Below are positions 1 to 49,337 of a stretch of DNA of 49,337 bases, piece by piece. Both the position numbers and the translations under genes were made by a program. Position 1 is the first letter of the stretch, and each line of letters begins with the position of its first letter. The stretch comes from Acidiphilium sp. PA (GTDB lineage: Bacteria; Pseudomonadota; Alphaproteobacteria; Acetobacterales; Acetobacteraceae). The stretch lies in NCBI RefSeq assembly GCF_026191915.1, contig NZ_JAIMBY010000021.1:1-49337 (forward strand), given 5' to 3'. Under the pieces are notes generated by a model. It searched no databases and was not told the origin of the DNA. It saw only the letters and a list, made by a program, of their open reading frames with translations.

Positions 1-136
1 TGGATCAACCGAAACCGGCGGCTCGCGAAGGACTTCGAGGCCACGATCGAGAGCGTCGAAGCCTTCCTCTACGCCGCGTCCAGCGTCATCCTGCTACGAA
101 GGTTGGCACGTTGATGAACCGATTCGAAATGGACTC
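1..136 (+). mobile_element. IS5-family element, 3' end (partial)
   Basis: The window opens inside a transposase frame (1-114) that ends in WINRNRRLAKDFEATIES and a closing LLRRLAR, the usual C-terminus of IS5-family (IS1031/IS427-like) DDE transposases. The element probably ends at 136: the complement strand reads GAGTCC inward from there, and the adjacent 137-139 (tga) would be the 3-bp TNA-type target duplication. The left end lies outside the window. It truncates the yhaN-like gene, whose frame runs into it. The family call rests on the C-terminal signature; the exact boundary is inferred. Confidence 0.75.
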
Positions 137-1263
137 TGAGGTCCGGCGGCGATGATCAGATCATCTGGCTCTGCCGTATCGGCGCAGCCGATCCGGTTCA
201 AGATCTGACGAATTCTAAGGTCCGCCGTCTCCAGCTCGGTTTTCCGGAGCGGGATATCGGCCGCGGCTGTGATATGTCGAGCCCGAAGTTCGCTCAAGGC
301 GGCAATCGCGCCGCCGGCGTCGAGTGCCGTTTGATTGATCGTGATGGACTTGAGGACCGTGGTCAGGTTTGCTGTGTCAACTGCGTTGATGGTCAATTTC
401 GTGGCGAGTTGGACCTCGTCGTCCCGCAGACCGGGTAGATCGGTCTGCCATTGCGGAGGTACGGCGGGCAGATCGGCAAGCGGGGCGAGTTGTGCACGAA
501 GCCGGTGCAGGGCGGCAAGGCGTGGTTGGGCGGCGAGCAGGCGTTGGATTTCCGCCTGGCGCGAGAGGATGGCGGATCGATTGTTCAGCGCGGTATCGTA
601 GCGGCTGCGCAGGAGTTTACGTTCGGCCCGGAGCCGGGCGTATTCCGTGGCCAGCACGTCGATACTGTCGCGTTCGGTCTTGAGTGCAGCCAGTTGCTGC
701 TTGAGGCCATAGAGCTCATGGGCACGTGTGCCGGGCCGATAGAAGCGGTCGGCGGTTTCCCGCACCGCCGCAATGCTCTGGCTAAGATCAGTGACGCCGG
801 CACTGGCCGCGTAGAGGAGTCGGCCGACATCGCCCCGGCTGGCGATGATATCCTCCCCGCCGCTTTCGAGACTATCGTCATCGAGCGAGAACATCGCCCG
901 ATAGGACTCGCGGTCGATCGAGCCGAGATCACCGCGCAGTACCGAGTCCGACACCGGCTGTCCCGCCCCATTCAGCAGGCTATTCTGCTGGGATTTCACC
1001 CTCATGAGGTCATGCACCCCCGCGTTCAGGGCGAGTGTGGCGCCAATGCGCATCGTGCGGTTGTCATGGATAAAATTATAGCGCGTGCGCACTTCGATAC
1101 CGAACAGCAGATCGAGAAAGGCGGCGAGCAGGGTTGATTTGCCTGCCTCATTCGGACCGTAGATCAAATGGATGTCCGGTTGGCCTCCAACAAGCGTGCC
1201 GAAATCGATCATGCGATCGGTGAATTTGCCGAAACGCATGAGGTTGAGGCGATCGATGCGCAT
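137..1263 (-). pseudogene. YhaN-like AAA ATPase, 3' truncated by IS5
   Basis: The start ATG (1263-1261) shares one base with the stop of the upstream yhaO-like gene (TGATG), so the two are translationally coupled. The product opens like YhaN/SbcC-type SMC-like ATPases: MRIDRLNLMRFGKF, then Walker A GPNEAGKST at residues 36-44, a RYNF element, and a long helical region rich in Arg, Leu and Glu after residue 180 that would enter the coiled coil. Family members are about 1,100 residues with Walker B and signature motifs at the far C-terminus. Only about 375 native residues remain before the IS5 end, after which the frame reads a few IS-derived codons. Without the second half of the ATPase head it cannot form a working nucleotide-binding fold, so I call it a pseudogene. 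Confidence 0.8.
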
Positions 1264-2549
1264 CAGGTCCGCCCGGCCTCGGTCCCGGCGTGCAGCCGCG
1301 CCAGGACATCGGCGATGCCTTCATCGGCGAGGGCGGTTAGGGCGGCGTCGAGCCCGGCTTCGTCATCGCCGAATGCTTTTCGGCATTCTGGCGGCAGTTG
1401 CGCCAACAATTCCTCGGCGATTTCGGCGATTTCGGTGCCGAAGGCGGGCGTGCCGATGATCCTCGTTTCGATGAGGCTGCGCAATTCCGTCAGCGGATGA
1501 TCGGGAGCGGCCGGACCGCGATCGGGCATCGTGCAGCCGATTTCGACGGATTCAACCCAGCACGTGCCGATGGTCTCGCATACCCTGTCCAATTCAGTGC
1601 GCATCACGTCACGATCTCGCCGGATCAGCCAAGCCAGCGGGGTCTGCCCGGTCAGATATAAGCGAGCGACCAGATGCTCGGCTTTGACAGTGCTCCTGGC
1701 GGCTGCCAAAGTGCGACTAAATCGACGGATCAAGTCAGGCCATTCGGTGAGCGCCGTGACATCAACGGTCAGTCGTTCGAACTGGGCGACGCTGGTGAAG
1801 CGCTCCTCGATGGTCAACCGACGATCGTCGTGGATCGTCACAAGAGTTACCGATTTCGCGCCGGCCTCGCCGATATCGCGTCCCTGCGGAATGCCCGGCA
1901 TGACAATGGTACTGGTGTCCGCCCGCGAATCGACCGAACGTAGATGAATGTGGCCTAGCGCCCAGTATTCGAAACCGGTCGCGCGCAGGTCCGCGATGCT
2001 GCATGGCGCATAGCGATCATGACCGGCGGCACCTCCCAGGCTTGTGTGAAGAATTCCGATGTTGATCGATCCGGCTACTGCCGGCTTGTACTTGCCGAGC
2101 AGACTCTCAGGTGCGTCCGGCTGCGCGAAGCTGACACCGTGGATATGGATCGGAACGTCGACGGCCGATCGCTGGACAGGGACCGCCTCGGCATGGCCGC
2201 GATAGAGTTTCACACTATCGGGCAATACCAGCTCGGGCGTGATCTTGGACAGCGCGTCGTGATTGCCACGAATGACGAAAGTGCAAATTCCGGCTGCGTG
2301 AAGGCGACCCATCTGGTCTGCGAGGAAGCGCGCAGTCTTCATCGAGGTCTGGCTGCCGTCGTAAAGATCGCCGGCGAGGACCAAAGCGTCCACCCGTTCT
2401 TCAAGACAGGTATCGATGAGCCGGACGAACGCCAACCTTGTGGCGGTGCCGATCAGGTCCGCTAGCGCAGGATCACGAAGGGCCAGTGATCGCAGAGGCG
2501 AGTCGAGGTGAATATCAGCGCTGTGTATGAACCGAAACGCCAACTTCAT
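1263..2549 (-). CDS. YhaO-like DNA repair exonuclease (SbcD/Mre11-type metallophosphoesterase)
   Basis: 428 aa. All calcineurin-like phosphoesterase motifs are visible: SADIHLDSP (Asp12, His14), LAGDLYDG (Asp61), RGNHDAL (Asn96, His97), ILHTSLGG and GHIH. It is expected to be a Mn-dependent nuclease working with the SMC-like YhaN ATPase on DNA ends. The ATG at 2549 follows a good ribosome binding site (AAGGAGAG directly upstream). The yhaN partner begins on its last base but is cut by an IS, so this subunit is probably orphaned. The family is well known; loss of function in this copy is an inference. The C-terminal half carries the capping region seen in YhaO. Confidence 0.88.
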   Translation of the reverse strand: MKLAFRFIHSADIHLDSPLRSLALRDPALADLIGTATRLAFVRLIDTCLEERVDALVLAGDLYDGSQTSMKTARFLADQMGRLHAAGICTFVIRGNHDALSKITPELVLPDSVKLYRGHAEAVPVQRSAVDVPIHIHGVSFAQPDAPESLLGKYKPAVAGSINIGILHTSLGGAAGHDRYAPCSIADLRATGFEYWALGHIHLRSVDSRADTSTIVMPGIPQGRDIGEAGAKSVTLVTIHDDRRLTIEERFTSVAQFERLTVDVTALTEWPDLIRRFSRTLAAARSTVKAEHLVARLYLTGQTPLAWLIRRDRDVMRTELDRVCETIGTCWVESVEIGCTMPDRGPAAPDHPLTELRSLIETRIIGTPAFGTEIAEIAEELLAQLPPECRKAFGDDEAGLDAALTALADEGIADVLARLHAGTEAGRT

Positions 2550-2965
2550 CTCTCCTTCGTCTACTTCGGTTTATCTTCATGTACCGACTGAAATTTCTTG
2601 TGAGGACTCGTAATCTTCTGCACGGTAGTGGTGTTTCTTATAGGTTGGTTGGACGCGGCAGTGATGGAGTTACTTTGGTTAGATTTCTCATCTTCAGATA
2701 GCCGGTACGATCCATGAGCGTCAATGCAACTTTAGTTGCGATTCAGTGAGATGCAATGTTTTGGCGTGCGCAGAAAAAATTTTGGCGTCCCTACACCTAA
2801 TGGTGGACGCGGTGGGGAATCTTTAAAATCACCCTACCCACGGCGATGGGAATTTTTTCGAAAAATGATCCCATCGCAGTGAGTAATTTTTTCCATAGTG
2901 GTACCGCAACGAGATTGTCATAACCGCACGTTAATTTATAACTACGTCCATGTCTTTTTCTTACT
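2550..2965. other. Gene-free, AT-rich leader with several hairpins
   Basis: No convincing gene. The stretch upstream of the yhaO-like gene becomes AT-rich after 2,750. It contains a perfect 14-bp inverted repeat GCAACT-tt-AGTTGC (2726-2739). It also holds an inverted repeat with 8-bp arms CGATGGGA/TCCCATCG (2844-2851 and 2869-2876) enclosing a second palindrome of A/T runs around TCGA, and an interrupted GCGTCC/GGACGC hairpin near 2,785-2,815. The promoter of the yhaO-yhaN pair should lie here, but I cannot pick -35/-10 boxes with confidence. Confidence 0.5.
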
Positions 2966-3053
2966 CTAATTCTTGGTAAGATCTCGTTATAATCTTGCTA
3001 TAATCTTGCTATAATCTTGCTATAATCTTGGTAAAATCTTACTGAAATCTAAC
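2966..3053. repeat. 11-bp tandem repeat array (about 8 units)
   Basis: Three perfect copies of TATAATCTTGC occupy 2988-3020, followed by TATAATCTTGG (3021-3031), TAAAATCTTAC (3032-3042) and TGAAATCTAAC (3043-3053). They are preceded by degenerate units CTAATTCTTGG (2966-2976) and TAAGATCTCGT (2977-2987). The strict 11-bp period puts every copy on nearly the same face of the helix. It sits directly before the decayed IS1380 transposase frame. It could be an iteron-type protein-binding array or a slippage-expanded microsatellite. Confidence 0.85.
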
Positions 3054-3063
3054 TCACATCGGG

Positions 3064-3451
3064 GTTACCTGAAGAGTCGCGAAGGTTGCAAGAAAGTCTC
3101 CGCTGTGTTCGATGGTGGACGGGTGACTGCCAACGGCGGGATCTTGATTCTGGGGGCGGTGAAAGCGCCGCTCGGCTTTGCAGCAAGGTTCTGGGGGAAT
3201 TTTCGATCCATGGGACCCTCGGCTCACCACTCATAGCGCTGCCAATATCCTACGGGCACGCATGCTGGCTATCGGGGCGGGTATGAGGATCGCGGTGACC
3301 TTGATCAAGTATGAACCGATCCAGGCTTCAAACTGGCCTGCGGACAACTGCCTGACAGAGACACCGATCGGTGGTCGCCGCCAACCATCTCGCGCTGGGG
3401 AAATAAGTCGGATCTGTGCGCGATGATCATCCGCATGAGCTACGCCATGAA
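3064..3451 (+). pseudogene. IS1380-family transposase, decayed N-terminal part
   Basis: Reading across two frames gives the conserved start of IS1380 transposases: VSAVFDGGRVTANGGILIL, LGFAARF, then after a frameshift DPWDPRLTTHSAANILRARM, LAIGAGYED, DLDQV-TDPGFKLACGQLP and PTISRWGNKSDL. Each piece matches the family pattern (FDGG...DGG, DPRDPARVVHS, DILRARVLAI, GYED..D, DP.FKLACG.LP, PTVSRWEN). Several frameshifts and stops are present, and the DDE catalytic core is missing after about 3450, where a long palindrome begins. This is clearly dead mobile DNA. Confidence 0.75.
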
Positions 3452-3508
3452 GCGTATTCCGTTGATCGCGATCGACCGGAATAGATGATCGCGATCAACG
3501 GAATACGC
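3452..3508. repeat. Perfect 22-bp inverted repeat with 13-nt loop
   Basis: The arm at 3452-3473 (starting GCGTATTCCGTTGATCG) is the exact reverse complement of 3487-3508, with a 13-nt spacer. It marks the point where the IS1380 remnant stops. The perfection of the arms beside decayed sequence suggests a recent arrival or an active site, for example a small palindromic element or the joined ends of another transposon. Confidence 0.85.
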
Positions 3509-3713
3509 AGACACCCTTCCGCGAAATCCCAAACTACCCCACCAACGGGGTCCTCTTTCAACGCCGAGTCATAACCGGTCAAAGTCGTGGCTCCTGCGAT
3601 GGAGCCAGACCCTACCCGGTCGATCACGGCCAGTCAGACAGGTCTCGAAAGAAACCCGTTCCTGGGTGAAATCCAGCTCGGGTTATTCCCTCACAGAACC
3701 CCACCCGGGGTTC
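3509..3713. terminator. Short gene-free stretch with terminator-like hairpin
   Basis: No gene is visible. At 3695-3714, touching the stop codon of the giant helicase gene, there is an 8-bp stem AGAACCCC/GGGGTTCT with a 4-nt loop. It could end transcription of the minus-strand defence block, but no U-tract follows on either strand, so it is only a candidate terminator. Confidence 0.4.
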
Positions 3714-6700
3714 TTATCCTGATTGTCGCGCATTCTCATGATGATTGTTGCGCGGCAGGAAATGTTTTAGCGCATCTTCAATCCGCCTGCGTGCAGACGC
3801 GCTGAGTCGTCGAACCTCAAAAAAGCGGGCGATCTCGACGATGGTATCGCTTTCACTGCCAATATGGTTTGCCGCGGCAGCCAATTCGGCGAACGCAATG
3901 TCATCAATCAAACGGATGTCATCTGCGCTATCGGGCCGACGGCAGATTTGCCAGCCGGAGGCCGACGCGGAGTTCTGCCAAACGAAGGTCCCCTCATTGG
4001 CCACATCGGTTACGTGGTACGAACTACGCGTAATTCGCATAATGCGTTCGCGGATAACGCGCCCGGCGCGTTGGAACCCGTGAGCCCGTGCTATCCGCTG
4101 AATGAGGGACGATTCGGAAATTGGTGCCTCGACTCCAAGAATATGCTCGATTAGGCTGGACAATGTTTGGTCATAGGTCGACTCGTAGAACTGTTCGGGT
4201 TTGAGTTGTTCACTGAAAATGGTGAGATCCGCGAGTCGGTATCGGGGCGATATGGAACTTGGTTTGCCCACCGCGCGTGAGAACTCAACATCACGCGCAG
4301 GGGAAAACTCCGGGTCCCGGGAATCGATTCCCGCAATTTCAACCTCGGGGTTTGGGACTTTCGAAATGGATGCGCTGCTGGTGTCCAACGCTGCAGTCGC
4401 AGGCTCGTCCGCCGATTCTGCTGCGAGACCGACATATCGCGCCGCTTCAACGGCGGCGCGATCGTTGGCAAGGTATTGCTGAATGGCTCGGTGCAGTCGA
4501 TCGGCAGCTCCTTGCTTATCGACCCACCAGTCGGTCGACCAGATACGAAGTAGCTTCCATCCCAGATCTTCTAGGATGGCTGTCCTGATTTTATCACGAT
4601 CCCGCGCTGTAGCGGCGCTATGATAAGTTGCGCCATCACACTCGACGCCAACGAGATAGTCCCCGGATCGATCGGGATGGATGATGCCGAGATCGATCCG
4701 GAACCTGGAGACTCCGACCTGAGGCACGACGACCCAGCCGCGTTGTCCCAACTCGCGGGCTACGGCGGTTTCGAACGGCGATTCGTAATCGCCAACCGAT
4801 CCTCGAACAGCGGTGACTAGTGCGCGCGGCCCGCGCTCGGCGAATTCGAGAAAATGTTTGAGATCGGCGATTGCGCGTGCGCCGGTGCGGTTTAGATCAA
4901 TCATGGCAGGGCCAAACGATGTGAAGATGATCATTTCTTCCCGTGCTCGGGTCAGTGCGACATTGAGTCGTCGCCAGCCCCCCGCAGCATTCAACGGCCC
5001 AAACGACATCGCCATGGTCGAGGAACCTGCTTCAGTCGGCCCAAAACCGACACCAAGCATGATAACGTCACGCTCGTCCCCCTGAACCGTTTCGAGGTTT
5101 TTCACCACCACCGGTTCGGCAAGGTCATCAGCGAAATGTGCTTCGAGGGCTGGATTTTCACGTCTTGCCTTGTCGAGCAGATCTTCAACCAATCGCTGTT
5201 GCTCGGCATTCAGAGTGATGATGCCTAGCGTCCAGCCACGCGCGATGAAATCCGGATCGGTCAGTCGAGCAACTGCAGACTCGACCAGGGCGCGGGCCTC
5301 GACCTGGTTGGTTCGCCCCGCGCCGCGCGCATACGCGCCATCGACCCGCTGCCAAGATACCGCGCTAGGTCGGGTCTGCGGTGCCGGAAACGTGACCAGC
5401 CGATTTTCATAGTAACGATGATTAGAAAACGTGATCAGGCTTTCATGACGGCTGCGATAATGCCACGTTAGACTGTGTTGCGTGACACCTGCGGCAAGAC
5501 ATTCGTCAAGAATGCTCTCCATATCTGCCCCGCCGTCGTCATTGCCCTCGTCGCTTTTACGCGCGAAAAAGCTCGTTGGCGGCATTTGGCGCGGATCGCC
5601 AGCAATCACGACCTGTCTGCCTCGCGCCATCGCACCGATTGCATCCCATGGCGCGATCTGCGAGGCTTCGTCGAAGATGACAAGATCGAACAGTGCCTGA
5701 TCGGGCGGCAAATATTGCGCGACTGACAAGGGGCTCATCAACATGCAAGGCGCAAGACGCGTAAATGCGTCGCCCATTTCGCTGGCAAGCTGCCTGATCG
5801 GTTTATGAGCCCGTTTGAGTTGGAGCTGATGTCGCAGTACGCCGTAACCTCCTCCCTTGCTGGCAGTCGCCTTGTCCGGGATCAACCCACACAGTTTCGC
5901 CTTGATGTAGCGGACCGACAACGCCGCTAGATTGTGATCGAGACGACGAAAGGCCTTCACCTTGTCCAAGTGGTCGGTCGCGGCAAAACGACGGAGATCA
6001 GGCTCAGCATCGATCTCGCCGCTCGCAAACCAATATGCGTAGGCCGTTTCAAAGCACGATTGAGCCGTTTCCGGCGATATCTGATCAGATTCTATCGCTG
6101 CAACAACAGGAGATAAGCCAATCGCAATTGCTTCATTGCGCGACCGCTGCCAGTCGGTCCAAGGTTTGAGGCGACGGGCAACGCTGATGACGGCCCGTGC
6201 GCTGTCACGAAGTGCAGCGAAGGTTTCGCCGTCACGCAATTCACCCCCTCTTATAAAAATCTGGGCCTTGCTTTCGCAGTCTTGCGCTGTATCCGACAAA
6301 CGCCCAACTGCACGGCAGATCGGTCCATCCGGTGCCAGCAGATCGTTGCCGTCAGACAGCAAAAGTGAAAGCGTTTGGCGGAGTTGTGTCAGCGCCGGTA
6401 AGTCGCTGGCTGCGGCTGATGTGGCCAACCGCAGTGCTTCGACGACGTCCACCCCGGCTTGTAAATGATTGAGATCCGTCGCGGTGCCCTTCCAACTCGA
6501 AACATTCGCGAGCGCCGAGGTCATCCCATCAAGCGCAGCGAGTTCGTGCGCCATTGCTTCAAGACGAGGAAGGTCCTTGGCTGGGTCGGGTGGTGCGGAT
6601 GTGCCTCCGACCGTCGCCAGCGTCTGCATCACTTTTTTCCGAACAGCGCCTTTAAACAAGAAAAACTTCTTGCTTGCGGCTATCCATTCGGCATTTAGCG

Positions 6701-9611
6701 CGGCATGGTCGATCCGCCGTGCAGCTTCAGTTGCGTAGCCTGTCGAGAGGGTTGCTTCGATCTCACGATAGCGCTGTAGGCGCGTCGTCGCCTCACCCAA
6801 CTTCGACATCAATTCAGTGAATTGCGGTGCGAAAGCAAAGCTCAAATCGTGGCCATGAGCTTTAGGCAACAGCATGGCGAGACGTAGCCAAAGACCAAGT
6901 TGCGCACTGGTGTCGGTGATCGGCTCAAGACCAGTCGCGGCAGCGAAGCTCTCGCATGCTTGGCGCAAATTGCTTTCAGCAATGATGAACGCCCGTGCCG
7001 CTTCCACAACCGCGTCCTGCCAAGCGTTCGACCATTCCTGCTTCGCCAGATTGCCGAGTGCGGTTGGCACATCGAGGACTTCGCAGCGTGCGAGGTAGAG
7101 GCTCCGCACCGCTTCACGCATTGCTGCCAGTTCTACTGAACTATGATGACAATCGGGGGGAAAGACCAACCGCGGCGTCATCTCGGTCCAATCGCGCACG
7201 ACGCGGCCGATCGCGCCATGCAACGTCAGTCCGTTCGCATGTGGACGATGCAATAAGTTGACGATCCGGTTCAATTCGTCGCGCAGTCTTTTGACTTCTG
7301 CTGCTTCACGTACCCACATTTCGGCAGCCATCTGGTCCCGCGTGGTCCAGGCGACATCGAGTTGGCGCAGCACTTCGGTCTTGGTTGCTTTCGCCGAATG
7401 CAATTCCAGGCAGAACGATCCAAGCCCAACCGTCGTAAGTCGCCGTTGCACCACCTCCAACGCTGCCATTTTTTCAGCGACGAACAACACGCGACGGCCC
7501 CGGGCGAGGTTATGGGCAATAATGTTGGCGATGGTTTGCGATTTGCCGGTACCAGGTGGCCCATCGAGCACGAAATCATGACCCTCGCCGGATGCGACGA
7601 TCGCAGCAATCTGAGAACTGTCCGCCGGCAGCGGGATGAAAAGATCTGCTGGATCTGTACGCTGGTCGAGTTGCTCCGGGCGCGGAAACTCTCCCGTCGT
7701 GGGAAACGCCTCCTGACCCCGCTCAATCAGATGACGCACGACCGGGCTCTCCTTCAACAATTCCGCGCGATCGACCAAATCCTTCCACATCAGATATTTT
7801 GCAAAGGAGAACGTACCGAGCACCACGCTGGGAACGACCTCGAATCCCGTCATATCGCGGATTGCCGTTCGTACCGTAGTCCAGATTGCCGCAACATCGA
7901 TGCCGCTGCGATCTTCTGGCAACGCCCCAGCCAGAGCCGGTATGGTCAAGTCGAAATCCTGGCGCAACAGTTCAAGCAGCGTCAGATTAAAGCAAGCTTC
8001 ATCCTCGTGCCTTGTCATAATGACTTTCGACACGGCACTTTTCCGTTCAAGCCGAACCGGTACCAGCAAGAGTGGTGCCTGATAGAATCGTTGCTCAGTT
8101 GGTGATTTTCGCCATTTCAGAAATCCCAATGCCAAAAAGAGCGTATTGGCTCCACCCTCGGCAAAGTCAGCTTTGGCCTGGCGGAACAGTTCGATCAGCG
8201 AGGTGTCGAGCTTTCCCTCCTCGCCCTCGGCCAGAATCTCATTCCGCGCCAGCGCTTCGGTTGCCAGCTCGGTGCGCAGATTCTCGTTGGTTTGTGTCGC
8301 GTAGAGTTTTTCATCGCGCCCGCCTGGCTGCAAATCAGGCATCGCGACGATCCGGATTTTCTTTCCGTCGGCCAATTGATCTTCGAGCAGGGCCGGTTCC
8401 GGGCAGATCAATCGGATGAATTTGGCACTTGCCGGCACGTTGAGTAGCCGATTCGCAGTCGTGAGATTGAGCAATTTGCGCTGCCACTGCACAATGCGAT
8501 CGGAAGGACTAAGTGTCGCATCCGGCTCTAAACCCTCCGCATCGAAGTCCGGCAAATTCGGCGGCGCCTCCAAACCCTCAAACGCTGCGGATGCATCGGG
8601 CTTGGAAGGTTGGGACGGGTCAGCCATTGCGGCCAAGGGACGGATACGCTGCATCCGCGCACGAGCAATGTCGATCGCCATTTCAAATGGCGCTTCGGCA
8701 TCCTCGGCGAGCTGGCGACGTCCCTGAGCGATTGCAGCAGAGAGGCCGGGTGGGTGCGCATTGGCAGCGAGGGTCGTTTCGAACACAATCAACTCATCGA
8801 GGTCGAGTCGCCTGCGTAGGGCGGCAGCCTCGCCGGTTATCAGGCTCGGCATCACCCCGGGCTGCAACCATACACCGGTAAACGCATGGCCACGTGTGAG
8901 GATAATCATCGGATTCAGACGCGCCTGCTCCAGGGCTGCAGCGAACAGCACGGTCGTATCGAGGCAGGTCGCAACGCGTCCTTGCAGGATTGCGCCGGGC
9001 GATCGGACTTTCTGACCCTGCTGCTCGAAACTGGCCGGCGGTAACGCGTAGCTGAGCCGCAATTCGCATACCGCAGCCCATATAGCCGCCACCAGTTGCC
9101 ATACCCGTTGGCGCGATTTGCTTTCATACCCATCGATCGCATCTGGTTTGCCCGAGCGCCGCAGCACGTCCGATGCAGCCTTCAGAACCCGGTCGATCGC
9201 CGGGTCGTTCGGCATCACAAATGCTGGCAGCAGTTCCGCCATAGAGCCGATCCCGCCCCATTCGGTACGGGCGAGCAGATCGATCGGATATGACATCACC
9301 GCGAGCTCAGCTTCGTCCTCGATCAGGCGCAGCGTGATCGTCCCGGTTATGGCTTCATCAAGCACTCCCAGAAATGCGGCGTTAAGCGCAACATCACGAT
9401 CCATCACCTGTCGCGTATCGCCAGGGGCAAGATGAGAGAGTGCCCACATACGCGGCGCAAACACCGGGGGATCGGCGGTCAGCGTGAGCTTCAGGTTCTG
9501 GTGCGAGATCGTGCCCTGATTTACAATCGACAGCTCGCGCAACACCGGCACAGCATTTTGGTGTGAGGCAAAGCCGATTTTGGTCGCAACGATCGCTCGA
9601 ATTTCAATCAT
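3714..9611 (-). CDS. Giant DUF4011/SF1 helicase/Vsr-like nuclease/DUF3320 protein
   Basis: 1965 aa. Domain order: an N-terminal beta-rich region (1-115); a transglutaminase-like segment with GRVATCLDTTVLF (Cys216) and RGHAFTGVW (His242); DUF4011 (about 370-620, WQRKLLNLTTANRLLNV); and an SF1 helicase with Walker A GPPGTGKS at 684-691. The split helicase continues far downstream with VIFDEASQIAPWDA (motif II), GDPRQMPPTSFF (III), a QGDERDVIMLGVG segment and NVALTRAREEM (VI). A Vsr/DUF559-like nuclease follows (RIDLGIIHPD, GVECDGATYHS, RDRDKIR, LGWKLLRIWS), and DUF3320 ends the protein. Proteins of this architecture occur in defence islands. It starts 242 bp downstream of the RelE-helicase gene. 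All helicase and nuclease motifs look intact. Whether the transglutaminase-like part is catalytic is unknown. Confidence 0.9.
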   Translation of the reverse strand: MIEIRAIVATKIGFASHQNAVPVLRELSIVNQGTISHQNLKLTLTADPPVFAPRMWALSHLAPGDTRQVMDRDVALNAAFLGVLDEAITGTITLRLIEDEAELAVMSYPIDLLARTEWGGIGSMAELLPAFVMPNDPAIDRVLKAASDVLRRSGKPDAIDGYESKSRQRVWQLVAAIWAAVCELRLSYALPPASFEQQGQKVRSPGAILQGRVATCLDTTVLFAAALEQARLNPMIILTRGHAFTGVWLQPGVMPSLITGEAAALRRRLDLDELIVFETTLAANAHPPGLSAAIAQGRRQLAEDAEAPFEMAIDIARARMQRIRPLAAMADPSQPSKPDASAAFEGLEAPPNLPDFDAEGLEPDATLSPSDRIVQWQRKLLNLTTANRLLNVPASAKFIRLICPEPALLEDQLADGKKIRIVAMPDLQPGGRDEKLYATQTNENLRTELATEALARNEILAEGEEGKLDTSLIELFRQAKADFAEGGANTLFLALGFLKWRKSPTEQRFYQAPLLLVPVRLERKSAVSKVIMTRHEDEACFNLTLLELLRQDFDLTIPALAGALPEDRSGIDVAAIWTTVRTAIRDMTGFEVVPSVVLGTFSFAKYLMWKDLVDRAELLKESPVVRHLIERGQEAFPTTGEFPRPEQLDQRTDPADLFIPLPADSSQIAAIVASGEGHDFVLDGPPGTGKSQTIANIIAHNLARGRRVLFVAEKMAALEVVQRRLTTVGLGSFCLELHSAKATKTEVLRQLDVAWTTRDQMAAEMWVREAAEVKRLRDELNRIVNLLHRPHANGLTLHGAIGRVVRDWTEMTPRLVFPPDCHHSSVELAAMREAVRSLYLARCEVLDVPTALGNLAKQEWSNAWQDAVVEAARAFIIAESNLRQACESFAAATGLEPITDTSAQLGLWLRLAMLLPKAHGHDLSFAFAPQFTELMSKLGEATTRLQRYREIEATLSTGYATEAARRIDHAALNAEWIAASKKFFLFKGAVRKKVMQTLATVGGTSAPPDPAKDLPRLEAMAHELAALDGMTSALANVSSWKGTATDLNHLQAGVDVVEALRLATSAAASDLPALTQLRQTLSLLLSDGNDLLAPDGPICRAVGRLSDTAQDCESKAQIFIRGGELRDGETFAALRDSARAVISVARRLKPWTDWQRSRNEAIAIGLSPVVAAIESDQISPETAQSCFETAYAYWFASGEIDAEPDLRRFAATDHLDKVKAFRRLDHNLAALSVRYIKAKLCGLIPDKATASKGGGYGVLRHQLQLKRAHKPIRQLASEMGDAFTRLAPCMLMSPLSVAQYLPPDQALFDLVIFDEASQIAPWDAIGAMARGRQVVIAGDPRQMPPTSFFARKSDEGNDDGGADMESILDECLAAGVTQHSLTWHYRSRHESLITFSNHRYYENRLVTFPAPQTRPSAVSWQRVDGAYARGAGRTNQVEARALVESAVARLTDPDFIARGWTLGIITLNAEQQRLVEDLLDKARRENPALEAHFADDLAEPVVVKNLETVQGDERDVIMLGVGFGPTEAGSSTMAMSFGPLNAAGGWRRLNVALTRAREEMIIFTSFGPAMIDLNRTGARAIADLKHFLEFAERGPRALVTAVRGSVGDYESPFETAVARELGQRGWVVVPQVGVSRFRIDLGIIHPDRSGDYLVGVECDGATYHSAATARDRDKIRTAILEDLGWKLLRIWSTDWWVDKQGAADRLHRAIQQYLANDRAAVEAARYVGLAAESADEPATAALDTSSASISKVPNPEVEIAGIDSRDPEFSPARDVEFSRAVGKPSSISPRYRLADLTIFSEQLKPEQFYESTYDQTLSSLIEHILGVEAPISESSLIQRIARAHGFQRAGRVIRERIMRITRSSYHVTDVANEGTFVWQNSASASGWQICRRPDSADDIRLIDDIAFAELAAAANHIGSESDTIVEIARFFEVRRLSASARRRIEDALKHFLPRNNHHENARQSG

Positions 9612-9804
9612 TAAATCTTCCTGGTATCAATCGTCACTCAATGACGTCAGGTTAGCACGAAGCAGGTCGATATCCGCAACAGATTCAGAGCGGACCGAGC
9701 AGTGTCGGGATCGCGATCAGATTTACCCCCACATTTTCGTTGCCACCTGACGGCCGTTCAATCGCGCGTGAGGCAACAGGATTTTCAATTGTCTTATCCC
9801 AATC

Positions 9805-9820
9805 CCACGATCGATCGTGG
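9805..9820. promoter_or_regulatory. 16-bp perfect palindrome in the leader of the giant helicase gene
   Basis: CCACGATCGATCGTGG is fully self-complementary. It lies in the 242-bp gap between the RelE-helicase stop and the giant helicase start, about 195 bp upstream of the latter. A second hairpin, CGGCAT/ATGCCG (9830-9847), is just downstream of the RelE-helicase stop. It could be an operator for the giant helicase gene or a processing/termination structure. Evidence is symmetry only. Confidence 0.35.
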
Positions 9821-9853
9821 TGATCGCTGCGGCATCGATGAATGCCGTGTCAT

Positions 9854-11908
9854 TTAATGAAAATCACTGAGATATTCTGAGGGAGGAGAGACACCTGTGA
9901 GGAGAAGGTGTTCACGCGCCCGGGTGCAAGCCACATAAAGCAACCGGCGTTCCGTTTCGTAAATTTCATCGAGCTCGGCTTCGTCCGCGGCATCGGCAAC
10001 GCGTTCATCGAGCGGAAGCGTCCCCTCGTCGCACGCCATGACCACAACAGCGCGGAACTCGAGTCCTTTAGCAAGGCTCATCTGGGCCGTCATGATCTTA
10101 CCAGCGCCGGCCAAACCGTGAATGGCGGCTTGGGCTCGCGCGACAAGTGATTGCGTCCGGACGAACACGCCGATTTCATGCGCGGCAATGCCTTCGGCGA
10201 GCCAGGCCGCAACAGTCTCCCGAACGATTTCTGCCTCGGCGATAGGGCTCGCGACAATTTCGACGTTCGGTACTGGGCCATTGAATACCGAAACGACGCC
10301 GCGTCGTTCGTCCTCAAGCCCGTCAGTGTCGCGCAGAACTGTCGGTAACAGGCGATCGGCGGCGCGACGGATTTGCTGCGAGGTACGATAGCAGACTTTG
10401 AGCACGAACGACCGCCCGCGGACATCCACGCCAAGACTTGCCCAGGAGTACGGATGCTGGAAAATGCGCTGTCCCGCATCGCCGGCCAGAAAAAGGTTGT
10501 TCGCTGATGAGGGTACGATGGCCGAAAAGAAACGCAATTCAGCCGGGGCAAGGTCCTGAGCCTCATCGAGGATAACGTGTTCGAACGGTTTGGATGATCG
10601 ACCGGCCAGAGCCTCGGCCAGGTCAGTGAACACATGCGCCCACGTCGTATAGCGTTCCGACTCCAATGCTTCGCGCACCGCTTGGAATACCGGCCATAAT
10701 CGGGCACGCTGATTTGGACCGAGCTTGCTCTTCCTACCCATGCGCTGAACCGTGGTGTAGGACTCTGGCGTCTTGATCCCCCAGGCATCGATGACGTTCG
10801 TCCACTCGGACAACAAAAATCGTTCTGAGAAACCTTTCATGTTAGCAGCCGCCGTTCGTAATCTCTCCCGTAGGACGATCTCCGAAGCGATCCGAGGGCG
10901 CACGCCGTATTCCAATTGATAGAGTTGCTCGGCGATGCCGTGGAACGACGCTACGGTAATCCGCGGTACGATGCTGCCAGTCTCGGGCGTGAGCACAAGA
11001 AGTTTCCTCCCCAGCGCATCGGCGAGCGGTTGCGAGAAACTGGCCAACAAAATTCTGGCATCCGGATTGGCGCGCGCGAGGCGGACTGCACGATGCAAGG
11101 CTACAATGGTTTTCCCGGTCCCGGCCGAACCGGCCACCCGCGCGGGACCGGAAAAGGAGCGTTCGACCAGATTGCGCTGCGAAGGATGCAGAAAGACACC
11201 CCATTTATCCCATGGAAAAGCCAGAGCCTGCTCGAGTTCCTCGTGACTGACGATAAGCTTTATGCGCCGCAGCGCATCCGGGTGTTCGTAGGGATTGGCC
11301 TCAGCCGTGGCTGGAGCAGGGACCACAAGGCGGCCAGATACGGCATATTCGAGCAGGGCTTCTGCGGCTTCACCTGGCAGGTGATTGGCCAACGTCAAGA
11401 ACCTGTCTTCATTGGCAACTCGAACGTCGGCCAGCCAATCGGGCGGGACGCCCACCGAGAGGAGTGCGTTGTCATCAAGCGTAGCAAACGGGGTCGGGGT
11501 AACCGCTTTTTCCGCGGGCACGGGATGCGAAAGGGCGAAATCGAACGAGGGTGGAGGCACCACATCCTCCACGCGTTCGCGGATTTCGACAATCTGGATC
11601 GCACCCGTGCGCGGATGGGCTTCGATCCGTCGGCGTGTCGCCCATGCATACGAATCGTCGTGATGGCCGACATAGGCGAGCAACAGGTCAGACCCGGTCT
11701 TGTGGATGATGATACGAATGTCCAGATTGACCCTGACGGACCAGAAATTGGGGTCCTTCGATTTGTCGATACGGTGGAATTGCAACCCCGGCCTCGATGG
11801 ATCGACCTGTAGATCGAAAACCGCCGTCTTCACCGCCCTCTGCTCTTGCGCCGAAAGACGCGCGAGGGCGGCGGTGAACGCATCGGCGATCCGAAAAGTG
11901 GCGGTCAT
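9854..11908 (-). CDS. RelE/ParE-like domain fused to UvrD-type SF1 helicase
   Basis: 684 aa. Residues 1-95 read like a RelE/ParE-fold toxin: helical start, then HRIDKSKDPNFWSVRVN and LDIRIIIHKTGSDLLLAYVGHHDDSYAWA. A linker (100-235) leads to a helicase with Walker A GSAGTGKT (260-267), ILLASFSQPLADAL, motif II VILDEAQD (447-452), LFLAGDAGQRIF (III), YRTSQQIRRAA (IV), AKGLEFRAVVVMACD (V) and RRLLYVACTRAREHLLLTG (VI). All SF1A motifs are intact, so an active ATPase is expected. The RelE part lacks a separate antitoxin gene next to it, so it may bind ribosomes, RNA or DNA ends rather than act as a free toxin. It is the last gene of the operon-like run beginning with res. Function is inferred, not known to me. 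Confidence 0.85.
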   Translation of the reverse strand: MTATFRIADAFTAALARLSAQEQRAVKTAVFDLQVDPSRPGLQFHRIDKSKDPNFWSVRVNLDIRIIIHKTGSDLLLAYVGHHDDSYAWATRRRIEAHPRTGAIQIVEIRERVEDVVPPPSFDFALSHPVPAEKAVTPTPFATLDDNALLSVGVPPDWLADVRVANEDRFLTLANHLPGEAAEALLEYAVSGRLVVPAPATAEANPYEHPDALRRIKLIVSHEELEQALAFPWDKWGVFLHPSQRNLVERSFSGPARVAGSAGTGKTIVALHRAVRLARANPDARILLASFSQPLADALGRKLLVLTPETGSIVPRITVASFHGIAEQLYQLEYGVRPRIASEIVLRERLRTAAANMKGFSERFLLSEWTNVIDAWGIKTPESYTTVQRMGRKSKLGPNQRARLWPVFQAVREALESERYTTWAHVFTDLAEALAGRSSKPFEHVILDEAQDLAPAELRFFSAIVPSSANNLFLAGDAGQRIFQHPYSWASLGVDVRGRSFVLKVCYRTSQQIRRAADRLLPTVLRDTDGLEDERRGVVSVFNGPVPNVEIVASPIAEAEIVRETVAAWLAEGIAAHEIGVFVRTQSLVARAQAAIHGLAGAGKIMTAQMSLAKGLEFRAVVVMACDEGTLPLDERVADAADEAELDEIYETERRLLYVACTRAREHLLLTGVSPPSEYLSDFH

Positions 11909-12005
11909 ACAGGGTTGAGGCTGACTAGTGTCGCTGATCTGCCCCCATCCGAGTGGTTCAGGATCTGTTTTGGTGCCTTCCTCCTCATCTGCCGGATTCC
12001 CCGAA

Positions 12006-12017
12006 GTTATGCATAAC
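12006..12017. promoter_or_regulatory. 12-bp palindrome upstream of the RelE-helicase gene
   Basis: GTTATGCATAAC is a perfect palindrome about 98 bp upstream of the RelE-helicase start, in the only sizeable gap (124 bp) of the defence run. RelE-family loci are often autoregulated through palindromic operators, so this is a reasonable operator candidate. No promoter boxes can be assigned firmly. Confidence 0.3.
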
Positions 12018-12032
12018 CAGCATAATCCTTGA

Positions 12033-12605
12033 TCATATGCGTAGCAGTTGGTCGTTTAATCGGATCTCACCGAGCGTTACATCGAACGCGTCGGCAAGCC
12101 CCGCAAACCTTTCACAGAAATCGTACCAATATTTGGCCGATGTATTTTTTTCAAACCAATAATCTGGAGCCGCCAAAATAACTGCGCGGCGCAAGTCCGT
12201 ATGAGGTTGGCTCTTGGTGGATTTTGAAGTTGCCAGAAGGTGAAGAAAATACCTAACCATCTGAGAGTCATACATACCGTAGTTAATGCTAGCTTGCTCC
12301 TTAACTTCAATGTAGATTCGATTTTCGTCAGACACCCCGGAGCGTAGGACAATATCTGGCGTCATTCCGCCTGATATATCCATCAGTATTTGACGGCTGT
12401 AAGACGTTTTCCTCTGGCGATTCCAGTCGGAGTTATCCTCGAAGATACTATACTGAAAATCACCGCACAGCGATCCGATCGAACTCTCAGCCGTGACTAA
12501 GTTAACGGGAATTGTTGAAAGCAACTCACGATTGCCGCACGAAGCCTGAAGCTTCTCTACAAGCCACTTTTGCCACTTTGTTTCTGACCAGCGTACATCT
12601 GACAT
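12033..12605 (-). CDS. Small PD-(D/E)XK nuclease-like protein
   Basis: 190 aa, family not recognised by name. A restriction-endonuclease-like core is visible: GGMTPDIVLRSG (Asp84), then a beta strand IYIEVKEQ (Glu100, Lys102), giving D-(15)-E-x-K, with an acidic helix upstream. The C-terminal half has a strand RAVILAAPDYWF typical of such folds. It starts 10 nt after the 33-aa frame, behind a GAGGT ribosome binding site, so it is co-translated with the DUF6508 gene. The gene is visibly richer in A/T than the methyltransferase gene upstream, suggesting separate acquisition. It may be an effector nuclease of the cluster. Confidence 0.75.
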   Translation of the reverse strand: MSDVRWSETKWQKWLVEKLQASCGNRELLSTIPVNLVTAESSIGSLCGDFQYSIFEDNSDWNRQRKTSYSRQILMDISGGMTPDIVLRSGVSDENRIYIEVKEQASINYGMYDSQMVRYFLHLLATSKSTKSQPHTDLRRAVILAAPDYWFEKNTSAKYWYDFCERFAGLADAFDVTLGEIRLNDQLLRI

Positions 12606-12615
12606 TGTCTTTACC

Positions 12616-12717
12616 TCATTCGTGAAAGCTCTGCTGATGATAAAACCCTCGATTCATCCGCGCAATATTCTTATAGGTCCGGATCACTTCAGTTTCGCTC
12701 GTTGTTTCCGTGTCCAT
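12616..12717 (-). CDS. Possible 33-aa small protein
   Basis: An ATG at 12717-12715 lies 7 nt after GGGAGG, one of the better ribosome binding sites in this operon. The frame overlaps the last 29 nt of the DUF6508 gene in another frame and stops 10 nt before the PD-(D/E)XK gene. The product begins MDTETTSETEVIRTYKNIAR and ends GFYHQQSFHE. It has no recognisable domain. It could be a real microprotein or a coupling frame that delivers ribosomes to the nuclease start. Confidence 0.4.
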   Translation of the reverse strand: MDTETTSETEVIRTYKNIARMNRGFYHQQSFHE

Positions 12718-13156
12718 ACAAACCCTCCCGTCCCGCCTGCGCGAGCGTGTCGATCCGGCGAATGATGCGCAGGATAAGGCCGGCTTTGAACGCGTCCAGC
12801 AATGTGCCTTCGGCAAAGCGCTCCTGACGGATCAGAACCGTCAGCAGCCGCGCAAGCTCTTCCAGCGTGGCCTCCGCAATCGCGGATTCGTCACTTCGAA
12901 GTCGTCGTGCCACCGCTGTGCTGCTCCAGGCTGGCCAGTCGAAATGGCCTACGACCCATCCATTTTCGTAGGCGGCCGTAACAAACGCGCCGGCTTTGTC
13001 ACTGAGCGCCGCGTAGGGAAACGAGACGCTTCCATCCGCATTCGGACTCATAGGGCTCATCATTCCGGGGCCGAAATTCGGTGCCTCGAACTCAGGAAGA
13101 AACTGCGCAAGTGCATTGAGCTGTTGTGCATTGAACGGGCCTATTGTTTCAGTCAT
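12689..13156 (-). CDS. DUF6508 domain protein
   Basis: 155 aa. The C-terminal half matches the DUF6508 pattern: VVGHFDWPAWSSTAVARRL, then ATLEELARLLTVLIRQERF, AEGTLLDAFKAGLILRIIRR and a final helix. DUF6508 proteins are short helical proteins of unknown function. The gene begins 5 nt after the stop of the caspase-like gene without its own clear ribosome binding site, so it depends on coupled translation. Its position between a putative protease and a nuclease suggests a regulatory or adaptor role, which is inference. Confidence 0.75.
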   Translation of the reverse strand: MTETIGPFNAQQLNALAQFLPEFEAPNFGPGMMSPMSPNADGSVSFPYAALSDKAGAFVTAAYENGWVVGHFDWPAWSSTAVARRLRSDESAIAEATLEELARLLTVLIRQERFAEGTLLDAFKAGLILRIIRRIDTLAQAGREGLYGHGNNERN

Positions 13157-13161
13157 TGAAA

Positions 13162-13791
13162 TTAGATCAGAGCTTGCGGTTCATGAAGATGATGAGGTCT
13201 CCGACGATAGACCTGGAATTGAAGAGTGGTCACAAGGCCACTCAAATTTTCCTTCAGATACGTGCAGACGTGCTCGATAATTATATTTTCATTCGCATCA
13301 GGTTGTGCCTCTCGCTGCCGGAAAATTTGTTGCCAAAAAATGATGTCCAGCGCGGACGATTGTATCCAATCAACTTTGACACCATAACCTGCTATCCATC
13401 TTATGCTATTTGCGATTCCTGCGTCACGATTGAAAAAGAATGCCGCATTATTTTGGTTTCCAAATAAACATGATCCAAAAAATATACCTCTTATCTGTGG
13501 TCCCACTTGATTTCGGAGAATATTTCTAATTTCTGCTCTGGATATGTTGCTTACCGACCCACGGATGGCGTTCTGATTGCCGTGCGCGCCGATATAGAGA
13601 TATTTCTTACGTGCCCCTTGCCGGCAAACATGCTCCACAATTGCATGAAGCGCATCCCTATTTGCAAAATTTTCAAAATGATACCGATGAATGGATTGAA
13701 ATTCCATATCCATTAATAAATCAAAAAGCGATCGTACCGAAACATTCCTATTATTTTGCCAACGCCCTTCAAGAACAACCAGACCTGACAT
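13162..13791 (-). CDS. Caspase-like (DUF6642-like) cysteine protease candidate
   Basis: 209 aa. A caspase/CHAT-type dyad is visible: KYLYIGAHGNQNAI (His70) after a hydrophobic strand, and IRGIFFGSCLFGN (Cys108) after the next strand, 38 residues apart. Further pieces, GLVVLEGRW at the start and IAGYGVKVDWIQSSALDI after the Cys, match my recollection of the DUF6642 family pattern (LEG..W, HG, HFGSC, GYT..VDW..S). No separate sensor domain is present, so activation must come from a partner. It starts 12 nt after the methyltransferase stop, is AT-richer than that gene, and is followed 5 nt later by the DUF6508 gene. The fold call is moderately secure; protease activity is inferred. Confidence 0.65.
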   Translation of the reverse strand: MSGLVVLEGRWQNNRNVSVRSLFDLLMDMEFQSIHRYHFENFANRDALHAIVEHVCRQGARKKYLYIGAHGNQNAIRGSVSNISRAEIRNILRNQVGPQIRGIFFGSCLFGNQNNAAFFFNRDAGIANSIRWIAGYGVKVDWIQSSALDIIFWQQIFRQREAQPDANENIIIEHVCTYLKENLSGLVTTLQFQVYRRRPHHLHEPQALI

Positions 13792-13803
13792 TTTCCGTCC
13801 CTT

Positions 13804-16713
13804 TCAAACTTGAAAAACCTTCATCACCTCGTCTCCGAAGTGATTGATCACCTTCACCGCAATCCGCTTGCTCGCCGGTCGTTCGAATGGGCGCGATGTG
13901 TCGGAATACAGTGTGGCCCACGCATCCTCGTCGATTTCGGCCTTCAAAGCGGTTTTTAGGCTTTGATAGGGATCGTTGGCGCCGAGGAAATAGGCGTGAC
14001 GGACGAAGAAGCTCTCATCGTTATACGCGGTGTCGATGAACCAGGCGGCGATGCCGGCGGTGTCGTTGGAGCGGATATCGCCGGTGTTGGGGTCGAACAC
14101 ATCCACACCGTTCACCTTCACCCGAATTTCGGCGCCGCCTTCGTCCAGAATGTCCACATCTGGTTCGCCGAACACCACGAACATGTTGCCGCGCCCGGTA
14201 TTTTTCAGTTCGGCGGACATGTGCATGTCCGGGTTGATGCGGGCTTTCAGGATTTTAAGACTGCCGAGATTGCCGAGTTCGGTGGAAAGGGCATCAAAAT
14301 TGAAGGCGCAGGCAATCAGCACGTCGAACCGTGCATCTACAGCCTCGCGCGCTGCCATCACGATGTCCTGCCGTCCTACCGTACCGTATTCCGGCCCGAT
14401 CAGGATGGCGGCACGGCGTTCACGGCCGTCTTCGCCCTCGGTGAATTTTCCCTCGGCACCGACATATGTGCCGGGCCACGGCATCAAGCTCTCGAACGTA
14501 ATTCGATCGTGTTTTTTCTCCTGCTTCACGCCTTCGGACTTGAGATAGTCGATGACGACGGCGGAAAAATCCTGCCCGGCCTGGCTGGCATCGACCGGTT
14601 TGGCATCGCCGCGTAGTTCTTCCTCGCTAGCCGGGAGCACGCGGTGCGGCGAGAGGCTTTCGACCGTGAACGGGCCGGCGACGCGGACACGCGCATTGTC
14701 GGTATAGGGTTTGTCGTACAGATATTCGACATCGGCGCGCGCGGCGATGCTGGCATCGATCTCGCGCTGCCGGGCGATCCGCGCCGCCCACCAGTCTGCA
14801 TGCGCCGCGCGCGCGGCGGCCGGCGCGGTTTTCAGCAATTCGCGGGGGATTTGCCATTCCTCCCATCTCTGCCCCATCGCCGTGCTGAGCGTCGCGCGCA
14901 AAGGCTCCAGCACCGCCTGATATTTGTCCCAGATCTCGTCAATCACCGGGTTGTTGGCAATTGAGCTAAGCATAACGTGCGGTACGCGCTCATAGACAAA
15001 GCCCTGGCGGATATCGTGATGCACCGGTGTGTCAGACGGCGGCCGTTTCGTCAGTTCGGCTTCCTTGGCGCGGCCTTCACGGCTGTCGGCCAGCAGATAC
15101 CACGGATAGCGTGCAGCCATCAGGCGGGTGCGGGCCAGAGCGAGGGCGACGCGGCTGGTGTCCATGGTGATCCAGCGTCGTCCCCACTGCTCAGCGACGT
15201 AAGCGGTGGTGCCGGAGCCGCACGTAGGGTCGAGTACCAGATCGCCGGGGTCGGTGGCCATGAGGATGCAGCGCTGAATTACTTTCTGCGCCGTCTGTAC
15301 AACGTAGACTTTATCTTCTGTGAAATTTCCCGTCTGCGTATCAGACCAGACGTTTGACAAAGGAATTGCATCGAAGTCGTCTAGATATCGGATATACTGC
15401 ACACTTTTCTTAGTCTTCCAGATTCGCCCGGCGCGCCCAAGCGTTTTTAGACCCTTTGCGTCCGTTTTGAAGGTTCCCTTCCCCGGAGGAAACGTTTGAC
15501 CTTCAAATTGGAACTCTCGAACATCTCCGTCTGCGGCAGGACGCGAACTGGTGATGTTATCCGGCCGGAACACACGTTCCCCCAGATCTAGAGCTGACTG
15601 TTCCGCTGCCCCTAAGCGTCGGAACGTTCCATCAGATTTCATTGCCATGCGATACACTTGATCAGTCGAAGAGCCAGCAGCTTTCGGCTGAAATGGACTG
15701 TGGAATTTTAAACTTGATCCATACTTAGCAAACCAAATGATATAGTTTGTGGCGGCTGACAGAGTAGAGTTAACGCGGCCGGTTGTTGTTTGATAAGCGA
15801 TCTGGCTCACGAAATTTTCTGTTCCAAACACCTCATCCATCACAGCGCGCACGCGATGCACATTCTCATCGCCAATTTGGACGAAGATCGACCCACCCTC
15901 CGTCAGAAGATCATGCATCACCGTCAGCCGGTCGCGCAGATAGGTGAGGTAGGAATGAATCCCGTCCTTCCACGTATCCCGGAACGCCTTCACCTGTTCC
16001 GGCTCCCGCGAAATATCGGTCTGTTTACCGTCCTTCACATCGCGCGACTGGGTGGACACCTGCCAGTTGGAATTGAATTTGATGCCGTAAGGCGGGTCGA
16101 AATAGATGCATTGCACCTTGCCCTTGAGGCTTTCGCGCTCGGCGAGGCTGGCCATGACCTGGAGCGAATCGCCTAGGATCATGCGGTTCGACCAATGCTG
16201 GTCGTGCTGATAGAATTCCGCGCGTTGCTCCGGCGTGATGCCGTTGAAGTCGGCGAACAAATCCGGCTCAGCGGTCTCTGCCTCGCGCTTTTGCGCGGTA
16301 CGGCGTTTGAGATCGTCGATGATCGCCTTGGGGTGAATTTTTTCCTGGATATAGAGCGGTGGCACGTTGACCACGAGGTCTGACCAGTCCTGCCGATCCT
16401 TGCCACGCCAGACCAGTTGCGCATCGGACAGGGTCAGCGTGCCGGTTTCCGCAAGCTCGGCCATTTGCTCATCGGTGATGGTGATGCGCGCGCCGTTCCA
16501 GATCAACTCCGGCTGGCTCGGCTCCTCCGCCGTCCGCGTCTCCCCCTCGGCCAACGGCCGCGCGCGCGGATAATGCTGCGCTGGCCGCGGTGCGGAATCC
16601 TCATCGCGCCGAAAAAAACTCTCCATCTCGGCGGTCGGAATATTACGGCGCGTCGCCGCCTCATGCTTTAGCGCGTCGATCTGTTTGGCGGAGGATTTCG
16701 GTGGGCGGGCCAT
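13804..16713 (-). CDS. Type III-like Mod DNA methyltransferase (beta class)
   Basis: 969 aa. Amino-methyltransferase motif IV DPPYG is at 206-210 (QCIYFDPPYGIKFNSNWQ), before the SAM-binding motif I DLVLDPTCGSGTTAYVAEQ (about residue 490). This is the beta-class order used by type III Mod enzymes. LTEGGSIFVQIGDENVHRVR is another Mod hallmark. The long C-terminal extension (from about 540) lacks a known name and carries a DPNTGDIRSND segment. The start ATG shares one base with the upstream DUF262 gene stop (TGATG). It should methylate adenine (or N4-cytosine) in the target site and work with the Res subunit two genes upstream. At 969 aa it is longer than classical Mod (about 600-650). Confidence 0.92.
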   Translation of the reverse strand: MARPPKSSAKQIDALKHEAATRRNIPTAEMESFFRRDEDSAPRPAQHYPRARPLAEGETRTAEEPSQPELIWNGARITITDEQMAELAETGTLTLSDAQLVWRGKDRQDWSDLVVNVPPLYIQEKIHPKAIIDDLKRRTAQKREAETAEPDLFADFNGITPEQRAEFYQHDQHWSNRMILGDSLQVMASLAERESLKGKVQCIYFDPPYGIKFNSNWQVSTQSRDVKDGKQTDISREPEQVKAFRDTWKDGIHSYLTYLRDRLTVMHDLLTEGGSIFVQIGDENVHRVRAVMDEVFGTENFVSQIAYQTTTGRVNSTLSAATNYIIWFAKYGSSLKFHSPFQPKAAGSSTDQVYRMAMKSDGTFRRLGAAEQSALDLGERVFRPDNITSSRPAADGDVREFQFEGQTFPPGKGTFKTDAKGLKTLGRAGRIWKTKKSVQYIRYLDDFDAIPLSNVWSDTQTGNFTEDKVYVVQTAQKVIQRCILMATDPGDLVLDPTCGSGTTAYVAEQWGRRWITMDTSRVALALARTRLMAARYPWYLLADSREGRAKEAELTKRPPSDTPVHHDIRQGFVYERVPHVMLSSIANNPVIDEIWDKYQAVLEPLRATLSTAMGQRWEEWQIPRELLKTAPAAARAAHADWWAARIARQREIDASIAARADVEYLYDKPYTDNARVRVAGPFTVESLSPHRVLPASEEELRGDAKPVDASQAGQDFSAVVIDYLKSEGVKQEKKHDRITFESLMPWPGTYVGAEGKFTEGEDGRERRAAILIGPEYGTVGRQDIVMAAREAVDARFDVLIACAFNFDALSTELGNLGSLKILKARINPDMHMSAELKNTGRGNMFVVFGEPDVDILDEGGAEIRVKVNGVDVFDPNTGDIRSNDTAGIAAWFIDTAYNDESFFVRHAYFLGANDPYQSLKTALKAEIDEDAWATLYSDTSRPFERPASKRIAVKVINHFGDEVMKVFQV

Positions 16714-18581
16714 CAGGCTGCCATTCCGGTCTCATACGTGCCGATCAGTTCGGCTTCGCGTTCCTCGTCGCTGTACCCATCATCAAGATCGGGGGGAGCC
16801 ACGTCTTCCCGTACGGCGGATTTGCCCATGACGTCTTCAATCATGGCGAGAAGTCCGCGGCGACGTGCGTCGAAAAAGGTCTGGAAATCGTCCGCTCGGA
16901 GAAGATTGTCATCGATGACGTGCGTATGAAGGATCGAGTTCAGCCGATCGGACGCAATTGGTGGGTTCTGCGCATTGCCCTGTTCGAGCCGGTTCAGGTA
17001 GGCGGACGGACCCACGCCACCGATGATGCGATTGGTGCGGGCCGACAGGGGGGTCTTGTTGATGACACTATTGTAAACCTCCGGCCTGATATTCTGTTTC
17101 TTGCACCACGCCTCCGGAAAGATATGATGAATGTCGACATTCTCATCGAAAAAGACAGCCTGGTCGAACGGCTGGCCGGAGCGAAAATCCTGCGCTCCCT
17201 TGCGCATCAGCAAGGCATGGACGCCTTTGTAGGCGGCGGAGAGACGGCTTCGAAGCGTGCGCAACCGTTCCTCGCGGAAATCGGCGCGTTCGATTGTCTG
17301 CGGCAGAGCACCGCCGTCGAGCCACCGCCCCACATCGCGGATGTCGAGGGCAAAACGTGTCTCGACGGCCGAACCATAAAGCTCACCGAAGACACCGCAC
17401 CAGAACCATTGGGACAGACGCTGCCGGACAGCATCGTTTTCCCATTTGCCGCCCAGTTCAGCCAGGATGGCCGCGAGTGGGACGAGCTGGGTCTGGTATG
17501 GCAGATCACGGGCCCGAAAAATCTTCAGCCCATGGAGAAACTTCGCGGCGAGCTTATACCCCTGTTCGACGCTGTCGGCGTATTGCCGGTAGGCGGCAAG
17601 TGGTAGCTGGAGCAGACTGTTACGATTTGCGCTGATGGCCGGTGGTTCACGGCCCTCGGCCTCGGCGGTCTCCCGCACGGCCTTGGTATGAAGCAACGAG
17701 ATCGCCTGGAGGAATTCAACCGACTCAACATGCGCAAGCACCGGTAGCTTCACCAGGCGTTCGCGTCGCGCCTTCCAATCGTCGCGCAATTGGAAATTCT
17801 CAGCGGCATACATGGCTGTGACAAGTTCGAATGCATCGAGTGCTTTGCCGCCCGTATTGACCTTCTCGAATACGAGACAAACGGCTGCGCGGCTGGTGTC
17901 CTTTCCAAGCGCAATCACCGGGACCTGGTAGTCCGCAAAATTGTTGATCACCTTGTCCGAGAACTCATTAATCAGATCCAGGTGGTGCTTGCGGGCCTCG
18001 GGGGCGTGAAATATCCATTTAAGCGCGGCCTGAATCCAATGCTGGGATTTGAATATCTGATCGACCGGAAAATGAAGCGCCGCAAATTCTGCGTCCTGGG
18101 TCGACAGATCCAGAGCGACATCGCGACCGAACGCCCCTCGGATAATTCGGTCCTCGGGCACTGCGACAATTGACTCGCGCCGTGACAGGGTCGGGTTGAG
18201 AGCCGCCTGAATGTCAAAATAGAAGTGCAGGCGGACCGGCCGTTTCCGCGCCGTCTGCGTCAGCACAGGATCGCGCGTGGAGGTCGATTGGTACAGCGAT
18301 GTCATGCGTTGCTGTCCGTCGAGCAGATATGATTCGAGGTGCTTGGTAGCAGAAGGTGCGCCTTCGACGGGCCGGACAGCAAAAGCGATCTCGCCCGAAG
18401 CGTCGAGCGTCATCAAGGCCCCGACCGGGAAACCCTCCGACACCGACGCTAGAAGATCAATGATACGATCCTGGTCCCACACCCAGCCACGCTGAAAATC
18501 GGGAAGTTGCATTTTTCCGTCGTGGCAATCCTGCATTAGATCCTTGAGAAGGAACGGGTTTGTCTTGAACGACGTTGTCAT
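16713..18581 (-). CDS. DUF262 / HNH-like (GmrSD-type) protein within R-M operon
   Basis: 622 aa. The N-terminus is a DUF262 ParB-like nuclease/NTPase domain: KMQLPDFQRGWVWD (24-36), FPVGALMTLD, and the DGQQR motif at 88-92 followed by MTSLYQ. The C-terminal part has VDIHHIFPEAWCKKQ and INKTPLSARTNR, the HxIFP...N pattern of the DUF1524/HNH nuclease module. GmrSD proteins are type IV enzymes that cut modified phage DNA. Here the gene lies between res and mod, overlapping res by 4 nt (ATGA) and mod by 1 nt (TGATG), so it is a core part of this system. It could extend the target range to modified DNA. Confidence 0.88.
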   Translation of the reverse strand: MTTSFKTNPFLLKDLMQDCHDGKMQLPDFQRGWVWDQDRIIDLLASVSEGFPVGALMTLDASGEIAFAVRPVEGAPSATKHLESYLLDGQQRMTSLYQSTSTRDPVLTQTARKRPVRLHFYFDIQAALNPTLSRRESIVAVPEDRIIRGAFGRDVALDLSTQDAEFAALHFPVDQIFKSQHWIQAALKWIFHAPEARKHHLDLINEFSDKVINNFADYQVPVIALGKDTSRAAVCLVFEKVNTGGKALDAFELVTAMYAAENFQLRDDWKARRERLVKLPVLAHVESVEFLQAISLLHTKAVRETAEAEGREPPAISANRNSLLQLPLAAYRQYADSVEQGYKLAAKFLHGLKIFRARDLPYQTQLVPLAAILAELGGKWENDAVRQRLSQWFWCGVFGELYGSAVETRFALDIRDVGRWLDGGALPQTIERADFREERLRTLRSRLSAAYKGVHALLMRKGAQDFRSGQPFDQAVFFDENVDIHHIFPEAWCKKQNIRPEVYNSVINKTPLSARTNRIIGGVGPSAYLNRLEQGNAQNPPIASDRLNSILHTHVIDDNLLRADDFQTFFDARRRGLLAMIEDVMGKSAVREDVAPPDLDDGYSDEEREAELIGTYETGMAA

Positions 18582-21580
18582 TTGTCTGCTCCTAACAGCG
18601 TATCGACCATTGCGGCAAAATCTTCTTCCATCAACGCCCAGTCCCGGAATTCAGCAAAGCCCCATCGGCCGAAACCGCCCAGGTTGTTGACGCCAGGCAC
18701 CCATAGGTCGCGCGTGGTCTCCGCCTTGGCCTTGTCGGCCTCCGTGCGCAGCCCCTTCACTTCCAGAATGAGGTTGAGCGGTTCCGCTCCGCCGTCATCG
18801 AGCCGGACCAGAAAGTCCGGCACATAACGGCGCATAACCCCTCCATCGAGATAGGGGATTTCAAAGCCCATACCTTGATTCTTCGCATAGGCGATTACCC
18901 GCGGATGGCCTTCCAGCGTCAGGGCCAGCGGTTGTTCCCATGTGCTGTCCAGAACCACGTGGCTGATGTGCGATTTGGGCGGTCGCGCGCCGGTGGTCCA
19001 GCAGGGTTTGGACGTATTGAAATTGACATGGCGGGTTGAGCCTCGCGGATTATACGGGTCGAGTACCGCGAGCATCGGGCCGTCGCTCGCTCGGGTGAGC
19101 GCAATGTCGATCTTACTGGCTGCGCGCGCGAGTTGATCCTCGTACAGGATTGCGCCGATCGGGACGCCCTTGGTAACCAGATATCCTCCGTCGAGCCATA
19201 GGCGGGCGATTTTCTGGATTTGCGGAAACAGATGTTGCCGCGGCACGTTATCCTCATCGCGGAAATGATTGTAGAGAAGGTATTTCGCGAGATTGAAGCT
19301 GATTTCGGAGGGGCGGAGCCGCTCCATAATTTCGGGCGTGATGGTGACGCCCTGGCCAACAATGCCCTCCATCACCACTGACGTCGGCCCGATATCGGCC
19401 GGTGTGATTTCCAGCCTGCTGTCTTCGTTGAAACTGGCTTCAAGGCGGTCCGGTGGGAGGGCGCGCCGATAACCGCTGACGCGCGGAAATTTGATTTCCA
19501 ATGCCGCGCGATCCTTGATGGCGTGAACATGCGTGACCGGTTTGGGTTTGGTTGGCTTTGTCTCCTGCGGAGACGCCGCAAAATCGAACGGTATGCCCAT
19601 GATGTCGGCATATTCCACGTCGAACAGGCCGGTTTCCGGATTGAGATCATACGATTGGCGGCGCAGGCCACGACCGACCACCTGCTCGCAGAGCAACTGG
19701 GTACCGAAGGCGCGCACGCCGAGAATATGTGTGACCGTGTTGGTATCCCAACCTTCGGTCAGCATGGAGACGGAGACGACGCAGCGGATCTGTTCGCCCA
19801 GACGACCAACACGGCCGACCGTGTTCATCGCTTCACGCAACAGATCAGCGTCGCTGGCTTCGCCTTGGACGCTCGCGGCGCCGTCCCGCGTGGCTTTTTC
19901 GCGTTTAAACTGCGCGATCTCGGCGGCCGCAGCCGCGGCAAAGCCTTTATCGAGTGCATCGCCAGCTTCGATCTGGCGGGAATCGATCAATAGGGTACGG
20001 GGGCGCGGCAGCCTGCCGCCCTGATTGTCATAGTTGCGGAACAGTTCGAGGTGTCCCGCATGAAAGCTTGTGCGTTCGGTCTCATTACCGTCGTCACGCT
20101 CAAAGCCGGCGATCCACTCGAACACCAGTTTCGAGATGGCGGTGTTCTGGCAAACCACGATGAATACGGGCGGCACTTCGATCCCTGCGCGCTGCCATCG
20201 CTCGAATTCGCCCTCATAATGGCTGTACAGGGCATTGAGTGCGGTCTTAAGCGTGTTGGGAAGGTTGAATGGGCTGAGTTTTGCGGCTCCGGTTGTGGTT
20301 TTTGGCAGATCTTTGCCGATATGCTTCCACAAATCCCGATAGACGACGGTATCGGTCTGGACCAGATTGTCCGTGACGGGGACGCGCGGCAGCTTGACGA
20401 TGCCGCTCTCGATCGCGTCGATCAGGCTGAAATCAGAGACGACCCAGGGAAACAAATAGCCTTCCGCGTAGCCCGATCCCCGCAGGAAGAACGGCGTGGC
20501 CGAAAGATCGTAAACCGTGCGCACACCGTTTGAGAGTTTACGATCCAGCGCCTCGATACCGTTGATCCAGAGGCGGGCGGCTTCCTCATTTACGTTTGCC
20601 TCTTTCCTCTCGTCAGCGGTCAACGTGCCTTCCACATTGTCGCCGACTTTGTGGCGATAGCAATGATGCGCTTCATCGTTGATGACGTTGACGCTGGCAT
20701 AGTGAAGCAGCTTCCCACAAGCGCGCTGAAGCATCATCGTGTCGGTTTCGACGGTCTCCACCGGTTCCGGTGCGTTTCCTTGCAAAAAGCTACGGGAAAC
20801 CTTCGGCAACGCGAGCGTCTCGCGGTGTTGGAAGGCGTGATAGTTGGTGATGACGATTTCGGCGCGGCGGATGTCGGGCAGCATTTCAGGTGGAACCAAA
20901 CCGCGCGTTTCGTAGTAGTTGTTCGGGTCGCTTGGCTGCAGCACGCGGAGGCGATCCTTGATCGTAATGCCGGGCGCAATGATCAGGAAAGCGCGCGAAA
21001 AATCTTTAGAATCCTTGCGCGCGGCGTTCACCGCCTGCCAGGCAATCAACATGGCCATGACCGTGGTTTTGCCACTGCCGGTGGCCATCTTCAGGGCAAT
21101 GCGAAATAGGGCGGGGTTGGCTTCGGCATTGGCCGCGGCGATACGATTGAGAAAATCTTTCCCGACCTGGCGTTTCGGGGCCACCTCCGTCAACCAGATC
21201 ACCGTCTCGATTGCCTCGATCTGGCAGAAGAACGGCCGGGGACCGTCGAAATCTTCGCGCCGCCAATGTTGAAGAAGTGCCTGTGTCGCCGGTGAGACGC
21301 TCCACTTTGCCGGATCGGTCTGCCGGCGCCACTCATCGACGTGCCGACGGATGTCGTTGATCAGCGGGTTCTCTTCATAAACCTCCAGTCCAAGCGACCC
21401 CTGGGCAGAAGCGGCCTTTTTTCGAGTTGCCGGCACCGGTACGACAAATCGGGAGACCCGCCGCCCCGCAACAGGATCCCCACCAAGAGGCTGGCCGTGC
21501 TCATCGAGTGAATGGTGCCATTCCGGCACGCGATAAGGCGAGTTCAGGATCGGCCGTTCGTAAAAACTACTCGCCTTCAT
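18578..21580 (-). CDS. Type III-like restriction helicase-nuclease (Res; BPTD_3080-like)
   Basis: 1000 aa. SF2 helicase motifs: Walker A KMATGSGKTTVMAML (166-172), DEAH box INDEAHHCYRHK, motif III VYDLSATPFFLRGSG, and VVSVSMLTEGWDTNTVTHIL with QVVGRGLRRQ (motifs V/VI). Near the C-terminus PDFLVRLDDGG and NLILEVKGLR form the PD...ExK endonuclease of Res subunits. Length and motif layout fit the large type III restriction enzymes labelled BPTD_3080 family in databases (from memory). It is the first gene of the operon; the DUF262 gene overlaps its stop. No sizeable gap follows until 12,032, so one transcript may carry seven or more genes. Confidence 0.92.
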   Translation of the reverse strand: MKASSFYERPILNSPYRVPEWHHSLDEHGQPLGGDPVAGRRVSRFVVPVPATRKKAASAQGSLGLEVYEENPLINDIRRHVDEWRRQTDPAKWSVSPATQALLQHWRREDFDGPRPFFCQIEAIETVIWLTEVAPKRQVGKDFLNRIAAANAEANPALFRIALKMATGSGKTTVMAMLIAWQAVNAARKDSKDFSRAFLIIAPGITIKDRLRVLQPSDPNNYYETRGLVPPEMLPDIRRAEIVITNYHAFQHRETLALPKVSRSFLQGNAPEPVETVETDTMMLQRACGKLLHYASVNVINDEAHHCYRHKVGDNVEGTLTADERKEANVNEEAARLWINGIEALDRKLSNGVRTVYDLSATPFFLRGSGYAEGYLFPWVVSDFSLIDAIESGIVKLPRVPVTDNLVQTDTVVYRDLWKHIGKDLPKTTTGAAKLSPFNLPNTLKTALNALYSHYEGEFERWQRAGIEVPPVFIVVCQNTAISKLVFEWIAGFERDDGNETERTSFHAGHLELFRNYDNQGGRLPRPRTLLIDSRQIEAGDALDKGFAAAAAAEIAQFKREKATRDGAASVQGEASDADLLREAMNTVGRVGRLGEQIRCVVSVSMLTEGWDTNTVTHILGVRAFGTQLLCEQVVGRGLRRQSYDLNPETGLFDVEYADIMGIPFDFAASPQETKPTKPKPVTHVHAIKDRAALEIKFPRVSGYRRALPPDRLEASFNEDSRLEITPADIGPTSVVMEGIVGQGVTITPEIMERLRPSEISFNLAKYLLYNHFRDEDNVPRQHLFPQIQKIARLWLDGGYLVTKGVPIGAILYEDQLARAASKIDIALTRASDGPMLAVLDPYNPRGSTRHVNFNTSKPCWTTGARPPKSHISHVVLDSTWEQPLALTLEGHPRVIAYAKNQGMGFEIPYLDGGVMRRYVPDFLVRLDDGGAEPLNLILEVKGLRTEADKAKAETTRDLWVPGVNNLGGFGRWGFAEFRDWALMEEDFAAMVDTLLGADK

Positions 21581-22604
21581 AGCCTCCCTTTCGCACGCTC
21601 ATTTTGGATTTGGAGGGCTTGCGTGCGTGTTAACAACGATATCATACTGGGAAGGATAAAAATTTTCGAGTGGGTCCTTTCTCGTCACGGTCACGAATTC
21701 GAGATTTCAGCGATGCCCGATCGCCATTCAGCATGACCGCGCGGTTCGCTTCACATCTGTTGCCCTTATAACAGCGGAGCCAGCACGATGCGAACGCGTG
21801 ATATCCTGAGATATAGGCGTTCTAGCGGAGCGCGGATGGGGATCTCAGGCAGACAGGAACTCTGAAGACGATGAGATGCCAGACAAGCGCACCAACTTCG
21901 GCAACATAGGCGCGGTGCCAGAGACGTCCCTCGATACTCGGCACGGGCCCGGGTCGATCGACAAATGCGAGCCGCTCATCCGCCGCCTTGCATGCCGATC
22001 GCCAGTTTTAGAGCAGACTGCCCAATATCCGGTGACGCTTCGCCACCACGGATACCCGGCCGCCCTCCGCTTCGACCTCCGCCAGCAACGCGGCCTTCTC
22101 GGACTCCGATCACATCCGCCGCCGCTCGACCCGCGCAACGATCTCTCCCTCAACCAGCCGCCTCCTTATAAGTCTTCTGTAACGGGCTGATAGATGTCAA
22201 GTCTCTCGCTTAGCGCGGCACCTCCGCCGGTGCCTTGCTTCTTTGTGCAGTCGCCACGTGGCCGCTGCTCAATGGGGTCTAATGAGGACCGGCCGGTCGA
22301 TCTCCAATAAGCGCAGTCTTCGATTGATGCTACTGGGCTCACAGCGGCCTGACCCGATCCATCGTCCCGGCGAAGGGACCTGCCACGGACGAGAGGTATC
22401 AGCCGCGCTCGAACTCGATATCTCCTACCGTGGCGAGACGAACTTGATCGGCAGAAATAACGGTGACTGCGATTCCGGTGCGCATCGCATAAACTTGTAT
22501 GCCAGCCCATGCGCCGGAATCCCCCAACGGACTCTTTTGTCAGATAATATCTACTAGAAACGCATAGCAGCGATTCCGTTCATACGGCCTAATTTAACTT
22601 TCAT
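21581..22604. other. About 1-kb gene-free scar
   Basis: Upstream of the res gene there is no intact gene. The middle carries a dead IS66 tnpA (separate entry). The 22,200-22,600 part has only short overlapping frames without recognisable protein, and 21,600-21,900 should contain the promoter of the res operon; no clear boxes were found. Confidence 0.55.
21930..22154 (-). pseudogene. IS66-family TnpA (OrfA), decayed
   Basis: The complement of 22154 downward reads VEGEIVARVERRRM-stop-SESEKAALLAEVEAEGG, RVSVVAKRHRI, GSLL-stop-NWRSACKAADERLAF. This is the TnpA pattern RRRWS..EKA.L..E....G..VS.VA.RHGIS.SLLY.WR of IS66 elements. The expected Trp and Tyr codons are both stops (TGA at 22112-22110 and TAA at 22010-22008). 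No TnpB/TnpC remains nearby. Confidence 0.75.
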
Positions 22605-23663
22605 TTAATCACCATCGTGAAATTCATTATGACATTTCTTAATAAAAAGGCATGCATCCGATACCGCCTTTATTAATTCATCAACTGTATTAACACCCCG
22701 ATAGAAGCTATAAAATGTACCTTTATCTTCAACATCTAGATATTTAAAATTATCTGCACAATATGTTTCCTTAACACGCTGCGACGTATCGCTCCGATTT
22801 CGGATATAGTATTGGACTCGAAACCTATGAGCCGAGTTCATTTTTTCGGGATGAGGCGGCGATAATACATTTATTTTGTGGTCAAGGTCTTTGTAAGGCT
22901 TAATACATGTAGTGTTTCCAAAACCGTCTTTGGTCCAATCGTCCGGAAAGATTTGAACGTCTAAGTTTTCGAATATTTTCTTTGCTATTGGGGTAACCAT
23001 GTGATAGATCGAGTCATAATAAGCTTCAAGAAGATCAGAGACTTGCTTCACTTTGCCAAGATTATCGGACAAATACTGAAAGTCCGCCTCAGTAAGCGTG
23101 TTATGTTTCATTGGTTCGAGTATCCTTTCTAACGAAGTTAAGAAATCAGCAAACAAAACATGCCATTTATTATGGCTTGTTATGGAAGATAAAAAGAGTT
23201 TTAAGCTCGCAATGAAAAGGTTTGTTGGTATCCACTTCCAGTTGGGGATCTTAGGATCGTATGGCGCGAGGATTACAAAGTGAATACGTTTTTCCGCTCC
23301 GGCATAATCCCGAGCCCTACGCTCGTATTCTCCGAATGGATTATTTGCGTGATGAAGTATTTTATTTTCAATTACGAGAGCCCAGTCTTTGCTCTCCAGA
23401 AAAATGTCAATGTGCCCTCGTTCGCGAATCGGAGCACCGATAAGAATAGGATCAAGACCGTTAAGATCACAGCATGAAAGAAATTCTTTCAATATAGAAT
23501 CTCCGAAGTGATGCTGCTCGGCTGGGTTCAAATAGAACGCCAATATGTCTGACATTGGGTTTTCATAGTACCCACGCATACCTACATCAAAAAACGTCTT
23601 TTCGACATGTATTTTGGTTATCTTAGACGTCTTTTCAATAAACGACTTTAGCTCATCATCCAT
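22605..23663 (-). CDS. PD-(D/E)XK superfamily nuclease (PDDEXK_4-like)
   Basis: 352 aa. The N-terminus has ENPMSDILAFYLNPAEQHHF followed by GHIDIFLES (Asp86) and WALVIENKILH (Glu99, Lys101), the typical D-(12)-ExK core of PDDEXK_4-type proteins, with a preceding conserved acidic helix. The C-terminal 200 residues are unrecognised. The ATG overlaps the end of the WYL regulator gene by 8 nt, making it the last gene of a four-gene operon. It is strikingly AT-rich compared with the AAA and WYL genes ahead of it, which suggests that the effector was swapped in separately. Likely a DNA-cutting effector. Confidence 0.8.
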   Translation of the reverse strand: MDDELKSFIEKTSKITKIHVEKTFFDVGMRGYYENPMSDILAFYLNPAEQHHFGDSILKEFLSCCDLNGLDPILIGAPIRERGHIDIFLESKDWALVIENKILHHANNPFGEYERRARDYAGAEKRIHFVILAPYDPKIPNWKWIPTNLFIASLKLFLSSITSHNKWHVLFADFLTSLERILEPMKHNTLTEADFQYLSDNLGKVKQVSDLLEAYYDSIYHMVTPIAKKIFENLDVQIFPDDWTKDGFGNTTCIKPYKDLDHKINVLSPPHPEKMNSAHRFRVQYYIRNRSDTSQRVKETYCADNFKYLDVEDKGTFYSFYRGVNTVDELIKAVSDACLFIKKCHNEFHDGD

Positions 23664-24681
23664 TCTGTAAACTCCTCGTTGTTGTTGTGTCTTTGTCCAA
23701 TATGGTCGCTGTTACCGAATCTCCCCACGTGTAAAGATGCCAATCTAACTCACGCATCCCCCCGCAACGAAACCGCACAATGAGAGATCCATTGGTTTGT
23801 GGCTCCATCATTTGCGATGGGTGAAAAATCCATGCTCCCGCATCCTCCGCCGCTTCGGGGGTAAAATGGAGCACCACATCTTGCGGCGGTTCCTGGAATA
23901 CCCCGAACGACTGAGCTGCATAGGCCGCCAAGTCGAATGGTTGCCGCGTGAACACTTCGCTTGAGACCCTCAGGTCGCTGATCCGGTCGATCCGCCATAG
24001 CCGCATTGCCTCCGCGCCAGGGATGTGCGCGATCAGATAGGCGCGACGTCCGTACAGGATTGCATAGGGGCAAAGCGTCCGCACAGTGGCGCGCGTCGCC
24101 TCGGCGGGGCGGTATTTCAAGCGGAGCATATTCGATGCCAAAATCGCCTTCCGCAGTTCGCTCAACAAAGACCGATCCAGCTTTAGCCGAGGCCCAGGGC
24201 TTGCTGCGCTGCCTTCCGCCTGCATCAGCAGCTCAACATCCGGCTCGGATCGTGTGAGCGCAGCCGGTGTCATCATCGCCCGCAGAGTCGCCGCGGCATC
24301 CTTCAAGTCGGACGCACGTGCGTCGTCGCCCCTGACGGATAACTCGCGTGCCAGCGTTTCCAGGGTTGCGATTGCGCCAGGCTGCGCCGGCAGTGCCGGA
24401 AGGGTTTCGCGAGGTAGACGCCAGCGCCGCACCCGATCTTCGCCATCGGTGAACGACAAGTGAGGAAAAATCTCCTCGATCCGGTCACGTAACCGTTCAA
24501 TCGTCCGACGGCCAACTTCGAGATGCTCTGCCATCTCGTCGAGCGATAAACCCACTCGCGATCCCGAGAGCAGAACAGCAAGCCTCACCAGTCTCGTCGC
24601 CGGTTCATAACGCACAGAAGCAGACTGAACCGCACGACCGGTTCGAGCAACGTCGATATTCCTCCGGATCATGCGGCTCAC
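23656..24681 (-). CDS. WYL-domain transcriptional regulator
   Basis: 341 aa from a GTG (24681), 7 nt after the AAA gene stop; an ATG at 24672 is an alternative. The N-terminus holds a winged helix (ATRLVRLAVLLSGSRVGLSL, DEMAEHLEVGRRTIERLRDR). A WYL domain follows (LRLKYRPAE, CPYAILYGRRAYLIAHIPG, LWRIDRISDLRV) and then a WCX-type C-terminus with VVLHFTPEAAEDAGAW. WYL proteins of this layout (BrxR/CapW) repress phage-defence operons and are thought to sense nucleic acid or nucleotide signals. Its place inside the operon implies autoregulation of the small protein-AAA-WYL-nuclease unit. Confidence 0.88.
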   Translation of the reverse strand: MSRMIRRNIDVARTGRAVQSASVRYEPATRLVRLAVLLSGSRVGLSLDEMAEHLEVGRRTIERLRDRIEEIFPHLSFTDGEDRVRRWRLPRETLPALPAQPGAIATLETLARELSVRGDDARASDLKDAAATLRAMMTPAALTRSEPDVELLMQAEGSAASPGPRLKLDRSLLSELRKAILASNMLRLKYRPAEATRATVRTLCPYAILYGRRAYLIAHIPGAEAMRLWRIDRISDLRVSSEVFTRQPFDLAAYAAQSFGVFQEPPQDVVLHFTPEAAEDAGAWIFHPSQMMEPQTNGSLIVRFRCGGMRELDWHLYTWGDSVTATILDKDTTTTRSLQNG

Positions 24682-24688
24682 GATGTTG

Positions 24689-26824
24689 TTATCGCCTTAC
24701 CCCGAACCCGATCGGGCGCGCGCTACCTTCGCGGCCCTCGACCTCCGCAGTGAACAGATCAAGAATGGCGTCTGCGTCCTCGGCCAAACCGAGCACGGCA
24801 ATCCGCCGGGCCACCCTGCTAAAATCGGCCGGCGTCAGTCGGTCGAGCCGGACCAGCCCCGCCGGCGGCTCGCCGGAGAAGGTTCGACGATACAGCGTTG
24901 TGGCCTGATCCGCCCGAAGCGGATGAAAATTCAGCCGCACCAGAAACCGCCGCAGACTTGCCTTATCCAAAAGGTCCGGCAAATTCGTTGTGCATACGAA
25001 GGGTAACGGATGGCTCTCCATCCAAGTCAGCATCTCGTTCACCTGGCTCACCTCCCACGATTGGTGCGCACTGGACCGATCCATCAGCAGCGAATCTGCT
25101 TCATCGAAAATCAGGAACGCATTGGTCGCCCGCGCCTCGGCAAACGCCGCCGCAATCTTCGCCTCGGTCTGGCCGACGTATGGCCCAAACAGATCCGATC
25201 CCCGCTTCTGCAATACGTTCATCCCCATCCGCCGCGCCAGATGCCTGGCGAACGCGCTCTTACCGGTCCCGGGCGGGCCGGACAGCAGCAGCGAAATTGT
25301 GCGCGACGCATCCGGCCGTGCCAGTCGCGCCGCGATCGCCGCCAGATCACCGTCGGCATGGCTCAACGCCGGATCATAAAGCGTCTCCACCTCGGCTTCG
25401 GGTGCTGCGACCGAACCATGCCCCATCGCCCGCGCCATCCCGGACGCCACCAGTGCGACGGTTTCCCCATCGCCCCCCACCAATCGCGTTGCGCGCAGTG
25501 CGGTTCGTGCAATTGAGGGAGCGGATGGGATCAGCCGCGCGAGTTTGTGTGCGGTCGGCGCATCGAGCGTTACATCTTCCGCTACCGCGAGTTCCTGCCA
25601 CAGCTCCGCCCGTCGATCCTGCGGCGGCAACCGCACCTCGATGCACAGGCTCATCCGCCGCAACACGGCGGAGGAAAACGCATCGAGATCGTTCGCTGCC
25701 CAGATCATCGGTACTTTCGAGGTCTCGAGTAGCCGGTGTACGAATATTTTCGGGTCCGGTTCGCGGTCGCTCGTGCGCGGACGGAATAGATCCTCCGCCT
25801 CATCGAATAGATACAACGTCTCGTTATTCACGCCGATCCGTTGCGCGAGCAACAAGTCCGACAGGCGCTCACCGCGCGAGGGCTCTCGGCCCCTGTCGCT
25901 GCGCTCACCAATCACGTGAAGTTTCAACCCAAGCTCCGCCGCCAGACTTGCGGCACATTCGGTTTTACCCGTACCCGGAGGGCCATACAGCAGGATATGG
26001 ATGCCCTGTTCGCGGCCCGAGGCGACCGACACGCGCAAGATCTGTCGTGCGATTTCGATTTCCGCGCCGAGATGCCGGAAGGCAACCCAAGGGAGTTTCG
26101 CCGGAACAGGTGCGCCCAACAACTCGGTCCGCACATCGGCATCCCCCACCGAGCAGGCCTCGATCAGTGCGACCAACCGCGTGCTGATCTGGATATAGCC
26201 TTCATTGTCCACCATGATCGCCCCGGAGGCTAACAACGGTGCGTCGGCACGGAACCGCGCGTTAATCGTGGCTGCTTCACCCCCGATCAGCAGGGCAAAC
26301 AGATCAGGATAGCGCCGCAGCGTCGTCGCCCGGCCGCGTGCCGAAGCCAGGCCGTCGAATAGCCGCTCAAAGCGGTTGTCCAGCCGGTACAGCACGATCA
26401 GGCGGAACAAGGCGGCATCCACACTCTGCAAGCCGAGCGCTGCCGCAACCGCATCAAACCCCGCATCACGAGAGTCTGGCGCCGCAGCTGCCACGTCGTC
26501 CCCGTCTCGGGGTCGCTGGTGCAATGCCTGGTCGAACGCAGCCCATCGGACCTTGCCAATCGGCCGGTTCTTGCCTCGCCGGTCGCCCCGTTCCTGATCG
26601 TTCGCCGTGAACAGCCCGTCATGCAATCCAAGTTTTTGGCGGTTGCGTGCCAGCCATCCCACAAGCACTTGCGCTTCGTCCGACGCGGGTTCGACGGCCC
26701 TGAGAATGTTGCGTGCATAAACGAGAAGGCCATGGGCATCGATGCCGCCTGTGGCAGCATCCGCTATCTTTCCTGTCTCGGCCAATAGTTGCCAATGTGG
26801 CATGTCGTTGAATCCCAAGCTCAC
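24689..26824 (-). CDS. Twin AAA+ ATPase
   Basis: 711 aa. Two AAA+ modules: Walker A GPPGTGKT (281-288) with Walker B LYLFDEAEDLF (337-347), and Walker A GPPGTGKS (516-523) with LIFDEADSLL (571-580). Arginine-finger-like LRR motifs follow each (DAFSSAVLRRMS; DKASLRRFLVR). The N-terminal 230 residues are an unrecognised helical region. The layout resembles Cdc48/FtsH-like unfoldases but without a known substrate domain. The GTG start overlaps the stop of the small upstream gene (GTGA), and the WYL regulator follows 7 nt after the stop. It probably senses or remodels a target and controls the downstream nuclease. Confidence 0.85.
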   Translation of the reverse strand: MSLGFNDMPHWQLLAETGKIADAATGGIDAHGLLVYARNILRAVEPASDEAQVLVGWLARNRQKLGLHDGLFTANDQERGDRRGKNRPIGKVRWAAFDQALHQRPRDGDDVAAAAPDSRDAGFDAVAAALGLQSVDAALFRLIVLYRLDNRFERLFDGLASARGRATTLRRYPDLFALLIGGEAATINARFRADAPLLASGAIMVDNEGYIQISTRLVALIEACSVGDADVRTELLGAPVPAKLPWVAFRHLGAEIEIARQILRVSVASGREQGIHILLYGPPGTGKTECAASLAAELGLKLHVIGERSDRGREPSRGERLSDLLLAQRIGVNNETLYLFDEAEDLFRPRTSDREPDPKIFVHRLLETSKVPMIWAANDLDAFSSAVLRRMSLCIEVRLPPQDRRAELWQELAVAEDVTLDAPTAHKLARLIPSAPSIARTALRATRLVGGDGETVALVASGMARAMGHGSVAAPEAEVETLYDPALSHADGDLAAIAARLARPDASRTISLLLSGPPGTGKSAFARHLARRMGMNVLQKRGSDLFGPYVGQTEAKIAAAFAEARATNAFLIFDEADSLLMDRSSAHQSWEVSQVNEMLTWMESHPLPFVCTTNLPDLLDKASLRRFLVRLNFHPLRADQATTLYRRTFSGEPPAGLVRLDRLTPADFSRVARRIAVLGLAEDADAILDLFTAEVEGREGSARPIGFGVRR

Positions 26825-27138
26825 CGCGCAACCCTCCCGGCCCGTGCGACCGGAATCGCGGTAGCACTGCGCAACGCAGCCCCCTTTATTACTCGGGGGG
26901 TTGACGCCGTCGGCGCTATATCGACCTCGGTAATGATCGTGTCAGTTGGCATGATCCGCGCCGACGCAGCATAATCGCCCGAGTCGAGGTGAACCGGCAC
27001 ATAGGCGAGATTGAAGCCACCCGGCGCCGACGCCACAGTGCGAAATATAGTGGGCGCGACGGAGGACACGGAGCAACCAAGCATGGCGTAAGCCTCCGGT
27101 GAAAATTGGATCAGAAAAGGGGCATAGGATTTGAACAT
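26821..27138 (-). CDS. Small unknown protein, first gene of AAA/WYL operon
   Basis: 105 aa, not recognised. It begins MFKSYAPFLIQFSPEAYAML and contains a mid-section NLAYVPVHLDSGDYA that looks beta-rich, then a basic tail ending ARAGRVAR. The ATG at 27138 follows a clear ribosome binding site (GGAGCAGGAGA about 6 nt upstream), and the stop overlaps the AAA ATPase GTG. The coupling supports a real gene. It may be a trigger, chaperone target or inhibitor for the ATPase; nothing in the sequence decides this. Confidence 0.65.
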   Translation of the reverse strand: MFKSYAPFLIQFSPEAYAMLGCSVSSVAPTIFRTVASAPGGFNLAYVPVHLDSGDYAASARIMPTDTIITEVDIAPTASTPRVIKGAALRSATAIPVARAGRVAR

Positions 27139-27229
27139 CGTCTTCTCCTGCTCCCGTGCTGCGGACAGAGAAATCCTGTCACGGCAATCAGCCGGGTTTC
27201 CTTCTGGATCAACGATGCGGCGGGCTAAT

Positions 27230-27277
27230 TTCTCATGAGAATTTTTATAGCATGCTTATACGTCAGATATGGACGTA
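27230..27277. promoter_or_regulatory. Candidate operator/promoter region of the AAA/WYL operon
   Basis: Two symmetric sites lie about 90-140 bp upstream of the operon start: the perfect palindrome TTCTCATGAGAA (27230-27241) and an inverted repeat TACGTC-7-GACGTA (27259-27277), in an AT-rich stretch with TATA-like runs between them. WYL regulators bind such inverted repeats, so autoregulation is plausible. Not assigned to exact -35/-10 boxes. Confidence 0.4.
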
Positions 27278-27507
27278 CATAAATTCTTTCCGAGCCGACC
27301 AGCCAAAGCAGTAAATTCGGACAATTAACTGATACTGGCATGACATAGGGCGTAGGATAGGTGGTTGGCAATGTCATAGTCAGCCGTCTGTAGGTACCGC
27401 CAAACGGCAGCTTTGCGCTTCATGTCGGCCATTCCGGAGATACATGCCGGCCTCAAACAGCGGACATTGCGATGAGCATCTGCGCCGCCGCTTGTTGTTG
27501 GCGAAGA

Positions 27508-30500
27508 TTAAGAGGATTTTCGCTTTTTCAGTGCCCCCTCGGCGTGACGCCGAAAGATGTGGGGAGCCTTGTCTAGCGCTGGGGCAATCCAAAGGGCGTC
27601 GTCGCGATCTGTCAAAAGATGGGGGGCGGCCATCTGCAATAGGGCGAGCAGAATCGACCAGCGTCGGTCGTTGGGCGCTGTCTCGAAGGACCTGAGCAAG
27701 TCCAGCGCGACCGTCTGCTGATTTTTGCGATCTAACGCCTCCAGAGCGACCCGCCGAGGATTGTCCTCTGTTTCATCCCTCAACATGGATTCGATTGCAG
27801 CGTCCAGACGGCCGGGCGGCAGCCAGCCTGCCAACTCGGCTCCGATCGCGCGAATGGCCCGGGACGGATCGGTCATGCAAGTTGCCAACGTCCTGTCCAC
27901 CTGTTCCGCGCCCAGCCTCCGCAAGGCATGACCGACCGCCGCCAGGCTGTCTTGACGTTGCTGAGCGATGCCGATCAGACGCGATGATGCGTCATGGGGC
28001 GAGAGCCGGGCCAGCAACTGGGCCAGTGGCCGCAACTCATTTCGTGTGATACGAAGCTGCCGTTCGGCCGCCTGAGCGGCGCGTTCGATGTCGAATTTGG
28101 CTAGTGCATTGATCGCCTGTGTCTTCTCGCCCACGACGATACCATTCTCGTGAAAAGCTTGCTGGATGATCAGTTCCCGAATTTCACCATCGCCAGACTC
28201 GGCTGCGATTTCCAGCAATGGACAATTGCGAGGACGTTCCTTGCACAACCGAACGGCCCATTGGATGGCATCCGCACGGGTTTCCTCATGATGATGAAAC
28301 TCCGCGACCAGAGCGATCTCAAGGTTGGTCCACTTCTCGAACGGCAAGTCACGGAGATGTGCTGCAAGGTCGGGTACAGCCGCGTCGCCCATGGACAAAA
28401 GCGCATCCAAAGCCCAACGGCCATTCTTTTCAGTCCGCAATAAGAGAAGAGCCTGTTGCCGAAAATCGGACGACTTGTCTCCCAACCGGTGAAGGGCGAT
28501 GCATGCCATGCCTACAATTCGGCTGTCGGGCGGGAAAGTGGAAAGGATCTGCCGGACAGGCAAAATGAATTCAGTGTCCCTGCTCAGCCATGCGACCGTC
28601 AGTGCCTTGAGCAAACCCTCTTCCTCCGCTTCAGGAGCGGAGAGAACTTCGAACGCGTGGCTGGTCTGGGCCTTGCTCATAGGCCCAGACTCCGCCCTAA
28701 GTTCTTCCAAGTCAGCCGCCACTGCCTCCGGCCCGTCACCCCAGATTGACTCCACCACCCCCTCATCGGAGCCCGCCGCGGCGAGGGCGATGGTCGCCTT
28801 ATAGCGCTCCTGCCATTCGTTTGAGTTCGGGGTCCCCTTGCCGTCAAACGTCACCGGCCGGCGGCCGATGGCTCGCAGAAGGTCGATAGTTTCCCGGTCA
28901 GGAGAAACGATTGCCCATTCTAGTCCGCCCAGACGCCCCCAATAATCGGCGGAACGCAGTTCATGGTTCACCAGCCGTGTAATCCCAATGCCGCCGACAT
29001 TGATAAGGAACTGTCTGCACGGCTCCAATACGTGATCTAAGTGGTTCTTAGAATGCTTAACTCGAGCGCATGCGACTTCTTCGACCATATGCTCTAATTG
29101 GCCACCAGCTTCCTCTCGCAGGACAGCCAGTAGATCCGGTCGGGAGATGCGGTTCAGAAGCCTAAGTGGGAAGGTCAGCCAGGGATGGCCCTCTCGCGCA
29201 GAAGCTGCCCCCCCCTTCAGTTCAACCTCCAGCGCTCGTAAACGGAAGCGTAGCATGGATACGTCGAGTTGATCCGCTCGATCCGTGAACAATTCGTCGA
29301 TGATGTGCGTACCACGGGCCTCAGTGTGTGCCATAGCCAGCAGCTTCCGGTGTGTTTCATCCGGCCGCGCGTTGAGCATCTGCGGCAGCCACCAGTTTCG
29401 CGAGCTCGCCAACTCCGGATGGTAGATCTCTGGCAGTTTCTCGATTGCCTGCTCGGGGGCCAATCGGACGAGGTTCGAGAGGGCGGCGCTGTTTGCCCAA
29501 TCCTCCTGCCGAGTAAGGCAGGATAGAAGAAAATCCATCAGCGACAGATCACCGAACCGCCCGACGCAGTAGATCAGACTGCGCGGGCGACCAGGCGGAA
29601 CCTTCGTTATCAAGTCATCCTTGACATCAAACCAGATGTCGCGAGCGGCCGAGTAGTCGAGATTGTTGAGGAGGTAGGCGAGTTGATTGACCCGCTCCTG
29701 CTTCGGGTCAGCATTCCTTATCCGCTGCCGAAGCCATCCCGGGTCAGCCTGAACCGCAGCGCGCAGGGCAGCAAAGCTGGCGTCATAGTCTCGGTGGTTC
29801 CAGCGACAATTCTCCAACTCTTGATGCGTGCAATCTAGCACTTCACACCTTTCTTGGTGCAGTTCCCACAGGCGGTCGAGGAAACGCGCTGAGGACTTCG
29901 CAGTCACCAGGGAAATACCGACAGATTGCCGTTCCGCAGACGGAGACCGCAACAGTTGCTCAGCCAAAGACGACAGGTCCACACCGTCCTGCGTTGCGAT
30001 CACTGAGAGAGCGTGGGTAACGAGCTTGACCCGATAATCCCGCGCAGGCAACTGGTCGAAACGAACCTTCAGAGCATCCACCACCCGTTCACCGAGCGTT
30101 GGCAACAGATGTGTATACAGATCCTGGCCGTAACTACCGTAGTGCGGACTTGCCTCCAGACGAGCAATGAGATCGGCAAGAACATCGGCCCTTGTCCCAT
30201 TGCCGGCCAACAGCCACAGCAAATCCATGGGCACATAACCGAGACGCTTGGCGAAGTTGTTGGAAAACCCATCGACGCACTTCAGCAGGGTTTCCACCAT
30301 TTGCTCGGCCGTGAGCTTGCCGGCCGACATCTGCTGCGCAAGGAATACCGCCACGGCCCAGTTGAGCAAACGATCATGCGCGAAACTGGTTAGGCCGCCG
30401 GGCAGGCAGTTCAGCCATCCCGAGGCACGCAGGCGTTCAACGGCGTCCGGATCGAGACTGACCTCCCGCCAGTGATTCCTCTCGACAGGATAGGAGGCAC

Positions 30501-32034
30501 CTTCCAGAACCCGGATCGCGATGGCTATCAGGATGCCGTCGTCCCCAGCCTTGGTCCTAAACTGCATCCGTCTCCAGAAGGCGTCGAAAATTTCGTATTC
30601 ACAGTTTGGTGCTGTCCTGAACGTGTCGTAGGGGAGCTGCAGGTATAGGCCGGCGAGGATTGGAGTGCGGAGTAACTGCTGGAGATCGCTCGGTAATTCT
30701 CCCCAGTTGCGGCCTTTACGGGCGAGAAAGTCGTTAATTTCCGACACGGAAAACCAACAGACGCGATGGACCCTGACGTCGCTCACGGCGTTCTGTGCCA
30801 TCGAGGCGACCGAAGCGGGCACCGACATCACGAGACGCATCCCCCAGCGTTTCCATGGCTGGGTAATGAGGTCACGAGCCAAGTCCACATCCTGCACGTC
30901 ATCGACTGCGATGGTCAGCCACGGCAATGGCGCATCTGGGGCCATGGCACAGTAATGTGATGTCAATGCGCCTGGCGACTTTTCGTCGGTGGCTCCCAAC
31001 CCCTCCTGCCACACGACTCGTATGGCTCTGGCTAGTGTGGTTTCCGCGTCCCTCCCTGGGGAAACCCAAACGATGGGTTGACGGGCATCGGCTTGGGTTT
31101 GAGCCAGTTTCGCAAGCTGCCATGTCTTGCCCTCACCGCTTTCGCCGGCGATGAGGAGTACGGGGGCATCAGTCGGCCATTCAGCAGGCTCGCGAACATC
31201 CATGTCCGCCCGGTAGTGTATTCCCCCGAGTTTGTCATCGAGCACAGAGGCAAGAGTTTGGTTGAGTTTCGCAAGATTGCGCAAGCGATCGGGATCAAGG
31301 CCCGCACCACGGAGCAGCTCATCAATGTCCGCTGCGGAAAGGTACTTTTCCCCCGTGCTCAACCGTTCCATCAGCATGCCGACAAGTTGCTGCCGCTTGG
31401 CGACCTCGTCACCCAGATTCGCGCAAATCGGCCGGATCATCGTCTCGATCAAATCGGAGCAACGGTCGGGCGAGGCATCGAACTCCATCTCGAATTTTTT
31501 CAGAAGATCGAGAACTGTTGCCGTTTCATCCTTGCGCTCACGTTCGGAGACGCGCCTTGTCACTTTGACAATGTGATCGAAAAGCTCGCGGAAAGTGTTA
31601 GGCAGGTTCTCACCGAAGTGATGAGGTTCGGTCGCATCAAGGTCGGCCGGATCGCTGATCCCCCGTACCGCTTCGAGAAAGGCCTCGAAGGTCGTGAGCC
31701 GTCCCTTCCGGCCATCCGTGACGAAGCGGTATCTCCCGTTTGTCAAAGGCGGTTCAGGCACGGCCGTGCGCAGGTCCGGCAGCACGTCCTCGACAATAGC
31801 CCGGACGGCCCAAGTGCTGTCGGGTCGAACCTTATACTGTTCGACGAGATACACTCCATGGCCTTCAAGGCGGGCATCCCCGCCATCCTTCGGCTCAAGG
31901 ATTATGCACGCCTCGTCAGGCAGATCCGTCGTGGAGATCCGGCCCGTGATGCGGACCGACGCCAGCCAGCCGAGATGGCTTAGGATCTGGTACAAGAAGC
32001 CGTTAATCGCCGCCGGCCCGCCTCTCTGGACCAT
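27508..32034 (-). CDS. STAND NTPase with Cap4/DUF4297-like nuclease N-terminus (Avs-like)
   Basis: 1508 aa. Residues 1-120 match the dsDNase domain of Cap4/DUF4297 proteins: INGFLYQILSHLGWL, CIILEPKDGGDARLEG (Asp53), YLVEQYKVR (Glu65, Lys68), RYRFVTDGRKGR. A P-loop STAND ATPase follows: Walker A LLIAGESGEGKTWQL (297-304) and Walker B LTIAVDDVQDVD (about 373-384), then a winged-helix-like part. The last 900 residues are helical repeats of HEAT type (for example ALDALLSMGDAAVPDLAAHL, AIRAIGAELAGWL). Nuclease-STAND-repeat order is that of antiviral Avs proteins, where repeats recognise phage proteins and the nuclease kills the cell. ATG at 32034 follows GGAGGT. It is a single-gene unit with large gaps on both sides. 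Confidence 0.82.
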   Translation of the reverse strand: MVQRGGPAAINGFLYQILSHLGWLASVRITGRISTTDLPDEACIILEPKDGGDARLEGHGVYLVEQYKVRPDSTWAVRAIVEDVLPDLRTAVPEPPLTNGRYRFVTDGRKGRLTTFEAFLEAVRGISDPADLDATEPHHFGENLPNTFRELFDHIVKVTRRVSERERKDETATVLDLLKKFEMEFDASPDRCSDLIETMIRPICANLGDEVAKRQQLVGMLMERLSTGEKYLSAADIDELLRGAGLDPDRLRNLAKLNQTLASVLDDKLGGIHYRADMDVREPAEWPTDAPVLLIAGESGEGKTWQLAKLAQTQADARQPIVWVSPGRDAETTLARAIRVVWQEGLGATDEKSPGALTSHYCAMAPDAPLPWLTIAVDDVQDVDLARDLITQPWKRWGMRLVMSVPASVASMAQNAVSDVRVHRVCWFSVSEINDFLARKGRNWGELPSDLQQLLRTPILAGLYLQLPYDTFRTAPNCEYEIFDAFWRRMQFRTKAGDDGILIAIAIRVLEGASYPVERNHWREVSLDPDAVERLRASGWLNCLPGGLTSFAHDRLLNWAVAVFLAQQMSAGKLTAEQMVETLLKCVDGFSNNFAKRLGYVPMDLLWLLAGNGTRADVLADLIARLEASPHYGSYGQDLYTHLLPTLGERVVDALKVRFDQLPARDYRVKLVTHALSVIATQDGVDLSSLAEQLLRSPSAERQSVGISLVTAKSSARFLDRLWELHQERCEVLDCTHQELENCRWNHRDYDASFAALRAAVQADPGWLRQRIRNADPKQERVNQLAYLLNNLDYSAARDIWFDVKDDLITKVPPGRPRSLIYCVGRFGDLSLMDFLLSCLTRQEDWANSAALSNLVRLAPEQAIEKLPEIYHPELASSRNWWLPQMLNARPDETHRKLLAMAHTEARGTHIIDELFTDRADQLDVSMLRFRLRALEVELKGGAASAREGHPWLTFPLRLLNRISRPDLLAVLREEAGGQLEHMVEEVACARVKHSKNHLDHVLEPCRQFLINVGGIGITRLVNHELRSADYWGRLGGLEWAIVSPDRETIDLLRAIGRRPVTFDGKGTPNSNEWQERYKATIALAAAGSDEGVVESIWGDGPEAVAADLEELRAESGPMSKAQTSHAFEVLSAPEAEEEGLLKALTVAWLSRDTEFILPVRQILSTFPPDSRIVGMACIALHRLGDKSSDFRQQALLLLRTEKNGRWALDALLSMGDAAVPDLAAHLRDLPFEKWTNLEIALVAEFHHHEETRADAIQWAVRLCKERPRNCPLLEIAAESGDGEIRELIIQQAFHENGIVVGEKTQAINALAKFDIERAAQAAERQLRITRNELRPLAQLLARLSPHDASSRLIGIAQQRQDSLAAVGHALRRLGAEQVDRTLATCMTDPSRAIRAIGAELAGWLPPGRLDAAIESMLRDETEDNPRRVALEALDRKNQQTVALDLLRSFETAPNDRRWSILLALLQMAAPHLLTDRDDALWIAPALDKAPHIFRRHAEGALKKRKSS

Positions 32035-32465
32035 ACACCACCTCCGGAAACTGAAAGTCTGTCGTAGGGAGTGCTTAAATTATCATGGAGGCATGATTAC
32101 AACCATGGATAAGCGGAAAAAGCTGAAGTTCAGCCCCCATCCACCAGCATGACCGAGCGCGTCTGATCGACGGCGATGTCAATATCGCGGTCATGATGAT
32201 TTGCGCGAATTATCTTCGGCCGAGGCTAGGTCAACTCAGTCGGCAGCTTTCTTGGATTTACTGCTCCAGACCTGCTCATCTGCTTCCGGCTGCTTTGTCT
32301 ACATAATTAGACAGCGCGACGCGCCGGGTGGAAGCGTCAACATAGGATTATAGTCCTATTCCGCGCAATCACTCAATGCTCCCATATTACTCGCTCCGTC
32401 GGAGCGGTTTACTTATCGAAACCGGACGTCCCATGGCGCGCAACCAAGGGGAGGATACGCCCGGA
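32035..32465. other. 430-bp intergenic region with one inverted repeat
   Basis: No gene recognised. It separates the STAND gene from the kinase-like gene, both on the minus strand, and should hold the STAND promoter. An inverted repeat ATAGGA-6-TCCTAT lies at 32342-32359. No clear terminator was found. Confidence 0.45.
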
Positions 32466-32954
32466 CTAATAGAGTGGATCTGTAAATACGATCGTGCCAT
32501 CGGGCCGCTCCATGGCGTTTGCTTCCTTCATATCGAAGCCCCATTTGTTAGTAATGGCCATACTCCGAAGGGCTTCGGCCATTGTGGACCACTCTACTGG
32601 TTCCGGTAGTGCCATATTTGATTTTATTGCTGCCATATAGTTACACCACCAAGCCGCGACCTTAGCGGCCCCCGTAGAACTTAGAGGATTCAACCTCTCT
32701 ATATGGGTTACAGCCCAATTTTGATCATCGCGTATCAGATTTAATCTAGGAAGGCAGGCAGAGGCATTAGCGGAAACAAATTTGACAAAGGCTAGATACC
32801 CAGCATCTGCCTCGGACACCTTCACGACAATATCTTGGCCTGTCTTACCATGAACGGTCCCGCCCGCTCCCTGGCCAATTTTGATCCAGCCAACATTTAC
32901 CAGTTCGTCACGGTAGCTATGAACTGATTTAAAGCAAGCCGGTGATGGTGGCAT
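32466..32954 (-). CDS. Minimal protein-kinase-like protein (162 aa)
   Basis: The short protein carries a complete kinase-like motif series: glycine-rich loop KIGQGAGGTVHG (27-34), Lys45 in DIVVKVSE, a catalytic-loop-like GFDMKEANAMER (Asp141, Asn146) and a DFG-like TDP (Asp159) three residues from the end. Similar compact kinase-like proteins with D....N..R.DG..V.TDP endings occur in phages and mobile elements. The last motif so close to the C-terminus leaves no C-lobe, so it may be a pseudokinase or act on small molecules. ATG at 32954 follows GGAG at 7-8 nt. It stands alone between a large gap and the divergent plus-strand block. Confidence 0.65.
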   Translation of the reverse strand: MPPSPACFKSVHSYRDELVNVGWIKIGQGAGGTVHGKTGQDIVVKVSEADAGYLAFVKFVSANASACLPRLNLIRDDQNWAVTHIERLNPLSSTGAAKVAAWWCNYMAAIKSNMALPEPVEWSTMAEALRSMAITNKWGFDMKEANAMERPDGTIVFTDPLY

Positions 32955-33108
32955 GGGGCACTCCGTTTGAGGATGAAGTAGAGATCGAAACGAGACATAT
33001 CATACATAGACAATCTCCTCATGAAATGATATCTGGCCGAGTTCTCAAATCGAGGTATAGGCGTGCCTGATCAAGTTCGGGCGGCTTCACGAATCGCCTC
33101 TCGCCCGC

Positions 33109-33564
33109 TTGGGCCAATTCGGCAAACAGGAAATGCATGTGGTAATTTTCAATTCTAACCCGTCTGACGCGCGGCTCTATTCCCCCACAGAAATTCCGGT
33201 GCAGGCTTTGTATGAAGCGGTGACAACTTTTGCCAAACGGGACGGGTGCTCTTGGGTTGATGCGCAGGGCCGGTATCATACCGGCGCTGGCGAAGCGCCG
33301 AATGAGTGTCGCAGCCAAACCTCACTCAGACGATTCCAGGCTGCCTCGAAGAACGTCTGCACAATCCAGATTTTTCCAATCTACCTCCTTTTTTTGGAAA
33401 ACACAGTGAGCGTCAGCGAGGGGCGCCATCATCTGGCTGCCCTGATGGCCTACCATCTGGAGACTGGGCAGCAATTCGATGTGCCAGTTCTCCTGATGCG
33501 GGGAAATGGCACGGAATTTCATGCCTGGATGAGGCGCGAGTTCCCATTGGCAATGGGTGCGTAA
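33109..33564 (+). CDS. Hypothetical protein with ParB/sulfiredoxin-like motif
   Basis: 151 aa from a TTG; an ATG at 33133 is the alternative start. The C-terminal part VSVSEGRHHLAALMAYHLE followed by FDVPVLLM resembles the GRHR..AA.....PV signature of ParB/Srx-fold domains, which bind nucleotides or nick DNA. The N-terminus (YSPTEIPVQALYEAV) is unrecognised. The following gene on the same strand is the integrase. Domain assignment is tentative and the protein may be a decayed or divergent member. Confidence 0.45.
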   Translation: MGQFGKQEMHVVIFNSNPSDARLYSPTEIPVQALYEAVTTFAKRDGCSWVDAQGRYHTGAGEAPNECRSQTSLRRFQAASKNVCTIQIFPIYLLFLENTVSVSEGRHHLAALMAYHLETGQQFDVPVLLMRGNGTEFHAWMRREFPLAMGA

Positions 33565-33860
33565 GCGCGGCTGTCAGGCGCAGGCCGGGTGAACGCTCTG
33601 GCCTGGATTGGCTGTTCGGGCTCCAAATGGCCCGCCGGAACGCAATGCGTATCGTTAACGATGCCCGGTGAGTATCTGTGTCCAGGAGGATCGGCTCATT
33701 CGGCCCGCGACTGGCAGGCTCAGGGCTACACGGGAATGGCCGCTTTTCTTGGGTGCCCGCCATAATGCGGTCAGGCCACTTACGGCCCATTTCCCAAGAT
33801 GAACTTTAGCCCTTTTTTTCACACACCGACCGATAAACGGCCGGAGGAAAGGAGAAAAAA

Positions 33861-34493
33861 ATGGGACATTCAGAGTATGATCCGGGTGGCAAAGACAAGC
33901 GGCCATGGAATGCAGGGCGACTAGTCGGTGCCAAACGGGGATTAAAACTTCAGCAGGTTTGGGCCATCCGGTTCTGGCTGAACAGCGAACGCCGGTTGCG
34001 CGATCGGGCGATGTTCGATTTGGCAATCGACAGCAAGCTGCGAGGCTGTGACATCGTGAAAATGAAAATTGGCGACCTGGTCAGTGGTGGTCGGGTTCGC
34101 TCGCGAGCGATCGTTATCCAACAGAAGACCGGCAGGCCCGTCCAATTTGAACTTCTGGAGCCTGCCAGGGCCAGCATTCTGGCTTGGCTTGAATGCCGCG
34201 GAGGAACGGTGGATGATTTCGTGTTTCCGAGCCGGATCGACCACGCCCATCATGTAAGCACTCGGCAATATGCTCGACTTGTTGATGAGTGGGTAACTGG
34301 GATTGGATTGCTCAGGCAGGACTACGGCACTCACTCGCTACGTCGTACCAAGGCATCGATTATTTACAAACAAACCGGCAACCTGCGGGCTGTGCAGATT
34401 TTGCTCGGCCACACCAAACTTGAAAGCACGGTTCGGTATCTGGGCGTCGATGTCGAGGATGCGCTCGCACTCGCAGAAGGCACAGAGGTGTGA
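33861..34493 (+). CDS. Tyrosine recombinase, catalytic domain only
   Basis: 210 aa. The catalytic set of tyrosine recombinases is complete: Arg61 (DSKLRGCDI), Lys89 (QQKTGRPVQ), His158-x-x-Arg161 (THSLRRTKAS), His184 (LLGHTKLEST) and Tyr193 (VRYLGVD). The usual N-terminal SAM-like arm-binding domain is absent, as in short integrases of conjugative elements and plasmids. A strong ribosome binding site (GGAGGAAAGGAG) precedes the ATG. No tRNA or obvious att repeat is adjacent. It may mobilise the surrounding island or resolve multimers. Confidence 0.9.
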   Translation: MGHSEYDPGGKDKRPWNAGRLVGAKRGLKLQQVWAIRFWLNSERRLRDRAMFDLAIDSKLRGCDIVKMKIGDLVSGGRVRSRAIVIQQKTGRPVQFELLEPARASILAWLECRGGTVDDFVFPSRIDHAHHVSTRQYARLVDEWVTGIGLLRQDYGTHSLRRTKASIIYKQTGNLRAVQILLGHTKLESTVRYLGVDVEDALALAEGTEV

Positions 34494-34500
34494 GGATTTT

Positions 34501-34528
34501 GGCCCCTTGACCCAATCGTCAAGGGGCC
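34501..34528. terminator. Strong hairpin after the integrase gene
   Basis: An 11-bp perfect stem GGCCCCTTGAC/GTCAAGGGGCC with a 6-nt loop begins 7 nt after the integrase stop. The stem is very stable but no U-tract follows, so termination is likely yet may need Rho, or the hairpin protects the transcript end. Confidence 0.6.
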
Positions 34529-34684
34529 GCTCCTGAGTATTCACTCATTATGGTCGTTCAGAGTAGCGGCCTGATCTCTCGAGAACGGCCATTCACTGCC
34601 GCACGATCCGCCGGTCACCACCTTGAATATGTGATATCATAGGCTTATAAGTGACTTCATTGCTTGCAATCGAAATGAGGTGCC

Positions 34685-34942
34685 GTGATGACCGCTTTGA
34701 CAATACGAAACCTGCCTGCCGAAACGCATCGGGCGCTGCGAGTGCGCGCGGCCGAGCACGGCCGAAGCACAGAGGCCGAGATCCGCGACATCCTGGAGAA
34801 AGCCGCAAGACCCGAGGGCCGCATCAGGCTCGGCTCGCTGCTAGCCGCCATCGGCCGGGAAGCCGGCCTTACAAATGAGGATGTCGAGTCCATCCGGCAG
34901 AACCGCGATCAAACACCAGCGGCGCCTATGACCTTCGAATGA
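34685..34942 (+). CDS. FitA/VapB-like ribbon-helix-helix antitoxin
   Basis: 85 aa from GTG (ATG next codon). The N-terminus MTALTIRNLPAETHRALRVR, AAEHGRSTEAEIRDILEKA is the ribbon-helix-helix pattern of FitA/Arc-type antitoxins. The C-terminus would wrap the toxin. The stop overlaps the toxin ATG (ATGA). It should neutralise the PIN toxin and repress the operon. A GAGGTGCC ribosome binding site precedes the start. Confidence 0.85.
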   Translation: MMTALTIRNLPAETHRALRVRAAEHGRSTEAEIRDILEKAARPEGRIRLGSLLAAIGREAGLTNEDVESIRQNRDQTPAAPMTFE

Positions 34943-35364
34943 TCCTTCTCGATACGAACCTGGTCTCGGAGCCTTGGAAGCCGCAGCCCGATCCGCACGT
35001 CGTGGCCTGGATCGATGCACAAGCCGTCGAAACGCTGTATTTGTCGGCTGTCACGGTGGCCGAACTGCGTCTTGGAATTGCCGCGTTGGCAGCAGGAAAG
35101 CGCCGCAAAGTTCTCAATGAGCGCCTGGAAGAGGAACTGCTGCCGGTGTTCGCGCGGCGTGTTCTGCCGTTCGATCTGGAGGCGTCTCGCGCCTATGCTG
35201 AACTCATGTCGAAGGCAAAAACCGCGGGACAGGCGATCAATATGGCCGATGGCTACATTGCGGCGATTGCCGCAGCACGAGGCTTATCCGTGGCCTCGCG
35301 CGATGTCGCGCCGTTTCATGCTGCTGGAATCCCGGTAATCAACCCGTGGGCGGCGGTGACGTAA
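34939..35364 (+). CDS. FitB/VapC-like PIN-domain toxin
   Basis: 141 aa. PIN-domain acidic residues are visible: Asp5 (MILLDTNLVSE), Glu42 (VTVAELRLGI), Asp104 (INMADGYIAAIA) and Asp122 (VASRDVAPF). PIN toxins cut RNA, often tRNA or rRNA, when the antitoxin is lost. The 4-nt overlap with the antitoxin gene is the normal arrangement. Beside an integrase it probably stabilises the mobile region. Confidence 0.9.
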   Translation: MILLDTNLVSEPWKPQPDPHVVAWIDAQAVETLYLSAVTVAELRLGIAALAAGKRRKVLNERLEEELLPVFARRVLPFDLEASRAYAELMSKAKTAGQAINMADGYIAAIAAARGLSVASRDVAPFHAAGIPVINPWAAVT

Positions 35365-35559
35365 AGCCCGGCGGCTTCGCGCTTCAAATCGGACATTGCT
35401 CTCGGATTAGGAAGTGCTCCGAAGCGGACTTAAAACGGTCATGGTACGGCACCCATTGGCAACCATGCCCATACCTTGCCAGCGGAACCGGCCCGAAATA
35501 TGGCTTGGGTCTTACCACCGTGGGGCTCGTTCAACACTGGATTCGGCCAAACTGTCCCT

Positions 35560-36489
35560 ATGAAGCCGGATCGGTGCTCTAATGTAAAAGATCCCGTGAA
35601 CACAGGCCAGAAGCACCACTATATCCCGGAATTTTATTTAAAACGTTGGAGCAACCCCAGCGTAAACGGCCGCCTTTACGAATATTGCAGGCGCTACCAG
35701 GGCGTCGTGGCCCGGCCCACATACCCGGGGGGCACGGGATACCAGCGGGGGCTTTATACCTTCAGCGGACTCGATGACGAAGCACGAAATTTTCTCGAAG
35801 ATGTGTTTCTCGGTCGGGCTGATGATACGGCGAATGACGCACTGCAACGGCTTCTAATGCAAGATACGAACCTCAGACCCGAGCTTCGAGTCGCATGGTC
35901 GCGCTACATAATGACCCTCCTTCATCGTAATCCCGAATCGATTCAACGCCTTCGCAACAAGGTCGCCAGGGAACTGCCATCTGCGCTATCGAATTTCAAA
36001 GCCGCCTGGGATCTGGCGCGCCGAGAAAGTGATCCACCCACGTTCGAGGAATACGTCACGGCGGTACCGCGGCGCGACGTGCAACAAGCCACACTGATGC
36101 TTTTGCAGCAGGTGATGGACAGCCAAAATGTTGGACAATTCTTGGTCAGCATGTTTTGGAGCGTGGTTACTTTTCACACCCTAAGGTATCCGCTGCTCAC
36201 GTCTGACCGCCCTCTGGTGATGACCAATGGTTTAGAAAAAGCCGACTGCCACCTCATGATGCCCATATCACCCAACGCGATATTTGTCGCGACACGGACC
36301 TCTGAAATGATGCATCACTTGCATGCCGAGTGTGACAGAAGGGGGCACCGAATTGCCGAGCATCTGAACGATCTCATTGCACGACAGTCCCATAAGTTCG
36401 TATGGGGAACTGATCCGCATCAGGTCTGCTTTGTTTCGAAGCGGATAGGCCAGAAGCTACGGTCGACACCCCTGGAGACGCAGGAATGA
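35560..36489 (+). CDS. DUF4238 protein
   Basis: 309 aa from ATG 35560; the same frame is open back to 35476 (TTG), and a GTG at 35596 would put the conserved start QKHHYIPEFYLKRW right at the N-terminus. That motif, followed by a YEYCRR strand and a mostly helical middle (ARNFLEDVFLGRAD, LRPELRVAWSRYIMTLLHRN), is the signature of DUF4238. A later strand-rich part reads YPLLTSDRPLVMTNG and HLMMPISPNAIFVATR. DUF4238 has no firm biochemical role but often lies in defence islands. It is downstream of the toxin-antitoxin pair after a 195-bp gap. Confidence 0.82.
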   Translation: MKPDRCSNVKDPVNTGQKHHYIPEFYLKRWSNPSVNGRLYEYCRRYQGVVARPTYPGGTGYQRGLYTFSGLDDEARNFLEDVFLGRADDTANDALQRLLMQDTNLRPELRVAWSRYIMTLLHRNPESIQRLRNKVARELPSALSNFKAAWDLARRESDPPTFEEYVTAVPRRDVQQATLMLLQQVMDSQNVGQFLVSMFWSVVTFHTLRYPLLTSDRPLVMTNGLEKADCHLMMPISPNAIFVATRTSEMMHHLHAECDRRGHRIAEHLNDLIARQSHKFVWGTDPHQVCFVSKRIGQKLRSTPLETQE

Positions 36490-36831
36490 CGACGAGCCGC
36501 CCGCCCGGTCTCGCTCATCTACCCTCTCGCCCCGCGCCAACATCCGCAGCGCATCATTGGGTAAGGGCCGCCGCAAGCTGGACGAATCCGCGCAGGATGC
36601 TCGGGTTTAAACGCCGAACTCTTCGGAGGGGGGGATGGCAGGCTTGGACTTCGGGTGGACCCGCGCACAATTTGGCCGGTGTGCGCTTCATATCGGGCGC
36701 TGCTGGATATCCTGGCCGATCCCGGGAGCGGACATCGTCCTTGGAACATAAATCGAGAATTATGCATCAGACCCCCTGCTCTGTCTCGATTCGGGCTTTT
36801 CTGGTGCAGATGTCCGGTGCATTAGAATGGC
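36490..36831. other. 340-bp gene-free stretch
   Basis: An open frame begins on the DUF4238 stop and runs through to the resolvase scar. Its composition (Pro/Ser/Arg-rich, no conserved pattern) speaks against a real protein. No repeat or promoter was identified with confidence. Confidence 0.5.
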
Positions 36832-36998
36832 ATGATTTACGGCTATGCGCGGGTCTCCACGTACGGCCAGGGCGTGACGGCGACCGCCGCCTTGACCAAG
36901 GTCGTACAGGTGAGGCCGTGCGAGAAGTCGCCAGAAGCTATAATGTCAGCCAAAGCACCATTTCACAATTAGAGGAAAGTCCGCGAACGAATGTCTGA
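36832..36998 (+). pseudogene. Serine resolvase/invertase, internally deleted
   Basis: The start reads MIYGYARVSTYGQGVTA (Tyr and Ser of the catalytic N-terminus). After a frameshift the sequence jumps to GEAVREVARSYNVSQSTISQL, the C-terminal helix-turn-helix of Tn3-type resolvases. About 120 central residues are missing. It overlaps the start of the next gene by 8 nt, so that gene was brought next to it by the rearrangement. Confidence 0.8.
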
Positions 36999-37755
36999 TG
37001 ACCTCATAGGGAATGAATTTCTCAATCGACCGGATGATCCTGAGTTGGCATTTCTGCATTTCGAAAGGTCATTTCGGAAGCCTCTCGACCAGCAACTCGG
37101 AGAATTACAGGAGCAGAATAGGGACGGTTATTGGGATTCTTACAACCATTTTATGCAAACCTATATCAATGGTGTTCTTGCGACAGTTACCGCACTTGAG
37201 CTTCCAATACTCAGCTATTGGATAAATAATCCGGCGGCGGCCAATGATGAGAAGAACTTCAAGCAAATAAAATTTGACATCGACGGGGCTATCACCATCA
37301 TCAAAGTACGTCATTCCCAGATATTACGGAAAGCGTCCGTCCATCTTGAATCCAGCACCCGTGACAGAATTCGGGAACTTATAAACAAGATCAAGCTGAC
37401 GATTGAGGGGGTTTCGGTACCGATGGCGCGGAAAGAAGCCCTCATGAATAAACTGAATGCTTTTGCCGCAGAAGTGGATCGCGACCGTACCAAATTCGAG
37501 GCGTTCGGCGCTTTGATGATCGAGGCCGCAGGTGTGGCCGGGAAGGTTGAGCAAAAGCTCCGCCCGATCCGAAAATGGATAGATTCCATTGCCGGGTTGC
37601 TACATGAGGCTAACGCGACGGAAAATGCGGTCATGCGATTAACCGGCCCTGCCAAGCGGCTAGAATCGCCCCCAAAACAGATAGCGGCACCCGTGGACGG
37701 GCCATGGAAAACGCCATCGAACAGTTCTGATCTTGACGACGAGATACCGTTTTAA
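36991..37755 (+). CDS. Unknown helical protein with SSB-like C-terminal tail
   Basis: 254 aa, family not recognised. The body is largely helical (FERSFRKPLDQQLGELQEQN, RIRELINKIKLTIEG, MARKEALMNKLNAFAAEVD). A Pro/Ser linker (about 225-243) leads to the exact end SSDLDDEIPF, the amphipathic acidic tip of bacterial single-strand-binding proteins, which recruits RecQ, ExoI, RecO, PriA and others. No OB-fold is present, so this is not an SSB. It may borrow host SSB partners or compete with SSB. It is AT-richer than the flanking resolvase scar, and the next gene follows after 15 nt. Confidence 0.75.
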   Translation: MSDDLIGNEFLNRPDDPELAFLHFERSFRKPLDQQLGELQEQNRDGYWDSYNHFMQTYINGVLATVTALELPILSYWINNPAAANDEKNFKQIKFDIDGAITIIKVRHSQILRKASVHLESSTRDRIRELINKIKLTIEGVSVPMARKEALMNKLNAFAAEVDRDRTKFEAFGALMIEAAGVAGKVEQKLRPIRKWIDSIAGLLHEANATENAVMRLTGPAKRLESPPKQIAAPVDGPWKTPSNSSDLDDEIPF

Positions 37756-37770
37756 GGGACAGAGACTTCC

Positions 37771-38451
37771 ATGAGCGACGATGAGGAGTCAGTCGTTGGT
37801 TCACTTCCAGCGCCTTTTAAGGGAGATATCCTTTTTGGCCCTGGCGCTGAATCACAAACAAACGCCTGTATCGCTCAATGGGATGCCGACTGGGCTTATA
37901 GCGATGGGTTTCGCCGCGCAGCTCTCTATTTGGCCGAAAAGGTGTGCGATTCCGGAAGTGACCAAGATAAACTGATATATCCGATTGTTTATCTTTACCG
38001 CCATAACACCGAACTCGTACTTAAGGCGATAATGAAATCGGCTTCGCGCTTGCTGGATCGGACAATATCAGAACCTGAGTCGAAGACCTTGGGACGTCAT
38101 GATCTTTGGGAGCTATGGCAGATGGTTAAGCCGTTTCTCGATCCGGTTTGTGAACGGGCAGGCAACACCCCTTTCCCCGCAGCCGATATGGAGGGTGTGG
38201 AATCCTATATCAAGCAAATCCATGAACATGATCCCGACGGCCAACGTTTTCGTTACGCCACAACGGCGGCGAGAAAAGGCGGGAGACCCGTTGCGAGCAA
38301 ACCGTCGCTAAGCCCTGACCTTCGATTGGTGAACGTGAGAATCTTGGCCGTCGCCATGGAAAAGCTTGCTGACTATCTAGAAGGTATCGAGGCCTGGTTT
38401 GGTGATTTAGAGGACGCGAAAAGGGAATGGCAGCACCAGCACCGTGACTGA
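37771..38451 (+). CDS. Unknown helical protein, partner of SSB-tail protein
   Basis: 226 aa. Not firmly recognised. It contains LIYPIVYLYRHNTELVLKAIM and a later GRHDLWELWQMVKPFL, a pattern (RH..E..LK ... H.L..LW) seen in a HEPN-like family of defence-associated hypothetical proteins, from memory. The C-terminus is helical (RLVNVRILAVAMEKLADYLEG). It starts 15 nt after the SSB-tail gene on the same strand and is probably co-expressed. A HEPN RNase role would require R-x4-6-H, which is not clearly present. Confidence 0.6.
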   Translation: MSDDEESVVGSLPAPFKGDILFGPGAESQTNACIAQWDADWAYSDGFRRAALYLAEKVCDSGSDQDKLIYPIVYLYRHNTELVLKAIMKSASRLLDRTISEPESKTLGRHDLWELWQMVKPFLDPVCERAGNTPFPAADMEGVESYIKQIHEHDPDGQRFRYATTAARKGGRPVASKPSLSPDLRLVNVRILAVAMEKLADYLEGIEAWFGDLEDAKREWQHQHRD

Positions 38452-38916
38452 CGCTCCTGAGAGTTCTTTAAGCTGGTGCGGATTGAGTAAGATTTGCTGA
38501 TAGTTTTAGAAATGGCAGTTGCCAGGGCGGTCGACACCTGCTCCTCCCTTGTAAGCCAGTCCTCCGCCGGGTCATGTTCTGCGGTGGATTCAACGGTAGC
38601 AGCGCGTTCGGCGATCAAAAGATAATAGCAAGGAGGATGGGCAGGGCGTAGCGAAGCCATCGGAAACTCGACGAGCAAATGTCCGCTTTTCGGACTTCTG
38701 ATCAAAAGCCGCCCGTCCGCTTCCGGCCAAAAGCCGTAAGGCGGACCATGCCTATTTTTCTTAATTTTCAGTGCCGACCCTTGAATTTACCTATCATGGC
38801 ATCTTCGGTGAGCGCTACCACGCCTATCCCATCATGAATTGTATCTATCGGCCCAAGTGGTCAGGCCTTTCGGGTGCCTGCATCCGTCAGATTGTCTAGC
38901 GAAAGCGCGTACACAC
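38452..38916. other. Gene-free convergent intergenic region
   Basis: This 465-bp gap lies between a plus-strand gene and the 3' end of dnaE2. Short open frames exist but none has a conserved pattern or ribosome binding site. It is a likely junction between the island and the mutasome block. No terminator hairpin was clear. Confidence 0.5.
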
Positions 38917-41900
38917 TCACCTAAAATCCCGCGTCTTCACCTTGATTCCATCGATATGCCGATCTGGAACAAAGATATCGCGCGGCGCCCGACCGAGCGT
39001 CTCGCGCGGATCGGGACCTCCACCGGATTTCGCGCCATCGCCGTGTCCACGCGATATCGGAAATACCGCGTCGCGACCGCCGATGCTCGCGAGCGCGGCC
39101 GACATATCGGCCAGGCGATGGGCGATGAGATGGACGACCTCGCCCTCGCGCTGCACCTGCCCGTAAACCGCGATCATGCCAGATGACAGAATGATGCGCC
39201 GCTGTTTTTCGTAGAGATTCGGCCAGATGACGAGATTGGCGATGCCGGTTTCATCTTCGATGGTGATGAACATGACGCCCTTGGCCGAACCCGGCCGCTG
39301 GCGGACCAGTACGATGCCGGCGGTTTCCAGGAATTTGCCGTCTCGGGCGGACATGAGTTGGTCACAGGGGGTGATTTTCTGGCACCGCAATTCGTCGCGC
39401 AGGTAGGCCACCGGGTGGGAGCGCAGGGATAGGCCCAGATGGGTGTAATCCTCGACCACCTCGCCACCCCCGGTCAGTGGTTTCAAGGCGACTACCGGTT
39501 CCTGGAGTTCCGAAACCGGCTGTTCCGTGCGATTGGCAACGGCTGCGAACAAAGGCAACGCCTCGTCGCGCAATGCCTTGATCGCCCACAGGGCATCGCG
39601 CCGCGCGAGTTTCAACGATGGCAGAAACGCATCCGCCTCGGCCATCTGCACCAGCGCAGCCGTCGGGATGCCAGCGCGTCGCCAGAGATCATCGACCGAG
39701 GTGAAGGAGTGGTTGGCGCGGGACGCAATCAGTGTCGCAACGTGAGAGTTGGCGATCCCCTTCACCATGCGCAGGCCAAGACGGACGGCAAATCGGCTTT
39801 CGTCATGGGTGGGCTCGAGCGTGCAGTCCCAGCGTGAGGCGTTGACGCAGACCGGTCTGATCTCGACACCATGGTCCCGGGCATCGCGCACAATCTGCGC
39901 CGGCGCGTAGAACCCCATCGGCTGGGCATTCAGCAGGGCAGCGCAGAACACGTCCGGGTGGTGGCATTTCAGCCAGGAGGATGCATAGGCGATCAGCGCG
40001 AAGGAGGCGGCGTGGGATTCCGGGAAACCGTAGCTGCCGAAGCCTTCGAGTTGCGAGAAGGTGCGCTCGGCAAACGCTTGTTCGTAGCCGTTGGCGACCA
40101 TGCCGCTCACCAGCTTGTCACGGAAATGCGACACACTGCCGGTGAATTTGAACGTCGCCATCGAGCGGCGTAGCTGATCCGCCTCGGTCGCGGTGAAGCC
40201 GGCGCACTCGATCGCCACGCGCATTGCCTGTTCCTGAAACAGCGGCACGCCGAGGGTTTTGCCGAGCACTCTTTCAAGCTCCGGCTTGGGATAGACCACC
40301 GCCTCCTTACCCTCGCGCCGGCGCAGATACGGATGCACCATGTCGCCCTGGATCGGCCCGGGTCGGACGATCGCAACTTCGATGACCAGGTCGTAGAAGG
40401 TGCGCGGCTTCATCCGCGGCAGCATCACCATCTGCGCGCGGCTTTCGATCTGGAACGTCCCCAGCGTATCGGCGCGACGGATCATCGCGTAGGTGCGCGG
40501 ATCTTCGGCGGGGATGGTGGCGAGGTCGAGTTCGATCCCCTTGTGCTGCGCCAGCAGGTCGAACCCGCGCTTCATGCAGGAGAGCATGCCCAGCGCCAGG
40601 CAATCGACCTTCATGAATTTCAGCGCGTCGATATCGTCCTTGTCCCACTCGATGATCTGGCGGTTGTCCATCGCGGCGGGTTCGATCGGGACCAACTCAT
40701 CGAGCCGGTCGCGGGTCAGCACGAAACCGCCGGGATGCTGCGAGAGGTGGCGCGGTGTGCCGATCAACTCCCGCGCCAGATCGATGGCCAGTTTCAGGCG
40801 ACGGTCTTCGAGGTTGAGGTTCAGTTCCGCGGTGTGTTTGGGTTCGATCCCGTCTTCCGACCAACCCCAGACTTGGGCGTTCAGCGCGGTGATTAGGTCT
40901 TCCGGCAGGCCGAGCGCCTTGCCGACGTCGCGCAGCGCCCCCTTGGTCCGATACCGGATCACGGTGGAGCAGAGGGCGGCGTGATCACGGCCATAGGTGT
41001 CGAACACCCATTGCATGACGATCTCGCGGCGTTCGTGCTCGAAATCGACATCGATATCGGGCGGTTCGCGCCGTTCTTCGGAGATAAAGCGTTCGAACAG
41101 CAGGTCGTTGCGATCCGGATCGATCGAGGTGATGCCGAGCACGAAGCAGACTGCGCTATTGGCCGCCGAGCCGCGCCCCTGGCAGAGAATGCCCCGGCTG
41201 CGAGCGAAGCGGACGATTGAATTCACCGTCAGGAAATACGGCGCGTAGTCGAGCGTTTCGATCAGGCGGAGTTCATGCTTGAGGATGGTGACGACCTCGG
41301 CAGGCACCCCGGCCGGGTAGCGTTGCGCGGCACCTTCCCATGTGAGTTGCGCCAAAGCTTGCTGTGCGGTGCGGCCGGGGATCACATTTTCATCGGGATA
41401 TTGGTAACGCAGTTCGTCGAGCGAGAACCGACACCGATCCGCAATCTCCATGGTCCGGGCCAGCGCCTCGGGATAACGACTGAACAGCCGGTGCATCTCC
41501 GCCGGCGGTTTCAGGTAGCGATCGGCGTGGCGTTCCCGCCGAAACCCGGCCTCATCGATCGTGCAGCCGTGACGGATGCAGGTAACGACATCCTGCAGGA
41601 TGCGCCGGTTCCTGGCGTGGAACAGCACGTCGTTGGTCACCACGGTCGGCACCTTTGCGCGCGCGGCCAGGTTCGACAGTTCGAACAACCGCAGTGCATC
41701 GTTGGGCCGGCGTCGCAGGGTCAGTGCCAGATAGGCGCGATCGCCGAACGACAGGGCCAGGCGGCGGAGATTGCGCACGCAGGCGTCGTCGGCCTCTTCA
41801 GGGATGAGTACGCCGATCAGACCCTCGGCATAGGCCACCAGATCGGACCAATCGAGGCGGCATTGCGCCTTGCCGCCCCGTTGTTTGCCCAGGGACAACA

Positions 41901-42183
41901 GGCGACAAAGCCGGGAATAGGCCGGGCGGTCGGTAGGATAGACCAGCAGCGATGTGCCATCGGTCAGGTCGAGCCGGCAACCGACGATCAGGCGGATATC
42001 GTTGGCCTTGGCCGCGACATGGGCGCGCACGATGCCGGCGAGGCTATTGCGATCGGTGATCGCCAAGGCGGCGAGGCCGAGATGGGCCGCCTGGGCGAAT
42101 AACTCGTCGCAGGAACTCGCGCCGCGCAGGAAACTGAAATGCGAGGTGCACTGCAGCTCGACATAGGCGGCATCGGGGCTCAT
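38917..42183 (-). CDS. dnaE2: Error-prone DNA polymerase III alpha subunit DnaE2 (ImuC)
   Basis: 1088 aa from ATG 42183, which overlaps the imuB stop (ATGA); a GTG at 42207 is less likely. An N-terminal PHP domain ([31 protein letters not shown]) and the C-family polymerase core with catalytic aspartates in [19 protein letters not shown] are present. Near the C-terminus is an OB-fold ([19 protein letters not shown]). It lacks a PolIII epsilon-binding extension, as DnaE2 does. It performs damage-tolerant, mutagenic synthesis together with ImuA and ImuB. Confidence 0.95.
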
Positions 42184-43748
42184 CCGAATATCCCGTGCAG
42201 GAACCACCGATGCGAGCCGGTGGCGGTATCCTCGCCATCCCCCGCCCGGAATACCCAGAACCGCTCGCCAGCGTCATCCTCGATCCGAAAGTAATCCCGC
42301 ACCGCGATCAACTCGGCGTCGCGTTTCCACCATTCGCCAAATACCCGCTCGGGTCCGTCGGCCCGTTTGACGCGGCGGCGAATGCCGCGCCAGGTGAAGT
42401 TGACGGGCGGATGGTCGGGCAGCAACGCGACGGTCTCAATCGGTTCGGGGTTTGGCAGCAGGCGCGTCGGTCGGGGCCAATGGTCCGGCCAATTGGTTTT
42501 GGTCGGTGGCGCGGTCGCCGCGATCCGGCTCAGGGAGCGTTCCGGCACATCGCTTGCTACTGGTGCAAACCGATAGAGCCGGTCGCCGCCAACCCGGTTG
42601 GCGATGGTATCGATCAGATCCGAGATATCGGCCTCAGGCTCATCTGCAAGTAGCGACGTCAACTGCTTCGGCCCGAACGGTTCGGATCGTGCGGCGCAGA
42701 GCGTCATGATCTCGATCCCGAAGCCAGGATCGATCGTCTCGATCTTGTCGCAGAGCAGTCGGGTCAAGCGTTTGACATTCCGAACCGGCAACGCGGTGCC
42801 GACGCGGATCGCCTGGGACTGCGCATCGACCCGATGAAACACCAGATCGAGTCGTCGCGCGCCGAGCCCTTTGGCTTCCAGCATGGTGCAGAGTTCGGCG
42901 ACCAGGATGCCAGTATAGCGTGCAATGGTTTCCGCCGCGCCGATCGGTTCAGCGAAATTCCGGCGTACCTCGATCAAATCCGGCGGCCGCGCCGCTTCGA
43001 TCGCCTCTGCCAATGTACCGAACGCCTGATCGAGCCTGCGGTGCAATTGCGGGCCGAACCGCAGGGCGAGCGGCGCGCGCGGTTGATCGGCCAGATCGCC
43101 GATCCGTTCGAACCCCAGCCGGCGCAAACCGGCGATCATCTCTGCCGGCAGGCGCAGGGCGGCGATTGGCAAGGTCAGCAGGATGTCCCGTGACGTGCCT
43201 GCCGGTGCGAGGAACATCGGCTTCGCGACAAACCGCGCCAGCGCATGCGCCGCTCCCCAGCTATCCGCCATCGCAGCGCGCGCGGCCACGCCGACAGCGC
43301 CCAAGCGGGCGACTATGTCGTGTAACATCGGCGCCTCGCCGCCCAGGAGGTGAGCTGCGCCGGTCGCATCGATGACCAACCCATCCGGCGGATCGGCCGC
43401 GACAATCGGTGCGTAGCGGTGCAGCGCCCATAGCGCCAGGCGCTCGAGCCCTGCCATATCCGCCATCGGTTCCGCGTCCGTGACCGTCAGGCCGGGGATC
43501 AGAGCCTGTGCCTGGGTCACCGGCATGCCGATCCGCAGGCCAAGGTCTTGCGCCAAACCATTGACTGCGAAAACGATCCGTCGATTGCGGTCCCGACCAG
43601 CGAGGATCAGTGGTGTCTCAGGCGACGGCGGTGCGATACCCGGGACTTCCGGTACCGGCTGCCCGGGCGGTCGAGCCGAGACGCGCCGCTCCCGATTGTA
43701 TCGATCGATCGGCCAGTTCGGCAGAAACAGCGAGACGACCCTGGGCAT
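42180..43748 (-). CDS. imuB: ImuB, Y-family polymerase-like mutasome protein
   Basis: 522 aa from ATG 43748 ([20 protein letters not shown]); nine upstream codons stay open but are probably not used. Y-family-like palm and little-finger segments are recognisable ([72 protein letters not shown]). ImuB lacks the catalytic acidic residues of true Y-polymerases and links DnaE2 and ImuA to the beta clamp. The 5' end overlaps imuA by 131 nt and the 3' end overlaps dnaE2 by 4 nt. Confidence 0.93.
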
Positions 43749-44397
43749 CGCATGCCTCCACTTCAAAATCGGCATTCTCGCCAGCGCGGCACCGGATCAA
43801 CTCGACATGCCACCGTGCCCGCCCGATCCCCGGCACCGGCAATGGCGCCGAGGGCAGGACGCTCACCCGCCATCGCGTGGTTGCGGCGGTCGGTTGCCCG
43901 AAATCACTGGCATCGGCCTGGCGCCGCCAGCGACGCAGCGCGATCCCCGGCGTGCCCGAACTTTCCGCCGCCAATTGCAATCGCCGTGAATGGGTCATCG
44001 AAAGCCGGCCAAGCTCAGCGACAACACCGCCCAACCCACCATGACGCAAACCCTCCTCAAAACAGGTCAGCACCGATGTTTCATCGCCCGCCTCGACATA
44101 GATTACCCGATCGGCCGACAGACCGGCCTGGGCGATGGCGGGTGCGAACAGATCCGGTCGCGTCAGGCACCACAATACCGGCCCTTTGGTGCGCGCCATG
44201 ATCCCGGCCGCAAACAATGCCGCCGCGGCACCATCGATCGCGCCGTTGCCGCCGCCCGCCACCTCATGGAGTGCGCCCATGGCCAGCCCGCCACCGGGCA
44301 GCCGCCCGTCGAGTTCAGCCACTCCGAACGGCAGAATGGCCGACGCGCGCTTCCTGCCGGCTTCGATCCGCCGGATTGTCTCGCGTAACGCATTCAT
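43618..44397 (-). CDS. imuA: ImuA, RecA-like mutasome protein
   Basis: 259 aa from ATG 44397 (MNALRETIRRIEAG); a GTG at 44415 is an alternative. The protein has FGVAELDGRLPGGGLAMGAL, HEVAGGG and the strand PVLWCLTRPDLFAPAIAQAG, the RecA/SulA-related pattern of ImuA. It modulates RecA and is essential for mutasome activity. It leads the imuA-imuB-dnaE2 operon and lies 50 bp from a LexA box. The long overlap with imuB is common for these genes. Confidence 0.92.
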   Translation of the reverse strand: MNALRETIRRIEAGRKRASAILPFGVAELDGRLPGGGLAMGALHEVAGGGNGAIDGAAAALFAAGIMARTKGPVLWCLTRPDLFAPAIAQAGLSADRVIYVEAGDETSVLTCFEEGLRHGGLGGVVAELGRLSMTHSRRLQLAAESSGTPGIALRRWRRQADASDFGQPTAATTRWRVSVLPSAPLPVPGIGRARWHVELIRCRAGENADFEVEACDAQGRLAVSAELADRSIQSGAARLGSTARAAGTGSPGYRTAVA

Positions 44398-44446
44398 GGT
44401 GGCCGGTGGTTGCACGTCGCGGATCAGCCTTTCGAGGGAGATTAAT

Positions 44447-44461
44447 GTTCGTTATTTGTTC
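44447..44461. promoter_or_regulatory. LexA (SOS) box of the imu operon
   Basis: GTTCGTTATTTGTTC matches the alphaproteobacterial LexA consensus GTTC-N7-GTTC exactly and lies 50 bp upstream of the imuA ATG, where the promoter should be. This implies induction of the mutasome by DNA damage. The divergent helicase starts about 300 bp away and may or may not share it. Confidence 0.88.
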
Positions 44462-44756
44462 TTATCACTCATCGCGAGTCAAGCGAGCAAAACGGACGCG
44501 CGCACCATGATGAAGGATGGCGGTCGCGATCGCCTTGAGTCGTCCAATGAGGTCGTGCGCGCATCTCGTTGACAATGAACGGTTCGCTCGCCCGCCTTTC
44601 TGTATCGCGCGGTTCGATCAAATTTTTTGAGGGGTGTCGGTGTGCAGGTCGCCGGTGCTCATCTGGGGACGCTCCTGGCGGCTCAGTGCGTGTTAACACT
44701 TGCGAACAAAACAGGAAAATCGGATAATCGGTCTCGACACCGTAAGGGGACCGAAA

Positions 44757-46853
44757 GTGACCGCCGCGGCCTATCTGGATAAACTCAATGACGAGCAACG
44801 AAGCGCGGTCGTCCATGGCATCGATCCCGCCACGACGACGCATATCGGCGCGCCGCTGTTGGTGATCGCCGGTGCGGGGTCAGGCAAGACCAACACGCTG
44901 GCGCATCGGGTCGCCCATCTGATCGTCAACGGCGTCGATCCACGCCGCATCCTGTTGATGAGTTTCTCACGCCGCGCCGCTGCCGAGATGACCCGCCGTG
45001 CCGAACGCATCTCGGCTCAAGCCTTCGGCGGGAAAACAGGGACCATGACGGACGCCCTGACCTGGGCCGGCACCTTCCATGGCATCGGGGCTCGGCTGCT
45101 ACGGGACTACGCCGAACAAATTGGATTGGATCCGGCGTTCACGATCCATGACCGTGAAGATTCCGCCGATCTGATGAACCTCGCCCGGCACGAGCTGGGT
45201 TTTTCGAAGACAGAACGCCGGTTCCCGACCAAAGGCACCTGCCTTTCGATCTATTCCCGCTGCGTGAACACCGAATTGTCACTCGATGAGGTGCTGCCCA
45301 CCAGTTTTCCCTGGTGCTCGTCCTGGGAGGCTGAACTGCAACAGCTATTCGGCGCCTATGTCGAGGCGAAGCAGCGGCAGAACGTGCTCGATTACGATGA
45401 CCTGCTGCTCTACTGGGCACAGATGGTCAGCGAACCAGCTCTGGCCGGGGAGATCGGCGGCCGTTTCGATCACATCCTGGTCGATGAGTATCAGGACACG
45501 AACAGGCTGCAATCCTCGATCCTGCTGGCACTGAAACCCGGCGGTCGGGGTCTAACCGTGGTGGGCGACGATGCGCAGTCGATCTACGCGTTCCGCGGTG
45601 CGACCGTGCGCAACATTCTCGATTTTACTGGAGCGTTCAGTCCCCCGGCTGACATCATCACGCTGGAGCGGAATTACCGGTCGACCGCCGCGATCCTTGC
45701 CGCGGCAAACGGGGTCATTGGCCTCGCCAAGGAGCGGTTCACGAAAAACCTTTGGAGCGAGCGGACGACCGAAACTCTTCCGCAGCTCGTCCATGTCCGC
45801 GATGATGCCGATCAGGCCCGCTTCATCGTCGAGCGGGTGCTGGAGAACCGCGAGGCGGGTATTACGCTCAAGCAGCAGGCCGTTCTGTTCCGCACATCCC
45901 ATCACAGCGGCGCTCTCGAGGTCGAACTGACCCGGCGAAACATCCCGTTCGTCAAATTCGGTGGCCTGAAGTTTCTGGACTCCGCCCACATCAAGGACGT
46001 CATCGCGGTTCTGCGCTGGGTCGAGAACCCCCGGGACCGCGTCGCTGGCTTCCGGGTGATGCAATTGCTGCCTGGTGTCGGTCCGACCTCGGCCGCAAAA
46101 GTGATGGATCACATAATCGGTGCCGCCGATCCGGTCGGTGCCCTCGGTGACGCGCCAGCACCCGCGCGCGCCGGCGGCGCGTGGACAAGTTTCATCGAAA
46201 CCATCCAGTTGCTGCGGTCACGCGCCGCCAACTGGCCAAGCGAACTTGAGCTGATCCGCCGATGGTACGAGCCGCACCTGGATCGCATGCATGAAGATGC
46301 CAGCGTTCGGCTCGCCGATCTGATCCAACTCGAGCAGATCGCTGGCGGCTATGCTTCACGCGAACGCTTCCTGACTGAATTGACGCTCGATCCACCAGAC
46401 GCGACCAGCGATCAGGCCGGGGTACCACTCCTCGACGAGGATTACCTCAATCTCTCGACCATCCATTCCGCCAAGGGGCAGGAGTTCCGGTCGGTCTTCG
46501 TCCTGAACGTGGTTGACGGGTGCATGCCGTCCGATCTGGGCACTGGGCAATCGCACGAGATCGAGGAGGAGCGCCGTCTCCTTTATGTCGCCATGACGCG
46601 TGCCAAGGATGATCTGCATCTGATGATCCCGCAGCGGTTCTTCGTGCATGGCCAGGCCGCTTATGGTGACCGGCATGTCTACGCCGCGCGCACACGGTTC
46701 ATACCGAACGCCATCGTCCATCTGTTCGACATGACGAACTGGCCGCCTGCAGTCGCTGGCGCCACCAACGCCCAACCGATCAACCCAGCGATACGCATTG
46801 ATCTCGGCGCGCGGATGCGCGGCATGTGGCGTTCGGGGGCGCAAAATGTGTAA
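44757..46853 (+). CDS. UvrD/PcrA-like SF1 DNA helicase
   Basis: 698 aa from GTG 44757, which follows a good ribosome binding site (AAGGGG 6-7 nt upstream); the frame is open to 44700 but less suitable. All SF1A motifs are present: DEQRSAV (Q motif), Walker A GAGSGKT (39-45), [13 protein letters not shown] (II), [14 protein letters not shown] (III), TLERNYRST (IV), [14 protein letters not shown] (V) and [15 protein letters not shown] (VI). It is not the canonical UvrD: the C-terminal Tudor-like clamp is absent. The 3' end overlaps the SRAP gene by 8 nt, so both are co-expressed. Likely a repair or anti-recombinase helicase. Confidence 0.92.
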
Positions 46854-47526
46854 CCTCTACAGCGTCACGAAAGGCCAGCAGGCAATCCGCGAATTGACCC
46901 GCGCCATGCTCGACACCACGGGCAATCTACCGTCCCTCCCGGCTATCTTCCCCGATACATTGGCCCCAGTGCTTCGCAGTTCACCTGATGGCGAGCGCGA
47001 ACTGACGATGATGCGGTGGGGTATGCCGGGCCCACCGCAATTCGGCGGCGCGCCGGTAACCAATATCCGCAATACGGCCAGCCCACACTGGCGGCGCTGG
47101 CTCCCGCCACAGAACCGGTGCCTCGTGCCCGCCACCTCGTTCAGCGAATGGGAGGACACCAAACCGAAGAAAACCCCGGTCTGGTTCGCGCTCGACCAGA
47201 ACCGGCCGCTCTTCGCGTTCGCCGGTCTCTGGACAGCCTGGCACGGCAAACGAGGCACGAAGGCAAACCCCGTCGAGGGCGAGCATAGGCTCTTCGGGTT
47301 TCTCACGACGGAACCAAACGGCATCGTCCGCCCGATCCATCCGAAAGCCATGCCCGTCATTCTGACGACCCCCGAGGAAATGGACGTCTGGATGCGGGCG
47401 CCGTGGGCTGAGGCGGCGGGACTGCAACGGCCCTTGCCTGATCCCAAGCTCGTCGTTGTGGCGAGGGGTGAGCGTCATGATGGGATGAACCCCGGTGCGC
47501 CATATTTCACCACTTCATCTGGGTAG
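46846..47526 (+). CDS. SRAP (YedK/HMCES-like) abasic-site crosslinking protein
   Basis: 226 aa. The ATG at 46846 gives the required N-terminal MCNLYS: after Met removal Cys2 is the residue that forms a thiazolidine link to abasic sites. Other active-site residues are in place: Asn73 (VTNIRNTA), Glu101 (TSFSEWED) and His165 ([12 protein letters not shown]). It shields abasic sites in single-stranded DNA. The gene overlaps the UvrD-like helicase stop by 8 nt, giving a small repair operon divergent from the SOS mutasome. A rho-independent terminator follows. Confidence 0.93.
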
Positions 47527-47542
47527 TGAAAAGATCTCCAGT

Positions 47543-47590
47543 CCATTGCCCTACTCACTAGGGCAATGGTCCTTTTATTTCATTTACGAA
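47543..47590 (+). terminator. Rho-independent terminator after the SRAP gene
   Basis: A 10-bp perfect stem CCATTGCCCT/AGGGCAATGG (47543-47552 and 47560-47569) with a 7-nt loop is followed by TCCTTTTATTTCATTT. It begins 17 nt after the SRAP stop. Confidence 0.85.
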
Positions 47591-47768
47591 ATGATGTGCA
47601 ATTTGCCGTGGCGGAAAGCTTGCTTCATGCCGCCCGACGAACACCGGCGCTATCGTGCGGTCCTCTCGGAACGGCTCAACGGTTTCTTCACCTAGGCGGA
47701 AACCGCGAAGTGGAAGCTCTCCACCAAAACAACCTTGGCCGAGATACGGATTCCAGAGAACTTGCCCG

Positions 47769-47838
47769 GTGATTCCGATTTTTACTCGCCCCCCAATCCG
47801 ACCTTCATTCACTCGGGAATTCCGAGATTTATTCGCCC
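47769..47838. repeat. IS21-type terminal repeats (two related copies)
   Basis: GTGATTCCGATTTTTACTCGCC (47769-47790) recurs with changes as GGAATTCCGAGATTTATTCGCC (about 47816-47837). Multiple related terminal repeats are typical of IS21 ends, and a decayed istB follows directly to the right. Confidence 0.55.
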
Positions 47839-47890
47839 GGGTAAGGGTCTCTGTGGCTGCTGATTTCGTTGCTCTCCTGTTATCCTGAGG

Positions 47891-48580
47891 TCAAGCGTTT
47901 TTTTGGCTGGACTTTTTGGTCTGGCGCAGGCTTTCGCCGCTGAGTTCGATCAGATGGGCGTTGTGGATCAGGCGGTCGAGCATGGCGTCCGCGTAGGTGG
48001 ATCGCCAATCACCTCGTGCCATTGCGCCGGCGGGATTTGACTGGTTACGATCGTCGAGCGGCGCCCGTAGCGTTCTTCGACGATCTCGAGCAGATCATGC
48101 GGCGCGCCTGCATCGAGCGGTGCGAGGCCGAAGTCGGCAAGGATCAGCAGGCTGACGGCGCCAAAGGTGCGGATCATCCGCCCGTGGCGTCCCTCGGCGC
48201 GAGCAACCGCCAGTTTGGTGAACAGTCTTGGCGCGCGCTGATAGAGCGCCGGGCCATCATCGCGGCAAGCTTTACGACCGACGGCGCAAGCCAACCACGA
48301 TTTGCCCATACCGGTCGGAATGCTCAGCACGAGATTATCGAGGGCGTCGATCCAGTGCCCCTGGATGAGCTTCTGGAACAGCGCCCGATCAAGGCCGCGG
48401 ACATTCCGGTAATCGACGTCCTCAATCGTGGCGTTGTGGCCTAGCCGAGCATAACGCAGCCTGGTGGTGAGACGCTAATCGCACCGGGCGGCGATCTCGC
48501 GGTCCAGCAGCAGGCTAAGCCACTCGCCGTGGCTGAGGCCGGGGGGCTCGGGATTGGCGTCCAGTTCAGTGAACGCCCAG
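47891..48580 (-). pseudogene. IS21 IstB-like ATPase, decayed (copy 1)
   Basis: Reading the minus strand through two disruptions restores an IstB protein: AFTELDANPEPPGLSHGEWL, LLLDREIAARCD-stop (TAG at 48477-48475), TTRLRYARLGHNATIEDVDY, then Walker A SIPTGMGKSWLACAVG, Walker B-like LLILADFGLAPLD (an Asp expected here is Ala), and a one-base frameshift after HEVIGDP, leading into TYADAMLDRLIHNAHLIEL and the natural end SSQKNA. The 5' end and istA are missing. It cannot act as the transposition helper ATPase. Confidence 0.85.
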
Positions 48581-48814
48581 GCCCCAACGTTCCTTTGGTT
48601 GGGTGCGCTACTATGGGCGCTTCTACTCCTCGACGTTTCGCGACGCCCTCCCAACCATTGACGTCTTCAGCGTGCTGTGGGTGTCACAAAAACGCCTAAG
48701 GTTGCGGTGTCATAAGTTGGCCGCATGGGATTGGCCGCGCTAGCTCAAACGGTGCAACCCCACCATGTTCGCTCACAGGACGCCGGGACCAGCGGCTAGA
48801 TGATGGGAGCCAGA
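48581..48814. other. Short gene-free spacer between two IS21 remnants
   Basis: No gene or conserved repeat was seen in this stretch. It separates the end of the first istB remnant from the left end of the second IS21 element. Confidence 0.5.
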
Positions 48815-48879
48815 TGTGGCTGTGACAATGGATTCTGGCCCACTTGTGCTGATGAATATTGGCCCACCTCCGGGGGTTG

Positions 48880-48917
48880 GACAGGCAGTGCCGCCCCGCG
48901 GGGCGGCACTGCCTGTC
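48880..48917. terminator. 38-bp hairpin after istB (copy 2)
   Basis: GACAGGCAGTGCCGCCCC and its exact reverse complement (48880-48897 and 48900-48917) form an 18-bp stem with a 2-nt loop, 24 nt beyond the istB end. This very stable structure likely ends istB transcription or insulates the IS from outside transcription. On the plus strand it is followed by a short T run. Confidence 0.65.
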
Positions 48918-48941
48918 AGCGGTTGTTTTTCTCCTTCCTGT

Positions 48942-49337
48942 TCATGATTTGCTGGCCGTCCGTTGCGCCGTGGTGCGGCGGAAGCGGTAGGAGTCCGTGC
49001 CGGTTGTGATGATGTGGGCACGGTCGGTCAGGCGGTCGATCAGCGCCTTGCACAGGCGCGGATTGGGGATGACCTGCGATCATTCGGAGAACGGCAGGTT
49101 GGTGGTGACGATCACCGCCGCCTTCTCCGCCCGGTCGGCGATCACCTGGAACATCAACTCGCACGCGGTCTCCGCCAGCGGCACGTAGCCGAGCTCGTCG
49201 ATGCAGATCAGGTCGAGCCGTTCCCAGCGGCCGAGTGCGCGGCTGAGCTGGTTGGCGTGCGCCGCCTCAGCCAGTTCGTTGATCATCGCGGTCGCCGTGG
49301 TGAACCGCACCCGCCGGCGCTGACGGCAGGCGGCCAC
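48942..49337 (-). pseudogene. IS21 IstB-like ATPase, 3' part with in-frame stop (copy 2)
   Basis: The frame from the right edge reads [20 protein letters not shown], then Walker [13 protein letters not shown], and [17 protein letters not shown] (49080-49078) replaces the Trp usually found in the NLPFSEW motif. The frame then continues as [19 protein letters not shown] and ends [11 protein letters not shown]. The stop removes the last 45 residues or so. The Walker A part lies beyond the window. It is a different IS21 subgroup from copy 1. Confidence 0.8.

Follow-up and report, generated by a model that had tools for sequence, protein, structure and literature searches.

A closely packed series of defence-type genes in Acidiphilium sp. 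PA raises the question of whether these genes form a single dedicated system, a chance gathering, or something else. To answer this, we analyzed a 49,337-nucleotide stretch of contig NZ_JAIMBY010000021.1 (hereafter, the window), in which the block (positions 9854–21580) is transcribed from the minus strand in the order of a restriction subunit gene (RES), a DUF262/HNH gene, a methyltransferase gene (MOD), a gene for a 209-aa protein, a DUF6508 gene, a gene for a 190-aa protein, and a helicase gene (HEL) (Table 1). The first-pass annotation of this DNA had viewed the whole as one extended, layered system, with restriction followed by an abortive response, or, should the downstream genes prove not to be conserved, as mere proximity. 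Our analysis finds the underlying observation to be real and broader than was first noticed, albeit other than proposed, with the block best read as a type III-like operon of modular build that has two sockets, referred to here as slot 1 (between RES and MOD) and slot 2 (between MOD and HEL).

Table 1. Genes of the operon and its neighbors in the window.
Feature	Coordinates	Strand	Evidence
RES, core gene 1: type III-like restriction subunit, 1000 aa	18578..21580	-	NF046055, ResIII, motifs
Slot 1 cargo: DUF262/HNH GmrSD-like protein, 622 aa	16713..18581	-	GmrSD_N, PADLOC, motifs
MOD, core gene 2: type III-like DNA methyltransferase, 969 aa	13804..16713	-	N6_N4_Mtase, MTase_III
Slot 2 cargo a: 209-aa putative cysteine-peptidase-like protein, GC 42%	13162..13791	-	His70, Cys108; no family
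Slot 2 cargo b: DUF6508 protein, 155 aa	12689..13156	-	PF20118 E 8.8e-38
Slot 2 cargo c: 190-aa protein, PD-(D/E)XK-like motif, GC 46%	12033..12605	-	PD...EVK; no family
HEL, core gene 3: RelE-fold N-terminus and UvrD-type helicase, ArmD-like architecture, 684 aa	9854..11908	-	
ProA / PDC-S37, downstream neighbor (DUF4011, helicase, MTES_1575, DUF3320; 1965 aa)	3714..9611	-	
WYL-domain protein, upstream	23656..24681	-	WYL E 1.2e-13

In profile searches, RES was recognized as a BPTD_3080 family restriction endonuclease (NF046055; 1230 bits against a cut-off of 800), with Pfam ResIII above its cut-off and RE_endonuc slightly under its own, and it carries the motifs GSGKT (residue 168), DEAH (residue 302), and PD...EVK (from residue 921). 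MOD, on the other hand, matches Pfam N6_N4_Mtase and, over its full length (residues 8–969; 1181.7 bits), the PADLOC MTase_III profile, and its top sequence matches in the PDB are the Mod proteins 6k0w and 4zcf, the latter from EcoP15I. Here, a variable region (residues 301–475) lies between the DPPY (residue 206) and DPTCGSG (residue 495) motifs. The MOD order of DPPY, variable region, and DPxCGSG, along with a RES that joins an SF2 helicase motor to a C-terminal PD-(D/E)XK motif, is held in common with type III restriction-modification (R-M) systems of the EcoP15I type. However, the operon differs from these in that RES comes first, MOD has 969 residues rather than the 644 of 4zcf, a helicase is the usual third gene, and there are two slots.

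Both the coordinates and the sequence bear out a 4-nt overlap (ATGA) between RES and the DUF262 gene and a 1-nt overlap (TGATG) between the latter and MOD, as had been annotated. Of the four further frames that were reported to follow MOD, three are supported, but a fourth, which is probably a 66-aa TTG-start open frame at 12616–12816 overlapping the DUF6508 gene, is not, and the gaps among them, put at 12 nt or less, proved to be 12 nt (MOD to the 209-aa gene), 5 nt (on to DUF6508), 83 nt (on to the 190-aa gene), and 124 nt (on to HEL). A GC content of 58–59% is found in RES, MOD, and HEL, from which the DUF6508 gene (58.5%) does not stand out, whereas the lower values of the 209-aa (42%) and 190-aa (46%) genes suggest a recent arrival. 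Downstream, ProA starts 242 nt past HEL (NF058533, 2138.6 bits; PADLOC PDC-S37), and a ProA-like gene also follows HEL in two relatives (L101 and L104), though it does not belong to the core. Upstream of RES, the WYL-domain protein, whose gene recurs at this position in L101 and L129, may be regarded as a candidate regulator. A scan for promoters and terminators gave no more sites than did shuffled sequences.

HEL matches the Pfam UvrD-helicase family and displays the motifs GTGKT (residue 263; Walker lysine at residue 266) and DEAQD (residue 448). The RelE domain that had been assigned to this helicase is upheld by its predicted fold, as the AlphaFold model of residues 1–112 (pLDDT 91) adopts a RelE fold, for which the best Foldseek matches are RelE/YoeB/YafQ-type toxins (E 4.7e-5), and nearly all of the 25 PDB chains at E≤0.001 are titled RelE, YoeB, YafQ, ParE, or toxin. 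Moreover, a sub-threshold sequence match to YoeB (E 0.18) is in register and pairs Arg65 and His83 of HEL with Arg65 and His83 of YoeB, which we take to be the catalytic residues of that toxin.

This RelE-UvrD architecture is shared with ArmD of the ARMADA Type II system, going by the published description of ArmD (PMC12458937). The partners of ArmD are YprA-like, BrxHII-like, and PglX-like proteins, in place of which the window operon has RES (NF046055) and MOD; the 31% clade of relatives (L158, L160–L163, L165, and L210), which adjoins DruE-like helicases, appears closer to ARMADA. For ARMADA, it is also reported that protection is lost upon ArmD deletion or a K266A change, and that infected ARMADA cells take up little dye and undergo no metabolic shutdown (PMC12458937). 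Since ArmD is essential and ARMADA cells are not shut down, HEL would, by analogy, be expected to act as a working part of restriction rather than as a suicide device. The text of a survey of multidomain RelE proteins (PMC11980606) makes no mention of helicases.

Regarding the cargo of the window, the annotated presence of a GmrSD-like protein between the restriction and modification genes holds up at the sequence level, as the DUF262 protein matches Pfam GmrSD_N (E 1.6e-24) and PADLOC PDC-M55C and HEC-05, and includes the motifs DGQQR (residue 88), an HNH-like HHIFP (residue 485), and N..PLS...N. Beyond GmrSD_N, no Pfam family matched at E≤0.1, including the DUF1524/HNH C-terminal domain. The DUF262 N-domain and the HNH-like motif are shared with type IV enzymes of the GmrSD/BrxU kind, from which the protein differs by its placement between res and mod. 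For the 209-aa protein, the label of DUF6642-like was not retained, as no Pfam family matched at E≤0.1, but a peptidase is plausible from its sequence, with His70 and Cys108 kept in all three of the aligned relatives (plasmid locus L125, and L130 and L131). Its structural model is of low confidence (pLDDT 47; three sequences), and the best PDB profile match has an E value of 0.52. Relatives of this protein were found in two genome contigs and in none of the viral contigs. By eye, the genes surrounding the relatives in L130 and L131 read as those of ordinary metabolism. The 190-aa protein has a PD...EVK motif from residue 83, though profile searches returned no family, and no relatives were found in plasmids (E≤0.01), viral contigs, or the PDB (E≤1).

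To place the operon among its relatives, NF046055 was searched in four overlapping samples, namely 100 relatives (24 matches at E≤1e-3, 10 above the cut-off), the class (387 genomes, 27 of them matching at E≤1e-50), the family (397 genomes, 42 at E≤1e-100), and the phylum (397 genomes, 27 at E≤1e-200). From these, 87 stretches were taken (L031–L117), with some genomes contributing two, and with eight matching genomes of the family and phylum samples and the weak matches from the 100 relatives left out. Anchors were set by tblastn with the window proteins, genes were called as open frames, and a slot was counted as filled when it held at least one open frame of at least 60 aa. The loci are not independent, as RES is identical in L077 and L116, and likewise in L079 and L087.

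The core of the operon is conserved. RES followed by MOD, with RES at least 45% identical, was found in 64 of 88 stretches (the 87 fetched and the window, thus 63 relatives), and the other 24 comprise 15 with a divergent RES, two with MOD before a RES of at least 45% identity, six having RES with no MOD in view, and one without RES. Of the 64 operons, 38 have HEL after MOD in the same orientation, 14 lack it although 6 kb or more can be seen, and 12 are cut off. HEL is therefore present in 38 of the 52 operons that can be judged, and its absence from the 14, seven of which belong to one clade, means that RES-MOD can exist without the helicase. The same picture was approached from the helicase side with an alignment of 16 helicases, which detected loci in 16 of 289 class genomes and, among the best 80 of 110, 77 loci in viral contigs, 26 of these at 48–53% identity. 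Of the 31 stretches whose helicase is at least 45% identical, 23 show 1.5 kb of upstream DNA, and 22 of these have MOD upstream of the helicase; 14 show 7 kb, and RES is found there in 12. As exceptions, L155 has a helicase without MOD, and L149 and L209 have MOD and helicase with no RES match in view.

Additional genes enter this core at two fixed points. Slot 1 is filled in 38 and empty in 26 of the 64 operons, and slot 2 is filled in 30 of the 38 that have HEL, with both filled in 24 and neither in six; at a limit of 95 aa, slot 1 is filled in 36 loci and slot 2 in 29. A distance above 300 nt separates RES from MOD in 39 of 64 operons, as against one of 16 for MOD to RES in operons of reversed order (Fisher p 1.2e-4), although the control is imperfect because 14 of the 16 belong to a divergent subfamily (RES 31–36% identical). 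Among the 38 filled slots 1, the 4-nt overlap of RES with the cargo recurs in 20 (19 by script, plus the window) and the 1-nt overlap of cargo with MOD in 17.

These neighborhoods bear directly on the view that the window holds one dedicated seven-gene layered system, as proposed in the first-pass annotation. The genes are indeed contiguous and read in one direction, and the gaps or overlaps between them are short. However, tblastn at E≤1e-6 with the 209-aa, DUF6508, and 190-aa proteins gave matches in 0 of 128 other res- or helicase-anchored stretches (87 and 41, with slot 2 out of view in some), and DUF262 occupies slot 1 in just four of the 64 operons (the window, L061, L062, and L085), besides viral-contig loci L135, L137, L144, and L151 and plasmid locus L129; L067 shows RES and part of DUF262, with MOD not in view. 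The res-DUF262-mod-caspase-DUF6508 order is thus not conserved, so the block is not one fixed extended system. Close relatives, with RES 76–81% and MOD 74–83% identical to the window, also carry other cargo. For instance, L062 (RES 81%) has the DUF262 gene in common with the window, but its MOD segment and slot 2 are different. Conversely, alignment with the window runs across all of MOD, including the segment, in two plasmids, L118 (Sphingomonas aliaeris; 68–84% amino acid identity in the segment, up to a frameshift) and L119 (Rhizobium leguminosarum; 36–84%), but these have a DUF3883 protein and an unnamed protein in slot 1, and genes other than those of the window in slot 2. Consequently, we judge a seven-gene system to be very improbable, and as a conserved set it is ruled out by the neighborhoods examined.

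In the event that the downstream genes were not conserved, the annotation had offered chance proximity as the reading that would be left. The first half of this stands, as those genes are not conserved, but the second does not, given that the two positions holding the extra genes are constant and are filled elsewhere by others, many of a defence type. A defence island in which genes insert at no particular sites would suit the wealth of defence-type genes in the window (ProA, WYL, PDDEXK_4, and an AAA ATPase), but not the two reproducible positions, nor DNA similarity that resumes near gene borders, nor cargo families that keep to one slot. On this last point, when the 89 cargo proteins of at least 95 aa from 42 loci were grouped into 60 clusters, all 20 multi-member clusters were confined to one slot, compared with a mean of 7.9 and a highest value of 16 in 10,000 label shuffles. 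Since such shuffling ignores descent, new loci were tested, and of their 43 cargo proteins, 21 had a match, each in the same slot (21 of 21), though some of these loci are near-duplicates. In the full set (132 proteins, 74 clusters), 27 of 27 multi-member clusters are single-slot, as are all 10 that span RES identities below 65%. With chance proximity thereby rejected by slot specificity, we hold it to be the least probable of the readings weighed here.

Cargo is exchanged between related operons, and a segment of MOD is exchanged separately. For pairs with RES at least 75% identical, the content of slot 1 differs in 173 of 227 (filled versus empty included), and that of slot 2 in 134 of 140 pairs with HEL in both, but as loci and pairs are non-independent, these counts overstate the number of events. 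By parsimony, at least 37 changes are needed for slot 1 (72-row tree) and 34 for slot 2 (rows with HEL). Even cores that are 91–99% alike may bear different cargo. Between L136 and L143 (RES 97% identical), the DNA is 87–92% alike over RES, most of MOD, HEL, and parts downstream, but similarity is missing from slot 1 and from some 500 nt inside MOD, and slot 2 of L143 is empty. In this comparison and in those with the window, DNA similarity breaks off and returns near gene ends. Moreover, slot 1 is common to L135 and L137 (RES 99%), whose MOD segments and slot 2 contents are different; between L137 and L151, both slots match and the MOD segment differs; and L034 and L051 have slot 2 in common, with slot 1 of L034 empty. 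With residues past the frameshifts in L118 and L120 left out, MOD residues ∼301–475 have a mean identity to the window of 24–51%, versus 76–91% in residues 226–300 and 476–525. By analogy with type III Mod proteins, this segment between the catalytic motifs is probably the recognition region.

As for what the slots hold, Pfam matches were sought for 34 slot 1 proteins (29 cluster representatives and five from plasmids) and 35 slot 2 proteins (31 representatives and four from plasmids). The former gave 20 families, with PIN (three), REase-ARP (two), PDDEXK_13 (two), and Bro-N (two) repeated, and with DUF559, GmrSD_N, HepT-like, NTP_transf_2, UPF0175, DUF3368, Gp49, PDDEXK_4, NOV_C, NYN, DUF2971, and others found once each. 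Among the matches listed for the latter (25 of 34 families) are AAA (two), Peptidase_S8, ABC-3C CTD12, DUF2326, SNF2, PIN, HNH_2, NACHT, SLFN_AlbA_2, the DUF6508 of the window itself, and others. PADLOC identified PDC-S04, S05, S09, S11, S13, S26, S31, and S70 and a type I specificity subunit in slot 1 cargo (among the matches listed, 25 of 53 families). A UPF0175-DUF3368 pair lies between RES and MOD on a cyanobacterial plasmid, and slot 2 contains an IetA-IetS pair in L052, a BrxH/DrmD/HmaA-like helicase with an unnamed partner in L046 and L063, and an AriA/OLD-like ATPase in L100. Many other cargo proteins have no recognized family. Judged by such sequence matches, the cargo is often defence-like, its types including nucleases, toxin-antitoxin genes, ABC-3C, and IetAS.

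Defence genes within the operon of another system are known from the HEC and PDC families, which come from guilt-by-embedding (PMC12988326) and share this setting with the cargo described here (PMC12988326, PMC12255303, PMC12629846), but the present cargo differs by occupying two slot-specific positions in a RES-MOD-helicase operon. Other reports describe PrrC inside EcoprrI and BrxU beside BREX as embedded back-up effectors (PMC12707154), DarTG2 between hsdS and hsdR (PMC12255303), and nucleases within BREX loci (PMC12839542). These cases differ in having type I R-M or BREX as the core, as well as in their cargo and its positions. Searches of the open-licence PMC literature gave no description of a RES-MOD-helicase core that combines two slot-specific positions with separate exchange of a MOD segment, and nothing was found there on DUF6508 or BPTD_3080. 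Nonetheless, the preprint of Payne et al. (2024) on the HEC and PDC families may include this operon, which lowers our claim to novelty.

Taken together, we consider it reasonably probable that the block is a type III-like R-M operon built from RES, MOD, and, as a rule, an ArmD-like helicase, and that it has two internal sockets in which genes can be exchanged. In such an operon, RES and MOD would restrict unmodified DNA, the MOD segment would set the target, and the cargo would widen the defence or act upon failure of restriction. Thus, the slot 1 GmrSD-like protein would probably attack modified phage DNA that RES and MOD cannot cut, and the slot 2 caspase-like, DUF6508, and PD-(D/E)XK-like proteins would probably serve as a back-up effector. 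The layered defence that was first proposed fits with the cargo families and with the embedded-defence literature. Cargo may move when the core genes of related operons undergo homologous recombination, a route that would account for the confinement of families to a single slot, and slot specificity could arise from descent and recombination alone, without functional coupling.

Conceivably, the slots are no more than convenient landing places where cargo gains a promoter, spreads with core recombination, and works independently, untriggered by restriction. IetAS, which occupies slot 2 of L052, is a stand-alone system, and members of the GmrSD-like family are also found away from the operon, namely on pISP0 (54%), downstream of DISARM drmC in Nostoc, and after a divergent RelE-UvrD helicase in L162, just as relatives of the 209-aa protein are met outside such operons. 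BrxU, too, acts independently of its BREX neighbor (PMC12707154). Even so, a mere landing place would not need unrelated cargo to overlap closely with its neighbors at both ends, as it does in about half of cases, or families to keep so strictly to one slot across distant cores, and relatives of reversed order are almost free of inserts. Passive carriage is therefore, in our estimation, a possible but rather unlikely account. We would rate as slightly less likely still a tentative model in which RES, MOD, and helicase form a sensor or trigger with two docks, where slot 1 products would dock on RES/MOD and slot 2 products on MOD/helicase, to be released or activated when a phage inhibits or outruns restriction, such that any fitting effector could be plugged in. 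If docking proves true, the operon would be a natural modular immune chassis, with the MOD segment, slot 1 effector, and slot 2 effector each separately swappable.

For the favored reading of a modular operon with two sockets, the RelE-UvrD helicase connects ARMADA with a type III-like R-M operon, and it may merit core status. Near-identical operons whose sole differences lie in cargo or in the MOD segment represent natural swap experiments on the crosstalk between restriction and effectors. Moreover, the slots serve as a catalogue, in that any gene occupying one of them in a newly examined genome becomes a candidate for anti-phage activity, and its slot may hint at its use.

Downstream of the operon's RelE-UvrD helicase gene (HEL), a ProA/PDC-S37-like gene is found in three loci, namely the window and the compared stretches L101 (56% identity) and L104 (35% identity), and here the region 3' of HEL is possibly a third cargo position. 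A separate RelE-UvrD clade, sharing about 31% identity with HEL, was seen in L158, L160-L163, L165, and L210. Each of these helicases is immediately preceded by a protein of about 2100 residues, and the two such proteins scanned both gave DruE-type helicase matches, an arrangement that is consistent with the known defence system ARMADA. L162 carries a DUF262 gene (40% identity to that of the window) after the clade's helicase, and cargo behind ArmD is conceivable in this clade.

Window genes flanking the operon
Feature	Positions	Strand	Remarks
SbcD/YhaN-like nuclease-ATPase genes	94-2549	(-)	
ProA/PDC-S37-like gene	3714-9611	(-)	
PDDEXK_4 protein	22605-23663	(-)	GC 39%
1508-aa protein	27508-32034	(-)	P-loop-like GESGEGKT motif, seen by eye
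Short tyrosine-integrase gene	33861-34493	(+)	Phage_integrase

On the other side, the PDDEXK_4 gene is placed between the restriction subunit gene (RES) and the WYL gene, overlapping the latter by 8 nt, and looks to be a recent acquisition. The 1508-aa protein, which returned no Pfam match, is a possible candidate for a STAND-type sensor, and the tyrosine-integrase gene upstream of the island might be the remnant of a mobile element.

On two plasmids, L118 (Sphingomonas aliaeris; 9001-11930) and L120 (2742-5671), the methyltransferase gene MOD is spread over two frames with differing break points, and phase variation, decay, or sequencing error may account for this. SbcD/YhaN-like genes lie close to the operon in both L118 and the window. 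In the Croceicoccus plasmid L216, an SbcD-type gene adjoins a group in which a DUF6508 match has a HEPN gene and the ParDE pair as neighbours. Another DUF6508 match falls inside a gene annotated as a GIY-YIG nuclease (L215, Mesorhizobium), and these two contexts hint at a toxin-linked role for DUF6508.
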